From contig PVEQ01000009.1 of the NCBI GenBank assembly GCA_002973575.1, positions 62,001-126,000 on the forward strand: DNA of 64,000 nucleotides. Direction: 5' to 3'. Below the pieces are notes generated by a model that saw only the letters and a program-made list of their open reading frames with translations, had not been told where the DNA came from and searched no databases. Numbering within the stretch: position 1 is the stretch's first letter; the number at the start of each line of letters is the position of its first letter. This document shows positions 1 to 64,000 of this stretch, in pieces. The stretch comes from Sediminibacterium magnilacihabitans (GTDB lineage Bacteria; Bacteroidota; Bacteroidia; Chitinophagales; Chitinophagaceae). The position numbers were made by a program, and so were the translations under genes.

Positions 1-213
1 TTCTTTGATACCTGATAAGGTTTCCAATCCGGAGATACCAGGCATGGTTTCATCCAGTAGTACTACATCTACTAAATTGTCTTTTACATATTCGATGCCA
101 TCGAACCCATTGGTAAGGGTTTGCACTTCATAGCCTTTGTGTTCCAGGAACATTTTCTGGGACTGCAGACTCTCGATTTCATCGTCTATCCATAAAATTT
201 TGGCGATAGGCAT
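1..213 (-). CDS. porX: PorX-like response regulator, N-terminal part cut by the window edge
   Basis: The reverse strand reads without a stop from an ATG at 213 to the window edge (71 codons). It begins MPIAKILWIDDEIESL and contains VVLLDETMPGISGLETL, a CheY-type receiver with the acidic pair and the phospho-acceptor Asp. The ILWIDDEI start, the LDE-MPG phospho-site and the SGLETL that follows are typical of PorX, the Bacteroidota regulator of type IX secretion, which carries a C-terminal PglZ-like domain. That domain lies outside the window, so the PorX call rests on the receiver alone; another receiver protein is possible. Confidence 0.65.
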   Translation of the reverse strand, partial: MPIAKILWIDDEIESLQSQKMFLEHKGYEVQTLTNGFDGIEYVKDNLVDVVLLDETMPGISGLETLSGIKE

Positions 214-285
214 AGGGAATTGGGATTTTAATGCGAAAACTGTCTGTAAATCTATTTCAATTCTGCCCGATCGGGGTTCTCTTTG

Positions 286-293
286 TACTTTTG
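286..293 (+). promoter_or_regulatory. Probable -7 box for the HD phosphohydrolase gene
   Basis: TACTTTTG matches the Bacteroidota -7 element TAnnTTTG and lies 41 bases before the preferred ATG at 334. It makes an in-frame start at 283 unlikely, because that codon would precede the promoter. No clear -33 TTTG was seen. Confidence 0.35.
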
Positions 294-333
294 CTTCTGG
301 CATCTGCCAGGATTTAACAATTCAACAACAGGC

Positions 334-1548
334 ATGGCGGCTATCCAGCGGAAGATCATCAACGACCCGGTATATGGTTTTATCACCATCAATCACCCAT
401 TGATCTTTTCTATCATTTCACATCCTTATTACCAGCGCCTGCGACGCATCAAACAAATGGCCATGGCCCAACTTGTGTACCCGGGGGCCGTGCATACCCG
501 CCTTCATCACTCGCTGGGCGCTTATCACCTCATGAACAATGCAGTGATCGAGCTTAAAAGCAAGGGAGTGGATATCAGCCCGGAAGAAGAAGTGGCTGTA
601 AAAGCAGCCATCCTGCTCCACGATGTGGGACATGGCCCCTATTCACATGCCCTGGAACAGGTGTTGGTTCCCGATGTGCACCACGAGCAGCTTTCCTTAC
701 AGATCATGCATACGCTGAATGAAACATTCAACGGTGAGCTGACCCTGGCCATAGAAATTTTTACCGATCAATACCGCAAGCCTTTTTTGCATCAGCTCAT
801 CAGCGGACAACTCGATGTAGACCGCATGGATTACCTCACGCGCGACAGTTTTTATTCCGGTGTGAGTGAGGGCGTGATTGGTTATGATCGCATTTTAAAA
901 ATGCTGGTGGTACACGATGGTCAACTGATGATCGAAGAAAAAGGCATTTACAGCGTGGAGAAATTCCTGGTAGCCCGCCGGCAGATGTACTGGCAGGTGT
1001 ACCTGCACAAAACCGTGCTGGCTGCCGAAAAAATGCTGGTGAAGATATTGGAAAGGGTGCGGGCCATTTACCGGCCGGGAGATGATGCCCTCTATACCCA
1101 ATCGGCTGTTGACTTTTTCCTGGGTGAATTCAATGGGGTGATGAATGCAGCGGCACTGGACAAATTCTGCTCGCTCGATGATCACGACATCATGCACGCC
1201 ATCAAACGATGGAGCCTGCATCCCGATAAGGCATTGTCATTACTCTGCCACGGCATGCTCGACCGGCAACTGTATAAGACCAGGATACAGACCGCTCCTT
1301 TTGAACCTGCTTATATTGCCAGCCAGCTGGAACAGATAAGCAAACGCTTCCATATCAGCGCCGAAGAAAGCAGTTACCTCTGTTTTACCGGCGAAGCCAC
1401 TAATACCCTTTACAAGACCATCGACGAAAAAATAAACATATTGTTCAAGGATGGATCGGTACGGGATATTTCGGAGGTGGATAATGCGCTCATCCATCAA
1501 AATCTTTCCGCCCCGGTTAAAAAAAATTACATTTGCCTGTTCAGATAG
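334..1548 (+). CDS. HD-domain phosphohydrolase (SAMHD1/dGTPase-like)
   Basis: 404-residue cytosolic protein of the COG1078 HD superfamily. Near the N-terminus it has the family pattern QLVYPGAVHTRLHHSLGAYH (about residues 46-65), then the metal-binding ILLHDVGHGPYSH with His-Asp at about 96-97, and later a DVDRMDYLTRDS segment with a further metal-ligand Asp. This arrangement is shared with SAMHD1-like and dNTP triphosphohydrolase proteins, so hydrolysis of a nucleotide phosphate is likely, but the substrate cannot be read from sequence. The ATG at 334 (MAAIQRKI) is chosen because upstream in-frame residues look non-coding and overlap a -7 box. It is followed 39 bases later by lpxD, as in many Bacteroidota. 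Confidence 0.85.
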   Translation: MAAIQRKIINDPVYGFITINHPLIFSIISHPYYQRLRRIKQMAMAQLVYPGAVHTRLHHSLGAYHLMNNAVIELKSKGVDISPEEEVAVKAAILLHDVGHGPYSHALEQVLVPDVHHEQLSLQIMHTLNETFNGELTLAIEIFTDQYRKPFLHQLISGQLDVDRMDYLTRDSFYSGVSEGVIGYDRILKMLVVHDGQLMIEEKGIYSVEKFLVARRQMYWQVYLHKTVLAAEKMLVKILERVRAIYRPGDDALYTQSAVDFFLGEFNGVMNAAALDKFCSLDDHDIMHAIKRWSLHPDKALSLLCHGMLDRQLYKTRIQTAPFEPAYIASQLEQISKRFHISAEESSYLCFTGEATNTLYKTIDEKINILFKDGSVRDISEVDNALIHQNLSAPVKKNYICLFR

Positions 1549-1587
1549 CTCGAACCTTGCCGCTGAATCCATAAACCCTATCTCTAT

Positions 1588-2643
1588 ATGCAGTTTACCG
1601 CCGCACAAATAGCATTGATTATCAATGGCAAACTGGAGGGTAATGCCGATGCCCAGGTGGGTAGTTTCGGAAAAATAGAAGAGGCCCGCGCGGGCCAGCT
1701 TTCCTTCCTTGCCAACCCTAAATACGAAGAATACCTATACCAGACACGGGCATCCATTGTGATCGTGAACGAATCACTGGAACTGAAGCAGGCGGTGAAC
1801 GCCACCCTGATCCGTGTTCCCGATGCTTATTCCGCTTTTGCTACCCTGCTGGCCAAATATCAGGAGCTGATGACCCAGCAATTGATTGGTATCCAGCAGC
1901 CCAGTTATATTGCTCCTTCTGCCAAAATGGGCGACAACATATTCGTAGCGGCCTTCGTGCATATTGGTGAGAATGTACACATTGGCAACAATGTAAAACT
2001 GTTCCCGGGCGTGGTATTGGGCAATAATGTACAGGTAGGCGACAACTGCATTTTGCATGCAGGGGTGAAGATCTATCACGACTGTGTTATTGGTAATAAC
2101 GTTACCATCCATGCCGGAACCATCATTGGAAGCGATGGATTCGGTTTTGCGCCACAGGAAGACGGCAGTTTTAAAAAAGTGCCACAGATAGGCAATGTAG
2201 TAGTGGAAGACTGCGTGGAAATCGGCGCCAATGCTACCATCGACAGGGCTACCATGGGTTCTACCATCATCCGCTCGGGCGCTAAACTGGATAACCTCAT
2301 ACAGATAGCACACAATGTGGAAGTAGGCAATAACACGGTTATTGCAGCGCAGTCAGGCGTGAGCGGCAGCACCAAGCTGGGTAAGAATGTGATGATGGGC
2401 GGCCAGTCAGGCATCGCAGGCCACCTGAACATTGCCGATGGAGCGCGCATCAACGGACAAAGCGGGGTAACCAAATCGATCAAAGAACCCAATACCGCTG
2501 TTACCGGCACCCCTGCCTATGAATACGCCAGTACCATCCGCAGCCAGGCCATCAGCCGCAACCTCCCTCAACTGGAAAAAAGGGTAAAAGAACTCGAAAA
2601 ACTGGTACAACAGTTGCTCGCTGAACGTGTTAATGTGCCTTAA
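1588..2643 (+). CDS. lpxD: UDP-3-O-acylglucosamine N-acyltransferase LpxD
   Basis: 351 residues, the normal LpxD length. It adds the second hydroxyacyl chain, to the 2-amino group of UDP-3-O-acylglucosamine, in lipid A synthesis. An N-terminal uridine-binding domain (MQFTAAQIALIINGKLEGNAD) is followed by a left-handed beta-helix of hexapeptide repeats from about residue 105 to 320 (for example IGENVHIGNNVKLFPG) and a C-terminal helix (LEKRVKELEKLVQQLL). The conserved HNVEVGNN segment carries the catalytic His. It sits first in an lpxD, lpxC-fabZ, lpxA run, all on the + strand. Confidence 0.96.
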   Translation: MQFTAAQIALIINGKLEGNADAQVGSFGKIEEARAGQLSFLANPKYEEYLYQTRASIVIVNESLELKQAVNATLIRVPDAYSAFATLLAKYQELMTQQLIGIQQPSYIAPSAKMGDNIFVAAFVHIGENVHIGNNVKLFPGVVLGNNVQVGDNCILHAGVKIYHDCVIGNNVTIHAGTIIGSDGFGFAPQEDGSFKKVPQIGNVVVEDCVEIGANATIDRATMGSTIIRSGAKLDNLIQIAHNVEVGNNTVIAAQSGVSGSTKLGKNVMMGGQSGIAGHLNIADGARINGQSGVTKSIKEPNTAVTGTPAYEYASTIRSQAISRNLPQLEKRVKELEKLVQQLLAERVNVP

Positions 2644-2668
2644 GGTACATTAAACGCTTATGAAGTAC

Positions 2669-2676
2669 TATTTTTG
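2669..2676 (+). promoter_or_regulatory. Possible -7 box just before lpxC-fabZ
   Basis: TATTTTTG fits TAnnTTTG and ends only 6 bases before the ATG at 2683, so a transcript from here would have almost no leader. Internal promoters with very short leaders occur in this phylum, but a chance match in AT-rich sequence is also possible. Confidence 0.3.
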
Positions 2677-2682
2677 CGGACT

Positions 2683-4089
2683 ATGGATAATCATTTCAAC
2701 CCGGATAAGCAACATACCCTTAATAGCTCTATCAATATCAGCGGTACCGGATTACATACCGGAATTACCGTTGATATGACCCTCAAACCAGCCAATCCCG
2801 GCTTTGGTATCCAGTTCCAGCGTATTGATCTTCCTAACCAGCCCATCATCAAAGCCGATTGCGACCTGGTAACCGATACCAGTCGCGGTACCACTTTGCA
2901 AGTGGGCGATGCCAAAGTGAGCACGGTGGAGCATGTACTGGCGGCCCTGGTAGGTATGGGTATTGATAATACTTTGATTGAACTCAACGGCCCCGAGATC
3001 CCCATCATGGATGGCAGTTCCGGTCCGTTTATAGAATTGATTGCCGAAACAGGGGTGGTAGAACAGGAAGCCACCAAAGCATGGTACAGTCTCGATGAGA
3101 ATATTTATCATTACGATGAAGCCAAGCGCGTTGAAATGGTAGCCCTTCCTTCGATCGACTACCAGATAACCACCCTCATCGATTTCAACAGCCCGGTATT
3201 AGGTACCCAACATGCCGGACTGAAAACCATCAAAGATTTCAAAACAGAAATAGCGCCCTGTCGCACTTTTTGTTTCCTGCATGAGCTGGAAATGTTGCTC
3301 GACAACGACCTCATCAAAGGTGGCGATATCAATAACGCCATCGTGGTGGTAGACAAGCCGGTGACTGATGAAGAAATGGGCCGGCTGGCCAAAGTGTTCA
3401 AGCGCGATAAGATAGAAGTGAAGAGTGAAGGTTATCTCAATAACCTGGAGCTGCGTTTCCCCAATGAACCTGCCCGTCACAAGCTGCTCGACGTAGTAGG
3501 TGATCTGGCACTGATCGGTTATCCCATCAAAGCGCGGATCATTGCGAACAGGCCCGGCCACAGTACCAACGTGGAGTTTGCGAAAAAGATCAAACAATAC
3601 ATCAAAAAGAATAAGCACGTTAAGAATGTGCCGGTGTACGATCATACCATGCCGCCTGTTTTCACGCTGGAAAAGATCGAGAAAACCTTACCACACCGCC
3701 ACCCTTTCCTGCTGGTGGATAAGATCATTGAACTTACCGATACTTATATAGTGGGGGTGAAGAATGTTACGTTCAATGAATGGTTCTTCCCCGGACATTT
3801 TCCCGGCAACCCTGTTATGCCGGGTGTATTGCAGATAGAAGCGCTGGCGCAAACCGGTGGTATCCTCTGCATCAATTCCATGCCGGAAGGACAATACGAT
3901 ACTTATTTCCTGAAAATAGACAATTGCAAATTCAAACAGATGGTAAGACCAGGTGATACCATGGTATTAAAAATGGAATTTGCAGGACCCATCCGCAGAG
4001 GTATTTGTGAAATGAGGGGAACTGTTTATGTGGGAGGTAAGGTAGCCACTGAAGCCGACCTGGTGGCACAGGTAGTGAAACGCCCTTAA
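2683..4089 (+). CDS. lpxC-fabZ: Bifunctional LpxC deacetylase / FabZ dehydratase fusion
   Basis: 468-residue fusion typical of Bacteroidota. Residues about 1-310 are LpxC, the zinc UDP-3-O-acyl-GlcNAc deacetylase that commits precursors to lipid A: STVEHVLAAL carries a zinc-binding His, IMDGSSGPF is a core motif and KLLDVVGDLAL holds another zinc ligand. Residues about 320-468 are FabZ, (3R)-hydroxyacyl-ACP dehydratase, with LPHRHPFLLVDKI and the active-site helix GHFPGNPVMPGVLQIEA. The fusion couples hydroxyacyl-ACP use by fatty-acid and lipid A synthesis. The ATG at 2683 is preferred over the in-frame TTG at 2674, which lies inside a promoter-like box. Confidence 0.96.
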   Translation: MDNHFNPDKQHTLNSSINISGTGLHTGITVDMTLKPANPGFGIQFQRIDLPNQPIIKADCDLVTDTSRGTTLQVGDAKVSTVEHVLAALVGMGIDNTLIELNGPEIPIMDGSSGPFIELIAETGVVEQEATKAWYSLDENIYHYDEAKRVEMVALPSIDYQITTLIDFNSPVLGTQHAGLKTIKDFKTEIAPCRTFCFLHELEMLLDNDLIKGGDINNAIVVVDKPVTDEEMGRLAKVFKRDKIEVKSEGYLNNLELRFPNEPARHKLLDVVGDLALIGYPIKARIIANRPGHSTNVEFAKKIKQYIKKNKHVKNVPVYDHTMPPVFTLEKIEKTLPHRHPFLLVDKIIELTDTYIVGVKNVTFNEWFFPGHFPGNPVMPGVLQIEALAQTGGILCINSMPEGQYDTYFLKIDNCKFKQMVRPGDTMVLKMEFAGPIRRGICEMRGTVYVGGKVATEADLVAQVVKRP

Positions 4090-4141
4090 TGGTTTTATCA
4101 AATTTTTAAATCTGCCCTGCCCAAAACAAGAAGCAACAATA

Positions 4142-4939
4142 ATGACCCATCCTTATACTTACATCGACCCTAATGCCAAGATCGCTCCTAATGTGAAAAT
4201 AGATCCTTTCACTGTGATACATGGTGATGTGCAGATCGGAGAAGGCACCTGGATTGGAAGCAATGTTACCATCATGGATGGGTCGAGGATTGGAAAGAAC
4301 TCCCGTATTTTTCCCGGCGCTGTGATCGGCGGTATTCCGCAGGACCTGAAATTCAGCGGTGAAAAAACAACGGCCGAGGTAGGCGACAATACTACCATAC
4401 GTGAATTCGTGACCATCAACCGCGGCACTACCGACCGCTGGAAAACCAGGGTAGGCAACAATTGCCTTATCATGGCTTACAGTCATATTGCGCACGACTG
4501 CAACATCGGCGATAACTGTATACTCAGCAACAGCGTTCAGCTCGCAGGCCATGTGGTAATGGGCGACTGGGCGTGGATTGCCGGTGTGAGTGCGGTTCAC
4601 CAGTTCGTCAACATTGGTCAGCACGCTTATATTGCCGGTGGTAGTCTTGTTAGTAAAGACGTACCTCCTTATATCAAAGCTGTACGCACCCCGCTCAGTT
4701 ATGGTGGTGTAAACAGCGTAGGCCTCAAGCGCCGCGGCTTTGAACTGGAACGCATCAACCATATACTGGATATCTACCGCATTATTTTCAACAAGGGTTT
4801 CAATACCACACAGGCGCTCGAATTCATTGAAGAAGAAGTGACCGCCAGCGATGAGCGCGACGAGATCGTAACGTTTATCCGGGAAAGCGGAAGGGGTATC
4901 ATCAAACGCTATGTAAAAGGCGGTAGCGACGAAGACTAA
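4142..4939 (+). CDS. lpxA: UDP-N-acetylglucosamine acyltransferase LpxA
   Basis: 265 residues, the usual size. It catalyses the first acylation in lipid A synthesis, moving a hydroxyacyl chain from ACP to the 3-OH of UDP-GlcNAc. The N-terminal two thirds are hexapeptide repeats of a left-handed beta-helix (YIDPNAKIAPNVKIDPFTVI onward) and the C-terminal third is helical. AYSHIAHDCNIGDN contains the catalytic His. It follows lpxC-fabZ by 52 bases. Confidence 0.96.
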   Translation: MTHPYTYIDPNAKIAPNVKIDPFTVIHGDVQIGEGTWIGSNVTIMDGSRIGKNSRIFPGAVIGGIPQDLKFSGEKTTAEVGDNTTIREFVTINRGTTDRWKTRVGNNCLIMAYSHIAHDCNIGDNCILSNSVQLAGHVVMGDWAWIAGVSAVHQFVNIGQHAYIAGGSLVSKDVPPYIKAVRTPLSYGGVNSVGLKRRGFELERINHILDIYRIIFNKGFNTTQALEFIEEEVTASDERDEIVTFIRESGRGIIKRYVKGGSDED

Positions 4940-4963
4940 CGTTAGAAAACAGCAAATACAGAT

Positions 4964-5575
4964 ATGATCATTGAATTATCCAATGCTGGAAAAAGGTTTA
5001 ACCGGGATTGGATATTTCGTGGCGTCAACTACCGGTTCGAGACCGGTAATGCTTATGCGATTACCGGCGCTAACGGAAGTGGTAAAAGTACCTTGCTGCA
5101 ATCCATTGCCGGAAGCATCACCCTCAGCACCGGCAATTGCGTTTATACACAGCAGAACAAAAGCATAGCCGGTGAAACCATCTACCAGCAACTGGCCATG
5201 GCAGCACCCTACCTGGAATTGATAGAAGAAATGACGGCGCTGGAATTTCTTTCTTTTCATGCGTCTTTCAAACCCATGGCACTGGATGCAGCAACGATAC
5301 TGGACAAAGTGGAATTACCACACGCGTCACACAAACAGATCCGCTATTACAGTAGTGGCATGAAACAACGTATCAAACTGGCGCAGGCTTTTTTTTCCGA
5401 TGTTCCGCTGCTGTTGCTCGACGAGCCTTGTACCAATCTCGACAAGGCCGGCTATGCATTATATCACAGGTTGATTGGCGAATATGCCGGTAACAAACTC
5501 GTTATTGTAAGTAGTAACGATCCACTGGAATATGATTTTTGTAATGAGCGGTTGCAGATGTCTGATTACAAGTAG
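4964..5575 (+). CDS. ABC transporter ATP-binding protein, orphan
   Basis: 203-residue ATPase with Walker A GANGSGKST (about residues 36-44), signature YYSSGMKQRIKLAQ and Walker B LLLLDEPCTNLD. Short single-domain ATPases of this type usually pair with a separate membrane subunit, but none is adjacent. The gene is 24 bases after lpxA, and an ATPase at this place in lpx clusters suggests a link with envelope biogenesis, which is inference. It converges on the kinase gene downstream with one base between stop codons. Confidence 0.85.
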   Translation: MIIELSNAGKRFNRDWIFRGVNYRFETGNAYAITGANGSGKSTLLQSIAGSITLSTGNCVYTQQNKSIAGETIYQQLAMAAPYLELIEEMTALEFLSFHASFKPMALDAATILDKVELPHASHKQIRYYSSGMKQRIKLAQAFFSDVPLLLLDEPCTNLDKAGYALYHRLIGEYAGNKLVIVSSNDPLEYDFCNERLQMSDYK

Positions 5576-5576
5576 A

Positions 5577-6689
5577 TCAGTGGTTCTTTTCCCATTCAAA
5601 ATAAAAAGTGCTGCCTTCGTCTTTCACCGAGTCGACCCAGATCTTTCCTCCCTGCCCTTCTACCAATACTTTCAAGAGATTCAATCCGATGCCCGTGCTG
5701 CTGTCGCGCGAAGAATGATGCGCCGTCGTTTCAAATAATTTAAATATCCGTTCCTGGTCGTTATCAGCGATGCCCGGTCCGTTGTCTTTGACATAGAATT
5801 CTACCCAATGGCCTTTGTCAGACGCGCCTATTTCGATGAGTCCTTTTTCTTTGTCGTTGTATTTGATGGCGTTGCTCAGCAGGTTCTGGAATACTTGTTG
5901 CAAGCCGATCTTATGGGTATTGATCACAGGCAAGGGTTCCCGTATGTTAATAGTCATCTGATCAGGTGGGAACAGGAGCGCCACTACTTCCCGCACCAAC
6001 TCGCTGGTGTTTACTTTCTCGATTGCATGATTTGCCAGACTGGTACGTGAATGTTCCAGCAAGGAAGCGATCATATTCGATAAGCGTCCGGATGCGCCAT
6101 GCAACAGGTCAATGTTTTCTTTTAGTTCGGGATTGGCTATTACCAGTTCGTCTTCCCTGATCAGTTCCATCAGGAGCATCATGGAAGAAAGGGGTGATTT
6201 GAGGTCATGGGAAACTATGTAAACAAATTGTTCCAGTTGTTTATTGATCCGTTTGAGTTCCGAGAGGGTAGACTTTAGTTCTACCTGGTGCAAATACAGT
6301 TGTTCGAATACATTCACTTTAGCCCTTACCACGTTAATATCGAGTGGCTTGGGTAGATAATCAACAGCACCTTCTTCAAAACCTTTCAGTATAAAATGTT
6401 CTTCCCTGCTCAAAGCCGTTACAAAGATGATAGAGATATCTTTTGTTTTTGTATTCGATTTGAGAATACGTGCCACTTCAAACCCATCCATATCAGGCAT
6501 CTGTACATCGAGCATGATCAGGCCGATATTTTCGTGTTTCAAGACCTGTCGCAAAGCCTCATTGCCCGATTGCGCTTTGATGAAGCGCCGTCCGGGTTGT
6601 ATGAGTAACTCTTCCAGTGAGATCAGGTTTTCCGGCCGGTCGTCTACCAACAGGATAGTGAATGCTTGCAAGGTTTCTTTTGATTGCAT
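5577..6689 (-). CDS. Response regulator-histidine kinase (REC-HisKA-HATPase)
   Basis: 370 residues without a membrane segment. It has an N-terminal receiver (ILLVDDRPENLISLEELL, phospho-site LIMLDVQMPDMDG), a short coiled coil, a HisKA box FVYIVSHDLKSPLSS (phospho-His) and a HATPase_c domain with VKDNGPGI and STGIGLNLLK. It is a soluble phosphorelay component that probably takes its signal from the hybrid kinase at 6949-10323; the two genes are separated only by the cheR remnant. In related Bacteroidota clusters cheR and cheB lie between such genes. Confidence 0.85.
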   Translation of the reverse strand: MQSKETLQAFTILLVDDRPENLISLEELLIQPGRRFIKAQSGNEALRQVLKHENIGLIMLDVQMPDMDGFEVARILKSNTKTKDISIIFVTALSREEHFILKGFEEGAVDYLPKPLDINVVRAKVNVFEQLYLHQVELKSTLSELKRINKQLEQFVYIVSHDLKSPLSSMMLLMELIREDELVIANPELKENIDLLHGASGRLSNMIASLLEHSRTSLANHAIEKVNTSELVREVVALLFPPDQMTINIREPLPVINTHKIGLQQVFQNLLSNAIKYNDKEKGLIEIGASDKGHWVEFYVKDNGPGIADNDQERIFKLFETTAHHSSRDSSTGIGLNLLKVLVEGQGGKIWVDSVKDEGSTFYFEWEKNH

Positions 6690-6692
6690 ATT

Positions 6693-6947
6693 TCAAAACA
6701 TAAAATAGTTATTGCTTCCAGAATATTTTAACTCCCGCATCAAACATTTCAAAGCATTCCTGCAGAAAATAAGCTGGAACTCGTTGAAAGAGCCGTCCGT
6801 ATCCGTTTTCTTATCGTACATCAATTTCTGTAATCGCCTGCGCAAAGATGCTTTGGTATAATTCGAAAAATCGTACCTATACTGCCGGTACAGCAGGTCG
6901 AGTACGGTCTTTATCTCTGTATGGGTTATCTGCAGTTTGGATAGCAT
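6693..6947 (-). pseudogene. CheR-type methyltransferase remnant with internal deletion
   Basis: 84-codon reading frame that joins two distant parts of a CheR protein. Residues 1-45 match the CheR N-terminal helical domain (LDLLYRQYRYDFSNYTKASL then RRRLQKLM). Residues about 52-70 (DGSFNEFQLIFCRNALKCL) match the late motif of the methyltransferase domain, normally xFDLIxCRNVLIYF. The SAM-binding core that should separate them is missing, and the C-terminus degenerates into SGSNNYFMF. A full CheR is about 270 residues. The short frame could still be translated but cannot be an active methyltransferase. Confidence 0.65.
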
Positions 6948-6948
6948 A

Positions 6949-9900
6949 TTATTTGGTTAACCAAACCCGCATGAGTGAAAGCAGTTTTTGCATATCCAAT
7001 GGTTTGGCTATGTAATCCGATGCACCTGCTGCAATACATTTTTCCCTGTCGCCCACCATGGCTTTAGCGGTAACCGCTATGATGGGAAGTGTCAATTTCA
7101 AATCGTTCCTGATCAATTTCATCGCTTCATAGCCATCCATTTCCGGCATCATGATGTCCATCAACACCAGGTCAATGTCTTTATGTTTTTTCAATTGGTC
7201 GAGCGACTCTTTACCGTCACTGGCAATGACCACTTCCATCTGGTTCGATTCCAGCACTGTACTCAATGCAAATACATTGCGCATATCATCGTCTACCACC
7301 AATATCTTTTTTTGTTGCAGGGAAACATTCGCAGCAACGGAAGTGTGCACAGCCGGCGTTGTTTTATGGTCTAACTCATGCATTTTATACAGGAACAACT
7401 CAAGCTCATCGATCAGCCTGCTGCTGGCTGTTCCGGAATGCCTTACAATAACATCCGATATTTTCCGCAATTGCAGTTCTTCTTCCGAGCTGATGTCCTC
7501 ATCGAGGTAAATGATCAGTGGCAGTTCCTTGTTATGCAGTTGTTCGCTCATCTGCTGTGCTGCATGGATATTGATGCTTTGCTCTACATTCACAATCACG
7601 CAATCGTACTTGCCAGCTGCAATCTTCTCAGCAGCCGATTGTATTGAGCGTACCTGCTCAAAGGAAACCTGGTGGTCTTTTTCCCTGAACAGGTGCTCAA
7701 GTCTTTCTTCATGGAAATGATTGTCAGATACGATCAGTATTTTTTTCTCGTCCGCATCAATGTGTTTGGATATCAATCCGAAAGCCTGCTCCAGGCCTTC
7801 CATATCTACCGGCTTTTTCAGGTAAGCCAGTACGCCGGCATGTTTGAGCCTGTTATCATCAAAAGCAGAAATGATGTGAACAGGAATATCTTTCAGTTCG
7901 GCATTTGCTTTGAATTTTTTAAGCAGGGTCCATCCATCCATAACCGGCAACTGGATATCGAGTATGATGGCCTTTGGTTTGAATTGCTTGGCATATAAGA
8001 ACCCAATATCACCTCTCAATGCCATGATCACTTTGTATCCTTTCGCACGGGCGAAATCGCGGGTGATGGTTGCGAAATTCACATCATCTTCTATGATGAG
8101 CATCACTTTATCATCTGGACCGATATGGGCCTTATCGTCTTCCAGTTGAGACTCCTCACTGGCTTCATAAGCCTTCAACAGCGCTACTTCTTCAGGAACT
8201 TTTTCTTCGTTTTTCATTTCAAATACGCGCGGAAGCGTCAAGGTAAAAGTGCTTCCTTTCCCTTCTTCGCTGAACACTTCAATTTTACCGCCCAGCAGTC
8301 TTACCAGCTCTTTGCTGATCGACAATCCCAATCCGGTACCACCGTATTTCCTGCTCGTAGAACCGTCTGCCTGCTGGAAAGCTTCGAAGATCAGTTGTTG
8401 TTTATCATCTGATATGCCTATACCTGTGTCTGATACACTGATCTCCAGCCAATCTTTCTGGAACTGGTTCTTGTTTCCGATAGCAACCGAAATAGATCCG
8501 CCTGCCGGAGTAAACTTGAAGGCATTGGAGAGCAGGTTTTTCAATACCTGTTCCAGTTTTTGTTTATCGGAACGGATTTGTTTAGGCGCTGTTTTAGCCA
8601 TCTCAATGCTCAGCTGCACTTTTTTCTCCGAAGCCACTACTTTGAACAGTTGTTCCAGGTCTGACTTTACATCCTCCAATTCTACATCTTCTATTTCCAG
8701 CTCTATTTTACCCGCTTCGATCTTCGACAGGTCCAGTATGTTGTTGATCAGCGCCAGCAGGTCTTTACCCGATTTACCAATGATCATAGCGTATTCTACC
8801 TGCTTGTTGGTAAGGTTACCATCTTTATTATCGGACATCAGCTTGGCCAGTATCAGGATGCTATTTAATGGGGTTCTCAGTTCGTGCGACATATTGGCCA
8901 GGAATTCCGATTTATACCGGCTCGATGCTTCCAGTTCTTTTGCTTTGACCGACAGGTTTTTCCTGGCTTCTTCTATTAAGTTGTTGCGCTCATTCAGTTC
9001 AATATTGACCTGCTTGAGCTCGTTTTCCTGCGCTCGTAGTTCTTCTTCAGAAGCCAGCAACTCTTCGGTTTGCCGGCTCAATTCGTCGTTGGCTTGCTGT
9101 AATTCTTCCTGTTGCTCCTGCACTTCCTGTAAAAGGGTCTCTATTTTATCGCGGGCCTGGGCAGAGTTGATGGCAGTTCCCAGCATATCGCCAATATTAT
9201 TCAGAAAGGTTTGTTGAAGCGGTGTGAAATTATCGAAACAACCCAGTTCAATCAATCCTTTCAACTCTCCATTTACCCATAAGGGAACACACATGATCTG
9301 CCCGTTACCGGTGATCTCGCCCAAACCGGTAACCACCCGCCAATAAGAAGGAGGGATATGTTTGATGAGACTGGGCATTTTCTGCATGGCGGCATTTCCT
9401 ACAATGCCTTCGCCCAGTTTGAATTTTTTGATGGAAGCCCTTCCTACAGATACGGCAGACACCATCTCCAGCTCCTGCTCTTCTTCTTTGAAAAAATAAA
9501 TAGCGCCGGCAGGCACTTCCAGGTATTCAACAAGTGCATGAATGATTTTATCAGCCAGCACCTGTGTGGACTCAACCCATTGTATCCTGTTGTTCACATA
9601 ACTGAAGCCCTCGAGTGTCCAGTTTTTATCGTATGCCACCTGGTTGAGTTTTTCCATTTCATCCAGGTTGCTTTGCAGTGTTTTACTCGCCTTGTAACGG
9701 CTCCTGAGTACTTGCAGGATGGAATTAACCAGTAGCAATACAACCAGCAACAGTATAGCGACCCCAACATACAGGATCGTTCTTGTTTGCCGGTTGTATT
9801 GGATTACTTCATTTTCTCTCATCAACAGTATCCTTTGCTCTTCTCCTTGCGTCAACTCGAACTGTGCGTATACATCATCCAGTCTTTTTTCTTCTTCTAC

Positions 9901-10323
9901 CAATAATCGCACTTCAGCTTCTTTTCCGGCATTCAGATTCACTTTCCCTTCATGAGCCCAATAAGTCAATACATGGGATATCAGGGCATCGAGGCGTTGT
10001 ACATTCCGAGTCTGTACTGCATCGTCGGAAACCATTTCTGCCAGTTGGTCCAATTGCGTTGGGATAGTAGTACTTACTTTCTCCCAGGGTTCCATATAAT
10101 GGTAGTTGCCGGTTGCCCAGTAAAGCCTGCGCGCGCTCTTCAGTTGGGATATTTCGTGGCGGATCTGTCTTACCAAATTGATCACCTTATTGGAATGGGT
10201 CACCAATGTTGTTTCCTTTTCTTCCCGTTGCATGGAAGTAATGGAAACATATCCTACTATCAGCACGAGTAAAACGGCTATACCCAGGCCTAAGTATAAT
10301 TTAAACGGCATTGATCTAAACAT
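6949..10323 (-). CDS. Membrane hybrid histidine kinase with three receiver domains
   Basis: 1124 residues. Two membrane segments (about residues 7-28 and 190-212) flank a CHASE3-like helical sensor. Then come a GAF domain, a long coiled coil rich in Glu/Gln, HisKA (FLANMSHELRTPLNS), HATPase_c (VSDTGIGI, YGGTGLGLSI) and three receivers. Receivers 1 (AIILDIQLPVMDG) and 3 (LVLMDIMMPEMDG) keep the phospho-acceptor Asp; receiver 2 reads CVIVNVEQS, with Asn at that place, so it is probably not phosphorylated. The start at 10323 (MFRSMPFKLYLG) is preferred: a longer in-frame extension to 10494 would run through a perfect palindromic terminator and into the susD-like gene. Confidence 0.9.
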   Translation of the reverse strand: MFRSMPFKLYLGLGIAVLLVLIVGYVSITSMQREEKETTLVTHSNKVINLVRQIRHEISQLKSARRLYWATGNYHYMEPWEKVSTTIPTQLDQLAEMVSDDAVQTRNVQRLDALISHVLTYWAHEGKVNLNAGKEAEVRLLVEEEKRLDDVYAQFELTQGEEQRILLMRENEVIQYNRQTRTILYVGVAILLLVVLLLVNSILQVLRSRYKASKTLQSNLDEMEKLNQVAYDKNWTLEGFSYVNNRIQWVESTQVLADKIIHALVEYLEVPAGAIYFFKEEEQELEMVSAVSVGRASIKKFKLGEGIVGNAAMQKMPSLIKHIPPSYWRVVTGLGEITGNGQIMCVPLWVNGELKGLIELGCFDNFTPLQQTFLNNIGDMLGTAINSAQARDKIETLLQEVQEQQEELQQANDELSRQTEELLASEEELRAQENELKQVNIELNERNNLIEEARKNLSVKAKELEASSRYKSEFLANMSHELRTPLNSILILAKLMSDNKDGNLTNKQVEYAMIIGKSGKDLLALINNILDLSKIEAGKIELEIEDVELEDVKSDLEQLFKVVASEKKVQLSIEMAKTAPKQIRSDKQKLEQVLKNLLSNAFKFTPAGGSISVAIGNKNQFQKDWLEISVSDTGIGISDDKQQLIFEAFQQADGSTSRKYGGTGLGLSISKELVRLLGGKIEVFSEEGKGSTFTLTLPRVFEMKNEEKVPEEVALLKAYEASEESQLEDDKAHIGPDDKVMLIIEDDVNFATITRDFARAKGYKVIMALRGDIGFLYAKQFKPKAIILDIQLPVMDGWTLLKKFKANAELKDIPVHIISAFDDNRLKHAGVLAYLKKPVDMEGLEQAFGLISKHIDADEKKILIVSDNHFHEERLEHLFREKDHQVSFEQVRSIQSAAEKIAAGKYDCVIVNVEQSINIHAAQQMSEQLHNKELPLIIYLDEDISSEEELQLRKISDVIVRHSGTASSRLIDELELFLYKMHELDHKTTPAVHTSVAANVSLQQKKILVVDDDMRNVFALSTVLESNQMEVVIASDGKESLDQLKKHKDIDLVLMDIMMPEMDGYEAMKLIRNDLKLTLPIIAVTAKAMVGDREKCIAAGASDYIAKPLDMQKLLSLMRVWLTK

Positions 10324-10343
10324 AGAGGAAAAATACTTCAAAT

Positions 10344-10377
10344 AATAAAAAGAGCCCTTTAAAGGGCTCTTTTTATT
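10344..10377 (-). terminator. Perfect 34-bp palindromic terminator after the SusCD genes
   Basis: Two 17-base arms, AATAAAAAGAGCCCTTT and its exact complement, meet without a loop base, so the core is GAGCCCTTTAAAGGGCTC flanked by A and T runs. It ends transcription from the susC/susD operon on the minus strand and can work in both directions. It lies 21 bases upstream of the hybrid kinase start, separating the two transcription units. Confidence 0.85.
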
Positions 10378-10396
10378 ATGATTCTTCCTGTTTCGT

Positions 10397-11692
10397 TTAG
10401 AATACCGGGTCAGCCGGCGTATTCGCATTACTGTCCCTTTCACGGAAAGGATAAGGGAACAGGTTGCGTTTACGTTCACTGGTGGGTCTTCCAAAACGCC
10501 GCATATCTTCCAGCTTCATACCCGAGAGGTATAACTCAATACAACGGTTCCGGTATATCTGCAGCAACAGGTCGGCCGCCGTTACAGGCGCTACCGGGGG
10601 AAGGTCTGCCCCTATACCCAACGCATCATTAGCCGGCTTCTTGGTAACCACCTTGTTCAACTCAACGATACCATTGACCAGGTCGGGGGTCGATTGGCGG
10701 GCATAAGCTTCTGCCTTGATGAGGCTTATTTCACCCGGGTAATACAATGGTATGGCCGTAGTGGCGCTGTTCCAGAAGCCATTGAGACGGAAACGTGGAT
10801 TGATGGTAGCATTGATGGTAGTATAGAATGGAACCCGCTTATCGCTCAGATCAGGCGCAACGGAAGCAGGCAACCCCAACGTGGAATCTACCGGCTGATA
10901 CACGTTATTGGTAGAAGTAACTGCATTGAAAACCGGATTCGGATTGGCCGCTTCAAAATTAAAGACCGATTTTTTACTCAGATCCACCATGTTGGCGGCA
11001 GCTAATGCACCGGTATAATTATTACTGAACAACTGGTACCTGGCTTTGAGTGCGTAAAGGGTATTTACAATGTCAACGCCCGCAGGTAAATCGGTAAGAA
11101 AAGTGTTGCTGATCGCGTTGGCATTGATGGTAGTGATCGCTTTGTCGATCGCAGCGATAGCGCGTGCATAACCTGTCATGCGATCAGAGAAAGTAGCATT
11201 GTTGATGCCAATGGTATCGGGTACTTTCTCCCAATAACCAGCCATACATCCGATAGAGAGCGCTTTCAGGATCGAAGCATAGCCGATCAGTCCGCTGGCA
11301 TATCCTTTATCACTCAACTGTGAGGCGGCAGTGATCACATTATTGGCATCGTAAATCACTTTAGACGCCGATGTCCATACATTACCCAACAAACCATTGG
11401 TACCATCCACTGCCGTGCCGCCGGTTGAAAACTGCAGTTCGGAAGTATTACCCGGATTGAGCAGGAAAGTTTCATTGGTAACCAATCCTGTTGCATCAGA
11501 CATCCCGTAAGCTACGTTCGCCGTATATGTTTTTTGAATACCAACGACTACGCCAACCAATCCCTTTGCCGAACTCAATACCTGTGTTGACGTAGCCGCA
11601 TTGGGGTTTGTATAATCTTTTTTACAACCCGTTGCCTGGATCAATAAGGCTGCAAGGCTGCTGTATATGGTAATGTGAATTATCTTTTTCAT
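10397..11692 (-). CDS. SusD/RagB-like outer-membrane lipoprotein
   Basis: 431 residues with a lipoprotein signal (MKKIIHITIYSSLAALLIQATGC, Cys at 23) and a helix-rich body; the end has the SusD-family pattern LYRNRCIELYLSG-like (IYRNRCIELYLSGMKLEDMRR). SusD proteins bind the substrate on the cell surface and form a lid over the SusC channel. At 431 residues it is somewhat shorter than usual. It follows the SusC gene by 18 bases on the same strand. The ligand is unknown; the neighbouring DeoR regulator and anmK hint at amino-sugar or peptidoglycan-derived material. Confidence 0.88.
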   Translation of the reverse strand: MKKIIHITIYSSLAALLIQATGCKKDYTNPNAATSTQVLSSAKGLVGVVVGIQKTYTANVAYGMSDATGLVTNETFLLNPGNTSELQFSTGGTAVDGTNGLLGNVWTSASKVIYDANNVITAASQLSDKGYASGLIGYASILKALSIGCMAGYWEKVPDTIGINNATFSDRMTGYARAIAAIDKAITTINANAISNTFLTDLPAGVDIVNTLYALKARYQLFSNNYTGALAAANMVDLSKKSVFNFEAANPNPVFNAVTSTNNVYQPVDSTLGLPASVAPDLSDKRVPFYTTINATINPRFRLNGFWNSATTAIPLYYPGEISLIKAEAYARQSTPDLVNGIVELNKVVTKKPANDALGIGADLPPVAPVTAADLLLQIYRNRCIELYLSGMKLEDMRRFGRPTSERKRNLFPYPFRERDSNANTPADPVF

Positions 11693-11710
11693 GTAATTAG
11701 TTTTTAGGAA

Positions 11711-14700
11711 TTAAAATTTTGCCTGTATACCAAAACTGAAAGTCCTGGGTATGGGCGTTGAACCAAAATCAATTCCTCTGAGAATGGTACTTTGTCCGCC
11801 GGCATTTACTTCCGGATCGTATCCGTTGTAATGATCCCAACTGATCAGGTTACGGCCGCTGAGGCTGAGGCTCAGGTCGCTGAAACATTTCACCTTACCG
11901 AGATGATATGCCAGCGATACCTCGCGCAGTTTGGTAAACGATCCATCATCGATGCGCCATTGTTCAATGGCATAAATGCTGCTGACATAACCTCGTGGAA
12001 GAAGACCTCTTTGTTCCTGTTCTGCGACTTTACCATTACCTACACCCTGCCTGGTACGGAAATCGGCATTGAAAACATTTATACCATGCACCACATCTAC
12101 CTGCACGCGCAGGCTGAGTTTTTTATAAGAGAACTCATTCACCAGGCTTCCTGTATAATCCGGGTTGGGATTACCGATCACTTTACGCAGCACACTTCCC
12201 ACAGGCAACCCGGTTGTTGCATCTCTTCCCGTAGTATAGCTCAACACGGAATGCTGTGTGCCTCTTTCTGTTTGAGGGAAACCACTGCCGTTCTTTACCA
12301 ATGCACCATTGGGGTCTGTTGCAAAGAAGGTTCCGTAAAAAACACCGATCGGCTGCCCCTGAATAATGGCAACGGGTGCACCTGCATTGGTGCTGAGCAG
12401 TATCAACGCCTGGCCAATGCTCACCGCCTTGTTACGGTTATGGTTAAAGATAGCGGTCAGGTCCCAGTTAAAATCTTTCTTCACAACAGGTTTGCCGGTC
12501 AGCACCAACTCATATCCTTTATTTTCCAAAGAGCCGAAATTATCACGCAGACTGGAGAAGCCCGAAGTAGGTGCAATAAAACGATCGATCAACAGGTCCT
12601 TTACTTTCTTGTTGTAAACATTCACTGTAAGGCCCAGCCTTCCTGAAAAGAAAGAAAGGTCCATACCCAGTTCTGTTTCTTCCTGCCGCTCGGGTTTTAT
12701 ATTTTCATTGGCCAGCACCGATTGTGAATTCAAAGCGGTCCTGCCCAGGTAAGAAGAAGGCAGGTAAGTATTGAAGCGGTCATACGCACCTATCCCGGTG
12801 AGGTTACCGCTTTGTCCGTAAGCCAACCGCAGTTTCATCAGGTTCCACCATTTGGATACGCCCCATTTGTTCCAATAATCGGCGCCCGACAATACATAGC
12901 TTCCACTGGCTTTATAGTAAGTCTGGTTGCGTTGGTTTTCACCAAACACAGAAGATCCGTCTACCCGAACCGCGCCTGTTACAAAGAACTGGTTACGGTA
13001 TTTGAAATTTTGTTGTATGTATGTTCCGTATACCGATAATTCCGATCTGCTATCTACTCCATCCATCTTCGTGCTCACACCGCTAACGGTTTGCACAAAA
13101 GGCGCCAACCCGCGACCCTGTAAGAGGGAATAGCTGTTCTTCTCGTATTGCTGAGAGAAACCCACTTGTGTTACAGAATTGATCTTAGGGGTGATATCAA
13201 TATTATAAGTGGCATTGAGATCGTGGTTGATGGCAAAGAAATTATCGTTGCCGGTGCTCGCATACCCATTCAAAGTAGCATCGAGTGATGGGCCGCCGCC
13301 GTAGAAAGCCGTATTTACATTATAGGCAAACGGCGGGATATAAGTAGTACCGTTTTGCGTATAATTGTCGATACCCATGGTATAGTCTACCGTAAGCCTT
13401 TTAATGGGCTTCAATTTCAGTCCCAGATTTGCAATGATGCGGTTGGTGGTTTGTTTTTGTTTGATGTCTTCTATCACCGAAACCGGGTTAACACGTCCTC
13501 TTTCACCCACAGCCTGTATATTGCCCAATGCGTCCCTGGCCCAGATGTTGTGAAAATTACCAATGATGGTAACTGAGTTGGTGGGTGAGAAAAACGAGTT
13601 GCCATCGGGTTTTTCATTGGATGTACTGTTGATATAATTCAGTCCGATGTTAAAAGTCGCCCATTTGTTCAGCACCTGGTCGATATTACTGCGAAAGCTG
13701 AACCGTTGGTAATCGGTATTACGCACGATGCCCTGGTTGAAAAAATAAGCGCCCGATACATAGTATTTGGTTTTGTCGGTACCACCGCTCACCGAAACAT
13801 TGTTATCGGTTCCGCCGGCATTCCTGAAAATATAATCCTGGTAATCGTAACGCGTTACAGGTGTAGTATTGGTGAGTGTTGGAATGAGCACATCCTGTGT
13901 TTGTGCACCAGGTCCATCGGTAGGTCCACCGAATTTGGTGGGCGATTGGTTCACGTCGAGCTTCTTGCGGAGACTACTCGAAATATAACTGGTAGAGAAA
14001 CTAACTTTCGGTGCGCCGCTCTTACCTTTTTTAGTGAATATCTGCACCACACCTGCGTTAGCCCGGCTACCATAGATGGCAGCTGCAGCAGCTCCGTTCA
14101 GCACTTCTATCCGCTCAATGTCTTCGGGGTTGATATCTGTGAGCCTGCTTTGGCCAATCGATCCCACAAAATTACCGCCATCGTAATTGCCCGACGTATT
14201 GGTTACGCGGGTAGTGGCGTTGTTTACAATCACACCATCAACAATGTACAAAGGATCAGAACCGGATGAGATAGAGCTGATACCTCTCAGCCGTACCGAC
14301 AACCCACCTGCCGGATCGCCGGAGTTCTGCGATATCTGCGCACCCGCTGTTTTTCCTTGCAGTGCTGCCAGTACATTACCGGTAGCGCCTTTGGTGAGTT
14401 CGTCTGCCGAAACCGAACTGATATAACTACCCAGTTGTCTCCTGGTGGTTCCCTGGGATGTACCGGTAACAATCACTTCATCGAGTTTGCCAATGTCTTC
14501 ATTCAGTTCTGCGTTGAGGGTATAATTATTATTGCTTTCTGAAACAGTAAGCAATATTTCCTGGGGAAGATATCCAGTACTTGAAAATACCACTGTATGT
14601 TTTCCCGGTTTCAATGGTGCGGAAAAATGATAAGCGCCACTGTTATCGGTAGCAATACCGTTGCTGGTTCCTTTGATAACAACCGAGGCCGCTTCAATAC

Positions 14701-14824
14701 CGGCGCCTCTTTTGTTGGTTACCTTGCCGCTGATGCGAACCTGCGCGTAAGTGACTGACGTCACCAGGCACAGCAGTAGCAACACGCAGGGCATGGCCCG
14801 TTTGCCTGAAAGTGTGATGTTCAT
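11711..14824 (-). CDS. SusC/RagA-family TonB-dependent receptor
   Basis: 1037 residues with a signal peptide (LLLLCLVTSVTYAQ), an N-terminal carboxypeptidase-regulatory-like domain (RISGKVTNKRGAGIEAASVV), a plug domain (LDEVIVTGTSQG to AAAAIYGSRANAGVVQIFTKKG) and a 22-strand barrel ending in a terminal Phe (FSFGIQAKF). It imports an oligomeric substrate across the outer membrane using TonB energy, together with the SusD-like protein encoded next. The upstream regulator gene at 14845 may be in the same transcript (20-base gap). Confidence 0.93.
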   Translation of the reverse strand: MNITLSGKRAMPCVLLLLCLVTSVTYAQVRISGKVTNKRGAGIEAASVVIKGTSNGIATDNSGAYHFSAPLKPGKHTVVFSSTGYLPQEILLTVSESNNNYTLNAELNEDIGKLDEVIVTGTSQGTTRRQLGSYISSVSADELTKGATGNVLAALQGKTAGAQISQNSGDPAGGLSVRLRGISSISSGSDPLYIVDGVIVNNATTRVTNTSGNYDGGNFVGSIGQSRLTDINPEDIERIEVLNGAAAAAIYGSRANAGVVQIFTKKGKSGAPKVSFSTSYISSSLRKKLDVNQSPTKFGGPTDGPGAQTQDVLIPTLTNTTPVTRYDYQDYIFRNAGGTDNNVSVSGGTDKTKYYVSGAYFFNQGIVRNTDYQRFSFRSNIDQVLNKWATFNIGLNYINSTSNEKPDGNSFFSPTNSVTIIGNFHNIWARDALGNIQAVGERGRVNPVSVIEDIKQKQTTNRIIANLGLKLKPIKRLTVDYTMGIDNYTQNGTTYIPPFAYNVNTAFYGGGPSLDATLNGYASTGNDNFFAINHDLNATYNIDITPKINSVTQVGFSQQYEKNSYSLLQGRGLAPFVQTVSGVSTKMDGVDSRSELSVYGTYIQQNFKYRNQFFVTGAVRVDGSSVFGENQRNQTYYKASGSYVLSGADYWNKWGVSKWWNLMKLRLAYGQSGNLTGIGAYDRFNTYLPSSYLGRTALNSQSVLANENIKPERQEETELGMDLSFFSGRLGLTVNVYNKKVKDLLIDRFIAPTSGFSSLRDNFGSLENKGYELVLTGKPVVKKDFNWDLTAIFNHNRNKAVSIGQALILLSTNAGAPVAIIQGQPIGVFYGTFFATDPNGALVKNGSGFPQTERGTQHSVLSYTTGRDATTGLPVGSVLRKVIGNPNPDYTGSLVNEFSYKKLSLRVQVDVVHGINVFNADFRTRQGVGNGKVAEQEQRGLLPRGYVSSIYAIEQWRIDDGSFTKLREVSLAYHLGKVKCFSDLSLSLSGRNLISWDHYNGYDPEVNAGGQSTILRGIDFGSTPIPRTFSFGIQAKF

Positions 14825-14844
14825 AATTATTGCAGTGTTTAAGT

Positions 14845-15588
14845 TTACAAAAGTTTAACCCCGGCTGCCACAAAACCTTCGAATAAAGGATTGCCAGGCC
14901 CTGAATCCGTAATGATGGTGTCTATCTCATCCAGTCCGCATACCGCAAAACGCTGGCGTGTATTGATCTTTTCAGTGATCGACAAGACCACCGTTTTCTT
15001 CGAGGCTTTGATCATGGACTGCTTTACCTGCACCACTTCCCAATCATTGTCAGACACACCTGCACCGTCTATCGCGTTGATGCCCAGAAAACACAAGTCG
15101 GCTTTGATACTGTTTATTCTGGAAATGGCTTCTCCTCCAACCGCTATCTGTGAACTTTTGGATATCCTGTCACCCATGAAAATGACCTGTATGTTCGGAT
15201 GTTGCGCATATTCATAAGCGGCAGGAATGCTCCCCGTAAAAAAAGTGGCCTGCAGGCCCGCCGGCAATATCCGCGCCATTTCTACAACAGTGGTGCCGCC
15301 CGTGGTAAGGATAAACATATCATGCTGCACCAGCGATACCGCTTTTTCGGCAATGATCTTTTTACCATCGGCTTTGTATACATCGAATCGCAAAAAAGAG
15401 CTATGGAAAGACTTGGATAAAGCTCCTCCATACACTTTGACGATCTTGTCCAGCTCTGCCAACTCGTTCAGGTCACGGCGGATAGTATCTTCGGATACAT
15501 TAATTTCAATACCCAGATCGGAGGATAATACCCTGTTATGGAGGTCGATTTTTCTCAGGATATAAGCCTGTCGTTCTGTTTTCAGCAT
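14845..15588 (-). CDS. DeoR-family transcriptional regulator
   Basis: 247 residues, the usual DeoR length. The N-terminal winged helix (AYILRKIDLHNRVLSSDLGIE, then SEDTIRRDLNELAELDKI) is followed by the DeoR sensor domain with TTGGTTVVEMARILP, a phosphosugar-binding loop. Such proteins usually repress sugar genes until a phosphorylated sugar binds. It is divergent from anmK and upstream of susC/susD; the shared gap contains three operator-like repeats. The candidate inducer is a sugar phosphate such as MurNAc-6-phosphate, which is inference. Confidence 0.88.
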   Translation of the reverse strand: MLKTERQAYILRKIDLHNRVLSSDLGIEINVSEDTIRRDLNELAELDKIVKVYGGALSKSFHSSFLRFDVYKADGKKIIAEKAVSLVQHDMFILTTGGTTVVEMARILPAGLQATFFTGSIPAAYEYAQHPNIQVIFMGDRISKSSQIAVGGEAISRINSIKADLCFLGINAIDGAGVSDNDWEVVQVKQSMIKASKKTVVLSITEKINTRQRFAVCGLDEIDTIITDSGPGNPLFEGFVAAGVKLL

Positions 15589-15618
15589 AGTAGTATGGTA
15601 ATTGGGCTTTTAAAAATA

Positions 15619-15690
15619 ATGCATAATAGCGCGTAAACACAAAAAAAATATGCAAATTAGCGCATAAAATATGCGTTTTTTAGCGTAAAA
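15619..15690. promoter_or_regulatory. Three-copy operator-like repeat between the DeoR gene and anmK
   Basis: Three related 20-base elements start at 15619 (ATGCATAATAGCGCGTAAAC), 15650 (ATGCAAATTAGCGCATAAAA) and 15671 (ATGCGTTTTTTAGCGTAAAA). They share ATGC at the left and TAGCG followed by TAAA at the right. Their start-to-start spacings of 31 and 21 bases are close to three and two DNA turns, so a protein would meet them on one face. The last copy ends 9 bases before the anmK ATG. A likely reader is the DeoR protein encoded beside it. Confidence 0.6.
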
Positions 15691-15699
15691 AATAGGCAA

Positions 15700-16899
15700 A
15701 TGAATCCAAATATTAAGAAACTATATCATATAGCAGGAAAGGAAGAGCGTCTTATCCTCGGACTGATGAGTGGCACTTCTGTAGACGGACTGGACCTGGC
15801 ATTATGCCGCTTTTCGGGTAGCGGTCTCCATACCAATATTGCATTGCAGGCATTCCAGACCATTCCTTACGAAAACGGGTTCAGGGAAGAGATCAGATCG
15901 GTTTTTTCGAAGCGTTCGGTGGACCTGGAAAAAGTATGCGTGCTCAATGCATGGGTGGCGCAGGAACATGCACGGCTGGTAAACCGGTGTTTACAGGAAT
16001 GGCAAATAAACGCAGCGCAGGTAGACCTGCTGGCGAGTCATGGGCAAACCATCTACCATGCACCTAAATTGCTGCACCCGCAAGACCAGTTTGGCAATGC
16101 CACTTTACAGATCGGCGATGGAGATCATTTAGCAGTGGGCACCGGCATTATTACCATCAGTGATTTCAGGCAGAAGCATATTGCTGCCGGCGGAGAAGGC
16201 GCTCCACTGGCGGTTTTCGGCGATTACCTGATATTCAGCAGTGATACTGAAGACCGCATCATGCTGAATATCGGCGGTATTGCCAATTTTACCTACCTGC
16301 CCTCGAACCGCAATGCCACTGAAGTATTCTGCAGCGATATAGGAGCAGGTAATACAATGATGGACGCATACATACAACAACATTTTCCCGGTCATCATTT
16401 CGATGAAAATGCGAACATCGCCAGGCAGGGTAATATTCACCAGGGGCTTTTGCACGAGTTAAAGCAACATATATTCTTTGCCTTGGAATTTCCTAAAACC
16501 ATCGGTCCCGAATTATTCAACCTGCTCTATCTCAACAGTGCGATGAGCCGCGCCGGCGTTGACCATCTTTCGCATGCAGATACCATGGCAACACTCAATC
16601 GTTTTTCTGCGGATATGATCGTAGATGCCCTGCGTCGCTGTATGCGTAACAAAGCGTATGTTGTGTATGTAAGCGGTGGTGGCATGCACAACCCTTTGCT
16701 CATGCAACACATGCAGGAACAATTGCCTGGTATTATTTTCAGGAATACGAGTGAACTTCATATCCATCCCGATGCAAAAGAAGCGGTATTGTTTGCTGTA
16801 CTGGCCAACGAAACGGTTTGTGGCGGGCAAACACAGATGGGTTCCCTGCAAAACGGAATTCCCCATGTAAGCATGGGGAAGATCAGCTTTCCGTCTTAG
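15700..16899 (+). CDS. anmK: Anhydro-N-acetylmuramic acid kinase
   Basis: 399 residues. It opens the 1,6-anhydro ring of anhMurNAc while phosphorylating it with ATP, giving MurNAc-6-phosphate in cell-wall recycling. The ATP-binding start LGLMSGTSVDGLDLALCRF, LLASHGQTIYHAP, IGGIANFTYLP, DIGAGNTMMD and the late VYVSGGGMHNPLL are all AnmK signatures. It is transcribed away from the DeoR gene, with the repeat array just upstream, which suggests control by that regulator. In context the nearby SusC/SusD pair may bring in peptidoglycan fragments. Confidence 0.95.
   Translation: MNPNIKKLYHIAGKEERLILGLMSGTSVDGLDLALCRFSGSGLHTNIALQAFQTIPYENGFREEIRSVFSKRSVDLEKVCVLNAWVAQEHARLVNRCLQEWQINAAQVDLLASHGQTIYHAPKLLHPQDQFGNATLQIGDGDHLAVGTGIITISDFRQKHIAAGGEGAPLAVFGDYLIFSSDTEDRIMLNIGGIANFTYLPSNRNATEVFCSDIGAGNTMMDAYIQQHFPGHHFDENANIARQGNIHQGLLHELKQHIFFALEFPKTIGPELFNLLYLNSAMSRAGVDHLSHADTMATLNRFSADMIVDALRRCMRNKAYVVYVSGGGMHNPLLMQHMQEQLPGIIFRNTSELHIHPDAKEAVLFAVLANETVCGGQTQMGSLQNGIPHVSMGKISFPS
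16859..16880 (+). terminator. Hairpin at the 3' end of anmK, possible terminator
   Basis: TTCCCCATG and CATGGGGAA form a 9-bp perfect stem with a 4-base loop inside the last codons of anmK, where it converges on the beta-propeller gene. The 3' side is only weakly T-rich, so termination is uncertain. Confidence 0.3.
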
Positions 16900-16905
16900 T
16901 TTAAA

Positions 16906-17934
16906 TTAGTTTCCTACTACCAGTATCTGGAAGCTGCCTGGTTTCATCTTAGGCCTTCCTGTTGCTCCCGGAGCCTGCGCTTCGAAATCTGCAGCGGGAA
17001 GGTAGAGCTTGTGTGTAGCTTCATCCAGTGCAATGGTGCGGGCGCTTTTTTTAGTAGGTATGTTCGCTGTTACAGTGAATTGATCTTTTGAACCTTCATG
17101 TATTACCGTAATGGTTCCTTCGCCATTCGATGTATAGATGTTATGTAATTGAGGGTCGAAGCAGTCGCCATCACAACCATCGCCAATAGGCAATTTGGCA
17201 ACGATTGCTCCATTCTCTGCATTCATCACAACCAATAATTTATTATCGCCGCAAGCTGCGAACAATCTTTTGGTTTTTGTGTCGATGGCCAAACCGGTTG
17301 GCGCTTCACCTGGCAATAAAGACCAGTGTGCTTCTGCTTTGTAAGTGTTCGCATTCACCACTACGATCTCATTTTTATCTTCCACATTCACATATATTTT
17401 TCCTGCCTCATTACTCACTGCAGTTTCTGGTTTTCCTCCTACGGGAACAGTAGCCACCACTTTATCGGTTGCGGGATCGATGAATGTAAGGTCCTTGCTT
17501 CTTCCATTGCAGATCACTATTTTTTTGCTATGTGCATCGTAAAATATAGCATCGGGGTTTTCACCTGTTTTTACCGTGCCTGTAACAGCGAGGGTTTTCA
17601 GGTTGAAGACAGTGGCGTTACCTGCTCTTCCGTTGCTGGTATAGCCTTTGTTCAAAGCAGGTACAAATGCAATACCATGCACGCCTTCTGTGTTGGGAAT
17701 ATAACCCAGTGAATCGCCCGTTTGTTTGTCGAGCACATTCACCTGTGTACCATGTGAAACAAAAACCTTGTTCGAATTGGGTTGAATGGCAATGTAATCC
17801 CATCCGCCATTACTGGCAATATGGTAAGTGGAAAGGATATGAAGGTTTTTGCCAGCCTGGGCATTGGCCGCTTGCTGAAAAGTGGCCAGGGTTATCATTC
17901 CGATAACCGTTGCTTTTGCCAGTGATTGTTTCAT
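16906..17934 (-). CDS. Secreted YncE-like beta-propeller protein
   Basis: 342 residues with a signal peptide (MITLATFQQAANAQA) and repeated beta-propeller blades of YVTN/YncE type, for example NKVFVSHGTQVNVLDKQTGD and GKIYVNVEDKNEIVVVNA. Such proteins sit in the periplasm or on the surface and bind ligands or partners; no enzyme activity can be claimed. It converges with anmK, with only 6 bases between stop codons, and stands alone on its strand. Confidence 0.8.
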   Translation of the reverse strand: MKQSLAKATVIGMITLATFQQAANAQAGKNLHILSTYHIASNGGWDYIAIQPNSNKVFVSHGTQVNVLDKQTGDSLGYIPNTEGVHGIAFVPALNKGYTSNGRAGNATVFNLKTLAVTGTVKTGENPDAIFYDAHSKKIVICNGRSKDLTFIDPATDKVVATVPVGGKPETAVSNEAGKIYVNVEDKNEIVVVNANTYKAEAHWSLLPGEAPTGLAIDTKTKRLFAACGDNKLLVVMNAENGAIVAKLPIGDGCDGDCFDPQLHNIYTSNGEGTITVIHEGSKDQFTVTANIPTKKSARTIALDEATHKLYLPAADFEAQAPGATGRPKMKPGSFQILVVGN

Positions 17935-17997
17935 GGTTGTATTAATTTAGTTGAAGCATAAAATAAATACACCTTTCTGAAGCAATTCTGAAGCCGC

Positions 17998-18447
17998 TTA
18001 TTTGATCAGTACCAGCGTGCCGGCAATGATGAGCAGGGCGCCGGCCAGTACCCGCGCAGTCATTACTTCTTTTAGAAAAACGGCGGATAAGATGATGGTG
18101 AGCGCGATACTCAGTTTATCTACCGGCGCTACCTGTGAAACCTTTCCCATTTGTAATGCTTTGAAATAGAATACCCACGACAAGCCGGTGGTGATACCTG
18201 ATATCACCAGGAACAAAAGATTTTGCCTGGACAAAGTAGTGATCCCCTTGGTTTCATTCCGGGCCAGTACAATACCCCAGGCCACCAGCAATATAACCAC
18301 CGTGCGGATGGCAGTAGCCAGGTTGGAATTCATGTTACTGACGCCTATCTTGGCAAAAATGGCCGTCAATGCCGCAAACAAGGCGGATAATAATGCATAG
18401 ACCCACCACATATTATTCGATTTGAATAGTAAGTTAAACAGTTTCAT
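17998..18447 (-). CDS. EamA-family small membrane transporter
   Basis: 149 residues from the ATG at 18447, or 137 from the ATG at 18411 (MWWVYALLSALFAALTAIFA), which looks like the family's usual start. It has about five membrane helices of the DMT/EamA fold in a single half-length domain, so it probably works as a dimer. It follows the RND permease gene by 20 bases on the same strand and may be its last co-transcribed partner. The substrate is unknown. Confidence 0.8.
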   Translation of the reverse strand: MKLFNLLFKSNNMWWVYALLSALFAALTAIFAKIGVSNMNSNLATAIRTVVILLVAWGIVLARNETKGITTLSRQNLLFLVISGITTGLSWVFYFKALQMGKVSQVAPVDKLSIALTIILSAVFLKEVMTARVLAGALLIIAGTLVLIK

Positions 18448-18467
18448 CCTTTTTGTTCCGGGCCGGC

Positions 18468-21400
18468 TCAGATTTTTTGCGGCGTCTTATAATACCGTAG
18501 CCTGATGAGACTGGGTAATACAATCAGCAACAAAGGCAATGCTGCAATAAAGCCGCCGATCACTGCAATGGCCAATGGCTGGTGCAATTGCGCACCTGTG
18601 CCAATGCCCAGTGCAATAGGCATCAATGCTATAATGGCTCCTAATGCTGTCATCAGCTTGGGCCGCAGCCTGGTGGAAATAGAATAGATCAGTGATTCAT
18701 TCACATTATGTGTATGTTTATACGATTCTCTGAACTGCAAAAAAGTAAAGATGGCATTTTCACCTATGATACCTACGATCATTACCAAGCCTGTGTAGCT
18801 GCCTACATTCAGCGCTGTATGTGTGAAATAAAGTCCCATGTAACTACCCGATATGCCCAATACAGCAATCAGCAGAATGATGAGCGAAATCCAGAAATCC
18901 TTGAACAGGAACAGGATCACGCCGAATACCAGCAGGCTTGCTGTGATCAATATCACCAGCAACTCTTTGAATGATTGCTGTTGTTCTGCATAAGATCCGC
19001 CGTATACGATAGCGTATCCTTGTGGTAATGATAACTGGCGTCCCACTGCCTGTTGGATGTCTTTGATCACACTTCCCAGGTCGCGCCCTTCCAGCCGGGC
19101 TGTTACCACACCCATCGACTGAAGATCCTGCCTTTGTATCTCTGCTTCGCCTGTGTTCAGGGCAACAGATGCAAGTGAATGAATGGGTTTCAGTTTTCCA
19201 TTCGGCAGGAATACCGGTATTTTATGCATATCATCTACACTTAACCGCCTGCTTCCGGGATATAACAAACGGATATTGGTGAACTGCTCTTTGTCGTACA
19301 CAGTGCCCACCGTGTTTCCTTCCAGTGAAGTTTGTAACTGGTATTGCAAGCTCGCAGGTGTAATACCAAACTGCGCCAGTTGTGTGGAGTTAGGTGTAAC
19401 ATCAATAGACGGGCCCGCGATCACGATGCCATCGAATACATCGGCGGTACCGCCCACTTTTCCCACAATGCCCGCTACCTGTTTGGACAACTGCTGCAAT
19501 TTGAGCTGGTCGTTACCAAATATTTTCACTTCAACGGGTTGCACGGAGGTTATCAGGTCGCCCAGCATATCACCGATCACCTGTCCGAAATCAACACGCA
19601 GTGCAGGTTGTGTGGCTTCTATTTTTTTTCTGATATCGCTGATCACGTCTTCGGTTGACCGGTCTCTCGTTTTCTTTAACTGTATCAGGTAATCGCCGCG
19701 ATTGGGTTCGGTGATGAAGAAGCCCATCTGCGTACCGGTTCGCCTGGAATACGCTGCTACTTCGGGCTGTTTTACCAGTATTTTTTCCACTTCATGCAAT
19801 ATCCGGTCCGTTTCTTCTAACGAAGTACCGGGCGGAGAACTGTAATCCAGCACAATACTGCCTTCATCCATCTCTGGCAGGAAACCCGTTTCCAGCCTGG
19901 GAAAAATATAAAGGACAGATGCTGCCAGCATAACCACGATCACAAGACTCAGGTAAGGCCTGGTAATAAAAAAGCCCACCCATCGCTGGTTCTTCACCGA
20001 ATGTGGTTTGATCTTTCGTTGATTGGCGCTCACCTCAAAAGGATTTCGTGTAAACAGCAGGTAGATCACCGGGAGTATGAGCCAGGTAACAAAGAAAGAG
20101 CAGATCAATGTGATAATCATCGTGTCTGTCATCACTTTAAAATAAGCGCCTGCTACGCCGCTCATCAATACAAACGGAAGAAATATAACAATCGTGCTGA
20201 GCGAAGAACCCACCATTGCGGGGAGCAGGTAGTGAATAGCTTTTTGCACCAGCGGTCCGCTGGGCTCTTCCGGATGTTCTTCATGCGTCCGGTGTATTTG
20301 TTCCATTACCACAATGGCATCGTCAATGATCAAACCGATGGCTGCAGCTATGGCGCCAAGTGTCATGATGTTCAGGGTTTGACCCGTTGCATACAATACA
20401 ATCAGGGTAAGCAACAAAGTAACGGGTATGGTGAAGAGAATGACCGTACTGGCTTTCAGCGATCGCAGGAAAATGATTGCCACGAATATGGCCAGCGCCA
20501 GCCCTATCCACAAACTATCTGTTACACTTTTAATGGAGTCTTTTACAAAATCGGCCTGTATATAATAAGGTTGTATCGATACATCACGCGGAAGAATTTT
20601 TTGCAACGCTTTGAGCTTGGCATCCATTTTATCAGACAGGTCTACCAGGTTGGCATTCGGTTGTTTGATCACTGCCAATAAGATGCCGTCATGTCCGTTG
20701 GCGTTGATCTTGATATACTCTTTGGCTTCCTGTATCTGCACATCGGCAATATCTTTCAGCAACACGATCCGTTTGCCGTTGTTACTGATCACCAGGTTCG
20801 ACAATTGCTCTTTCGAACTCACAGAAGCATCGGTAACAGTGAGGTACAGCAACCGGTAATCGGACAAATAACCGTTCGACTTAATAAAATTCGTTTGGTT
20901 CAATGATGTGGCAACCATATCGGGTGTAATACCCAATGTGCTCATCTTTTGTACATTCAGTACCAGCCAGTATTCTTTCATCTTACCGCCAATGACCCTG
21001 ATCTCCGATACACCTTCTACCTGCGATAAAAAAGGTTTGATGGTGTACATGGCCAGCAGCTTCATGTCTATCGGCGACCGCGTTTTACTTTCCAGTGAAT
21101 AGCCGATAACCGGCAGGATGGAAGGGTTCATCCGCTCAACGGATATCTGTATATCCGGCGGCAGGTTATTGCGTATCTCGTTGATCTTTGATTCGATGCG
21201 TTGCTGGCTGATATCGATATTGGCCTTCCAGTCCATAAAAGCCGATATCTCACAACTACCCCTGCTGGTAGTACTCCTGATGCTTTGCAGATCGGGCACC
21301 TGTTTCACCGCATTTTCCAATTGCCGGGTAACCGTGATCATCATTTTCTTTACCGGTTGCTGGCCGGCATCTGCGATGATCTTGATCTTGGGAAAAGTAA

Positions 21401-21512
21401 TTTCAGGGAAAAGCGCAGTCTGCATTTTACTGTAAACAAACATTCCTCCCAGCAGGATGATCACCATGATCACACTGAGCGGATTCTTATAGCTGATGAA
21501 AAAACTGCGCAT
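18468..21512 (-). CDS. RND-family efflux permease (AcrB/CzcA type)
   Basis: 1014 residues with the RND layout: one N-terminal membrane helix (PLSVIMVIILLGGMFVYS), a large periplasmic loop, six helices, a second loop and five helices. Helix 4 has LIIDDAIVVMEQI with the paired Asp residues needed for proton flow. It drives export of drugs, metals or other compounds across both membranes with the adaptor (21521) and TolC protein (22465) encoded just upstream. A two-component system at 23775-25732 precedes the set on the same strand and probably controls it. Whether it is a metal exporter cannot be settled by eye. Confidence 0.9.
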   Translation of the reverse strand: MRSFFISYKNPLSVIMVIILLGGMFVYSKMQTALFPEITFPKIKIIADAGQQPVKKMMITVTRQLENAVKQVPDLQSIRSTTSRGSCEISAFMDWKANIDISQQRIESKINEIRNNLPPDIQISVERMNPSILPVIGYSLESKTRSPIDMKLLAMYTIKPFLSQVEGVSEIRVIGGKMKEYWLVLNVQKMSTLGITPDMVATSLNQTNFIKSNGYLSDYRLLYLTVTDASVSSKEQLSNLVISNNGKRIVLLKDIADVQIQEAKEYIKINANGHDGILLAVIKQPNANLVDLSDKMDAKLKALQKILPRDVSIQPYYIQADFVKDSIKSVTDSLWIGLALAIFVAIIFLRSLKASTVILFTIPVTLLLTLIVLYATGQTLNIMTLGAIAAAIGLIIDDAIVVMEQIHRTHEEHPEEPSGPLVQKAIHYLLPAMVGSSLSTIVIFLPFVLMSGVAGAYFKVMTDTMIITLICSFFVTWLILPVIYLLFTRNPFEVSANQRKIKPHSVKNQRWVGFFITRPYLSLVIVVMLAASVLYIFPRLETGFLPEMDEGSIVLDYSSPPGTSLEETDRILHEVEKILVKQPEVAAYSRRTGTQMGFFITEPNRGDYLIQLKKTRDRSTEDVISDIRKKIEATQPALRVDFGQVIGDMLGDLITSVQPVEVKIFGNDQLKLQQLSKQVAGIVGKVGGTADVFDGIVIAGPSIDVTPNSTQLAQFGITPASLQYQLQTSLEGNTVGTVYDKEQFTNIRLLYPGSRRLSVDDMHKIPVFLPNGKLKPIHSLASVALNTGEAEIQRQDLQSMGVVTARLEGRDLGSVIKDIQQAVGRQLSLPQGYAIVYGGSYAEQQQSFKELLVILITASLLVFGVILFLFKDFWISLIILLIAVLGISGSYMGLYFTHTALNVGSYTGLVMIVGIIGENAIFTFLQFRESYKHTHNVNESLIYSISTRLRPKLMTALGAIIALMPIALGIGTGAQLHQPLAIAVIGGFIAALPLLLIVLPSLIRLRYYKTPQKI

Positions 21513-21520
21513 ACAAACTG

Positions 21521-22459
21521 TTATTTAACGATGGAGACTTTTGCGGTATCGGGTAACCCGTAATTACCAGTAAGCAACACTTTATCGGCTGGTGATAAGT
21601 GCGGAGCGATGATCTCCACCCGGTCTGCATTCTCCATTCCTTTCTGCACCGGCACTTTTACCGCCGTAACACTGTCGATCATTTTCATGATCCAAAAATG
21701 ACTTTGTACCTCATCGGTCAGCACAGCAGCTTTGGGAAGCGAGGTAATATTTCCTTTCGCCGATTTCACCAGGCTCACTTTGGCTATCAGGTTTTCGGGA
21801 ATGGATTTATTGGTATTCACTTTGATCACATAACTCTGCGTTTGCGAAACTGCATCTACAGCAGGCATGGCGTTAGCAACATAACCATCCAGCACGGTGC
21901 CATCGGGCAACCGCAACTTGAGGTTCTTGTTCGCGGCCAGGTATGGTTTTAATTCATAAGGAAGGTCGAGCAGAAAAACAAAACTCCTGGTATCGGTAAT
22001 CACTGCCAGTTGTTCATTGTCCTGCACATAATCTCCTGCCTGGTAATTGAGTTGTGTGATATAACCGCTGCCGGGCGATTTGATGTGCATGTTACCGGTA
22101 AAATGCAAAGTGCTGTCGAGTATCCTGATCGTATTGCCCAGGGTTTGCGATTCTTTTGTTTTGAGTACAAAAAGCTCCTGTCCTTTTTCAACATAACTGC
22201 CCAGGCGTGCATTCACTGTTTGCAAATAACCGTTGGTATTCGCTTTGATATAGGTTTTGAGTTGAAAAGCCGATACGGCATTTACTTCCACCGTTTCCTC
22301 CATCGTGCCAACGGTAACGCTTGTAACAGTAGCCGGTGTACCTTCTGCTACCGCAGGGGCTTCAGCCGGTGCATCTTTTTTATCCTCTTTACCCTGCTGG
22401 GCATGGCAGCCTGCCGTTAAGGCAACGATCAACATCAAATGAACAATTCTATGACGCAT
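21521..22459 (-). CDS. RND efflux periplasmic adaptor lipoprotein
   Basis: 312 residues with a lipoprotein signal (IVALTAGC, Cys at 18). A biotinyl-lipoyl-like half motif (GYLQTVNARLGSYVEKGQELFVL) and its mate (SGYITQLNYQAGDYVQDNEQLAVI) flank a very short hairpin, followed by beta-barrel and membrane-proximal parts. It bridges the permease (18468, 8-base gap) and the outer-membrane TolC protein (22465, 5-base gap). The compact hairpin is shorter than in AcrA-type adaptors. Confidence 0.87.
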   Translation of the reverse strand: MRHRIVHLMLIVALTAGCHAQQGKEDKKDAPAEAPAVAEGTPATVTSVTVGTMEETVEVNAVSAFQLKTYIKANTNGYLQTVNARLGSYVEKGQELFVLKTKESQTLGNTIRILDSTLHFTGNMHIKSPGSGYITQLNYQAGDYVQDNEQLAVITDTRSFVFLLDLPYELKPYLAANKNLKLRLPDGTVLDGYVANAMPAVDAVSQTQSYVIKVNTNKSIPENLIAKVSLVKSAKGNITSLPKAAVLTDEVQSHFWIMKMIDSVTAVKVPVQKGMENADRVEIIAPHLSPADKVLLTGNYGLPDTAKVSIVK

Positions 22460-22464
22460 CTTGA

Positions 22465-23718
22465 TTAGGTTTTTCTGTTCCAGTAATTGATCTGGTTAAT
22501 CAATTGAAGTTTATAGATCATATTCTGGGTGCTGCTGTTCCTGGCTGCGAGGTAATTGCCAATGGCAATGATATAATCCGACATTCGCACATCGCCGGTT
22601 TCCAGTAATTTCCTGTTGGCTTCTATCAGCGCCTGGGTATACCTGATCTGGGTACTGGTTTGATTGATGAGCTCCTGCGCCGACCGCAGCTGTTGCAGCA
22701 ATTGCAGTAACTGCTGATCGAATTGCGTTTTATAAAACTGCTGGTATTGCTGCCTGGTTTGTTGCGCAATAGCGATCTTATCATGCTGCATTTTTTTCTG
22801 CTTGCCATCGTAAATGGGAACAGAAAGGTTAATGCCAAAACTGGTTCCGAAATTCTTATACGGGTTCACTGCAAAAGTACTGGAATGACCGGCATCGGCA
22901 TACAAACTCAATTTAGGTTTGTACGAAAAATCGATCTGTGCATCGCTGTTCTTCAGCTTCAGGCTATCCAATCTGAATTGCTGATAAAAGACCGTCTGTT
23001 CAATTTCCGGAGGAGGCGCCAGGCTGATGTTCGGCGCTGGGACAGCAACAAAACCGGTATCCTGTAAGCCACTCAGGTAATTCAATGATGCAAACTCATT
23101 CTGGAACTGCACCTTGAGTTGATTGAGCTGCAGTTGTTGTTGCTGCATGGTCACCAGGAAACTGAGGTAATCGGTCTGCCTGTAAATATTTCGTTCAGTG
23201 AGTTTTTTCAAGATGGCCTCTTCACTACCCAATAACTCCAATACTTCTTTATTGAAGCTGTATTGCAGGTAAATACCGTAAGCCACAATATACTGGCTGG
23301 TAATCGCTTTCCTGATATCCTGCTCTGTCACTTTTCCGGATATGGCGAGTGATTCTTTTGCCAATCGAATGGCCTCGTATTGGTTTTGCAGGTTCTCTTT
23401 ACCCACCAATCTTTTATTGACCGTGATCAATTGGCTGAATGTGCCCCCATTGGTAATGGCATTATCATATCCCCACCCATTAATAGAAGGAGCATAAGAA
23501 TTGTTGCTGATACCCATTACCTGTGGCTTGTACCCGGCATTGATGCGCATACTGTCGATAGCAGTACTGCGCGACTGGTTCCTGAGATCATTCAACAACG
23601 GACTCTTTTGGATGCCCGACCCAATATAATAATCCAGGTCTTTCGACTGAGCAGAAAGATTACGATAACCAGCTATCAGCATGATTACCAAAAGGCCTTG
23701 TATGATCTTCTCCCGCAT
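22465..23718 (-). CDS. TolC-family outer-membrane efflux protein
   Basis: 417 residues with a signal peptide (GLLVIMLIAGYRNLSAQS) and two long helical repeats with heptads and many Gln/Leu residues, as in outer-membrane efflux channels (for example AIAQQTRQQYQQFYKTQFDQ). It provides the exit duct for the RND pump encoded downstream. It follows the sensor kinase gene by 56 bases, consistent with a regulator-kinase-TolC-adaptor-permease transcript. Confidence 0.88.
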   Translation of the reverse strand: MREKIIQGLLVIMLIAGYRNLSAQSKDLDYYIGSGIQKSPLLNDLRNQSRSTAIDSMRINAGYKPQVMGISNNSYAPSINGWGYDNAITNGGTFSQLITVNKRLVGKENLQNQYEAIRLAKESLAISGKVTEQDIRKAITSQYIVAYGIYLQYSFNKEVLELLGSEEAILKKLTERNIYRQTDYLSFLVTMQQQQLQLNQLKVQFQNEFASLNYLSGLQDTGFVAVPAPNISLAPPPEIEQTVFYQQFRLDSLKLKNSDAQIDFSYKPKLSLYADAGHSSTFAVNPYKNFGTSFGINLSVPIYDGKQKKMQHDKIAIAQQTRQQYQQFYKTQFDQQLLQLLQQLRSAQELINQTSTQIRYTQALIEANRKLLETGDVRMSDYIIAIGNYLAARNSSTQNMIYKLQLINQINYWNRKT

Positions 23719-23774
23719 TGCCTAATTTATTTAAAATTTATCCCATTTTACTGCAAATCTCACAGCCAATTCTG

Positions 23775-25058
23775 TCAAAAATCTGAAGGCCTGTCTGAGT
23801 TGCTGAAAAAAATGGTAAATACATGTTGTTGATGGGTGTACTGATAAGTGATCCGGTGATGCGCAAGCTCACACACCTGTTTAATAATCGAAAGGCCCAA
23901 CCCATTGCCATCCGGCCCTGTTCCGGATTGACGGAAAAAACGGTTGAACAATTTTGAAGTATCCAGTGCAGGTAATGAAGAAGTATTGGCAATGGAAAAT
24001 CCCTCATGGTTCAATATAATGGCAATATGTCCGCCGGCTATATTATAACGTATGCTGTTGTTCAACAGGTTGCTGATCACAATATCTGCCAGGTGTTCGT
24101 GAAACACCGTAGCAACCGGAACAATGCTTAGTGACACTTTCAGGTTCTGCCCCGTGATCAGTTCCTGCCATTCGTTCAGTTTCTGCTGTAACAGTTCATC
24201 CCACCGCACTTCCTGGTTCAGTTCAAAACGGCCATGTTCAATCTTTGCCAGCAGCAGCAATGACTGGTTCAGCTTCGCCAGCTTACCCACCGATTGCTCG
24301 ATACTGGCAATGGATGCAGCATGCCGGTGCAACAACTGTTCATCCTGCATCAGGGCATCTGTATGCGTAGCAATAACGGCCAAAGGTGTTTGCATTTCGT
24401 GAGCGGCATTGCCTGTAAATTCTTTCAACACCTGGTATTCATGCTGCGCTCTTTCCGTCATATTACTTACGCTGGTATTCAGCAATGTAAATTCTTCAAC
24501 GCCTGTTCCGGGAAGACGCAATGCTTTGTCCTGCGTAAGCTGGTATTCTTTGATGGTGTCGATCGTATGATAAAAAGGTTGCCATAATTTTTTGAGGAGG
24601 GTTCGATTGATGAGATTACCTGCCAATAGTATGAGGGCGATCATCACAATGGCGATCAATATGATCAGCTTGATCATATCATCGGTACCCTCCTGCGATT
24701 TATAAATGGATATCTCATACGGTTCATCGTGTACCTGTAGCGTGAACTGTATTTTCCTCAACCACTCTTTTCCATGTTCGTGCGGATTGATCCCTTTTTC
24801 CGTTGTAAATACCATCCGTTCCAATGGATGTGCTGTTCTGCGCACAACCGACCACTGGTCTTTTGTGTTAAGCATTTCCGGCAGCTCATGGTGCTCATTC
24901 AGGTATTGGAGAATTTCTGCTCTTTCAGTCCTCAGCACGTCATCGAGTTGCCTGATCATCACATAGCGCAACGTTAAATAGAACGCAAAGCTGCCTGCCA
25001 TGAAAATGATCACAGAAGTGGTGATGGCGATCCGGTTATACTTTGTAAACAGTTTCAT
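23775..25058 (-). CDS. Sensor histidine kinase of the efflux cluster
   Basis: 427 residues with two membrane helices (about residues 10-30 and 128-150) around a periplasmic sensor of about 100 residues. The HisKA box FTGNAAHEMQTPLAV holds the phospho-His, and HATPase_c shows NLLNNSIRYN and GPDGNGLGLSIIKQ. Its ATG overlaps the stop of the response regulator gene by 4 bases (ATGA), so the two are translationally coupled. It probably senses an envelope stress or toxic compound handled by the RND system. Confidence 0.9.
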   Translation of the reverse strand: MKLFTKYNRIAITTSVIIFMAGSFAFYLTLRYVMIRQLDDVLRTERAEILQYLNEHHELPEMLNTKDQWSVVRRTAHPLERMVFTTEKGINPHEHGKEWLRKIQFTLQVHDEPYEISIYKSQEGTDDMIKLIILIAIVMIALILLAGNLINRTLLKKLWQPFYHTIDTIKEYQLTQDKALRLPGTGVEEFTLLNTSVSNMTERAQHEYQVLKEFTGNAAHEMQTPLAVIATHTDALMQDEQLLHRHAASIASIEQSVGKLAKLNQSLLLLAKIEHGRFELNQEVRWDELLQQKLNEWQELITGQNLKVSLSIVPVATVFHEHLADIVISNLLNNSIRYNIAGGHIAIILNHEGFSIANTSSLPALDTSKLFNRFFRQSGTGPDGNGLGLSIIKQVCELAHHRITYQYTHQQHVFTIFFSNSDRPSDF

Positions 25059-25732
25059 TGCACCGAAAATTTATAGCCCATCCCGTAAACGCTCCGTATA
25101 TAATCGCCAGTGCCTGCCTGTATCATTTTCCTGCGCAGGTTTTTGATATGTGTGTAGATGAAATCGTGGTTATCGGCTATGTCCATATCATCGCCCCACA
25201 AATGTTCAGCGATAGCGTTTTTCGAAAGTATCCGGTTCTTATTGATCACAAAATAGAGCAGCAGTTCGTATTCTTTTCTCGTAAGTATCAATGGGTCATT
25301 GTTAACAGTAACCGTTTTCCCTTTTATATCTATGCAGATCTCTTGAAACTGCATCTGGTTATTACCCTGCTGGTTTTTTCGCCTGATGATGGCAGCAATG
25401 CGCACACTCAATTCCGGCAAATGAAAGGGCTTGGTGAGGTAATCATCGGCGCCCAGTTGTATGCCCGTGATCTTATCATCCAATTCATTCCTGGCCGAGA
25501 TAATGATCACTCCGTCTGCGCTCTTGTTGGCTTTCAGCTGTTCCAGCAACTGCAAGCCGTTGCCTCCGGGCAGCATAATATCCAATACTATACAATCATA
25601 GTTATGCCGCTCTATTTTTTCAAGCGCATCGGCATACCGTGTCACCGACTCACAGAGGTATTGTTGCTGTGTAAGGTAATCCACCATGCTCTTGTTCAGA
25701 GAGGGCTCGTCTTCTATGATCAGTATTTTCAA
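25055..25732 (-). CDS. OmpR-family response regulator
   Basis: A receiver (LKILIIEDEPSLNKSMVDYL, phospho-site CIVLDIMLPGGNGL, KPFHLPEL) and a C-terminal winged helix (ILTRKEYELLLYFVINKN, IYTHIKNLRRKM). The TTG at 25732 is chosen because it gives the standard receiver start and 226 residues. An ATG at 25774 would add 14 residues (MLSIGYLLCSNELV) not expected in the family. It is first in the minus-strand run with the kinase, TolC, adaptor and permease genes. Confidence 0.88.
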   Translation of the reverse strand: MKILIIEDEPSLNKSMVDYLTQQQYLCESVTRYADALEKIERHNYDCIVLDIMLPGGNGLQLLEQLKANKSADGVIIISARNELDDKITGIQLGADDYLTKPFHLPELSVRIAAIIRRKNQQGNNQMQFQEICIDIKGKTVTVNNDPLILTRKEYELLLYFVINKNRILSKNAIAEHLWGDDMDIADNHDFIYTHIKNLRRKMIQAGTGDYIRSVYGMGYKFSVQ

Positions 25733-25789
25733 AACCAGTTCGTTTGAACAAAGTAAATACCCGATACTGAGCAAAAACTGAAGAAACGG

Positions 25790-26719
25790 CTACAGGAAAT
25801 CATCTGCTGCCCGGTACGCTTTCACAAGCGCCAGTTCCCCTTCTTTTCCCGGCAGCGCATTTCCATGCTCCATGCCCAGCACCCCCTTGTATCCTTTGTT
25901 ATAGATATGCTTGAAGATATTGTGGTAATTCATTTCTCCTGTGCCGGGCTCTTTCCGTCCGGGATTATCGCCAATCTGGAAATAACCGATCTCATCCCAT
26001 ACTTTATTGATATTGCTGATGATATTCCCTTCATTCCGTTGCATGTGGTACATATCGAAAAGTATCTTACAGGCCGGGCTGTTGACGGCTTTACAAATCG
26101 CATAGGTCTGGTCTGTATGCCGTAAAAAAAGATCAGGCGTATCGCTCAGGGGTTCCAGTACCATTACCAGTCCATGCGGTTCCAGTACTTCTGCTCCCCT
26201 GCGCAGTGTTTCTATTACATTGGCCGTTTGAATGCCTTCCGGCAGGTTGCGATCGTAATTGCCCGGCACCACGGTGATCCATTTAGCACGGCAGCGTTTA
26301 GCCACATCTATTGAAGTTTTGCAGTATTCAATGAACTTATCACGCCATTCTTTTTTTCCGCTGCACATGGAAGTTTGCAAGGGCCAGTTGTCGAACACAT
26401 TCACGAATACGCCCATGGTCATGCCCAGCTTCTCGAGTGTGTCGCCGATCTTTTGCTGCATCTCGGGACTGCGGTTCATCATACCATTGTCTTCAATGGC
26501 CCGGAAACCCAGGTTGTACGCGAATTTGATCTGGTCGATAAAATCGTTACCGGCATGGTTACGGAACATGCCGTCGTGGATACCATAATTACAATGGAAG
26601 GGGTTTTCTTCCAACGGCTGGTTGGTATTGTTTTTTTTCTCGGAGGCAAACATTTCACTGGTAGTGAGCAAAGCGCCGCTTGCCAGCAAACCCTGTTGCA
26701 TAAATTTTCTGCGAAGCAT
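25790..26719 (-). CDS. Tat-exported sugar isomerase/epimerase-like TIM-barrel protein
   Basis: 309 residues. The start MLRRKFMQQGLLASGALL resembles a twin-arginine export signal. The body is a xylose-isomerase-like TIM barrel of the hydroxypyruvate isomerase group: KWITVVPGNYDRNLP, LVMVLEPLSD, KILFDMYHMQRNEG and YFQIGDNPGRKEPGTGEMNY supply the Glu, Asp, His and Glu metal ligands. It may act on a keto sugar in the periplasm. An open frame continues upstream to 27295 but overlaps apbE on the other strand and lacks family character, so the ATG at 26719 is used. Confidence 0.82.
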   Translation of the reverse strand: MLRRKFMQQGLLASGALLTTSEMFASEKKNNTNQPLEENPFHCNYGIHDGMFRNHAGNDFIDQIKFAYNLGFRAIEDNGMMNRSPEMQQKIGDTLEKLGMTMGVFVNVFDNWPLQTSMCSGKKEWRDKFIEYCKTSIDVAKRCRAKWITVVPGNYDRNLPEGIQTANVIETLRRGAEVLEPHGLVMVLEPLSDTPDLFLRHTDQTYAICKAVNSPACKILFDMYHMQRNEGNIISNINKVWDEIGYFQIGDNPGRKEPGTGEMNYHNIFKHIYNKGYKGVLGMEHGNALPGKEGELALVKAYRAADDFL

Positions 26720-26794
26720 GGGATGGATATTTGTTGCTAAATTTACCGGAAACTTTATAATTACAAAACTTCCGGTTGTTTTTATCAAAGCTAT

Positions 26795-27739
26795 ATGTTT
26801 CAAAAGTTTTCTTATACACAACCTAAAATGGGTTCTCCTTTCCGGATTGTTTTTTTTGCAGATGATGAACAAAAGACCCATGAGCTGGCGGATTCCTGCT
26901 TTGAGCTGGTAGACAAATACAACATGATCTTCAGTGATTACGATGACAATAGTGAGTTGAGTAAACTCTGCGCTCATGCCGGCAATGGCTGGCAGCCGGT
27001 TTCCCCGCCCATGATGGATTTGCTGCTCAAAGCTTCCAAAGCATGGGAGCAAAGCAAGAAGACCTACGATATCACGGCCGGACCGCTCACCAAATGCTGG
27101 CGGCAGGCAAGAAAAGATAAAAAACTTCCCAACGACACACTTATCCGGGAGAAATGGTTGCTTACCGGGTTCGATAAAGTGCAGATCGACACAACCAAAC
27201 AGGCTATCAACCTCACCCTCAAAGGCATGGAGCTCGATTTCGGAGGTATTGCCAAAGGGTATATTGCCAGGGAAGTGCTGCAATTGTTGACGCAATCAGG
27301 TATCCGGCAGGCATTGGTAGATGCGGGCGGCGATATGGTTATGAGTGATGCGCCACCCGGTAAAAATGGATGGATCGTGGGTATTACCATTCCGGAGCAT
27401 ACGGCATTGCTGATGCCGAAAAAATTATCGCTCCGTCATGCAGCCGTAACTACTTCGGGCGATGCTTATCAATACATCGTTCACAACGGAAAAAAATATT
27501 CACATATCATCGATCCCCGCACCGGCTATGCCATTACCGAACAAAAGAATGTGACCGTGGTGGCAACCGATGCGTCTCAGGCCGACTGGCTGGCCACCGC
27601 CTGTAGCATATTGCCGGTACCTGAAGCAAGAGCGCTGGCAACGAGCCTGGAAGCTTCTTTTCTCATCACTGAATTGAAAGAAGGAAAAATCATTACCCAT
27701 ATTGCCGGCCGTTTCCCTGATTTTTGGCACCATAGCTAA
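26795..27739 (+). CDS. apbE: FAD:protein FMN transferase (ApbE)
   Basis: 314 residues. ApbE moves FMN from FAD onto a Thr/Ser of target flavoproteins. Motifs seen are MGSPFRIVFF, YNMIFSDYDDNSELSKL, a central GGIAKGYIAREVLQLL, ALVDAGGDMVM and, near the end, YSHIIDPRTGYAI. No signal peptide or lipobox is evident, unlike many ApbE proteins. No obvious flavinylation target is adjacent. It is divergent from the isomerase-like gene. Confidence 0.92.
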   Translation: MFQKFSYTQPKMGSPFRIVFFADDEQKTHELADSCFELVDKYNMIFSDYDDNSELSKLCAHAGNGWQPVSPPMMDLLLKASKAWEQSKKTYDITAGPLTKCWRQARKDKKLPNDTLIREKWLLTGFDKVQIDTTKQAINLTLKGMELDFGGIAKGYIAREVLQLLTQSGIRQALVDAGGDMVMSDAPPGKNGWIVGITIPEHTALLMPKKLSLRHAAVTTSGDAYQYIVHNGKKYSHIIDPRTGYAITEQKNVTVVATDASQADWLATACSILPVPEARALATSLEASFLITELKEGKIITHIAGRFPDFWHHS

Positions 27740-27806
27740 CAATTGTTCGTGAAATAATTGACTATCTTGAACGGCCTTAAAAAACGATTTTGCGAACCAT
27801 ATCATC

Positions 27807-28790
27807 ATGAATTCAGGAAAAGACAGAACCAAGCAAACAAAATTCCTGGTATTGGGCATACTTTCTTATTTGCCCGCCAGCACACAAAACAATATCGTTG
27901 CATTCAAACCTTATGAACAGCCTGTTCCGGGTTCTTTACTTAAGTTTAAAATGGTGCCAATACCCCAGGGTGAATTTTCACTGGGTAGTCCGGCTACCGA
28001 AGCGCACCGGCATAGCGATGAAGGTCCGCAGCATACAATAGGTGTTTCTGCTTTCTGGATCGGCGTGTACGAAGTAACCCGTGATGAGTTCGATGTGTTC
28101 CTCAAAGACGAGACCACCAGTCAGAATTCAGATGTGGACGCTGTTACCAGGCCCAGTCCGCAGTACATCGATTTCAGCCTGGGCATGGGCAAGGAAGGTG
28201 GCTTTCCGGCCAACAGTATGTCGCAATACTGTGCACTCATGTATTGCAAGTGGTTGTACCAGAAAACCGGCATCTTCTATCGGCTGCCTTCCGAAGCCGA
28301 ATGGGAATACGCTTGCCGTGCGGGCAGCAATACCGCTTATTATTATGGTAATGATGCAGGCAAGATGAAAGATTATGCCTGGTTCAAAGAGAACAGTGAT
28401 GATAAATTTCATAAAGTGGGACAAAAACTGCCCAATGCCTGGGGTATCTATGATATGCTGGGCAATGTGATGGAATGGACCCTCGATCATTACGAAGGGG
28501 ATTACTATCAACATATCAACAACCAGGAAAAAGATCCCCTTGAAAAGCCGAACGAATCGGTGTATCCGAAATCTTTGAAAGGCGGGGGTTATGACACAGA
28601 AGCGGATGCATTACGCAGCGCTACGCGTTTCAAATCAGATCCGTCGTGGAACCGCCGCGATCCGCAGATACCCAAAAGTAAATGGTGGCTCACCGATGCG
28701 GCCGCAGTGGGTTTCCGTATTGTGCGGCCATTGCAGCAACCCACACCTGAACAAGCAGCAACCTTTTTTAAAACTTATCTTTCACAATAA
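27807..28790 (+). CDS. SUMF1/formylglycine-generating-enzyme-like protein
   Basis: 327 residues of the SUMF1 fold: FKMVPIPQGEFSLGSPATE, FWIGVYEVTRDEFDVFL, RLPSEAEWEYACRAG, YDMLGNVMEWTLD and a late GFRIVRP. True formylglycine-generating enzymes have a cysteine-containing GFRCA-type end with two catalytic Cys; here it is AVGFRIVRP, so sulfatase activation is unlikely and a binding role is more probable. The N-terminus may be a weak export signal. It precedes the oxidoreductase gene by 24 bases and is probably co-transcribed. Confidence 0.85.
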   Translation: MNSGKDRTKQTKFLVLGILSYLPASTQNNIVAFKPYEQPVPGSLLKFKMVPIPQGEFSLGSPATEAHRHSDEGPQHTIGVSAFWIGVYEVTRDEFDVFLKDETTSQNSDVDAVTRPSPQYIDFSLGMGKEGGFPANSMSQYCALMYCKWLYQKTGIFYRLPSEAEWEYACRAGSNTAYYYGNDAGKMKDYAWFKENSDDKFHKVGQKLPNAWGIYDMLGNVMEWTLDHYEGDYYQHINNQEKDPLEKPNESVYPKSLKGGGYDTEADALRSATRFKSDPSWNRRDPQIPKSKWWLTDAAAVGFRIVRPLQQPTPEQAATFFKTYLSQ

Positions 28791-28814
28791 CCATCATCCT
28801 TTAAAAATTGCTAT

Positions 28815-30146
28815 ATGAACAACGATGCTTACCTGAACTCACGAAGAAAATTTGTTAAACAAACAGCTACACTGGCCGGCGCCATGATGGCTGCTCCATT
28901 GCTTTCCAATGCCAATTTTTTCTCCGGCTCCGACAATGCTATTAAAATAGTGTTGATCGGTTGCGGAGGCCGCGGCACCGGTGCCGCCATGCAGGCACTC
29001 ATGAGCAAACAAAATGTGCAACTGGTGGCCATGGCCGATGCTTTCCGGGATAACCTCGACAGGTGTTTGAACAACCTCATCAAAACTGCCGAATCATCCG
29101 GCAACAAAGCCATCAAAGACCGTATCACCGTGCCGGAAGAAAGAAAATTCACCGGCTTCGATGCTTATCTCAAAGCCATTCCATTGGCCGATGTGGTGAT
29201 ACTGGCCACCCCTCCCGGTTTCCGTCCCATTCATTTTGATGAAGCCATCAAACAGAACAAACACGTGTTCATGGAAAAGCCGGTGGCTACCGATCCGGCA
29301 GGTGTGCAAAAAGTACTGGCCACCGCTGCCATTGCAAAACAAAAGAAACTGAATGTGGTGGTAGGCCTGCAAAGGCGTTACCAGAACTCTTACCGCGAAC
29401 TGTTCAAGCGTAAAGATGAAATAGGCGATATCGTTTCTATGCAGGCCTGGTGGAACAATGATGGCGTATGGGTGAGGCCCCGCAAACCTGAGCAGACAGA
29501 AATGGAATACCAGATGCGTAACTGGTATTATTTCGTATGGCTTTGCGGCGACCATATTACCGAGCAGCATATCCATAACCTCGATGTGATCAACTGGTTC
29601 AAAGAAGGTTACCCGGTGAAAGCCCAGGGTATGGGTGGCCGCCAGGTACGCAAGGGAAAAGACAATGGAGAAATTTTCGATCATCACTATGTTGAATTCG
29701 AATACGCCGATGGCTCTTTATTGAACAGCCAGTGCCGGCATATTCCCGGCACCATGAGTCGCGTGGATGAATTATTAGTGGGCACCAAAGGTCGTATCCG
29801 TTGTGGCGCCGGCAGGATCACCGATGCAAAAGGCAATACCATTTACCAGTTCGACAGGAAAACAGAAAACAATCCTTACCAGACCGAGCACGATGAACTG
29901 TTTGCGGCCATCGCCAAAGGCGAATACAAATTTGCCGATGCAGAAAATGGCGCGAAAAGCAGCATGACTTCCATCCTGGGAAGAATGGCTACTTACAGCG
30001 GCCAGGTCATTGAATGGGATAAGGCGTTGAATTCAGGATTGGATCTTCACCCCAAAGTATATGATTTCGCCGCCACACCTCCTGTATTGCCCAATGCAGA
30101 TGGATTTTATCCCGTTGCCATTCCCGGCGTAACCAAATACAGTTAA
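28815..30146 (+). CDS. Tat-exported Gfo/Idh/MocA-family oxidoreductase
   Basis: 443 residues. The N-terminus NSRRKFVKQTATLAGAMMAA is a twin-arginine signal. The mature protein starts with a Rossmann fold (IKIVLIGCGGRGTGAAM) and has the EKP motif (HVFMEKPVATDP) plus the family's C-terminal sheet domain. These enzymes oxidise or reduce sugars with tightly bound NAD(P), often at C3. With the DUF1080 protein next to it (15-base gap) and the nearby isomerase-like protein it suggests a periplasmic 3-keto-sugar route, which is inference. Confidence 0.9.
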   Translation: MNNDAYLNSRRKFVKQTATLAGAMMAAPLLSNANFFSGSDNAIKIVLIGCGGRGTGAAMQALMSKQNVQLVAMADAFRDNLDRCLNNLIKTAESSGNKAIKDRITVPEERKFTGFDAYLKAIPLADVVILATPPGFRPIHFDEAIKQNKHVFMEKPVATDPAGVQKVLATAAIAKQKKLNVVVGLQRRYQNSYRELFKRKDEIGDIVSMQAWWNNDGVWVRPRKPEQTEMEYQMRNWYYFVWLCGDHITEQHIHNLDVINWFKEGYPVKAQGMGGRQVRKGKDNGEIFDHHYVEFEYADGSLLNSQCRHIPGTMSRVDELLVGTKGRIRCGAGRITDAKGNTIYQFDRKTENNPYQTEHDELFAAIAKGEYKFADAENGAKSSMTSILGRMATYSGQVIEWDKALNSGLDLHPKVYDFAATPPVLPNADGFYPVAIPGVTKYS

Positions 30147-30161
30147 ATAGTAAAACCGACT

Positions 30162-30761
30162 ATGAAAAAAATAAGCATACTGGTATTGTTTGCCATCCTT
30201 TCCTTTCATCATGCACAGGCACAGGCTGTTCCCATCTTCAATGGAAAAGACATCAACAACTGGACCATTCACGGAACAGAGAAATGGTACGTAGATCATG
30301 GTGAACTGATTTGCGAAAGCGGACCGGATAAACAATACGGATACTTGTCTACCAACAAAGCGTATAAGAATTTCACATTAACGGTAGAATTCAAACAGGA
30401 AGCCAATGGCAACAGCGGCGTATTCTTCCGTTCTTCTATCGAAGGCACCAAGATCAGCGGCTGGCAGGCCGAAGTGGCGCCTCCCAACCTGCACACCGGC
30501 GGCATCTATGAATCTTATGGACGTGGCTGGCTTATCAAACCCAAACCGGAAGATGAGCAATGGCTGAAGATGGGTGAGTGGAACACGATGAAAGTGACTG
30601 CCATTGGCGATGAGGTTACCACCTGGCTCAACGGCCACGAGATGATCCACATCAAAGATGAAAAAATAGGCAAAGGCGAAGGATTCATTGCGTTGCAAAT
30701 CCACGACGGTGGCGGCATCAAAGTGAAGTGGCGAAACCTGAAAATCGAAGAATTCAAATAA
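30162..30761 (+). CDS. Secreted DUF1080 protein, putative 3-keto-disaccharide hydrolase
   Basis: 199 residues with a signal peptide (ILVLFAILSFHHAQAQA). The rest is a concanavalin-like sandwich of the DUF1080 family: VPIFNGKDINNWTIHG, FKQEANGNSGVFFRS, GWQAEV and GFIALQIHDGGGIKVKWRNL. DUF1080 proteins are linked to hydrolysis or elimination of 3-keto-glycosides. It probably shares a transcript with the oxidoreductase gene upstream and the TauE gene 13 bases downstream. Confidence 0.87.
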   Translation: MKKISILVLFAILSFHHAQAQAVPIFNGKDINNWTIHGTEKWYVDHGELICESGPDKQYGYLSTNKAYKNFTLTVEFKQEANGNSGVFFRSSIEGTKISGWQAEVAPPNLHTGGIYESYGRGWLIKPKPEDEQWLKMGEWNTMKVTAIGDEVTTWLNGHEMIHIKDEKIGKGEGFIALQIHDGGGIKVKWRNLKIEEFK

Positions 30762-30774
30762 TTCCTTCGTATCC

Positions 30775-31605
30775 ATGAGTTTGGCATTGTTTACCCTCAT
30801 TTTACTCTTAGGCGCTTTTTGTGCCGGCATGTTGGGGGCGCTCACCGGGCTTGGTGGCGGCGTAGTATTGATACCATTGATAACATTGGGCTTTGGCTAT
30901 GATATCCGTTATGCCATCGGCACATCGTTGATTGCATCTATTGCCACTTCTTCTGGTGCCGCTGCCGCCTACATCAAAGAAGGTATCACCAATATACGCA
31001 TTGGCATGTTCCTGGAAATTGCCACTACCTCTGGAGCGATCATTGGCGCAGCAGTAGCTATACTGATCCCCACGCATTTTGTTGCCATGCTGTTTGGATT
31101 GGTACTCTTGTTCTCTGCTGTGATGACCCTGCACAAGCAGGAAGAACATATCGCCGTCAATTCTCCTTTTGCAGCCAAACTAAAAATGGGCGGAACTTAT
31201 CCTTCAAAACAAGGAATGGTAAGTTATGGCGTCCGGAATGTATTCGGAGGATATTTAATCATGACACTTGCAGGTATTCTTTCCGGCATCCTGGGCATTG
31301 GCTCCGGCGCGGTTAAGGTAGTGGCTATGGACATCATGATGCGCGTACCTTTTAAAGTATCTACCACCACCAGTAATTTCATGGTGGGCGTTACCACGGC
31401 GGCGAGCGCAGTTGTTTACCTGCAAAGAGGATATATACAACCGGGTCTTGCATTGCCGGCGATCATCGGTGTTTTACTGGGCGCCATGGCGGGATCAAAG
31501 ATATTGATGAATGCACAGGTTAAATGGTTGCGCATATTATTCAGCATCGTTATTGGATTAATGGCTTTTGAAATGATCTATAACGGCATTACACATAAAC
31601 TATGA
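30775..31605 (+). CDS. TauE/SafE-family membrane permease
   Basis: 276 residues with about eight membrane helices and the family repeats LGALTGLGGGVVLIPLITLG and LSGILGIGSGAVKVVAMDIM. TauE/SafE proteins export sulfite, sulfoacetate or related anions. Its end overlaps the DUF1634 gene by 4 bases, a pairing often seen in this family, so the two probably form one complex. Confidence 0.88.
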   Translation: MSLALFTLILLLGAFCAGMLGALTGLGGGVVLIPLITLGFGYDIRYAIGTSLIASIATSSGAAAAYIKEGITNIRIGMFLEIATTSGAIIGAAVAILIPTHFVAMLFGLVLLFSAVMTLHKQEEHIAVNSPFAAKLKMGGTYPSKQGMVSYGVRNVFGGYLIMTLAGILSGILGIGSGAVKVVAMDIMMRVPFKVSTTTSNFMVGVTTAASAVVYLQRGYIQPGLALPAIIGVLLGAMAGSKILMNAQVKWLRILFSIVIGLMAFEMIYNGITHKL

Positions 31606-31994
31606 ACTGGTTTTCTTCTCAATACTGGCAGCAACGCGATATGGAGCACATGATCGGCAAATGGCTGCGCGCAGGCGTGTTCCTTTCAGCAACAGTAGCG
31701 TTATTGGGAGGCATATTGTATTTACAACAGGTTCACGAAATACCCGATTATAAAACATTTCACGGTGCAGCAGCGCAGTTCAGGCATTTACCCGGCATCC
31801 TGCATGGAGTGGCTGCATTCGATGGCGCTTCCATCATACAACTGGCAGTTGTATTGCTGATTGCAACACCCATTTTAAGGATTGCATTCTCTGTGCTGGC
31901 CTTCGCCATTGAAAAAGACAAACGCTATGTGATCATCTCACTGATCGTTTTATGCATCATCCTCTTTGGCATGTTCAGCGGCCTGGGTGGCTAA
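31602..31994 (+). CDS. DUF1634 membrane protein, partner of TauE
   Basis: 130 residues with three membrane helices (about 25-45, 80-100 and 105-128), matching DUF1634 (MIGKWLRAGVFLSATVALLGG, IIQLAVVLLIATPILRIAFS). The ATGA overlap with tauE shows coupled translation. Function is not known beyond association with the TauE-type transporter. Confidence 0.83.
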   Translation: MNWFSSQYWQQRDMEHMIGKWLRAGVFLSATVALLGGILYLQQVHEIPDYKTFHGAAAQFRHLPGILHGVAAFDGASIIQLAVVLLIATPILRIAFSVLAFAIEKDKRYVIISLIVLCIILFGMFSGLGG

Positions 31995-32071
31995 TTTAAC
32001 ACCTCGTTAATAAACACTTGGCAATGTTTTTGGTCTTCTAGTATTTATTAATCACTCAAAATTGGAAGATC

Positions 32072-32320
32072 ATGAAAAGCCCAGTGTATAGTATCCAGCA
32101 TTTGCTCAAAAGGAAACTCAATATCTACCCGGTTTCAATTTCCGACAAAACCGATCTTCAGAAAGACCTCGGCATGACCGATTGGGAGAAAGCTTATTTG
32201 CTGAATGCCGTTGAACAAAACTGGCATATCCATATATCCGACAACGATGCAGCCAATATTGCAAACCTCGGTCAATTGATGGCCATCGTACGCCAACAAT
32301 ACCTCCCTCCAAAAAACTAA
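32072..32320 (+). CDS. Acyl-carrier-protein-like protein lacking the attachment serine
   Basis: 82 residues with the size and helix pattern of an acyl carrier protein: TDLQKDLGMTDWEKAYLL then LNAVEQNWHIHISDNDAANI aligns with the ACP run DLGADSLDxxEL...E..F.I.I.D..A..I. The phosphopantetheine Ser of the DSL motif is replaced (G-M-T-D-W, with Asp at the Ser position), so it cannot carry an acyl chain in the usual way. It has its own 77-base upstream gap after DUF1634. It may be a regulatory or structural ACP homologue. Confidence 0.65.
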   Translation: MKSPVYSIQHLLKRKLNIYPVSISDKTDLQKDLGMTDWEKAYLLNAVEQNWHIHISDNDAANIANLGQLMAIVRQQYLPPKN

Positions 32321-32384
32321 CACAGCACCATTTATTTTTTTGCAGGGAAATGATTTGTCCTGGTTATAAAATATACCGTACCTT

Positions 32385-32409
32385 TAATCATCAGATGATA
32401 TGATGATTA
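32385..32409. promoter_or_regulatory. Palindrome abutting the GntR gene start, likely autoregulatory operator
   Basis: TAATCATCA and TGATGATTA form perfect 9-base arms around a 7-base centre, and the right arm ends immediately before the GTG start codon at 32410. A FadR/GntR dimer bound here would block its own expression and possibly the efflux operon downstream. The protein-site pairing is inference. Confidence 0.55.
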
Positions 32410-33075
32410 GTGCAAACCCCCGTTAAAAAATATTGTCTCAGCGATGAAGTAGCCTCCAAGCTGCAACAGCAGATCGCCTCGGGAAAATACAAGGCTGGCG
32501 ATCAGCTGCCTACCGAGCCGGAGCTGATGGAGCTTTTTGGCGTTGGCCGTTCCACCATACGCGAAGCCATCCGGTTACTCGTTAATTCCAGGCTGCTGCG
32601 TGTACGGCAGGGACTGGGTACTTTCGTTGATTTACAGCACGGAACCTGTATTCCCTGGTATGAACGCCTGCAAAATGCAAAAGGTCCCGACTTACAAGAA
32701 GTAAGGCAACTGCTGGAATTGAAAATCGCCGAAAAAGCAGCGCTCAACCGAACGCAGAAAGACATTACCCAGATGACCCGGTTCCTCAAAAAAAGATACG
32801 AAGCTGCTGTCAACAATGAGATTGCCGCTTGTATCGCAGCCGATATCCAATTTCATATCAGCATTGCAGAAGCTACCAAAAACGATATACTGGCAGACCT
32901 CTACAAAACCATTGCTGCTCAAATCGAAAAGTCTTTCCAGGAAGTCTTCAGCGACACCAGTGCATTCCTGAATGTACATGAAGCGCATGCCGACCTCCTG
33001 CAAAATATTATTGATAAGGACCCGAAAAAATCCTGGCAATGTGCCGCGAAGATTACCGGACAGCCGGTTCAATAA
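32410..33075 (+). CDS. FadR/GntR-family transcriptional regulator
   Basis: 221 residues from a GTG. The N-terminal winged helix has the GntR pattern KYKAGDQLPTEPELMELFGV followed by GRSTIREAIRLLVNSRLLRV, and the C-terminal half is an all-helical FCD ligand-binding domain (VRQLLELKIAEKAALNRTQ, DIQFHISIAEATKNDILADL). It lies 81 bases before a TolC/RND/adaptor set on the same strand and is the likely regulator of that pump. Confidence 0.85.
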   Translation: MQTPVKKYCLSDEVASKLQQQIASGKYKAGDQLPTEPELMELFGVGRSTIREAIRLLVNSRLLRVRQGLGTFVDLQHGTCIPWYERLQNAKGPDLQEVRQLLELKIAEKAALNRTQKDITQMTRFLKKRYEAAVNNEIAACIAADIQFHISIAEATKNDILADLYKTIAAQIEKSFQEVFSDTSAFLNVHEAHADLLQNIIDKDPKKSWQCAAKITGQPVQ

Positions 33076-33156
33076 CATAAAATAATTAGAGAAACCCTCC
33101 ATACTAAACCCAAACGATCTGCGCGCCTTCGAAAATTGAAGTCACAATTCTTTTGC

Positions 33157-34569
33157 ATGAATCATTCTACTCATCGCAGCGGTAAAGCTGCCTGTTATTT
33201 TATTATCGCTTTTGTATGCTGTATCAATACAGTCGTTGCACAGCAGCCTGTTTTATGGCTTTCAGATGCCATCAAAACCGGACTGGGCAATTACCAGTCC
33301 ATACAGGCCAAACAACATTACCTGCAGGCTTCCAGCGCCCTGGTACAAAACGTTAAGAACGATTATCTGCCCAATGTCATTGCCGGATTGCAACAAAACT
33401 ACGGTAGCATCAATGGACAGTTTGGCCCGATGGCACCCGCTGTAACAGGCGTTGCTTCAGCAGGGCCATCTTACAGCAAACAGAGTTGGGCGGCCGCTTT
33501 CGGAGCGCTCTACGTGATCAATACCAACTGGGAAGCGTTCAGCTTTGGCAGAAAGCAGTCGAGGATCGATGCTGCCAATGCACAGGTCAAAAGAGATTCT
33601 GCAGACCTCTTGCAGGAACAGTTCATTCAAAGTGTAAAGATCAGTTCTGCTTATCTCAACCTGCTCATTGCACAAAGATTTATCCTGAACGCACAATCCA
33701 ACCTCGACAGGGCCAATGCCATCAGGAAAGTAGTGATGGCCAGGACCTTATCGGGCCTCAATCCCGGTGTGGATTCTTCTATTGCCAATGCAGAAGTATC
33801 AAGGGCTACACTCGCTTTGATCGATGCTACTGGTAACGAACAGCAACTGCGTAATCAACTGGCACAGTTACTCAACACCAGCCCCGCGCCCTTTGTACTG
33901 GACAGCGCTTTTCTCAAAAATATGCCTGCTGCTTACCATACCGATTTCGATGTTCGTCAAAATCCACAGGCACAGTTTTTTGCCAGTCGTATTACGCAAA
34001 GCAGTTTATCAGAAACAGCCATCCGCAAAACCATATTGCCTGGTGTGAACCTGTTTGGCATCTTCCAAAGCAGGGGATCTGGTTTCGATTATAATTATAC
34101 CCCGGATTATCCCGACAGGTATTCGAAAAGTTATTTTAGCGGCATCAACCCTTCTCGCAGCAATTATGTTGCAGGTTTGTCTGTTTCCTGGAACTTGATG
34201 AGTCCATCCAAGATCAAACACCAGGCAGCAGCACAGCATTTCATTACCCAGGCTTATCAATCGGAATACGACCTGGTGAATACACAATTGAAAGACCAAC
34301 TGATCCTTTCCGATCAGCGCATTGAAAACGCCCTGCAGGCTTGCAACGAAGTGCCCCGGCAATACAAAGCGGCATCGGATGCTTATTTACAGAAAAGCGT
34401 TTTGTATAAAAACGGACTGGCCAATATTGTAGACCTCCAGCAAGCATTGTATGCAGTAAATAAAGCGGAAACAGATATCGGCGTGGCTTTCATCAATGTA
34501 TGGCAGGCCTTGCTGTTAAAGGCAGCAGCCTCGGGTGATTTTGATTTATTCCTGAAACAGGTAAAATAA
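33157..34569 (+). CDS. TolC-family outer-membrane efflux protein
   Basis: 470 residues from the ATG at 33157 (MNHSTHRSGKAACYF), with a signal peptide ending CCINTVVAQQ and two helical OEP repeats (about residues 35-240 and 270-465). A TTG at 33136 would add seven residues. It forms the outer-membrane duct for the RND pump encoded 8 bases downstream; in this operon the order is TolC, permease, adaptor. Confidence 0.88.
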   Translation: MNHSTHRSGKAACYFIIAFVCCINTVVAQQPVLWLSDAIKTGLGNYQSIQAKQHYLQASSALVQNVKNDYLPNVIAGLQQNYGSINGQFGPMAPAVTGVASAGPSYSKQSWAAAFGALYVINTNWEAFSFGRKQSRIDAANAQVKRDSADLLQEQFIQSVKISSAYLNLLIAQRFILNAQSNLDRANAIRKVVMARTLSGLNPGVDSSIANAEVSRATLALIDATGNEQQLRNQLAQLLNTSPAPFVLDSAFLKNMPAAYHTDFDVRQNPQAQFFASRITQSSLSETAIRKTILPGVNLFGIFQSRGSGFDYNYTPDYPDRYSKSYFSGINPSRSNYVAGLSVSWNLMSPSKIKHQAAAQHFITQAYQSEYDLVNTQLKDQLILSDQRIENALQACNEVPRQYKAASDAYLQKSVLYKNGLANIVDLQQALYAVNKAETDIGVAFINVWQALLLKAAASGDFDLFLKQVK

Positions 34570-34577
34570 TAGTTAGT

Positions 34578-37500
34578 ATGAACATGATCCGTTTTGCACT
34601 GCGTAAACCGATCAGCATCATGGTGCTGGTTGCAGGATTGTTTTTCTTTGGTATCAAAGCCGTGAACAGCATCAAGATCGATATATTTCCCAAGCTCGAT
34701 TTGCCTGTTATGTACCTGGCCCACCCTTTTGGCGGTTATACGCCCGACCAGATGGAAGCGCTTTTTGGCAAGCAATATATCAACATCCTTTCTTATGTCA
34801 ATGGTATCAAAACTGTTGAGACCAAAAACATCCAGGGATTAACGCTCATCAAGATCACTTTTTATCCCGGCACCAATATGGCGCAGGCTTCTGCGGAATT
34901 GAGCGCCAGCGCCAACCGTATACAAGCCATCTTCCCGCAGGGATCGCAGCCGCCTTTCATCATCCGTTTCGATGCTTCCACTTTACCGGTTGGACAACTG
35001 GTACTGCGCAGTAATGTGCGTACCAACAACGAGCTGATGGACATGGCCAACGTTTATGTGCGCGCCTCATTCACTGCCATACCCGGCCTGCTTTCCTCGC
35101 CTCCTTTTGGCGGTAACGTAAGAACCATCGTTGTTAAAGTGGATCCTACCTTGTTGCGGTCACATAACCTCACGCCCGATCAATTGGTGGAAGCCCTGAA
35201 GGTGAACAACCAGACAACTCCTTCCGGCAATATTCGCATCGGCGATACCAATTATCTTTCTCCCACCAATACGCTAATTAAAACAGTGAAAGATTTTGAG
35301 AACATTCCTTTATTCAAAGGTGGTGTGCAGAATCTTTACCTGCGTGATGTAGCTACAGTAGAAGACGACGCCGACGTAACAGTGGGATATGCTTTGGTAA
35401 ACGGCAAACGCTCTGTTTACCTCAGTATTGCAAAAAGCGGAGATGCATCTACCTGGGAAGTGGTTCAGAAACTGAAACAAGCGCTCCCCAGATTACAATC
35501 GCAATTACCGGAAGATGTTACATTGTCGTACGAGTTCGATCAGTCTACTTATGTGATCAATTCCGTGAAAAGCCTGTTGAGTGAAGGCGCCATCGGAGCT
35601 ATTCTTACCGGTTTGATGGTATTGTTATTCCTCGGCGATAGCAGGGGTGCATTGATCGTGATCCTCACGATTCCTACATCCATCATATCTGGTGTTTTGT
35701 TCCTGAATCTTTTCGGGCAAACCATCAATATCATGACGTTGAGCGGATTGGCATTGGCAATTGGTATATTGGTGGATGAGAGTACGGTAACCATCGAGAA
35801 CATTCACCAACACTTCGATATGGGCAAGCCCAAGGCGCTGGCCATCTGGGATGCCTGTAAAGAAATCGCATTCCCTAAGCTGTTAATCCTTTTCTGCATC
35901 CTTGCAGTATTCGCGCCGGCATTTACCATGAGCGGCATTCCCGGTTCATTGTTCCTGCCTTTGGCGCTGGCCATTGGTTTTTCCATGATCGTATCTTATT
36001 TCCTGGCGCAGACATTCGTGCCCATCATGGCCAACTGGATCATGAAAAGTCACAAAGCCGGCAAAAAGAAAAAAGGCAGGCTTTCTGAAGATGAAGCCCA
36101 GTTCAAAACATCGGCACTCACAAAAGAATCGGAGAAAGATACCTGGGATCAGAAAAAAGTACTCATCGAACAATGCGAGAGCGGTGATAAAAAATCATTG
36201 ACACGTTTTGAAAAATTCAGGAACCGTTTCATCCGTTTCAGCGAACGATTGATGCCTTATCGCAAACCCATTACCATTGCTTACGTGCTCGTTATCTCCG
36301 GCCTGGCCTGGTGGATGCTCTCTTCTATAGGCAGGGATGTATTACCCAAAGTAAACAGTGGTCAGTTCCAGGTGCGTTTACGTGCACCCGAAGGAACCAG
36401 GGCAGAACGTACAGAAGAAAAGACCATCAAGGTGCTCAATATCATCAAGTCTATTATGGGAGATGAAAACATCAATGTTACTTCTGCTTTTGTTGGTCAG
36501 CATCCTTCACAGTTTTCTACCAGCCCTATTTATCTTTTCATGCCTGGTCCGCATGAAGCCGTTATACAAGTAAGTCTTAAAGAAGGTTACAGAACCAATC
36601 TCGATGAATTGAAAGACAAGATCCGCGAGCGGATGAAACAGGAAGTACCGGATGTACAGCCATCTTTTGAACCGATTGAGTTAACTGAAAAGATATTGAG
36701 CCAGGGCTCTCCTACGCCTATCGAAGTAAGGGTATCGGGCAGAAATAAAAAGACCAATGAACTCTATTCTGCAAAGATCATCGATCGCCTGAAAGAGATC
36801 AGTTACCTGCGCGATGTACAGTTGAGCCAATCTACTAAGTATCCTACTATTAATGTAAACGTTGACCGTATAAAAGCTGCGCAGTTGGGTCTCGATATGA
36901 ATGATGTATCAAGGTCCCTCATCACCTCCACTTCTTCATCCCGCTTCACTGATAAAAATATCTGGATGGACGAGAAAGCCGGATACAGTTACAGTGTACA
37001 GGTGGAGGTTCCGGAAAGTAAAATGGCCAGCACCAATGATCTCAAGGAAATCGCATTGCAAAAGAATGCTGCCCGGCCTGTATTAGGCGATGTGGCTACG
37101 GTAGCCACTGGTACTGCCTACGGCGAGAACGACAACCTGGGCGCTATGCCTGCCTTGTCTGTAACAGCCAATGTTCACAAAACAGACCTCGGCGCTGCAT
37201 CGAACGATGTAAAAAAAGCCATCGCTTCATTGGGTGAATTACCGCGTGGATTGAGCATAGAACCGATCGGTTTGAGTACTACCCTCACCGAAACGCTGGA
37301 CAGCCTGCAATCTGGATTGATTGTAGCTATTGTGGTAATCTTCCTCATGCTGGCCGCCAACTTCCAGTCTTTCAAGGTATCATTGGTGGTGTTGGCCACT
37401 GTGCCGGCTGTATTGCTGGGCTCTTTGTCGCTATTGATGTTAACGGGTTCAACACTGAACCTGCAGTCGTATATGGGCATCATCATGTCGGTAGGCGTTT

Positions 37501-37874
37501 CTATTTCCAACTCCGTACTGCTGATTACCAATGCCGAACAGTTGCGCAAACACAATGGCAACGCATTCTTATCGGCCAAAGAAGCGGCAGCGCTGCGACT
37601 GCGCCCCATATTGATGACAGCATTGGCCATGGTGGTAGGCATGATACCCATGGCCAGCGGTTTAGGTGAAGCAGGCGATCAATCGGCGCCGCTGGGAAGA
37701 GCGGTGATCGGCGGATTGATCGCTTCTACATTCGCTGCGTTGTTCATATTGCCCGTGATATTTGCATGGGCGCAGGAAAAATCGGGCACACAATCTGTTT
37801 CACTGGATCCGGAAGACAAAGAAAGCAAACACTATATCCGTTCACTTTTCGATAACCGTACAAAACATGCGTAA
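34578..37874 (+). CDS. RND-family efflux permease
   Basis: 1098 residues. It starts MNMIRFALRKPISIMVLVAG, as in AcrB/MdtB-like pumps, and has the two large periplasmic loops and twelve helices. Helix 4 is LAIGILVDESTVTIENI, with one Asp where many RND pumps have two (VDES rather than VDDA). A polar insertion of about 70 residues (KAGKKKKGRLSEDEAQF to KKSLTRFEKFRNR) lies in the central cytoplasmic loop. It exports small molecules with the TolC and adaptor proteins flanking it. The substrate is unknown. Confidence 0.9.
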   Translation: MNMIRFALRKPISIMVLVAGLFFFGIKAVNSIKIDIFPKLDLPVMYLAHPFGGYTPDQMEALFGKQYINILSYVNGIKTVETKNIQGLTLIKITFYPGTNMAQASAELSASANRIQAIFPQGSQPPFIIRFDASTLPVGQLVLRSNVRTNNELMDMANVYVRASFTAIPGLLSSPPFGGNVRTIVVKVDPTLLRSHNLTPDQLVEALKVNNQTTPSGNIRIGDTNYLSPTNTLIKTVKDFENIPLFKGGVQNLYLRDVATVEDDADVTVGYALVNGKRSVYLSIAKSGDASTWEVVQKLKQALPRLQSQLPEDVTLSYEFDQSTYVINSVKSLLSEGAIGAILTGLMVLLFLGDSRGALIVILTIPTSIISGVLFLNLFGQTINIMTLSGLALAIGILVDESTVTIENIHQHFDMGKPKALAIWDACKEIAFPKLLILFCILAVFAPAFTMSGIPGSLFLPLALAIGFSMIVSYFLAQTFVPIMANWIMKSHKAGKKKKGRLSEDEAQFKTSALTKESEKDTWDQKKVLIEQCESGDKKSLTRFEKFRNRFIRFSERLMPYRKPITIAYVLVISGLAWWMLSSIGRDVLPKVNSGQFQVRLRAPEGTRAERTEEKTIKVLNIIKSIMGDENINVTSAFVGQHPSQFSTSPIYLFMPGPHEAVIQVSLKEGYRTNLDELKDKIRERMKQEVPDVQPSFEPIELTEKILSQGSPTPIEVRVSGRNKKTNELYSAKIIDRLKEISYLRDVQLSQSTKYPTINVNVDRIKAAQLGLDMNDVSRSLITSTSSSRFTDKNIWMDEKAGYSYSVQVEVPESKMASTNDLKEIALQKNAARPVLGDVATVATGTAYGENDNLGAMPALSVTANVHKTDLGAASNDVKKAIASLGELPRGLSIEPIGLSTTLTETLDSLQSGLIVAIVVIFLMLAANFQSFKVSLVVLATVPAVLLGSLSLLMLTGSTLNLQSYMGIIMSVGVSISNSVLLITNAEQLRKHNGNAFLSAKEAAALRLRPILMTALAMVVGMIPMASGLGEAGDQSAPLGRAVIGGLIASTFAALFILPVIFAWAQEKSGTQSVSLDPEDKESKHYIRSLFDNRTKHA

Positions 37875-38985
37875 AACATTCAACAAACTATATCCATCAC
37901 TGGCAGCGGGTCTTTCGTTCCTGATCGTAGCCGGTTGTAACTCAGGTGAGGCAAAGAAAGAAAAAGAAACACATGCGGTGGCGCCTCCGGCCGCAGAAGT
38001 TGTGCTGGTACAAAAACAGCAGTTAACCGCGTCGCTTCAGATGCCCGGTGAGCTGGTTGCTTTTCAGCAGGTAGATATCTATGCCAAAGTGAGCAGCTTT
38101 GTAAAAAAGATACATGCCGATGTGGGAACGCAGGTAACCCAGGGTCAGTTACTGGCCACTATGGAAGCGCCCGAGATCGGTTCTCAATTATCGGGGGCCG
38201 AATCAAAGCTCAAATCTTTCGAAGCCATCTACCTCGCCAGTAAAGCGAACTATGAAAGGCTGTTGGAAACAAGCAAAACACCGGGAACCATTTCTCCCAA
38301 CGACCTCGATCTGGCATTGGCCCGGCAGAAGTCTGATTATGCACAACTGCAGGCTGCCAAAGCAGCTTATCATGAAGTTACTGCCAACAAAGACTATCTC
38401 GAAATAAGGGCTCCTTTCAACGGCATCATTACAGCGCGCAATGTAAACCCAGGCGCTTATGTAGGCCCTTCAGGTAAAGGATCAGAACTGCCGATGTTTA
38501 CCTTACAGGAACAGAAAAAACTACGTCTTGTGATCGCTGTTCCCGAAGCATACAGCAGTTACCTGCACGACAACAGCGAGGTGAAATTCTCTGTGAAAGC
38601 ATTCCCCGGCCAGGTGTTCAGTGCAAAAGTGAACCGTCTCGCAGGTGCGCTCGATACCAAGCTCCGTTCGCAAAGGATTGAAATGGATGTATTGAATCCA
38701 GATAAAAAATTATTGCCCGGCATGATTGCGGATGTCAACCTTCCGCTGAATAACAAAGACAGCAGCCTCACGGCGCCTAAATCAGCTGTACTCAATGCCA
38801 CTACCGGCACTTTTGTGATCAGGGTGAACGGCAACAAAGCAGAATGGGTACCGGTTCAAAAGGGCAACGAAGTAAATGGCAATGTTGAATTATTCGGAAA
38901 GCTTAACGCCGGTGATACCCTCATCAAAGCGGCGAATGAAGAGATCAGGGATCATTCAACGGTGCATATACAATTGAAGAATTAA
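37867..38985 (+). CDS. RND efflux periplasmic adaptor lipoprotein
   Basis: 372 residues from the ATG at 37867, which overlaps the permease stop by 8 bases. The lipoprotein signal ends FLIVAGC (Cys at 24). Paired lipoyl motifs (AKVSSFVKKIHADVGTQVTQ and IRAPFNGIITARNVNPGAYV) flank a coiled-coil hairpin (about residues 105-165), followed by the beta-barrel and membrane-proximal domains. An in-frame extension to 37762 lies within the permease gene and is not used. Confidence 0.9.
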   Translation: MRKTFNKLYPSLAAGLSFLIVAGCNSGEAKKEKETHAVAPPAAEVVLVQKQQLTASLQMPGELVAFQQVDIYAKVSSFVKKIHADVGTQVTQGQLLATMEAPEIGSQLSGAESKLKSFEAIYLASKANYERLLETSKTPGTISPNDLDLALARQKSDYAQLQAAKAAYHEVTANKDYLEIRAPFNGIITARNVNPGAYVGPSGKGSELPMFTLQEQKKLRLVIAVPEAYSSYLHDNSEVKFSVKAFPGQVFSAKVNRLAGALDTKLRSQRIEMDVLNPDKKLLPGMIADVNLPLNNKDSSLTAPKSAVLNATTGTFVIRVNGNKAEWVPVQKGNEVNGNVELFGKLNAGDTLIKAANEEIRDHSTVHIQLKN

Positions 38986-38993
38986 ATCTAAGC

Positions 38994-39082
38994 CCGTCAT
39001 CCTGAGCGAGCGAAGCGAGTCGAAGGATCTGCTGAATGTTCGATGAGGTCCTTCGACTCGCTTCGCTCGCTCAGGATGACGG
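38994..39082. repeat. Long perfect inverted repeat (REP-like hairpin)
   Basis: Arms at 38994-39027 and 39049-39082 are 34 bases each and exactly complementary, with a 21-base loop. The arm contains CATCCTGAGCGAGCGAAGCG followed by AGTCGAAGGA. It fills the gap between the convergent adaptor and alanine dehydrogenase genes, so it can act as a terminator in both directions. Palindromes with this sequence recur in many Bacteroidota genomes as far as I recall. Only one copy is in this window. Confidence 0.9.
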
Positions 39083-39092
39083 CACAATGATT

Positions 39093-40307
39093 TTATCTTC
39101 TGCTCGCAATGAGCAGGTTCAAATCAGTGTATTTGAGATCGAATTTCTGGCTGATGTAAAAATCGGTGAGCGCTCCTTTGAACATATAGATGCCCTCGCG
39201 GAGGTTGAAATTGTGCCAAACCATTTCTTCCAATCCTCCCTCGTCGCTCACTTCCAGTATCAATGGCATCAACACATTGCTGATGGCCTGGCTGGCGGTA
39301 CGCGCAAATCCGCTGGGGATATTAGGTACACAATAATGGATCACATCGTGTTTGATGAAAGTGGGGTTTTCATAACTGGTCAGCTCGCTGGTTTCAAAAC
39401 AACCGCCACGATCAATGGCCACATCAATGATGATACTGCCTTTGCGCATCGCCGCTACCATGGCTTCTGTTACTACTACAGGAGCACGGCCATATTCATT
39501 GCTGAGGGCGCCCACGGCCACTTCGCAGGTTTTTAATTGCTTCGATAAAATGCGCGGTTCCAGCACGGAAGTCCAGATGCGTTGCCCCAGGTTGTTCTGC
39601 AATTGTTTCAAGCGATACACATCACTATCGAACACTTTCACAGAAGCGCCCAGTGCCAGTGCATTGCGTGTAGCAAATTCACCAACGATCCCTGCGCCGA
39701 TGATCACTACTTTGGTGGGTGGTATACCGCTGATACCTCCCAGCAATACGCCCTTACCGTTATTGAAACTGCTCAAATATTGTCCTGCAATCAGCATCAC
39801 CGCACTACCGGCGATCTCACTCATGCTGCGCACGATGGGATAAGTACCGCTGTCGTCTTTGAAATTCTCAAAGCTGAGCGCAGTAACCCTTTTCTCCATC
39901 ATCTTTTCAATATACTCTTTTTTAAGCGCAGATAAGTGTATGGGGGAGATGACGGTCTGGTTCATCTGCAACAGCGGCATGTCTTCTTCCACCGGGGGGG
40001 CGCTTTTCACCAGGATGGGGCATTTGAAAATATCGGCCCGGTCGTACACAATACGGGCGCCCATCTCTGAATAATCTTTATCGGAATAATTACTACCCTC
40101 GCCCGCTTTGTGTTCTACAGCCACCTGGTTACCATTCGCCACCAATACCCCTACCGCATCGGGCGTTAATGCAATCCGGTTTTCCTGGAAAGCGATCTCT
40201 TTGGGGATGCCGATATTGAGTTTAGCGCCCTGTGGTTTTACATCGAGCACTTCTTCCAGGGGTTCATAAGTGATAGAGGGACTGATTGCAGGTTTTGAAG
40301 TTGCCAT
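39093..40307 (-). CDS. ald: Alanine dehydrogenase
   Basis: 404 residues. It converts alanine and NAD+ to pyruvate, ammonia and NADH. The N-terminal catalytic part starts NIGIPKEIAFQENRIALTPD and has HKAGEGSNYSDKDY; the NAD-binding part has KVVIIGAGIVGEFATRNALALG; VIDVAIDRGGCFET is the late signature. About 25 extra residues precede the conserved start, as in Bacteroidota homologues. The possibility of a transhydrogenase alpha-like role is low because no beta subunit is adjacent. Confidence 0.92.
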   Translation of the reverse strand: MATSKPAISPSITYEPLEEVLDVKPQGAKLNIGIPKEIAFQENRIALTPDAVGVLVANGNQVAVEHKAGEGSNYSDKDYSEMGARIVYDRADIFKCPILVKSAPPVEEDMPLLQMNQTVISPIHLSALKKEYIEKMMEKRVTALSFENFKDDSGTYPIVRSMSEIAGSAVMLIAGQYLSSFNNGKGVLLGGISGIPPTKVVIIGAGIVGEFATRNALALGASVKVFDSDVYRLKQLQNNLGQRIWTSVLEPRILSKQLKTCEVAVGALSNEYGRAPVVVTEAMVAAMRKGSIIIDVAIDRGGCFETSELTSYENPTFIKHDVIHYCVPNIPSGFARTASQAISNVLMPLILEVSDEGGLEEMVWHNFNLREGIYMFKGALTDFYISQKFDLKYTDLNLLIASRR

Positions 40308-40358
40308 AAAAAGACAATGCGGGCTGGGTTTAAGTGAGTATAGGTAAAGTTAACTTTT

Positions 40359-40793
40359 TTAATGGAGAGTTTCAGGGCTTTCCTGGAGGCTGTATATCCG
40401 GCGGGTGCCTTCGTTTAGCACTTCCAGCACAATATGCAGGGTATCATCGGGTAATAATCCGGCCGCTTTATCAGGCCATTCCACCAGGCAAAGGGCGTTG
40501 CTATACAACTGGTCTTCTATTCCGGCCTGTATGGCTTCTTCTTCATCTTTCAACCGGTACCAGTCCATATGGTAGATGGTTCCCGCCACCGGACTCCGGT
40601 ATTCATTTACAATAGCGAAAGTGGGACTGCCTATCGCATCTTTCACGCCCAACTCTTCACACAAAGCATGAATGAAAGTGGTCTTTCCCGATCCCATAGC
40701 AGCATGGAATGCCCATACCCTTTTCTGTTTACCTTCTTTCCATGCGAGCTTTGCCGCCTGCCTGATCTGTTCCAGGCTAAAAATAGCATCCAT
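40359..40793 (-). CDS. tsaE: tRNA threonylcarbamoyladenosine synthesis ATPase TsaE
   Basis: 144 residues, the usual size. TsaE is the ATPase of the TsaB-TsaD-TsaE complex that makes t6A at position 37 of ANN-decoding tRNAs. Walker A is HAAMGSGKTTFIHAL; SPTFAIVNEY and YHMDWYRL (switch and Walker B-like), then LVEWPD follow. It is 51 bases downstream of the alanine dehydrogenase start on the same strand and divergent from the copper ATPase gene. Confidence 0.93.
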   Translation of the reverse strand: MDAIFSLEQIRQAAKLAWKEGKQKRVWAFHAAMGSGKTTFIHALCEELGVKDAIGSPTFAIVNEYRSPVAGTIYHMDWYRLKDEEEAIQAGIEDQLYSNALCLVEWPDKAAGLLPDDTLHIVLEVLNEGTRRIYSLQESPETLH

Positions 40794-40816
40794 GATGCAA
40801 AGATAGACCCAGGCTC

Positions 40817-40835
40817 CATCTATGCAACATAGATG
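40817..40835. promoter_or_regulatory. Palindrome in the tsaE-copper ATPase gap, possible operator
   Basis: CATCTATG and CATAGATG form perfect 8-base arms with a CAA spacer between the divergent tsaE and copA genes, about 46 bases upstream of a -7 box for copA. It could be the site of a metal- or stress-responsive repressor such as a BlaI/CopY-type protein, but no such gene is adjacent. Confidence 0.35.
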
Positions 40836-40880
40836 TAGAAATAGTTCCTTTATCGAAACAACAGCCCCATTCAGTTGTGG

Positions 40881-40888
40881 TAAATTTG
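40881..40888 (+). promoter_or_regulatory. Probable -7 box for the copper ATPase gene
   Basis: TAAATTTG matches TAnnTTTG and lies 25 bases before the copA ATG. It lacks the paired TGA-N6-TCA sites found before similar boxes further right, so it is a different promoter class. Confidence 0.4.
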
Positions 40889-40913
40889 CAGGGTAATTTT
40901 AATTAAGACCGTT

Positions 40914-43028
40914 ATGGAAAAAGTGAACTGGAAAGTAGAAGGCATGAGTTGCACCAACTGCGCCCTCACGGTAGATAAATTCTTACAGGGCAAAGGCATG
41001 CAGCAGGTGAAAGTGAATTTTGTAGGGGGCGATGTGAGCTTTGAGATCGGTAATGGTACTTCTAAGCAGGAATTGGAGAAAGGCATTGAAGGATTGGGAT
41101 ACCATGTATTGAATGGCGAGGGTGCAAAGAGTAAAGGCAGCAAGAAATTATTCAGGAATCATTTGCAGCGTTTTACCTGGTGTATCATTTTCACTTCGCC
41201 GCTGATGTTGCACATGATACCGGGCATTCATATTCATTTCCTGATGAATCCTTATGTACAATTGGCGCTTACCATACCGGTGTTTGTGATAGGCATGGAT
41301 TTTTTCGGACGAAGCGCTATTAAAAGTTTGTTGAAAGGGATACCCAATATGAATGTGCTCATTGCACTGGGTTCGATCGCAGCGTTTGTGTACAGTTTGT
41401 ATGGCACGCTGACCGGACAAGCAGAGCAATATCTTTTTTACGAAACTGCCGCAGCGATCATTACCCTGGTATTCTTGGGCAACTGGCTGGAAGATAAATC
41501 TGTTGAGACCACACAGGCGGCGCTGAAAAAATTAGCGGTAAGCCAGAAAGTGATGGCCAACATGATCGCTTACGATGAGCAACACCAGGAGCATATTTTT
41601 CCGGTAGAGAGCATCAGTCTTAAAGTGGGCGATCTCGTACTCATCAAAAGCGGCGAGCCTGTTCCAATGGATTCCAAAATATTATGGGGAGAAGCCAATG
41701 TCAACGAAGCCATTGTTACCGGTGAAAGCATCCCGGTTGAGAAAAAAATGAATGACCTGCTGATCGGTGGCAGCGTTGTAGAATCGGGCACGCTCAAAGC
41801 TTATATCACTGCAGTAGGAGAAGATACCGTACTGGCCAATATTTTAAAACTCGTTCGCGAAGCACAAACTGAAAAGCCACCTGTTCAACAACTGGCCGAT
41901 AAGATCAGTGCCATTTTCGTTCCTACGGTATTAAGTATTGCTTTGCTGGCATTTTTGGGTAACTATTTCTTCGGACATCAACCTTTCAGCAGCAGTTTGC
42001 TGAGAAGCATTGCCGTATTGGTTATTGCCTGTCCCTGTGCAATGGGACTGGCCACACCTGCAGCCATTGCAGTGGGGTTGGGACGTGCGGCGCGCAATGG
42101 TGTACTGTTTAAAAATGCGCGTAGTCTTGAGCTATTCAAGAGCATCCGCCAGGTGGTCTTTGATAAGACCGGAACGCTTACTACCGGTCAGTTTATAATT
42201 GCCGGCTTTCATGCAACAGGTGATGCTGATGATTTTAAACGCATCGTTTTTTCATTGGAAAAATATTCCAATCACCCCATTGCCCGTGCCATCACCAAAG
42301 AATGGAAAGTAAAAGACGATATACGTTGGAGTAAAATAGAAGAGATAAAGGGACTGGGCATGCAGGCAACGGATAAGGAAGGTAACCAGTACCTGGCCGG
42401 ATCATATAAAGCCGCTGCTGCACATACGGGCGACGACAAGCACAATATCTATCTGCTTCGCAATAATGAATTATTGGGATGGATAGATGTGAGCGATGAG
42501 ATCAGGCCCGAAGCGGCATCGGTAATTGCGGCCCTGAAAGCCAGGGGCATGACCACCATATTGCTCAGTGGTGATCGTAAAGAAAAATGCGAGCAGGTTG
42601 CCGCACAGCTTGGCATTGACCAGGTCATCGCAGAACAAACACCGCAGCAGAAGCTCGATCAGATATCGGCTTTCAACGCAAAAGCGCCTACTGCCATGGT
42701 GGGTGATGGTATCAACGATGCGCCGGCACTGGCCAAAGCTACCGTAGGTATCTCTTTGAGCGATGCTTCGCATGTAGCTATGCAAAGCGCACAGGTGGTG
42801 TTGATGAATCACGGGCTGAAAAACCTGCCGCTGGCATTGGGATTGGGCAGGCATACTTATATTACCATCAAGGAAAACCTGTTCTGGGCTTTCGCTTATA
42901 ACATAGTAGCCATACCAGTTGCAGCGCTGGGCTTTTTAAATCCTACCTTCGGAGCATTGGTCATGGGACTCAGCGATGTAGTACTGGCCATCAATTCTGT
43001 AAGACTCAATTTTAAAAAGGTTGCGTGA
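40914..43028 (+). CDS. copA: Copper-type heavy-metal P1B ATPase
   Basis: 704 residues. A single N-terminal HMA domain has GMSCTNCALTV (metal-binding Cys pair). Membrane helix 6 carries ACPCAMGLATP, the CPC motif of Cu+/Ag+ pumps. Catalytic parts are VFDKTGTLTTGQF (phospho-Asp), NHPIARA (the HP motif), MVGDGINDAPALAKA and a TGES-type actuator (VTGESIPVEK). It exports copper from the cytosol. The stop is 2 bases before the helicase gene, which suggests shared transcription. Confidence 0.92.
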   Translation: MEKVNWKVEGMSCTNCALTVDKFLQGKGMQQVKVNFVGGDVSFEIGNGTSKQELEKGIEGLGYHVLNGEGAKSKGSKKLFRNHLQRFTWCIIFTSPLMLHMIPGIHIHFLMNPYVQLALTIPVFVIGMDFFGRSAIKSLLKGIPNMNVLIALGSIAAFVYSLYGTLTGQAEQYLFYETAAAIITLVFLGNWLEDKSVETTQAALKKLAVSQKVMANMIAYDEQHQEHIFPVESISLKVGDLVLIKSGEPVPMDSKILWGEANVNEAIVTGESIPVEKKMNDLLIGGSVVESGTLKAYITAVGEDTVLANILKLVREAQTEKPPVQQLADKISAIFVPTVLSIALLAFLGNYFFGHQPFSSSLLRSIAVLVIACPCAMGLATPAAIAVGLGRAARNGVLFKNARSLELFKSIRQVVFDKTGTLTTGQFIIAGFHATGDADDFKRIVFSLEKYSNHPIARAITKEWKVKDDIRWSKIEEIKGLGMQATDKEGNQYLAGSYKAAAAHTGDDKHNIYLLRNNELLGWIDVSDEIRPEAASVIAALKARGMTTILLSGDRKEKCEQVAAQLGIDQVIAEQTPQQKLDQISAFNAKAPTAMVGDGINDAPALAKATVGISLSDASHVAMQSAQVVLMNHGLKNLPLALGLGRHTYITIKENLFWAFAYNIVAIPVAALGFLNPTFGALVMGLSDVVLAINSVRLNFKKVA

Positions 43029-43030
43029 TC

Positions 43031-44938
43031 ATGCAAACGCCGCTTTCTGTTCTGCAACATTACTGGCGGTATAATGGTTTCCGTCCTATGCAGGAGGAGA
43101 TCATACATTCCGTGCTGGATGGCAATCCTACCCTGGCATTGCTGCCTACTGGCGGGGGCAAATCTATTTGCTTCCAGGTGCCGGGCATGCTCATAGATGG
43201 GCTCTGTGTTGTGATCAGTCCGCTTATTGCACTGATGCGCGACCAGGTAGACAACCTGCTGCAAAGAGATATTCCCGCAGTGGCCATACACAGCGGATTG
43301 GATCAGGCAGCTGTGAGGCGGGTTTTGCGGCATGCAGTACATGGCGAATATAAATTTCTCTATTTATCGCCTGAAAGATTGGAATCGACTCTTTTCAAGG
43401 AATACTTACCGGCACTTGACATTGGATTGGTTGTAGTGGATGAAGCCCATTGTATTTCCCAGTGGGGTTATGATTTTCGGCCGCCTTATTTGCGCATCGC
43501 GAACTTATTGGATGAATTGCCTGATGTACCGGTGATAGCCCTTACAGCTTCAGCAACACCGTTGGTACAAGACGATATCATCGACAAATTAAAATTCCGA
43601 CAGCCAAAAATTTTCAGGCAGTCTTTTGAACGGCCCAATTTATCATACAGTTGCTTCCAGGCCGATAGCAAGTTCAATAAACTCATGGATGTGTTGCAGA
43701 AAGTGCCTGGCAGCAGCATTGTGTATGTGAACAGCCGCAGGCTCACCAAAGAGCTCGCTTACTTGCTGCAATTACAGGGTATCAGCGCCGATCATTACCA
43801 CGCCGGATTACCGCAGGAAGACAGAGAAAATAAACAGCAACTTTGGATCGAGGGTAACTTGAGGGTGATGGTATGCACCAATGCTTTTGGCATGGGCATC
43901 GATAAACCCGATGTACGTTCTGTGATTCATTACACCATACCGGAATGCCTGGAAAATTATTACCAGGAAGCAGGAAGGGCCGGAAGAGATGGGGCAAAGT
44001 CTTATGCAGTGCTTTTGTACCAGCAGGAAGACAAAGAACAGTTGGAATCCATGCCCGATAAACGTTTCCCACCCATTGCCGTGATCAAAGAAATTTACCA
44101 GTCACTGGCAGATTATTTACAGATACCGGTTGGGTTGGGAGAAGGCAATTATTATGATTTTGATTTCACCACTTTTACGCGCAATTTCAACCTCGATCCG
44201 TTATTGGTGATGAATACGTTGAAAGTGCTGGAACTGGAGGGCCATCTCAGTTTTGAGGAAACCATTTTTCTACCCACGCAGGTAGCCTTCACTGCTTCCA
44301 GGGAATTGCTTGAAGCATTTGAAACTGCGCATCCCGAACTGGATCCGCTTATTAAAGTCTTGCTACGCACTTATGAAGGCATTATCGACAACCGCGTATC
44401 TGTTTTCGAAAAACAGATTGCCCGTCTATGTCGTTTGAGTATTGACGAAGTGCATTGTCAATTATTGCAGTTGAAAGCTTACGGCATCATCGAATACCTG
44501 CCGCAAAAAGAAACGCCGCAGATCCATTACCTGCTCAACCGCGCACCCGCGCAATACCTTCACATAGACCAGGACACCTACCTGCTCCGCAAACAACAAT
44601 ATACCGATCGTGTGAAGCAAATGTTGCAGTACACAGCATTGTCTGAAGCTTGCCGGAGCCAGTTCATCGCCCGCTATTTTGGAGATACAGCTGTTCACGA
44701 CTGTGGTATTTGCGACAATTGCCTCGACCAGAAAAAGAAACCGATTACACCCGCAGAATTTAAACAGATAAAGACGGCCATTCGGGAACAACTACAAAAC
44801 GGTATAATAACCACCCCTCTTTTATTAAAGTCATTGCATCAATGGAACCAGGAAAAGATCTGGTCTGTTCTCGAATTCCTCCAGAGCGAACGGATTATTG
44901 TTATAGATGAAGGGGGAAAAATTATGAATTTCAGATGA
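43031..44938 (+). CDS. RecQ-family ATP-dependent DNA helicase
   Basis: 635 residues from the ATG at 43031; a GTG at 43025 overlapping the copA stop is also possible. Helicase motifs are FRPMQEEIIHSVL, LPTGGGKSICFQVPG (Walker A), VVVDEAHCISQWGYDFRPPY, ALTASAT and YYQEAGRAGRDGA. The RQC zinc site appears late (CRSQFIARYFGD, DCGICDNCLD). No HRDC domain is evident, so it is a short RecQ paralogue. It unwinds 3'-5' in repair or recombination. Confidence 0.92.
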   Translation: MQTPLSVLQHYWRYNGFRPMQEEIIHSVLDGNPTLALLPTGGGKSICFQVPGMLIDGLCVVISPLIALMRDQVDNLLQRDIPAVAIHSGLDQAAVRRVLRHAVHGEYKFLYLSPERLESTLFKEYLPALDIGLVVVDEAHCISQWGYDFRPPYLRIANLLDELPDVPVIALTASATPLVQDDIIDKLKFRQPKIFRQSFERPNLSYSCFQADSKFNKLMDVLQKVPGSSIVYVNSRRLTKELAYLLQLQGISADHYHAGLPQEDRENKQQLWIEGNLRVMVCTNAFGMGIDKPDVRSVIHYTIPECLENYYQEAGRAGRDGAKSYAVLLYQQEDKEQLESMPDKRFPPIAVIKEIYQSLADYLQIPVGLGEGNYYDFDFTTFTRNFNLDPLLVMNTLKVLELEGHLSFEETIFLPTQVAFTASRELLEAFETAHPELDPLIKVLLRTYEGIIDNRVSVFEKQIARLCRLSIDEVHCQLLQLKAYGIIEYLPQKETPQIHYLLNRAPAQYLHIDQDTYLLRKQQYTDRVKQMLQYTALSEACRSQFIARYFGDTAVHDCGICDNCLDQKKKPITPAEFKQIKTAIREQLQNGIITTPLLLKSLHQWNQEKIWSVLEFLQSERIIVIDEGGKIMNFR

Positions 44939-45012
44939 TTTAAATGGGCATACTTCTAGGTAGCTTTTAAGAAGCCTGAATAAAGCATGATTATCATATC
45001 GGGCAAACAATT

Positions 45013-45291
45013 CTACTGTTTCATGAATTCAATGATCTTATCCCTCTCCTTGTTGCTGAGTAGTGCGCGGCTTTGCATGTGTAAACCGATGGTTTCCCAT
45101 TGTTCCGGCGAGAAAGTGGATGGAGAAGGGGTATTGTGACAACGCTGACAGTTTTCTGTCCACAATTGTGCCCCCGATTTGGCTGCCACTTTCTGACTCA
45201 CTTTGCAGCTATTCATGAACAACGTCATAACGGATACAAAGGAAAGTATGACTACAACGGTTTGTGTTTTTCTTAATGGAAGCTTTTTCAT
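45013..45291 (-). CDS. Small monohaem cytochrome c lipoprotein
   Basis: 92 residues. The lipoprotein signal ends FMNSC (Cys at 29), and one haem c site CQRCH is at 48-52. LHMQSRALLSNKERDKIIEF contains a Met that could be the distal ligand and the usual C-terminal helix. It follows the porin gene by 12 bases and is the last gene of the unit headed by the cytochrome at 46588-47019. It may pass electrons near the outer or inner membrane; the partner is not known. Confidence 0.82.
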   Translation of the reverse strand: MKKLPLRKTQTVVVILSFVSVMTLFMNSCKVSQKVAAKSGAQLWTENCQRCHNTPSPSTFSPEQWETIGLHMQSRALLSNKERDKIIEFMKQ

Positions 45292-45303
45292 GGCTATTCA
45301 TTT

Positions 45304-46524
45304 TTATAGTTGAATAGAGAATTGAACAAATAAAGTGTTGGTAGTTGTTTTGCCGGTAAACGCGCCTAAATCTTTGCTGGCAGTACTGTTACCCGTGTAG
45401 GACTCGTACGTTACTTTAAAAACAGTTCTCCAGTTTAACCAATAACTCAGCCCAACCGTTACAGCATGCTGGTCACTTCCAAAAGTGGAATTACCAGGCG
45501 TATTATACATAGTGTACCTTCCCGCAGCTTCTAAATTCTTTATAAAACTGTTGACATTGACCGGCCGTATAGAACATTGTGCAAAAGACGATACAGTGTG
45601 ATTATTGAATGTATAAGTCTTCGTAGTATCAACCGGGTTTATATAATTTACATTGCTGACATTCTGAATATTGTATTGTGCTTTTATATTCAGCAAAACA
45701 GGATTGAAATTCTTTACGTAGTTTAAGTCAAAAGCATAAGCGTTTCCTTTCGCATCCTGTGTCACACTTCCCGGAGTGCCTACTTTTCCGAACATACCCG
45801 ATACGCCTACCTCTAATGAAGCGTTGGAAAATGGAAGTAAGCCCACGCGGGCAGTTACGGTCTTGCCATTGTTATTATCTGTAATATTTCCACTCGTTAA
45901 AGTTCCATCCGGGTGTAGCTGGCTGCCATTGGTTAGGGCAATATCATAATTCATTTTCATGTCGCCTAAAGGGAATCCTCCTTCAGCTTCAATACCATAA
46001 TCTGTTGGCGTCATACCCGCTATCCCCATTGGGTCTGTAGCTAATTTGTTGATCCATCCGGCCGCTAATCTTTTAGCGTAAGACCCAAAGGGTAAAACGA
46101 AATATCCCGCCCGCAAGATCAATCCGGGTGCAGCAAACCAGGATACATCGGCCCAGTTTACACTTAATCCATTGTTGTTGAAGGATGGCTCAAATTCCAG
46201 TAAGAAATTTTTCCCATGCCGCCATAAAAACATGGGGCTGAATTCATAGTGGTTTGCATCCGGGAAGCTATTGCCTTTTGAAACAGCAGAAATACCATTC
46301 AATGTATTGGTGGTTTTATAACTTGAAAATCCAATTGAGGTAAGTCCAGCTACCATAAAATGATCTTCTCCCGATCTTTTCTCAGCAACTTTTTTCTCAA
46401 GTGCTGCAATCCTGTCGAGCAAAGAAGAATCAACTACCGTTTGTTGCGCACCGGCTTTATTTTGAAAGAAGGTAATCCATGAGAAACAAATGAATATTTT
46501 CAATAGTAAGTATTGCTTTTTCAT
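45304..46524 (-). CDS. Outer-membrane porin with N-terminal coiled coil
   Basis: 406 residues with a signal peptide (ICFSWITFFQNKAGAQQ), a short coiled coil (SLLDRIAALEKKVAEKRS) and alternating beta strands typical of a phosphate-selective/OprP-like barrel; it ends FVQFSIQL. It is encoded between two cytochrome c genes, with gaps of 63 and 12 bases, so the three may work together. No substrate can be assigned. Confidence 0.75.
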   Translation of the reverse strand: MKKQYLLLKIFICFSWITFFQNKAGAQQTVVDSSLLDRIAALEKKVAEKRSGEDHFMVAGLTSIGFSSYKTTNTLNGISAVSKGNSFPDANHYEFSPMFLWRHGKNFLLEFEPSFNNNGLSVNWADVSWFAAPGLILRAGYFVLPFGSYAKRLAAGWINKLATDPMGIAGMTPTDYGIEAEGGFPLGDMKMNYDIALTNGSQLHPDGTLTSGNITDNNNGKTVTARVGLLPFSNASLEVGVSGMFGKVGTPGSVTQDAKGNAYAFDLNYVKNFNPVLLNIKAQYNIQNVSNVNYINPVDTTKTYTFNNHTVSSFAQCSIRPVNVNSFIKNLEAAGRYTMYNTPGNSTFGSDQHAVTVGLSYWLNWRTVFKVTYESYTGNSTASKDLGAFTGKTTTNTLFVQFSIQL

Positions 46525-46587
46525 AAAATAAATTGTTTATAATGAAGCCTGTTACAAGGCATCAATCCGGATGCATCGTTGCCATAG

Positions 46588-47019
46588 CTAATGTTTAGAC
46601 CCTTTAGATAATGTTCGGATATAGGCCACCAACTCCCATCGCTGCTTTTCCGTGAAAGCAGATTTGTATTGAGGCATCGGTGTTCTCCCTTCACTTATTT
46701 TATAGAATATATCTCCGTCAGTTTCACGCAGCATGATGATGGAACTATGATCGGCAGGCTTAGGATTTAGTGCAGCCGCTGCCGGGCCGTCTCCTTTACC
46801 TTTGCCTCCATGGCAAGGGGCGCAATTGGCTGTATATAAAGTTCTCCCCTCCTTTATTGCTGCCTGGTTATCGGCCATGGGATTATTGAGATTGATATAT
46901 TCTTTGGGAACAAGCCAGGGTTTTGATTGTGCTGATAATTGACATAAAGGGATAATAGAAGCGAATAGCACAACCATTATCAATTGAGCAGGTTTACTGC
47001 ATGATGATCGGATATCCAT
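46588..47019 (-). CDS. Secreted monohaem cytochrome c
   Basis: 143 residues from the ATG at 47019 (MDIRSSCSK). A signal segment (LIMVVLFASIIPLCQLSAQS) is followed by the haem site CAPCHG at 66-71, GKGDGPAAAALNPKP and a distal-Met loop (GRTPMPQYKSAF), a class I cytochrome c of the kind used in respiration. The ATG at 47070 would add 17 residues lying in the leader, downstream of the TAATTTTG box, so the shorter start is favoured. It heads a three-gene unit controlled by the dual-site promoter at 47068-47132. Confidence 0.82.
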   Translation of the reverse strand: MDIRSSCSKPAQLIMVVLFASIIPLCQLSAQSKPWLVPKEYINLNNPMADNQAAIKEGRTLYTANCAPCHGGKGKGDGPAAAALNPKPADHSSIIMLRETDGDIFYKISEGRTPMPQYKSAFTEKQRWELVAYIRTLSKGSKH

Positions 47020-47067
47020 AAACAATGTTTTTAAATCTGAAGAATGATTGTTCACGAAAACCGATAT

Positions 47068-47132
47068 CAAAATTATAGTACGTATTGCTGCAGGTATATG
47101 ATTGAAGTCAGCCGGGCGAATGATTTAAATTA
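47068..47132 (-). promoter_or_regulatory. Dual CRP/FNR-type promoter module of the cytochrome-porin unit
   Basis: On the minus strand: distal site 47121-47132 (TAATTTAAATCA, one arm base off), proximal site 47099-47110 (TGACTTCAATCA), and -7 box 47068-47075 (TAATTTTG). Site centres are 51.5 and 29.5 bp upstream of the first T of the box, the same geometry as in five other modules in the window. The cytochrome ATG is 49 bases downstream of the box. Confidence 0.8.
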
Positions 47133-47138
47133 ACAGGT

Positions 47139-47194
47139 AGCTTATTAAAAAAAGAAGCACCCATTTGTCCGGGCGCTACTTCTTTTAATAAGCT
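47139..47194 (-). terminator. Terminator after the haloperoxidase gene
   Basis: AGCTTATTAAAA, AAA, GAAG and the complementary CTTCTTTTAATAAGCT (47179-47194) form a long stem closed by a GC-rich loop region. The gene at 47232 ends just upstream on the minus strand. The AT-rich flanks suit termination in both directions and separate it from the cytochrome promoter. Confidence 0.65.
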
Positions 47195-47231
47195 ATCTCT
47201 TTAGTATTTGTTGTGCGGCCTTGTTAATTGG

Positions 47232-47771
47232 CTATTTGTCAGCCCCATCGTTCTTTGCACGGGTAATAGCATAATTACCAATATTCGTTCCTACTTGCAA
47301 CCCAACAGCACAATCTGACCGGTAGTGTATACCACCTGCCATCCCTGAAAAAGACGCTTCCTGTGCCATCGCAGTATAAGCAGCGGCCCTTTCCGTTACA
47401 ATGTATCCTAAGATCGTGGCGGCTGCTCCGCTGAAAGTAGAGTGCCCGGAGATATAAGCAGGGAAATTGGGTATACCGGTTAATGTTTTAATGGCCGGGT
47501 TCATCTGTGTGGGCCTTGGATTGAAATAATAATACTTGGTATTCCAGCATACAATAGCTGCATCCATCAGGCTCATGTTCAGTAATGCCATATCCCTCGC
47601 CCATCTTACTTCACTGAAATTTTTATTGATAAAATCTTCTGCGGCTATCGCATCCCAATGACCAGGAGGTGTATAAGTTCCTACCCCATCTGCCCAAAAT
47701 TGCACAATCCTTATGTTTTCACGTGCAGGGTTCGTTATCAGCTCATGTATCTCTTCTGTTTCCTGTTTCAT
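47232..47771 (-). pseudogene. Vanadium haloperoxidase / PAP2 protein, C-terminal part after a frameshift
   Basis: 179-codon frame containing the catalytic part of a vanadium haloperoxidase-like PAP2 protein: NPRPTQ, ISGHSTFSGAAATILGYI (the SGH motif with catalytic His) and IHYRSDCAVGLQVG (the late Arg/His motif). It directly continues the frame at 47768-48606 but is one base out of phase. Adding one C to the C7 run at 47795-47801 (minus strand) would join them as RPPPPPSTSSAQMKQ. As written the enzyme would be split. The defect may be a sequencing error in a homopolymer. Confidence 0.75.
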
Positions 47772-48606
47772 TTGCGCACTGGAAGTAGATGGCGGAGGGG
47801 GGGCCTCAATGCGCTGACAGTAGCGGTATCGAACAGGAAGGGCGTTACTTTTCCGAACAATGGTAACATGGGCGGCCGTTTCGGCACTTCCAGGCTATAC
47901 CAGGGAGTCTCTCCCTTTGCAGTAGCAGTTGTTTCCAGGTTCGACCAGTCAGCCGGCGTACCCACTGCTTTTCCAGCATTATCCGTACGCGCCCTGGCAA
48001 TAAACACTTGTGCCACCTGCCTTCCCAATGCTTCACCGGCAACGATATCGCTTCTCGTTGCCGCACCCGCCATGATGGTAGCGGTTTCCTGCTCAGAGGC
48101 TTTTGCTTGTATAAAAGCAATTTCAGTGGGGAACAACAACTTCATCATTTCTGCTGTAACGCCTGCCAACACTGCAGCTTCAGAAGGATAAGAAGGCAGG
48201 TCTGTCTGTGATACTTTACTGATGATCGTATTATCTGTTTTATAAGGCGCGGGGCGGTTGTATAGTTTTTTATAGTACCAACAAGCTACCAATGCATCGT
48301 ATTGCGCTGCGCTGATATAAGCATAGGCCCTTGCTGCATATGGCGGATTGGCGAAGGGAAACAACGGATAGGCAAATGGGTTAGCAGCACTGGGTATCGG
48401 ATACGTACCATCGGCATTCTGGTATGGTGGAAGATTGTATTTGGCTACCAGTTCTCGCATCAATTCATTCCATCGCAACACACCCCCGGCAGCCCAGTAC
48501 CTGATGCGGACTTCCTGATCGCCCGTGAGGTTTTTCTGGTATCCTTTGATCTCATTCAGCTCGGCAACAGGGTTAGCAGCAATAGTATGGAAGCAAGCTG
48601 TTTCAA
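47768..48606 (-). pseudogene. Vanadium haloperoxidase / PAP2 protein, N-terminal part, frameshifted
   Basis: The open body (237 codons from the GTG at 48481, with in-frame coding sequence further upstream, such as NEIKGYQKNLTGDQEVRIRY) has the family's helical first half (NLPPYQNADGTYPIPSAANP, then LPSYPSEAAVLAG). Just upstream a lipoprotein signal, starting with TTG at 48606 and reading KQLASILLLLTLLPS, is in another frame and hits TGA. One inserted base near 48556/48557 would give LLPSC followed by NEIKGYQ, a perfect lipobox. With the C7 shift this gene therefore has two single-base deletions. The intact protein would be an exported lipoprotein of about 455 residues. Confidence 0.65.
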
Positions 48607-48766
48607 TACTTTGTTAAGATAATGAAAAAAATAAAACTCAACGAAAAAGGAGCATCAGCTACCTGATCTGTTAGCAATACATAAATATATATTACCGAGT
48701 TGGCTACTAAATCACATAATTCAGAAAATGTAAATAATTGACATATAATATGTTGTGAATTTTACG

Positions 48767-48831
48767 TGAGAACAATCAAATTAGTTGATGATAACCGTCA
48801 ATATTAAGGACATGCTTCCGGAATAGATTTG
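48767..48831 (+). promoter_or_regulatory. Dual CRP/FNR-type promoter module of the DUF892 unit
   Basis: Sites TGAGAACAATCA (48767-48778) and TGATAACCGTCA (48789-48800) precede the -7 box TAGATTTG (48824-48831). Centres are 51.5 and 29.5 bp upstream of the box. The distal site is identical, base for base, to the one before the Balon-like gene, and in both cases its centre is 78.5 bp from the ATG. No -33 TTTG is evident, as expected of an activator-dependent promoter. Confidence 0.85.
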
Positions 48832-48850
48832 TAGAACAAAATTTACGGAT

Positions 48851-49384
48851 ATGCGAGAAGATATTATGGGGCTCACCACATTACACGATCTCATAGATTT
48901 CGATGCCCGGAAATTGAACGGTGCTGAAAGACAATTGGAAAATATATTGCCTGATTGGATAAATAAAGCAAGTTCGCTGTCTCTTAAAAATGTATTGCAG
49001 CAATATCTCGACTTTGTCAGGGACAATATTCAAAAGATAAAAACCTTTATCGCTGAAGAAAAGATCGGATCGCTTTCCTGCACTAACACTATCATGCAAG
49101 CATTTATTTTGGAAACTAGGGAAAAAATGAGCAATTGCAACAACACCGAAATACGGGATGCTTGTTTGCTTTCAAGTATACAGGGCATCAATCATTACAA
49201 AATCAATATGTATGGCACTGTTGCTGCATTCGCAAAAGATCTTGGAAATGAAAAATCAGCAGTCGTTTTTCACCAGGCGAAGTTGAATGAAGAGCAAATT
49301 GATAAGATGCTCTCAAAACAGGCTGAACAGGCCATCAATATGAATGCAGCCAATCCTATTTTATTGTCAAATAAGAATCGCTGA
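48851..49384 (+). CDS. Ferritin-like DUF892 (YciE/YciF-type) stress protein
   Basis: 177 residues, all helical, of the DUF892 family: LHDLIDFDARKLNGAERQLE (first helix with a Glu ligand), EIRDACLLSSIQGINHYKIN and TVAAFAKDLGNEKSAVVF. YciF-type proteins form a ferritin-like diiron fold and are induced by general stress. It has the dual-site promoter just upstream and is followed by a flavoprotein (54-base gap) and an Hsp20 gene (17-base gap), probably in one transcript. Confidence 0.85.
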   Translation: MREDIMGLTTLHDLIDFDARKLNGAERQLENILPDWINKASSLSLKNVLQQYLDFVRDNIQKIKTFIAEEKIGSLSCTNTIMQAFILETREKMSNCNNTEIRDACLLSSIQGINHYKINMYGTVAAFAKDLGNEKSAVVFHQAKLNEEQIDKMLSKQAEQAINMNAANPILLSNKNR

Positions 49385-49438
49385 TCGATCTTATTAATTG
49401 TTATTTGTGTACAATTTTTTGGATTTAAAATATATAAA

Positions 49439-49888
49439 ATGCTGGGTGAATTAAGCAAGGAAAAAATAGAAAACATACTTTCCAGCCAGGTGGTGGGCAG
49501 GCTAGCCTGCAGTGACGGTAATCAACCTTATATTACACCGGTGACTTACATCTTCGATGGAAAATATATTTACGGACAAAGCAACGAAGGGAAGAAATTA
49601 AGCATACTCCGGAAAAATCCGAATGTCTGTTTTGAAGTAGATGTGGTAACAGACATGAGAAACTGGCAAAGTGTAATTATTTATGGAAAATTTGAAGAAC
49701 TGAAAGATGAAATGGCCAGGAACGCCAGGGCTGTTCTTTTTGAAAAAGTGTTTTCATTAATGACCAGCAGCACCATTCATCCTCATGAACATGGGGTAAT
49801 ATCAGCAGTTGACGATAGTAACCGGGTTAAGTACGTAATGTATAGAATTGAGATTTCGAAAATAACCAGCAGATTTGAAAAACAGTAA
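49439..49888 (+). CDS. PNPOx-like FMN-binding flavoprotein
   Basis: 149 residues of the pyridoxamine 5'-phosphate oxidase-like split-barrel fold: VVGRLACSDGNQPYITPVTY, YGQSNEGKKLSILRKNPNVC and WQSVIIYGKFEEL. Such small proteins bind FMN or F420 and reduce diverse substrates. It is not likely to be true PdxH because of its size and missing motifs. It sits between the DUF892 and Hsp20 genes. Confidence 0.83.
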   Translation: MLGELSKEKIENILSSQVVGRLACSDGNQPYITPVTYIFDGKYIYGQSNEGKKLSILRKNPNVCFEVDVVTDMRNWQSVIIYGKFEELKDEMARNARAVLFEKVFSLMTSSTIHPHEHGVISAVDDSNRVKYVMYRIEISKITSRFEKQ

Positions 49889-49905
49889 ATATTAAACTTC
49901 ACCAT

Positions 49906-50331
49906 ATGAAAGAGTCAGCAATTTACCCTGGTGAATATATCCTGCTTCCTGAACTGGAAGTTTTTTTACTTGATACTAAACCAGCGGCTCCGGCGAATGT
50001 GACAGTGCCTCCGATCAATATGACTGAGACCGAAGACTGCTTTAACATAGAAATATCTTTGCCTGGAGTAAAAAGAGAAGATATATTCATTCATATGCAC
50101 AACAATACATTGTTTTTGCTTGTATTGATGAAAAAGATAACAAAAGAAAAGAATGAGAGGTCGAGGATGCACGAATTTGACTCCAATACCTTGAAACGCC
50201 ATATTCCGTTGCCTTCTAATGTAGACCCGGGATTCATGAGTGCGGAATACAGGCAGGGCATCCTGCAGCTCTATATTCCCAAAACTACCCAACAACCGAC
50301 AGATAAGGATACGCAGGTGATTGTTTATTGA
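49906..50331 (+). CDS. Hsp20-family small heat-shock protein, divergent
   Basis: 141 residues with an alpha-crystallin domain (INMTETEDCFNIEISLPGVKREDIFIHMHNNTLFLL ... FMSAEYRQGILQLYIPK). The first IxI/V-like end is short and the N-terminal arm is only about 38 residues. It differs from the second Hsp20 at 50465, so the two may form mixed oligomers. It lies 17 bases after the flavoprotein gene. Confidence 0.8.
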   Translation: MKESAIYPGEYILLPELEVFLLDTKPAAPANVTVPPINMTETEDCFNIEISLPGVKREDIFIHMHNNTLFLLVLMKKITKEKNERSRMHEFDSNTLKRHIPLPSNVDPGFMSAEYRQGILQLYIPKTTQQPTDKDTQVIVY

Positions 50332-50361
50332 ATGCATCTCTGTATAGACAGTTATTTTCAC

Positions 50362-50426
50362 TGATGAATCTCATCATATGCACTGATGGAAATCGTTTGC
50401 TGTGCGTTTTCGGAAAAATAAATTTG
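50362..50426 (+). promoter_or_regulatory. Dual CRP/FNR-type promoter module of the second Hsp20 gene
   Basis: TGATGAATCTCA (50362-50373) and TGATGGAAATCG (50384-50395, last base off) precede the -7 box TAAATTTG (50419-50426). Centres are 51.5 and 29.5 bp upstream of the box. A TTTG follows the proximal site at the distance of a -33 element. The Hsp20 ATG is 39 bases after the box. Confidence 0.8.
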
Positions 50427-50464
50427 TTCTGTAATTATCCATTCAATAATCAAAATATAAAATT

Positions 50465-50908
50465 ATGGGAACACAAACACTTGCAAGGCAATCAGAAAGA
50501 AAGCCTTCATTATTTGATGATTTTTTCAAACCATGGAATGAATGGTTTGGCAATGGTGGTTCATGGGGTCGTACGATGGATGTCCCCGCAGTGAATATTT
50601 CCGAACAAAAAGACGAATATCTGGTATCGCTGGCCGCTCCCGGCATGAAAAAAGATGATTTCAAAATTGATGTTGATGGCAACATCCTCACCATCAGTTC
50701 CGAAAAAGAGGAAAGCAGGGAAGAAAAAGAAAAGAAATTTACCAGGAAGGAATACAGTTATTCGTCGTTTAGCCGCAGCTTCACGTTGCCGGATGAAGTT
50801 AACAAGGAAAAGATCGAAGCAAAGTATGAAGATGGAATTCTTAAAGTTTCCCTGCCTCACAGAGAGGGGGCAAAAATGCCACAGGCGAAACATATCGCTG
50901 TGAAATAA
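50465..50908 (+). CDS. Hsp20-family small heat-shock protein
   Basis: 147 residues. An N-terminal arm (PSLFDDFFKPWNEWFGNGGS) is followed by the alpha-crystallin domain (VPAVNISEQKDEYLVSLAAP, KKDDFKIDVDGNILTI, FTLPDEVNKEKIEAKYEDGI) and ends LKVSLPHREGAKMP. It prevents aggregation of unfolded proteins. It is preceded by its own dual-site promoter and followed after 70 bases by a small membrane protein and an L,D-transpeptidase. Confidence 0.92.
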   Translation: MGTQTLARQSERKPSLFDDFFKPWNEWFGNGGSWGRTMDVPAVNISEQKDEYLVSLAAPGMKKDDFKIDVDGNILTISSEKEESREEKEKKFTRKEYSYSSFSRSFTLPDEVNKEKIEAKYEDGILKVSLPHREGAKMPQAKHIAVK

Positions 50909-50977
50909 GCCTGCTACTGTACGGCTTAGAGCCCTGTCTCTCAGGGTGGCGGGGCTTCTTATATTAACATTTATTGT

Positions 50978-51487
50978 ATGACAGAACTAGATCTCTGGTT
51001 GGATTCTTATGATGATATTTATTCTGATTTTGACAGCCGGCATTACCTCAAACGAAGAATATCAGAAGATTTCCTGTATGAATTGCGCAGAGAAATGAAA
51101 TACAAGGAACATAACGCTGAAGGCCTGTTCCTTTTGCTACCGCAGGAACAAAGGGATGAGGAATCAGAAAAAGTTATTGTAAGCAGCCTTGGCGATTTTT
51201 TCAGGCGCCAATTTCTGTTTCATCAGTACAAATGCCGGGGTAAACTGAGAAATGGCATTTTAACCCTATTAAGTGGGATAATGATCATTCTTCTTAATTC
51301 CTGGACCGATTTTCCTCTTTCTCCTTCCCATGTCATTGTTAGTATTAAAGCCCTGCTGGAACCAGCCGGCTGGTTTTTAATTTGGGCCTCTTTTGATTTT
51401 CTTTTTTATGATTTTACAAGGCTAAAAAATGAAAGGGATTTCTACAAGCTGTTAAGTAAAATACATATTTATTTTAAATCGGCCTGA
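50978..51487 (+). CDS. Unrecognised membrane protein
   Basis: 169 residues, not recognised. A charged N-terminal half (LDSYDDIYSDFDSRHYLKRR) is followed by two membrane helices at about 93-110 (GILTLLSGIMIILLNS) and 125-147 (PAGWFLIWASFDFLFYDFT) and a short basic tail. Location between an Hsp20 and an L,D-transpeptidase, on the same strand with small gaps, suggests an envelope-stress role, which is inference. Confidence 0.7.
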   Translation: MTELDLWLDSYDDIYSDFDSRHYLKRRISEDFLYELRREMKYKEHNAEGLFLLLPQEQRDEESEKVIVSSLGDFFRRQFLFHQYKCRGKLRNGILTLLSGIMIILLNSWTDFPLSPSHVIVSIKALLEPAGWFLIWASFDFLFYDFTRLKNERDFYKLLSKIHIYFKSA

Positions 51488-51532
51488 GTCAATTTGTTTT
51501 CAATATCTAGTTATTAGAAAAATAATAACGCT

Positions 51533-53113
51533 GTGAAATTCAGGGTAATCATATTCATCATTTTACTGTCGAGCTATACGTCCTATTCGCAAATTACTCC
51601 GGACAGGCTGCGAAATTTTATTTTTAACGGGCAATCCACTCCCGGATCGATCCCCCCGTATCCGGCTGAAGTCATAACATTTTACGAAAAACTGGGCTTT
51701 AAAACGGCATGGATACAACAAGAAAATATTGAGGATAGAAATTTTTTGTTAACCGTGCTTAAGCAGTCGGCAAATTGGGGCCTGCAAGATGAATACTATG
51801 CGTCTGACTTCCTTGAAGAATTTTGTAATGGGCATCTTTTATTACGAAATGCCGATGATTCTATGCAAAGAGAAATCAGAATTACCGGCATAGCTATTCA
51901 TTTTTACAGGAGCATTGCATTCGGCAATATCATGCCACAACTTCGTTACGACGGGCTTGACTATCAGCCCGCATGCTATGATATTCCAGTATTATTAGCC
52001 AATGCCATTAAGACGAAGTCTATACAACTATTAAAAGAGCAGCTTACCCCACCTCTGGTCGAGGTTAATACCCTGGAAAATAAAATAAAACAACTCAATG
52101 CCAGGATGTCTGAAGGCGATTTTAAAGAGGTGGTCATAGCGTCCAATAAGGTTAATTCAAATAATACTGCGCTGGTACTTAAACTCTATCAATTGGCAAT
52201 TTTGGATTCTGTCAGTACCCATCTGCCTGAAACTTCATTGAAAAAAGCAATCCGGGAGGCGCAACGCCAGTTTAATTTATTATCCGATGGGATGCTTAGC
52301 TCAACTATTTTGGAACAATTGAACGTGCCGCTGTACAAAAGATTACAACAACTCAGCCTCTCCATTAATTATTACCGATGGCTGTATTGCCTTATCCAGG
52401 GCCGGACAGTAATTGTTGTAAATATCCCAGCCGCATATATGAATGTATACCGGGACAACCGGTCCATCCTGGAAATGAGAATGGTACTTGGAAAAACGTC
52501 TACCCCAACCCCAACGCTGGCAAGCAGGATCAACAAAGTGATTCTGTATCCTTATTGGCATGTTCCATTTAGTATTGTTGCCAAAGAGCTATTGCCCCTG
52601 ATCAAGGCAAATCCTGCATTCATTCATGTCGGTAATTTCCAGGTATTGAACAGTGCGGGGAAAATCATGAACCCTTACAACATAAAATGGCAGGCTTTAA
52701 ACGTCAAAAATTTCCCATATACCATTCGCCAAAGTACCGGATGCGATAATGCCTTGGGGCTGCTAAAACTGGAGTTTTATAGTCCTTTCGGTGTTTATTT
52801 ACATGATACTCCATTCAAAAGTGCCTTCATGCTGAATAAAAGGTATTTCAGTCATGGGTGCCTGAGGATGGAAAATCCCATGGAACTGGGTCGGCTTGTT
52901 TTAAAAGCCCATCATTTGGCAATTGATACACTTGAACAGAAAGGCTGTCTCATAAACCATTCCCCAATAGCCGTACCTGCAGATGACCCCATGCCCGTGA
53001 TTGTATGGTATAACCCGGCAGGGTGCGATTCAACCGGCAGAGTCCGGTTTTACGAAGACATTTATAGAAAATTTCATTGGGAAGAAAAATCAGCAAAAAA
53101 ATTAGTTGAATAA
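51533..53113 (+). CDS. L,D-transpeptidase, YcbB-like
   Basis: 526 residues from a GTG, with a signal peptide (VIIFIILLSSYTSYSQ), a helical N-terminal scaffold as in YcbB/LdtD, and a YkuD catalytic domain from about residue 290: VVNIPAAYMNVY, ILYPYWHVPFSI, then the active-site motif RYFSHGCLRMENPMELG with the nucleophile Cys. It forms 3-3 peptidoglycan cross-links, typical of stationary or stressed cells. No separate peptidoglycan-binding repeat was recognised. It converges with the regulator gene, with a 12-base overlap of 3' ends. Confidence 0.88.
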   Translation: MKFRVIIFIILLSSYTSYSQITPDRLRNFIFNGQSTPGSIPPYPAEVITFYEKLGFKTAWIQQENIEDRNFLLTVLKQSANWGLQDEYYASDFLEEFCNGHLLLRNADDSMQREIRITGIAIHFYRSIAFGNIMPQLRYDGLDYQPACYDIPVLLANAIKTKSIQLLKEQLTPPLVEVNTLENKIKQLNARMSEGDFKEVVIASNKVNSNNTALVLKLYQLAILDSVSTHLPETSLKKAIREAQRQFNLLSDGMLSSTILEQLNVPLYKRLQQLSLSINYYRWLYCLIQGRTVIVVNIPAAYMNVYRDNRSILEMRMVLGKTSTPTPTLASRINKVILYPYWHVPFSIVAKELLPLIKANPAFIHVGNFQVLNSAGKIMNPYNIKWQALNVKNFPYTIRQSTGCDNALGLLKLEFYSPFGVYLHDTPFKSAFMLNKRYFSHGCLRMENPMELGRLVLKAHHLAIDTLEQKGCLINHSPIAVPADDPMPVIVWYNPAGCDSTGRVRFYEDIYRKFHWEEKSAKKLVE

Positions 53114-54160
53114 ATTTTCAAGTTTCTCTTGATTAAGAATACTGATTCGACCATCATGTATATCGATCAGCTTTTCATTTTTGAAATCACTGAGCGTTCT
53201 TATGAGAGACTCTGTAGCAGTGCCTGCCAAAGTAGCCAGGTTTTCACGGCTGAGGTCAATGTCGAAATTATCGTTGCTATTTTTCCTATATTTTGCCTGG
53301 ATCAGCAAAAGCGCATCTGCAACCTTTTTCCGGAGGGAATTGTAGGCGAGGTTTAAAAGTTGGCTTTCTTTTTCCGAAATGTTCTTCGCTAATAACTGAA
53401 TAAATTTTCTGGCAATTTCAGGGTTCTTGTTAATTAATTCGTCGAAATCCTCTTTGGGTATTACTGCCAGTTCCGCTTCCTCCAACGTCTCAGCAGTATC
53501 CTTATAGACAGATTTCTCTAAAAGAGCAACATGCCCAACAAAATCCCCGGTACTGAACAGATCGGTTACCAGCTCTTTGCCATCCTTATTGGTTTTATAT
53601 GCCTTTACTTTTCCCTTTACAATATAATATAGCCGGTTGGGATGATTGCCTTCAGAATAGACAGTTTGTCTTTTCTTATACCGGTTGATATCCCTGCCCT
53701 CAGTGAATGCCATCAATTCCTTTTTGCCGGATGATGCTTCAAGAAGCTGCCTGATGCCGATCATGTCCGCATTGAATTCCTGTTTCAATAAATCCAGCTT
53801 CTTGATACGGCTACTGACTGCATTCAATAGTTCTGTCCCATCAAATGGTTTTATAAGGTAATCGTCTGCCCCTAGTTCCATTCCTTTCCGAAAGTCGTCA
53901 CGCTCAGCCTTGGCAGTGAGAAAGATAAATGGCGTATTCTTGATTTTCTCATTATTTTGAATAGCATGAAGCACTCCATATCCATCAAGCTCAGGCATCA
54001 TAATATCGCAAATAATTAAGTCTGGCTTATTTTCGATCGCTTTAATTACTCCTATTTTTCCGTTTTCAGCCGTAATCACCATATAATTTGACAATTCCAA
54101 TATTTCTGAAGTATTACTTCTGATATCTTCGTTGTCTTCAATGATTAATATCTTTTTCAT
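53102..54160 (-). CDS. Receiver-CRP/FNR fusion transcription regulator
   Basis: 352 residues in three parts. Residues 1-118 are a CheY receiver (MKKILIIEDNEDIRS, Asp52 in IICDIMMPELDG, KPFDG). About 145-265 are a cyclic-nucleotide-binding-type beta roll (YIVKGKVKAYKTNKDGKELV). About 270-350 are an HTH_Crp domain (DLSRENLATLAGTATESLIR). The recognition helix keeps the Glu and Arg (ESLIR) that contact the GA of TGA in CRP and FNR, but lacks CRP's Arg180 (Thr instead). No Cys cluster for an iron-sulfur centre is seen, so the signal arrives by phosphorylation from the kinase, whose stop overlaps by 23 bases. It is the candidate activator of the six dual-site promoters. Confidence 0.85.
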   Translation of the reverse strand: MKKILIIEDNEDIRSNTSEILELSNYMVITAENGKIGVIKAIENKPDLIICDIMMPELDGYGVLHAIQNNEKIKNTPFIFLTAKAERDDFRKGMELGADDYLIKPFDGTELLNAVSSRIKKLDLLKQEFNADMIGIRQLLEASSGKKELMAFTEGRDINRYKKRQTVYSEGNHPNRLYYIVKGKVKAYKTNKDGKELVTDLFSTGDFVGHVALLEKSVYKDTAETLEEAELAVIPKEDFDELINKNPEIARKFIQLLAKNISEKESQLLNLAYNSLRKKVADALLLIQAKYRKNSNDNFDIDLSRENLATLAGTATESLIRTLSDFKNEKLIDIHDGRISILNQEKLENLFN

Positions 54161-55358
54161 GATGATTGGTTTTTGCGTTAAAGATTAGTATAAACTCTGT
54201 ACCTTCCTGCAATTCGCTTTTACATTCGATAGAGCCATTCATCAATTCCACATATTTAGATACGATGTGCAACCCAAGGCCTGTTCCCTGTATACCGGTA
54301 ACATTGGTTCCCCGGAAAAACCTTTCCATCAAATGCTTTTGATCATCATTCGAAATGCCAATACCCCGATCTTTTATTGAGAAAACAAAATGATGATCAT
54401 CGGAATATGTCTTGATGCTGATAAAACTTGCTTCCGGCGAAAATTTGCTGGCATTCGAAACCAGGTTCATGATAATATGTTTCAGCAAAGAGGGATCTAA
54501 TAAAACCATAGGGTTGCCATCATGATCATAATCAAGTACCTGCCCTTTCTTCAGGTTGTTTTTTATTTCTTCCATTACCGATTCGACCAGTTGTTGAATA
54601 TCAAATTCAGCATATTTAACATGAATTTTTCCTTCTTCAATTTTATCAACGCTTAAAAAATCGTTTAAGATGTCGTTCAACATATTTGCAGATGAAATAA
54701 TACGCTTCAGGTGCCTGTCCCGCTTTGGCTGTTCATTGTCAGCATTGTATTGCTCTAATAAATAGACCGATGAGAGTATGGTGCTTAAAGGAGTTCGAAA
54801 TTCATGAGAAGCCATAGAGACAAACCGGGATTTAAGTTCACTCAACTCCTTCTCTTTTTCCAGCAATCCGGAAAGCTCTTCCTTAGACAATTCCAATTGT
54901 TGTATAGCGGTTTTGAGTTCTTTTGTTCGTTGTTCAACAGTTCCTTCTAATTCATCATTGAGCTTTTTAATTTCTATTTCTGTCTTTTTTCGGATAGAGA
55001 TATCGCTCACAAAAGCTATGATGCAGTGTTCGCCGTCTCTTATATAGTTGCTCAGGCTTACTTCCACAGGGAATTCGGTTCCATCTTTTTTAACCGCAAA
55101 TAAATCCATGCCAACTCCCATAGGCCTGTTCTTCGGATGGGCTCTATATTGATCTCTGTGCTGTAAATGTTTAGCATGATACCTTGTTGGAATGAGCATC
55201 TCTATCTTTTTATTTAATACGTCCTCTTTACTGTAACCAAAAAGCATTAAAGCAAACAGGTTAATATTGATAATCTCTCCACGGCTATTTATTTCTATTA
55301 TACCCATGCTGGCGTGCTCCAGTAATGCATCGAATCTTTGCTTATCCTGCGTAATCAT
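54138..55358 (-). CDS. PAS histidine kinase, main part
   Basis: 406 residues from the ATG at 55358. A PAS domain (ASMGIIEINSRGEIININLF to VSDISIRKK) is followed by a coiled coil, HisKA (FVSMASHEFRTPLSTILSS, phospho-His) and HATPase_c (NLVSNASKFSPEAS, GIGISNDDQ, GTGLGLHIVSKYVEL). It is cytosolic, with no membrane segment. Its frame stays open upstream to the A9 run at 55496-55504 and reads CEQAEYISKKGRPFWGE, so the protein was almost certainly longer and is joined to the fragment at 55492-55758. It is coupled to the receiver-CRP gene and is the likely phosphate donor. Confidence 0.85.
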   Translation of the reverse strand: MITQDKQRFDALLEHASMGIIEINSRGEIININLFALMLFGYSKEDVLNKKIEMLIPTRYHAKHLQHRDQYRAHPKNRPMGVGMDLFAVKKDGTEFPVEVSLSNYIRDGEHCIIAFVSDISIRKKTEIEIKKLNDELEGTVEQRTKELKTAIQQLELSKEELSGLLEKEKELSELKSRFVSMASHEFRTPLSTILSSVYLLEQYNADNEQPKRDRHLKRIISSANMLNDILNDFLSVDKIEEGKIHVKYAEFDIQQLVESVMEEIKNNLKKGQVLDYDHDGNPMVLLDPSLLKHIIMNLVSNASKFSPEASFISIKTYSDDHHFVFSIKDRGIGISNDDQKHLMERFFRGTNVTGIQGTGLGLHIVSKYVELMNGSIECKSELQEGTEFILIFNAKTNHHEKDINH

Positions 55359-55491
55359 TCGTTCGGTTTCTTTTACACTATTAATTTTGTCAATTACAAC
55401 GATATAATAAATACTTTCCTTATTCTTAAATAGCCTGATCGACAGTTCTCCCCAAAACGGCCGCCCTTTTTTAGATATATATTCTGCCTGC

Positions 55492-55758
55492 TCACAAAAA
55501 AAAACCTTCCTTCTCTGCTATGGTAATACGGTTTTTTACCTCATCATCTGTAAGTTCGATTTTCCTGAGTTGATTTATTTGCATCATATCCATTTTGCCA
55601 GGCGGATCAACTTCAAACAACCTAAACCAGGCGTCATTACGAAATATGATTTTTGCAGTATCTTTTTCTACAATGGCGGCGCCTTCTTTTATACTATTAC
55701 ACAGTGTTATCAAGAAATCATTTCTTGCAATTTTCATACTGGGAGCCGGGGCTTGCAT
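55492..55758 (-). pseudogene. N-terminal PAS domain of the kinase, cut off by a frameshift
   Basis: 88 codons from the ATG at 55758 give the first half of a PAS domain (IKEGAAIVEKDTAKIIFRND, then RKIELTDDEVKNRITIAEKEG) and stop at FFL. The T9 run on the coding strand (plus 55496-55504) has one base too many: with eight, the frame would continue GFFCEQAEYISKKGRPFWGE into the main kinase, giving about 540 residues and two PAS domains. The cause may be a sequencing error or slippage on the run. Confidence 0.7.
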
Positions 55759-55914
55759 ACAGGCATTTATTTAGTGTCGACAGCGGTGAAAGCACCACCA
55801 AATTACTCAACTACAATAAATAATCCTATGCTGATTACCTCCTCCAATGACCCCTTGATAAAAGATTAAATACCAATCATTTAAAAAAGAAAAAAGTATA
55901 CCATAGGCAAGAAT

Positions 55915-56001
55915 TCATTTCCCAAACCAGTTCATTACCTTTTTCTGCCTTAGTCTCTCTTTTTCCTTGCGGAGATCACTGGTATTTTTAACCTTCTTCA
56001 T
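55915..56001 (-). CDS. Tiny basic ORF overlapping the holin-like gene end
   Basis: 28 residues, starting MKKVKNTSDLRKEKERLRQK and ending NWFGK. Its ATG lies inside the 3' end of the holin-like gene (14-base overlap), a coupling often seen for the small helical companion of such membrane proteins. It is very short and charged; related companions are longer as far as I recall, so it may be truncated. Confidence 0.4.
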   Translation of the reverse strand: MKKVKNTSDLRKEKERLRQKKVMNWFGK

Positions 56002-56329
56002 CACTTCCTTTATTGGACAATTGTTTTAATATTGCATTCATAATGTGGGACTGAAGCAGTTGTTCTTTGACGGCCCAAACAACCAGTCCTGCTAAAAAAT
56101 ACAAGCCTGCAACAATAAGGAATCCACAATATAACTGCCCAGTCCATTTACCTAAAGCAAAAGCCAGCGCAATACTTATAAAGACGACAAGAAGCAGGTA
56201 CAGAATCGAAACTATTGCAACAGCAATAAAAGCTGCTACCATCCCGGACGCCTCTCAATTTAACGGCATTTATGCGGTTATTGATATACTCTTTTATGTG
56301 ACCGGTCAGATCATCGGCTTTTCAAACAT
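55988..56329 (-). pseudogene. Holin-like (phage-holin superfamily III) membrane protein with frameshifts
   Basis: The readable core (84 codons from 56242) has two membrane helices, FIAVAIVSILYLLLVVFISI and CGFLIVAGLYFLAGLVVWAV, and a short tail (LLQSHIMNAILKQL), the pattern of the small envelope proteins annotated as phage holin family. Family members normally start with an amphipathic helix; a matching stretch (DDLTGHIKEYINNRINAVKL) is present upstream in another frame, after an ATG at 56329 (MFEK). One A missing near 56318-56321 and one extra G near 56257 would restore a single frame of about 114 residues. The shifts compensate, so start and core are in the same frame, but stop codons lie between. 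Confidence 0.6.
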
Positions 56330-56392
56330 TTAACCCACTTTAATGTTTAATAAAAGGATTATTGATTTCAGGATGATGGTATTGATACAGAT

Positions 56393-56457
56393 ACAAGCTA
56401 TCTATCGGTTGGCGCATATTAAATGACAATACTCATGAGGGCTCATGATCATCATCA
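56393..56457 (-). promoter_or_regulatory. Dual CRP/FNR-type promoter module of the holin-like gene
   Basis: On the minus strand: distal TGATGATGATCA (56446-56457) and proximal TGAGTATTGTCA (56424-56435), both perfect, then TAGCTTGT (56393-56400), an imperfect -7 box. Centres are again 51.5 and 29.5 bp upstream of its first T. The preferred ATG at 56329 is about 63 bases downstream of the box. Confidence 0.65.
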
Positions 56458-56471
56458 TATTCAAAGACAGA

Positions 56472-57398
56472 TTATTGTGTAAGAAGTAAATATAAACGAT
56501 CGGCATCTCTCTTGTGGCACAACTCGGTTCCGGGGTTCATGGTGGCAGCGGTGCCACAAGCTACGCCATATTGCAATGCCTGTTTCAGACTGCTTCTATT
56601 TGCCAGACTGTACACGATACCGGCAACCATACTATCGCCGGCCCCTACAGTACTTTTTACCTTCACCTGGGGAGGCGTTACACTATAGGTCTCATCCCGA
56701 GTAACCAGGATAGCTCCGTCTCTACCCAGTGAAACTACGATCACCTCGCATTGGTATTGCCGAATAACCTCCTTTGCTGTTTTTTCAACCTGGTCAATTT
56801 TGATTTTGGGTACTCCAACCAATGTACCTAGCTCAGCTAAATTTGGTTTGATCAGGTAAGCGCCCAGGGTAACGGCTTCTTTTAATGCATCTCCGGATAC
56901 ATCAACAATAAGTTTTGCGTTTTTCTTTTTAGCACTTCGTGCTAACTCTGCAAAAACATTAGCGGAAACACCTGGTGGCAGACTCCCGCTTAGAACAATA
57001 AAGCGAACATCCGCCGTTTCATTCAGGGCATTAAGGCATTGTTTCCACTCGTTCTTGCTCAATTTTCCGGCAGGCATACCCAACCGGTACTGATTGCCCG
57101 TACCCTCATCCTTGATGATGAAATTCTCTCTTGTTTCATTAGCAGTATCGATAATAACGGTATGAATGTTTTCTTTTTCAAGGAGGTGAGCAAGAAATTT
57201 ACCTGTACAGCCGCCAGACGGTAATATGCAGGTTGCATTTCCTCCTATCTTTTTTATCGCCCTCGCTACATTGATACCTCCTCCGCCAGGCTCCAGTTTT
57301 ATTTTTGAGCAACGTAGTTTATTCTCAGGAATTAAGGCGGGAATTGATACGCTTTTGTCTATACAGGGGCTGAAAGTAATGGTAACTATGAAAGACAT
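56472..57398 (-). CDS. pfkB: PfkB-type 6-phosphofructokinase
   Basis: 308 residues of the ribokinase-like family, from the ATG at 57398 (MSFIVTITFSPCIDKSVSI). The substrate motif is EPGGGGINVARAIKKIGG, and the catalytic site is VKSTVGAGDSMVAGIVYSL, with the base Asp. It resembles E. coli PfkB and the 1-phosphofructokinase group, so it phosphorylates a fructose phosphate in glycolysis. It is the last gene of the Balon-USP-LDH-PfkB unit. An ATG at 57407 would overlap the ldhA stop. Confidence 0.88.
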   Translation of the reverse strand: MSFIVTITFSPCIDKSVSIPALIPENKLRCSKIKLEPGGGGINVARAIKKIGGNATCILPSGGCTGKFLAHLLEKENIHTVIIDTANETRENFIIKDEGTGNQYRLGMPAGKLSKNEWKQCLNALNETADVRFIVLSGSLPPGVSANVFAELARSAKKKNAKLIVDVSGDALKEAVTLGAYLIKPNLAELGTLVGVPKIKIDQVEKTAKEVIRQYQCEVIVVSLGRDGAILVTRDETYSVTPPQVKVKSTVGAGDSMVAGIVYSLANRSSLKQALQYGVACGTAATMNPGTELCHKRDADRLYLLLTQ

Positions 57399-57403
57399 AA
57401 AGA

Positions 57404-58405
57404 TCAAATTGCTTTGAGCCTTAATTCATGTTTATTGATTTTCCCTTTTTTCCAGCAATCGATATTATAAAAGGTGGTTGCTGCAATATTGGCCAGCGCT
57501 TCGTTTGTCGCAAACGCCTGGTGTGGAGTAATGAGTACATTGGGCATATCCAGTAATTTCTTCAACAGAGGATCTTCCAGGTTTTTTCCTGAAAGATCAT
57601 TAAAAAAGAGGCCCCTTTCATTTTCATATACATCGGCTCCATAGTAACCTATCTGACCGCTCTCTAATCCTGCAATAACATCGGCCGTATTCACGCAACC
57701 ACCACGGCAGGTATTTATAAGCATGACGCCGCGTTGCATGAGGTCAATGAATTTCTTATTGATTAAATATTTTGTCTGGGGTGTAAGACAAGTGTGGATG
57801 CTGATGATATTAGATTCACTGCATAACCTCTGAAGAGAAACGTACTCAAATCCATATTGTAGTTTCAGTTTTTCGTTCTCCAGGATGTCGTGTGCCAATA
57901 GATGACATCCAAATCCATGCAATATTTTAATCAGTACACCGCCGATTTTACCAACCCCGATGACACCGATGGTTTTGTTGTGCAGATCAAATCCTATCAG
58001 GTCAGAAATAGTGAAATTATGCAGATGCACTTGCCTGTCTGAAAGAATAATTCTTCTGTTCAGAGATAACATCAGCGCAACAGTATGTTCGGCAATAGCA
58101 TATGGAGAATAGTCGGGTACATTAGCTACTCGTATTCCCAATTCCGTCGCTTTCTTCAAATCTATGTTGTCGTGCCCGGCAGCACGGATAGCAATAAATT
58201 TTACTCCGTTTTGATGCAATCTTTTCAATACATCCGCGGAGCCGTCGTCTGCTGTAAAAACACTAACTGTATCATAGCCATCCGCTTCATCGGCAGTTTT
58301 CAACGATAATGGCGTTTCTGTAAATGAAATATCATTATGAAGCAGATTAGCCTTTAATAGATAAGACTGCTCGAAATCTTTTGTGCTGTAAAAAAGTGTT
58401 CTCAT
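57404..58405 (-). CDS. ldhA: D-lactate dehydrogenase (2-hydroxyacid dehydrogenase family)
   Basis: 333 residues. The NAD-binding part has KTIGVIGVGKIGGVLIKILH, then CLTPQTKYLINKKFIDLMQRG and INTCRGGCVNTADVIAGLES (catalytic Arg), GADVYENERGLFF and ITPHQAFATNEA (catalytic His). The YENERGLFF segment is typical of fermentative D-LDH. It reduces pyruvate to D-lactate to regenerate NAD+ without oxygen. It lies 11 bases after the USP gene in the same operon. Confidence 0.92.
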   Translation of the reverse strand: MRTLFYSTKDFEQSYLLKANLLHNDISFTETPLSLKTADEADGYDTVSVFTADDGSADVLKRLHQNGVKFIAIRAAGHDNIDLKKATELGIRVANVPDYSPYAIAEHTVALMLSLNRRIILSDRQVHLHNFTISDLIGFDLHNKTIGVIGVGKIGGVLIKILHGFGCHLLAHDILENEKLKLQYGFEYVSLQRLCSESNIISIHTCLTPQTKYLINKKFIDLMQRGVMLINTCRGGCVNTADVIAGLESGQIGYYGADVYENERGLFFNDLSGKNLEDPLLKKLLDMPNVLITPHQAFATNEALANIAATTFYNIDCWKKGKINKHELRLKAI

Positions 58406-58416
58406 TTTAACGGATT

Positions 58417-59244
58417 CTATTCATGAATGGCCACAACAGGTACATGCGTATGAAGTACGAGTCGTTTTGAATGGCTGTATTGAAATATTTTACTGATAAG
58501 ACCGTGTTTTTTGGGAATGATGATGAGTAAATCAAGCTTGTTCATTTCTGCAAATTCAGCAATTCCCTGCTCAACGGCCGGTTTATTGATGAAATGGTAC
58601 TTAGGATGCATCTCGCCAAGCATTTCCTGCAACAGGCCGGACTCCGCTATGGTTTCAGAGCTGAGTGCCTCTTTGGTTTTATCGCTTACATGCAATACAT
58701 GCAGTTCTGCCTGGAATTCTTCAACCCATTTCTGGATCTCTTTTACTCGCACTGATTCTATCACTTCTCTGAAATCGCAGGCGAGCCCGATTTTCCTGAT
58801 GTTTTTGAATTTTACCAACGGTGGCACAATCAATAGTGGCCATCGCACCTGCTCTAGGGCGCCGGTTGTTTTGCCGCCAAATAAAAAGCGCTCGATTCCG
58901 TTGGCGGTTCCTGCTCCCATCACTACGGCAAATGGCTTAATGGTTGCACAATAAGTTGTTAACTTGGAAAGCACACTACCCATCTCTATTTCATTATGGA
59001 TAATTGTTTTTCCTCCTGTTCGGACTAATAATTTTTCCTTGAGCTTCTCCATCTCCTGTTGTACCTCCTCTTCCATTAGTTCAGTGCTATAGGGAGGCAT
59101 AGGTACTTCTCCTACAGGTATGGGGATGGAATAAACGTGAAACAGCGTCAACCGGGCGCTAAGCATGCAAGCCATGTCGGCTGCATAGTCCACAGCATTA
59201 AGGGAAACCGGTGAAAAATCGGTCGGAGCAATAATCGTTCTCAT
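58417..59244 (-). CDS. Tandem universal stress protein
   Basis: 275 residues from the ATG at 59244 (MRTIIAPTDFSPVSLNAVDY), the standard USP start; an ATG at 59268 would overlap the upstream gene. It has two UspA domains: the first has an ATP-binding-like MGAGTANGIERFLFGGKTTG, while the second (from about residue 140) is more degenerate. USPs act in survival of starvation and hypoxia. It starts 1 base after the Balon-like gene ends. Confidence 0.9.
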   Translation of the reverse strand: MRTIIAPTDFSPVSLNAVDYAADMACMLSARLTLFHVYSIPIPVGEVPMPPYSTELMEEEVQQEMEKLKEKLLVRTGGKTIIHNEIEMGSVLSKLTTYCATIKPFAVVMGAGTANGIERFLFGGKTTGALEQVRWPLLIVPPLVKFKNIRKIGLACDFREVIESVRVKEIQKWVEEFQAELHVLHVSDKTKEALSSETIAESGLLQEMLGEMHPKYHFINKPAVEQGIAEFAEMNKLDLLIIIPKKHGLISKIFQYSHSKRLVLHTHVPVVAIHE

Positions 59245-59245
59245 A

Positions 59246-60343
59246 TTAATAAAATTTAATAAGTGCAATATGATGGTAATCTTTCAACAGGTCATTATCT
59301 ACAAACTCCACATCGCCGCCGTGTTCAAGCACTGCTTGTATTACTTCATCTACTGCATCCTTGATGGTTGAAAATTTATTATAGGGTTTAGATGGCATAT
59401 AGATGGCCCCATTACTGCTGCCACGCTGCGCCGCACACATATAGTCCTTTTCAACCACGAGCAAACGTCCATTCCGGCCCCTGGCTTCCTTCCATACCTC
59501 TCTTATTCCAATGCCTAATTTCTTTCTGCCGGCAGCGTCTTCTAACTGATTCAACAAGTCTTTTTGAATTATTCTTTGCCAATCTTCCATATATGGCTTG
59601 AGGACCCCTGCCAGCTCCTGTACCGGGGTATCTTCATAATTTCCATGTATATATTGAACAACGGCTTTTGAGTGCCTGGTGAGGCTTTTAAAATGCCCCG
59701 ATATCCTTTTAGGGCCTAACAAAAAAAGAGGTAGTCGGTAGGCATTGAGGATTAACTCCAGCGTATTATCGATATGATGGAGGAACTTATCCATCACTAT
59801 TTCTTTACGGCTGGAAGCGTCTGAAAAATTTGCCACCTTTTCCGGAATGTCATTTATATAGGCGTATATCGATTCAGGAGCGTCTGATAAGATTTTGACA
59901 AGCGTATTAGATTTGCCTAAAAACACCTTGCTTTGCTTGCCACTGATAATCAAAACAAGGTATTGACGCAACTGCTTTTTGCTGTATACCAGGTCGCGTA
60001 TTTCAAAAGAATCGCTGACGATAACTTTTTGCATAACAGGTATAGCGAGGTATAATACTTTCTCAAATACAGGCGATAGATATAGAGCAATACTTTTTTT
60101 GTTTGTACTGAAATTCAAATTGGCTATCAATGTTTTTAGTTTATCCATCATTAACTCAACCATTTCGGCGGGATAATTATTCTTCAGCTCCTGTTCCACT
60201 TTATCGGTAGCAAGTTTCAATGAATATGTCAATTCAGATTTCGCGTTCATTCTAGGATCAAAGGGCAAAATAATTGACACGGCTGGACGATAATAAATCG
60301 CTCCCATTACTTCGCTTAGTGCTGGTGTCATAACAGGATTCAT
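59246..60343 (-). CDS. Balon-like (eRF1/Pelota-fold) putative ribosome hibernation factor
   Basis: 365 residues. An N-terminal part (AVSIILPFDPRMNAKSELTY) is followed by a central domain (LRQYLVLIISGKQSKVFLGK) and a C-terminal part (LLVVEKDYMCAAQRGSSNGA, then DAVDEVIQAVLEHGGDVEFV). This is the layout of the bacterial baeRF families related to archaeal-eukaryotic release factor 1, which now include Balon-type hibernation factors that bind the A site of idle ribosomes. No GGQ catalytic loop is seen, as expected of a non-hydrolytic factor. It heads an operon with USP, LDH and PfkB and has a perfect dual-site promoter. The Balon assignment is from memory of the family and needs a structural search. 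Confidence 0.72.
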   Translation of the reverse strand: MNPVMTPALSEVMGAIYYRPAVSIILPFDPRMNAKSELTYSLKLATDKVEQELKNNYPAEMVELMMDKLKTLIANLNFSTNKKSIALYLSPVFEKVLYLAIPVMQKVIVSDSFEIRDLVYSKKQLRQYLVLIISGKQSKVFLGKSNTLVKILSDAPESIYAYINDIPEKVANFSDASSRKEIVMDKFLHHIDNTLELILNAYRLPLFLLGPKRISGHFKSLTRHSKAVVQYIHGNYEDTPVQELAGVLKPYMEDWQRIIQKDLLNQLEDAAGRKKLGIGIREVWKEARGRNGRLLVVEKDYMCAAQRGSSNGAIYMPSKPYNKFSTIKDAVDEVIQAVLEHGGDVEFVDNDLLKDYHHIALIKFY

Positions 60344-60362
60344 AGTATACGGTTTAAGAAAA

Positions 60363-60427
60363 CAAAGCTAACCTTGGGCATCCCCTGAAATCATGACCAG
60401 CATCATCAAAATATTTGATTGTTCTCA
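60363..60427 (-). promoter_or_regulatory. Dual CRP/FNR-type promoter module of the Balon operon
   Basis: On the minus strand: TGAGAACAATCA (60416-60427) and TGATGCTGGTCA (60394-60405), then -7 box TAGCTTTG (60363-60370). Centres are 51.5 and 29.5 bp upstream of the box, and the distal centre is 78.5 bp from the ATG at 60343. The distal site is identical to that before the DUF892 gene, and flanking bases (ATTACnTGA, TTGATGAT) are partly shared too. Confidence 0.85.
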
Positions 60428-60476
60428 GGTAATAATATTCGGCAACAGTAAAACTTTCGCCGAGATAGTCATTACA

Positions 60477-60541
60477 TGACAAAGATTAGCCATTAAGCTG
60501 CACCTGGTCAGCTTTTATGATATCACCTATTGGTAGTTTTG
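60477..60541 (+). promoter_or_regulatory. Dual CRP/FNR-type promoter module of the USP-MgtA unit
   Basis: TGACAAAGATTA (60477-60488) and TGCACCTGGTCA (60499-60510), each one arm base off, precede -7 box TAGTTTTG (60534-60541). Centres are 51.5 and 29.5 bp upstream of the box, and the distal centre is 78.5 bp from the ATG at 60561. It stands back to back with the Balon module, with 49 bases between the two, so each unit has its own pair of sites. Confidence 0.78.
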
Positions 60542-60560
60542 GAACGCTAATCAAAATAAT

Positions 60561-61385
60561 ATGAGAAAGATATTAATAGCATTTGACGGAGTGCATTACT
60601 CAGATTCTGCTCTTTCATTTGCCGCCAAACTAAATGAAAAGGCGCAGGTGCTGATTACCGGTGCCTTTTTGCCCCAAACGAATATTGCTAATTTGTGGCT
60701 TTATTTTGGAACTGGTGTATCAGGGAAGGAATTGCTTTCCCTGGCTGGGGAGGATGAAAAGGAAGCAATACAAAAAAATATTACTCGTTTCGAACATTAT
60801 TGTATTGATCATGGAATTGAATACAGGGTTCACAAGGATTATTTAGATTTCGCTATTCCGGAATTAATAAAAGAATCACGGTTTGCAGATCTCCTGATCA
60901 TCAGCAGTGAATCTTTTTATGCAAGCATAAAAAATGAGCCGAATGAATACTTGGAAGAAACCCTGCATGATATTGAATGCCCGATCATCCTTGTCCCGGA
61001 TCAATTTGAATTTCCCGCTTGTAATATTCTTGCTTATGACGGAGGGGAATCTTCTGTGCATGCTATTAAACAATTTTCCTACCTTTTGCCGGAACTAACA
61101 AGCAATGAAACAATGCTGGTTTGCGCAAATGATAATGTAAACGAGCCGCTGCCAGATGAACTGAACATGGCTGAATTAGCTGCCCGGCATTTTAGCAGTT
61201 TCAGTTTGCTCAAATTTGAACCGGACCCCAAAAAATACTTTAATACATGGCTGAGTGAAGAGAAAGCTGCTATTCTTGTAAGTGGCGCTTACGGACGGTC
61301 ATCTTTATATCGTTTGTTTCATAAAAGCTTTATTGCAGAAACCATAAAAGAGCATCAAATCCCGATTTTCATTGCACATAAATAA
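60561..61385 (+). CDS. Tandem universal stress protein
   Basis: 274 residues. It starts MRKILIAFDGVHYSDSALSF, a UspA-type start, and has two USP domains with the second from about residue 150 (NILAYDGGESSVHAIKQFSY) ending in LVSGAYGRSSLYRLFHKSF, close to the ATP-binding GxxGxS motif. It is only distantly like the USP at 58417. It is followed by the MgtA-type ATPase gene with 1 base between, clearly one transcript. Confidence 0.88.
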   Translation: MRKILIAFDGVHYSDSALSFAAKLNEKAQVLITGAFLPQTNIANLWLYFGTGVSGKELLSLAGEDEKEAIQKNITRFEHYCIDHGIEYRVHKDYLDFAIPELIKESRFADLLIISSESFYASIKNEPNEYLEETLHDIECPIILVPDQFEFPACNILAYDGGESSVHAIKQFSYLLPELTSNETMLVCANDNVNEPLPDELNMAELAARHFSSFSLLKFEPDPKKYFNTWLSEEKAAILVSGAYGRSSLYRLFHKSFIAETIKEHQIPIFIAHK

Positions 61386-61386
61386 T

Positions 61387-63918
61387 ATGGACAATTTCCC
61401 CATTTCTTCATTGCCGATAGAACAATTGTATATCGAGCTGCAATCTTCTGCAGATGGTCTCACAGCAGAACAGGCTTCAAAACGAAATAGAGAAAGACTT
61501 AAATCAGATAAACCCGAAACCAGGTTCAGAAGGGAGTTACGGATATTGCTTCGACAGTTTCTTAACCCATTAGTGCTGCTATTGGCGATTGCAGTGATTC
61601 TGGCTGCCATTTTAGGCGAATCATCAGATGCATTCATCATCCTTTTTATTCTTATGATAACCGGCCTGGTGGGATTCTGGCAGGAAGCAAATGCCGGACG
61701 TGCTTTTGATAAGTTGCGCAAAATGATTGAGAACAAGCATGATGTTTTGAGGGAAGGCCGGGAAATTCAGGTAACATCGCAGCAAATTGCATCTGGCGAC
61801 ATTTTGTTGCTTAAGGCTGGCGATATTATTCCGGCAGATTGCAGGATTGTTGAAAGTAACGAGCTTCATGTTAATGAAAGCACATTGACAGGAGAGTCTT
61901 ACCCGGTTGAAAAAATGATTGGAGAAGTGCCGGATAATGCCTCTTTGACAAAAAAACATAATTGTTTATGGCAGGGGACTAATGTAGTGAGCGGAACTGC
62001 CAAAGCATTGGTAGTGCAAACAGGAAACCAGACTTATTTTGGGAAGATGGCACGTAGCCTTGCACAAACCCCTGAAACAGCATTTGAAAAAGGCATCAGG
62101 CGTTTCGGTTATTTTCTTTTACACATCACTGTTATTCTTTCACTTGTAATATTGATAGCCAATCTGTACTTTAAAAGGCCTCTGTTTGGCTCTGTTCTGT
62201 TTTCTCTTTCCCTGGCCGTTGGCATGGCGCCGGAACTACTGCCCGCTATAATGACTTTCGTTATGTCGGCCGGGGCGCGGCGAATGATGAAGAAAAAAGT
62301 TATTGTAAAAAAGCTGTCTTCCATCTTCAACTTTGGGGAAGTGAACATATTATGTACCGACAAAACAGGTACAATTACAGAAGGAAATATAAAAGTAAAA
62401 GGCATAGTTGGCATAAATGGAAAAACAAATAACCAAATACAGGTTTATGCATGGTTAAATGCCTCTCTTCAGAATGGATTTACCAACCCTATTGACGAGG
62501 CTATTAGCTCATTAAACTTTAATCTGCCAGGATATGATAAGATCAACGAAGTACCATATGATTTCATACGCAAACGACTTAGTGTTGCAGTTGAGTACAA
62601 TACCCGGCGTTTTTTTATTACAAAAGGGGCCTTTGTTAATGTACTGGATGTATGCAGTCAGTTCCAATCAGAAGATTTGCAGGTAAAGCCGCTTGATGAT
62701 TCAATCCGTCAAAAGATTGAACAACAGTTTGTCTTTTACAGCAAACAGGGTTATAGGACACTGGGACTTGCCTATAAGGAATTAATCGGCAACAAAGTGA
62801 GCCGGCAAGACGAACAGCAGATGACCTTTCTTGGGTATATTTTGCTGGAAGACCCTCTAAAAGAAACCACACAGTCATCTATCGAAAGATTAAAACAATT
62901 ACAGATCAAAACCAAAATCATTACCGGTGATAATCAGCATGTTGCACTGAATATCGCCCGAGAAATTGGGATTGAAAATCAGATCATTCTCTCTGGCGAA
63001 GAAATGAACAGTCTCTCGCCCGAATCCTTAATGGTTAAAGTGGTAGAAATTGACGTTTTTGCAGAAATTGAGCCACAGCAGAAAGAGCTTATTATTAAGG
63101 CATTACAGAAATCTAAGTTCACTGTAGCTTATATTGGCGATGGTATCAATGATGTAGCTGCCATCAACGCCGCAGACATTGGCATTTCAACGAATAATGC
63201 AGTTGATATTGCAAAGGAGGCAGCTGATTTTGTCTTATTGGATAAGGACCTGGGCGTAATTGCCGATGGTATTGATGAGGGAAGAAAGTCCTTTGTCAAT
63301 TCGATGAAATATATTTTCATTAATACCGGCGCTACATTCGGCAATATGCTCGGCCTGGCCGGAGCTTCTTTATTATTACCTTTTCTGCCTATGCTGCCCA
63401 AGCAAATCCTGCTTATTAATCTGCTCACCGATGTCCCTTTTCTAACCATAGCTTCCGACAACGTGGATGCTCAACAATTGGAAAAGCCCGGCAGTTGGGA
63501 TATTAAAATGATCCGGAATTTTATGATCATCTTCGGCTTGCACAGCACTATATTCGACTTCCTTACCTTTTACGTCTTATATGTTCATTTAAAGCTTACA
63601 GACATTGCATTTCAGACCGGCTGGTTTTGGGAGTCAACCATTACCCAACTATTGATTACATTCATTATCCGCACCCGAAAACCCCTTTTTAAAAGTGAGC
63701 CGGGGCGGTTATTGCTCATAACAAGTATTATATCCTTAGCTATTACTATCTTACTCCCCATTTCACCTTTTGCCGGAATGTTGGGTTTTGTTGCTGGCAA
63801 CTCTCAACAGCTATTATTCCTGTTTATTATCCTGGTAGCTTTTGTTGTAACTGGAGAGATAACAAAAATCATTTTCTTCAGATTCGGCAGTAATAACAGG
63901 CCTATAAAGCAGACTTAA
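61387..63918 (+). CDS. mgtA: Magnesium-translocating P-type ATPase, MgtA-like
   Basis: 843 residues from the ATG at 61387 (MDNFPISSLPIEQLY); an in-frame TTG 15 bases earlier lies within the USP gene. The N-terminal cation ATPase domain (LTAEQASKRNRERLKSD) is followed by LTGESYPVEKM, VGMAPELLPAIMTFVMSAGA, the phosphorylation site NFGEVNILCTDKTGTITEGN (the NFG-ILC context is typical of MgtA), IGDGINDVAAINAADIGIS and a C-terminal membrane part. MgtA-type pumps import Mg2+ when it is scarce; Mg2+ would help stabilise ribosomes and ATP. A Ca2+-type pump is less likely. Confidence 0.88.
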   Translation: MDNFPISSLPIEQLYIELQSSADGLTAEQASKRNRERLKSDKPETRFRRELRILLRQFLNPLVLLLAIAVILAAILGESSDAFIILFILMITGLVGFWQEANAGRAFDKLRKMIENKHDVLREGREIQVTSQQIASGDILLLKAGDIIPADCRIVESNELHVNESTLTGESYPVEKMIGEVPDNASLTKKHNCLWQGTNVVSGTAKALVVQTGNQTYFGKMARSLAQTPETAFEKGIRRFGYFLLHITVILSLVILIANLYFKRPLFGSVLFSLSLAVGMAPELLPAIMTFVMSAGARRMMKKKVIVKKLSSIFNFGEVNILCTDKTGTITEGNIKVKGIVGINGKTNNQIQVYAWLNASLQNGFTNPIDEAISSLNFNLPGYDKINEVPYDFIRKRLSVAVEYNTRRFFITKGAFVNVLDVCSQFQSEDLQVKPLDDSIRQKIEQQFVFYSKQGYRTLGLAYKELIGNKVSRQDEQQMTFLGYILLEDPLKETTQSSIERLKQLQIKTKIITGDNQHVALNIAREIGIENQIILSGEEMNSLSPESLMVKVVEIDVFAEIEPQQKELIIKALQKSKFTVAYIGDGINDVAAINAADIGISTNNAVDIAKEAADFVLLDKDLGVIADGIDEGRKSFVNSMKYIFINTGATFGNMLGLAGASLLLPFLPMLPKQILLINLLTDVPFLTIASDNVDAQQLEKPGSWDIKMIRNFMIIFGLHSTIFDFLTFYVLYVHLKLTDIAFQTGWFWESTITQLLITFIIRTRKPLFKSEPGRLLLITSIISLAITILLPISPFAGMLGFVAGNSQQLLFLFIILVAFVVTGEITKIIFFRFGSNNRPIKQT

Positions 63919-64000
63919 CCAGATCTGGTAGTTTATGTTCGTTTGCCAACTCAATTTCGTCCCTACCTTCTCTTAATTCAGGCGGAATATATTTCATACC
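63902..64000 (-). CDS. C-terminal end of an unrecognised gene cut by the window edge
   Basis: The minus strand reads 32 codons from the window edge to a TAG at 63902, ending ELANEHKLPDLVKSAL. It overlaps the 3' end of the MgtA-type gene by 17 bases. An ATG at 63997 (MKYIPPELREGRDEIELAN) is in frame, but the frame is open to the edge. I do not recognise it. Confidence 0.4.
   Translation of the reverse strand, partial: GMKYIPPELREGRDEIELANEHKLPDLVKSAL

Follow-up and report, generated by a model that had tools for sequence, protein, structure and literature searches.

Architecture of the proposed promoter module

The window analysed here, a stretch of 64,000 nucleotides from Sediminibacterium magnilacihabitans, contains an island in which one arrangement of two palindromes and a promoter box appears six times, raising the question of whether this arrangement is a regulatory code and which protein reads it. 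In all six copies, the 65-bp module consists of two TGA-N6-TCA palindromes and a TAnnTTTG box at fixed distances; the palindrome centres are 22 bp apart, and the proximal and distal centres lie 29.5 bp and 51.5 bp, respectively, from the first T of the box. When the window was re-checked, all six modules claimed in the preliminary description were recovered with their coordinates and strands. The modules and their genes are as follows.

47068..47132, minus strand: module 1; distal site 47121-47132 (one base off), proximal site 47099-47110, box 47068-47075
46588-47019, or a longer start, minus strand: cytochrome c gene after module 1
48767..48831, plus strand: module 2; distal site 48767-48778, proximal site 48789-48800, box 48824-48831; all perfect
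48851-50331, plus strand: DUF892, PNPOx-like and Hsp20 genes after module 2
50362..50426, plus strand: module 3; distal site 50362-50373, proximal site 50384-50395 (one base off), box 50419-50426
50465-50908, plus strand: Hsp20 gene after module 3
56393..56457, minus strand: module 4; distal site 56446-56457, proximal site 56424-56435, box 56393-56400 (two bases off)
55988-56242, minus strand: gene nearest module 4 (84 aa), starting 151 bp from the module
60363..60427, minus strand: module 5; distal site 60416-60427, proximal site 60394-60405, box 60363-60370; all perfect
60343 down to 56472, minus strand: close-packed genes after module 5 (baeRF, Usp, 2-hydroxyacid dehydrogenase, PfkB)
60394..60458, plus strand: weak second reading of the module 5 operator; two mismatches, both in the box
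60477..60541, plus strand: module 6; distal site 60477-60488 (one base off), proximal site 60499-60510 (one base off), box 60534-60541
After module 6, plus strand: 274-aa protein (Usp-like by eye), then a P-type ATPase (TIGR01524)

The reported quality of the sites was reproduced: eight of the 12 palindromes were perfect and four were one base off, and the box was perfect in five modules. The sixth box belongs to module 4, whose assignment as a promoter is the weakest of the six. A common distance of 78.5 bp from the distal centre to the ATG was likewise found for the three units concerned (48767 on the plus strand, 60363 on the minus strand and 60477 on the plus strand), with the ATG 20 bp past the end of the box. 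A Pfam scan of the 274-aa protein gave no match.

Recurrence in the genome and across Bacteroidota

The preliminary description had called for a scan of this and related genomes. In the 4.04-Mb genome (66 contigs), the pattern with up to two mismatches matched 17 places on contigs C1, C2, C9, C13 and C26, whereas the reversed pattern matched none; in two pairs among these places, one operator was common to the readings of both strands. "Six-member" was therefore an undercount: this genome alone has 17 or more matched places, and the module recurs across the class. Scanned for exact double sites with a gap between 3 and 30 bp, the S. magnilacihabitans genome had 27 places, seven of them at a spacing of 22 bp compared with 0.74 for each other spacing (Poisson P 1.3e-5).

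Among 296 Bacteroidota genomes, a neutral set, 149 modules with at most one mismatch were found in 41 genomes (counts per genome being read by eye from the scan listing), compared with one reversed match. Perfect double sites numbered 85 at a spacing of 22 bp, compared with between none and five at any other spacing in the range 13-45. Minority forms, again with at most one mismatch, had a box gap of 24 (n=12) or a spacing of 23 (n=6). A non-neutral sample, 80 loci picked for relatives of the fusion protein described below, gave 115 matches (up to two mismatches) for spacing 22 with box gap 23; cells at other spacings held 0-4 matches, except for 13 at spacing 23 and box gap 23, and the spacing-22 row also held 4-20 at other box gaps. 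In an unbiased test of the tandem, where a perfect proximal site and box were present (n=62), a distal site stood at 22 bp in 38 cases with up to two mismatches and was perfect in 27; where a perfect distal site and box were present (n=50), a proximal site with up to two mismatches followed in 46. The operator lay wholly within a called ORF in only 15 of 157 modules from 107 stretches, although 90.7% of the bases were coding, and a start codon was within 300 bp of 143 of the 157.

Predicted position relative to the transcription start

In a published Flavobacterium start-site map, the TAnnTTTG box is located at -12 to -5 (PMC9723704). A box so placed would put the two site centres at -41.5 and -63.5. 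The former is the class II position, and the latter misses the classic optimum for class I, -61.5, by 2 bp. The earlier interpretation, with activator positions near -41 and -62, is supported in part. The spacing of 22 bp corresponds to about two helical turns. Purines occupied the predicted +1 column in 95 of 140 cases, as against 47% for the six columns around it (P 6e-7); the rise is a modest one, and A is also frequent in columns 73-74. No peak for an upstream A+T-rich element was found in the aligned modules. A full-text literature search, which left most subscription papers outside its reach, returned no description of such a tandem architecture in Bacteroidota.

A candidate regulator and its partner kinase

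The regulator had been left unnamed in the preliminary description. Two overlapping genes in the island are relevant here.

53102..54160, minus strand: candidate reader, a 352-aa fusion; receiver 4-115, cNMP_binding 160-246, HTH_Crp_2 279-350
54138..55358, minus strand: partner histidine kinase with PAS, HisKA and HATPase_c; overlaps the fusion gene

The cNMP_binding (81.8 bits) and HTH_Crp_2 (55.7 bits) matches of the fusion both exceeded their cut-offs, and this domain order, together with a helix retaining the E181 and R185 of CRP, places the protein by sequence in the CRP/FNR superfamily. Across 22 fusion sequences, D52, T82 and K104 of the receiver (the phospho-acceptor Asp, Thr and Lys) were invariant, as were E317 and R321, which align with E181 and R185. 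The FNR-type N-terminal cysteine cluster was absent, the sole invariant cysteine in these sequences being C51 in the receiver. By eye, the RSA motif of the cAMP contact region (R82, S83) was not kept, in a gapped part of the alignment.

The recognition helix reads G-T-A-T-E-S-L-I-R compared with G-C-S-R-E-T-V-G-R in CRP, so that R180 is replaced by T. According to a published CRP/FNR rule, R180 pairs with G3 and E181 with A6 (PMC1274295). A half-site that has A6 but lacks G3 would therefore be expected; G was rare at half-site position 3, with a frequency of 0.06-0.10. A comparison of helix residue 184 with the outer half-site base, made to look for covariation, found I in all grouped helices of the loci scanned, the other groups being small, and the grouping assigns the modules of this genome to the fusion by assumption. 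A predicted structure of the fusion had confident domains and a loose linker (127-145), with a pTM of 0.39 that gives no word on domain packing; no chain spanning both the receiver and the CRP part was present in the best 60 of 309 from the PDB.

The kinase in the window is split between two frames, with its N-terminal part at 55498-55758. A kinase with an H-box was directly upstream of the fusion in 55 of 70 loci with at least 1.5 kb of upstream sequence. The best PDB matches of its PAS domain were the heme-PAS chains of DosP and FixL; the position of the heme-binding His was kept, and the residue aligned with the distal Arg of FixL was Met.

Co-occurrence of the fusion and the module

Forty-three genomes had a full-length match to the fusion above 300 bits, as read by eye from the listing. 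Modules were present in 29 of these compared with 12 of the 253 others (Fisher 2.6e-20), and the association persisted by genus (22 of 34 with the fusion, nine of 105 without; 2e-10), inside the class (29 of 43 compared with six of 30; 1e-4) and within genus g17 (three of four fusion genomes, none of 13 others; P 0.006). Under a permissive rule, a same-strand module stood ahead of the gene chain in 16 of 68 fusion loci. Fourteen of the 43 fusion genomes, mostly in family f5, lacked a module at up to one mismatch, and in two module-less ones, G103 and G107, exact double sites had no 22-bp excess (0/23 and 0/15). Conversely, 12 genomes had modules but no fusion; seven of these carried a stand-alone homologue, and five had single matches that may be due to chance. 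The fusion is therefore neither necessary nor sufficient for the module. It is the likeliest candidate reader in the S. magnilacihabitans genome.

Alternative explanations

Stand-alone FNR-like proteins with a CxxC N-terminus and a possible iron-sulphur cluster could instead be the main readers, the fusion being a hitch-hiker or a secondary reader. All seven homologues just mentioned are of this CxxC type, with the helix GTATE-S/T-x-I-R, and 22-bp double sites were enriched in fusion-less genomes (3/13 in G017, 6/32 in G150 and 4/20 in G273; in G271, three among the 10 of 17 double-site places listed). However, among the proteins read from the nine HTH_Crp_2 matches in the S. magnilacihabitans genome, the GTATE-type helix occurred only in two fusions and no such stand-alone was seen, and the Flavobacterium-like g17 genomes that have such a stand-alone (four were read) but no fusion had modules in none of 13. 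Modules lay within the surrounding 8-19 kb for only three of the seven stand-alone genes. We consider this explanation unlikely for the main reader, and the fusion remains our preferred one. Bridging by receivers is not needed to account for the 22-bp spacing, since genomes of receiver-less candidate readers favour it too. The Cys-rich CRP/FNR proteins L089, L090 or L093 have a still poorer claim to reading the modules in their own genome: the helix of L089 and L090 (Y-E-T-L-F-R) keeps E181 and R185, but none of the three lay within the module stretches examined, and close relatives (>230 bits) occurred in six of 296 genomes, all with the fusion, compared with 41 genomes with modules. As general readers they are too rare and were ruled out.

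A role of the double site as the operator of a repressor, with the fixed distance reflecting a block of another activator or of RNA polymerase, is similarly improbable. CRP/FNR proteins can repress, and the comparison of -33 elements gave hardly any signal even in control boxes, for which reason we dropped the lack of this element as proof of activation; however, a centre at the predicted -41.5 and a rigid register match class II activation, and repressors usually tolerate other registers. An origin by chance or as a repeated mobile sequence has a negligible probability. TGA-N6-TCA alone is common, and a single site plus box at up to one mismatch gave 44 matches in this genome compared with 26 for the reversed pattern, as chance might; the double module, by contrast, was found 17 times to none here and 149 times to one in the 296 genomes. 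The bases between its fixed positions vary freely from copy to copy, so the module is not a copied repeat.

Genes led by the module

Outside ORFs there were 142 modules, 129 of which were followed by a complete first gene; setting aside a duplicate and a gene truncated at a contig end left 127 for the scan. The commonest families were Usp (11), the cbb3 oxidase (COX1 10, FixO 10), Hsp20 (8) and metal ATPases (ATPase-cat_bd 6), each found at most three times among 127 control genes drawn from the same loci, although these controls included the cbb3 parts FixH (5), FixG_C (4) and FixP_N (3). PAS kinases (eight in either set) and HTH_Crp_2 proteins (four module-led, 13 control) were equally common or commoner in the controls and so give no evidence of control by the module. 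The S. magnilacihabitans genome adds hemN and a ric-like repair gene; on contig C13, a perfect module is followed by the ric-like gene, a kinase and a second fusion, which closes the operon. Because the targets comprise the cbb3 oxidase, hemN, the ric-like gene, Usp, Hsp20 and 2-hydroxyacid dehydrogenase, the input is likely low oxygen or a related redox/NO signal. The cbb3 oxidase and heme-synthesis genes of F. psychrophilum are up in low oxygen, according to the available part of that study (PMC9723704).

Proposed mechanism and relation to known systems

Our main reading, to which we assign a probability of about 0.6, is that this is a conserved promoter module for two CRP/FNR-type dimers, read here by the fusion as predicted to be phosphorylated by the adjacent PAS kinase. 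The phosphorylated receiver-CRP/FNR fusion would bind the pairs of TGAY-N4-RTCA sites, its two dimers lying side by side on one DNA face; class II activation would come from the dimer at -41.5 through contact with RNA polymerase, and that at -63.5 would cooperate with it and strengthen activation. In other genomes, a CxxC stand-alone with nearly the same recognition helix probably reads the same module. More tentatively, and with doubt somewhat outweighing confidence, Bacteroidota may possess one rigid two-dimer code (a 22-bp tandem at -41.5/-63.5, also used divergently from a shared operator) that the fusion or a cysteine-bearing stand-alone FNR reads interchangeably, the sensor being swapped and the geometry kept.

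The module resembles E. coli CRP/FNR class II/III promoters in having a palindrome at a predicted -41.5 and a second dimer site upstream, and the fusion resembles CRP in its E181 and R185. Class III promoters have spacing rules for the second dimer site; here, however, that site is always 22 bp off, at a predicted -63.5. The box is also different, being the TAnnTTTG of Bacteroidota, and the outer bases of TGTGA/TTGAT are missing from the half-site. As in the FixL-FixJ-FixK system of rhizobia, a PAS histidine kinase, a receiver, a CRP/FNR-type output and cbb3 oxidase targets occur together, but the receiver and output are in one protein and the FixJ step is absent. The kinase PAS is a putative heme-PAS by its alignment with FixL, apart from the change of distal Arg to Met. 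The DosR dormancy regulon of mycobacteria also places Usp, Hsp20, PfkB and a P-type ATPase under a two-component system; however, the output of DosR is of the LuxR/NarL type whereas that of the fusion is HTH_Crp_2, and the DNA motif differs. In the available part of one comparative study (PMC1274295), the core of delta-proteobacterial HcpR1 (TGAC-N4-GTCA) is close to TGAY-N4-RTCA, in contrast to the predicted GTAAC-N4-GTTAC of Bacteroides HcpR2, which for the most part regulates only hcp, and no fused receiver is described for either protein.

Bacteroidota have unusual promoters, and few activator-promoter geometries have been described for them. The rigidity of the module makes the genome-wide regulon predictable from DNA alone and names testable targets (the cbb3 oxidase, hemN, ric-like, Usp and Hsp20 genes) along with a candidate kinase-regulator pair. 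In the more tentative reading, the kinase-driven fusion would collapse FixL-FixJ-FixK into two proteins, and if phospho- and cysteine-switched proteins read the same code, this would be a clear case of sensor replacement with the promoter fixed. The module also offers a natural test of CRP/FNR activation of a phylum-specific RNA polymerase.

Geometry and distribution of the module

The 65-bp module, in which two TGA-N6-TCA sites (distal and proximal, with centres 22 bp apart) precede a TAnnTTTG box, is a real, widespread and rigid architecture. The window corresponds to positions 62001-126000 of contig C9. All six modules of the preliminary description were recovered at their positions in the window (8 of the 12 sites perfect and 4 one base off; five of the six boxes perfect); however, the regulon is not limited to six, since a scan of the whole 4.04-Mb genome gave 17 places with up to two mismatches (nine on contig C9, three each on C1 and C13, and one each on C2 and C26) and none for the pattern read backwards. 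Seven of the 27 exact double sites in this genome (gap 3-30 bp) had the 22-bp spacing, against a mean of 0.74 for each other spacing. One exact double site (C31, 26395-26429) has a 23-bp spacing and falls outside the 22-bp set; a weak HTH_Crp_2 match (26451-26540) lies some 20 bp away.

Across 296 Bacteroidota genomes, 149 matches with at most one mismatch were found in 41 genomes and 31 of the 139 genera, and the reversed pattern gave one match in total. In 106 stretches (80 loci holding the receiver-CRP/FNR fusion, stretches from the own genome and stretches from relatives), spacing 22 accounted for 85 perfect double sites and every other spacing from 13 to 45 for 0-5. When the fusion loci were taken alone, 115 matches combined spacing 22 with a 23-base gap between proximal site and box, compared with 4-20 for neighbouring box gaps and 0-4 for other spacings, except 13 at spacing 23; because these loci were chosen for holding the fusion, the neutral figure is the 296-genome scan. 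Runella-type genomes carry perfect modules in which the two centres are 23 rather than 22 bp apart (L072:689-754, L087:688-753 and L088:672-737), and G190 has three exact double sites at spacing 22 and four at 23. Three consecutive perfect palindromes, each spaced 22 bp from the next, occur at G150:C5:324937-324992.

A distal site at 22 bp within two mismatches accompanied 38 of the 62 perfect proximal-site-plus-box places (27 perfect), about two-fifths lacking one, and a proximal site within two mismatches accompanied 46 of the 50 places with perfect distal site and box. No description of the tandem architecture was found in the literature searched, the coverage of which was partial.

Position relative to genes and transcription starts

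The operator lay wholly inside a called ORF in only 15 of 157 modules, although 90.7% of the sequence was coding. A start codon was located within 300 bp of 143 of the 157, often 15-25 bp past the box. Fourteen opposite-strand module pairs have one operator in common, and a single double site may thus drive two divergent promoters. On refinement the operator reads TGAY-N4-RTCA, with T as a frequent next base; module comparison revealed no conserved bases between proximal site and box. A published Flavobacterium psychrophilum start-site map places the TAnnTTTG box at -12 to -5 (PMC9723704), which predicts site centres at -41.5 and -63.5. Of 140 modules, 95 had a purine at the predicted +1 column, versus 47% in six neighbouring columns, and columns 73-74 were likewise A-rich.

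Genes led by modules

The first genes behind 127 modules encoded Usp (11), COX1 and FixO (10 each), Hsp20 and PAS histidine kinases (8 each), a metal-ATPase domain (6), RMMBL nucleases and HTH_Crp_2 proteins (4 each), and BON, PNPOx, FixS and cytochrome c (3 each). The metal-ATPase domain is typical of FixI. For a comparison set of 127 other genes from these loci, the matches listed included none to Usp, COX1, FixO, Hsp20 or the metal-ATPase domain, which thus number at most three each; PAS kinases were as frequent (8) as among module-led genes, HTH_Crp_2 was commoner (13 versus 4), and the cbb3-cluster genes FixH, FixG and FixP were also present.

In the own genome, modules lead hemN (TIGR00538 above cut-off), a ric-like gene (ScdA_N above and TIGR03652 below cut-off), genes for Usp, Hsp20, DUF892 and cytochrome c, and several genes for small Cys-rich proteins lacking a Pfam match. 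Modules before such proteins, which have a metal-binding look by eye, are at C1:108012, C1:110622, C1:139400 and C2:197534. Two window modules lead the following runs:

60363-60427 (-): module 5, leading a close-packed baeRF-Usp-2-hydroxyacid dehydrogenase-PfkB run
59246-60343 (-): baeRF family 3 (release-factor-like) protein, first gene of that run
60477-60541 (+): module 6, leading a run containing a Mg-type P-type ATPase

Candidate readers of the module

The candidate reader and its partner kinase lie in the window island:

53102-54160: receiver-cNMP-HTH_Crp_2 fusion, 352 aa, overlapping the PAS-HisKA-HATPase kinase gene
55498-55758 (-): kinase, frame matching relatives' residues 1-87
54141-55502 (-): kinase, frame matching relatives' residues 86-539

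The own genome has nine HTH_Crp_2 matches in all. A second fusion, on C13, follows the order perfect module, ric-like gene, kinase and fusion, and the recognition helix GTATESLIR is common to both. The two window kinase frames overlap by a few bases; a sequencing error, a genuine break in the gene or a programmed shift might account for the split. Because this kinase is split, the functional pair may be that on C13. An H-box kinase is directly upstream of the fusion in 55 of 70 loci. The nearest PDB relatives of the kinase PAS domain are the heme domains of DosP and FixL, and the His position is kept.

Full-length fusions (matches over 300 bits) were found in 43 of the 296 genomes. Modules occurred in 29 of these 43 versus 12 of the 253 others, and the association held by genus (22/34 versus 9/105), inside the class (29/43 versus 6/30 without the fusion) and within one Flavobacterium-like genus (3/4 versus 0/13). 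In alignment with CRP, the fusion helix keeps E181 and R185 and has T in place of R180. Under the CRP/FNR recognition rule, as set out in PMC1274295, R180 pairs with G3 and E181 with A6, so that a half-site without G3 and with A6 would be expected, which matches the observed operator; helix and operator thus agree.

The correspondence is incomplete, with 14 fusion genomes lacking any module and 12 module genomes lacking the fusion. Seven of the latter (G017, G076, G111, G150, G194, G271 and G273) encode a stand-alone CRP/FNR protein that has CxxC in its N-terminus and GTATE-S/T-x-I-R as its helix; the remaining five have a single match each, which may be chance. Stand-alone and fused groups are apart in the tree, the fused group being weakly supported (87/78), and 22-bp double sites are enriched in stand-alone genomes as well. 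Three further own-genome CRP/FNR proteins (L089, L090 and L093) have a C-x4-C-x2-C-x2-C-like N-terminus; their close relatives are confined to 6 of the 296 genomes, each of which also has the fusion and modules.

We propose, with a probability of about 0.6, that two CRP/FNR-type dimers would cooperate at each module to activate low-oxygen and stress genes, and that the reader in this genome would be the fusion under kinase control. The stand-alone proteins in fusion-less module genomes, together with the 22-bp enrichment there, hint more tentatively that a single promoter code might serve two kinds of input in these bacteria, one through a kinase-driven fusion and the other through a CxxC stand-alone regulator.
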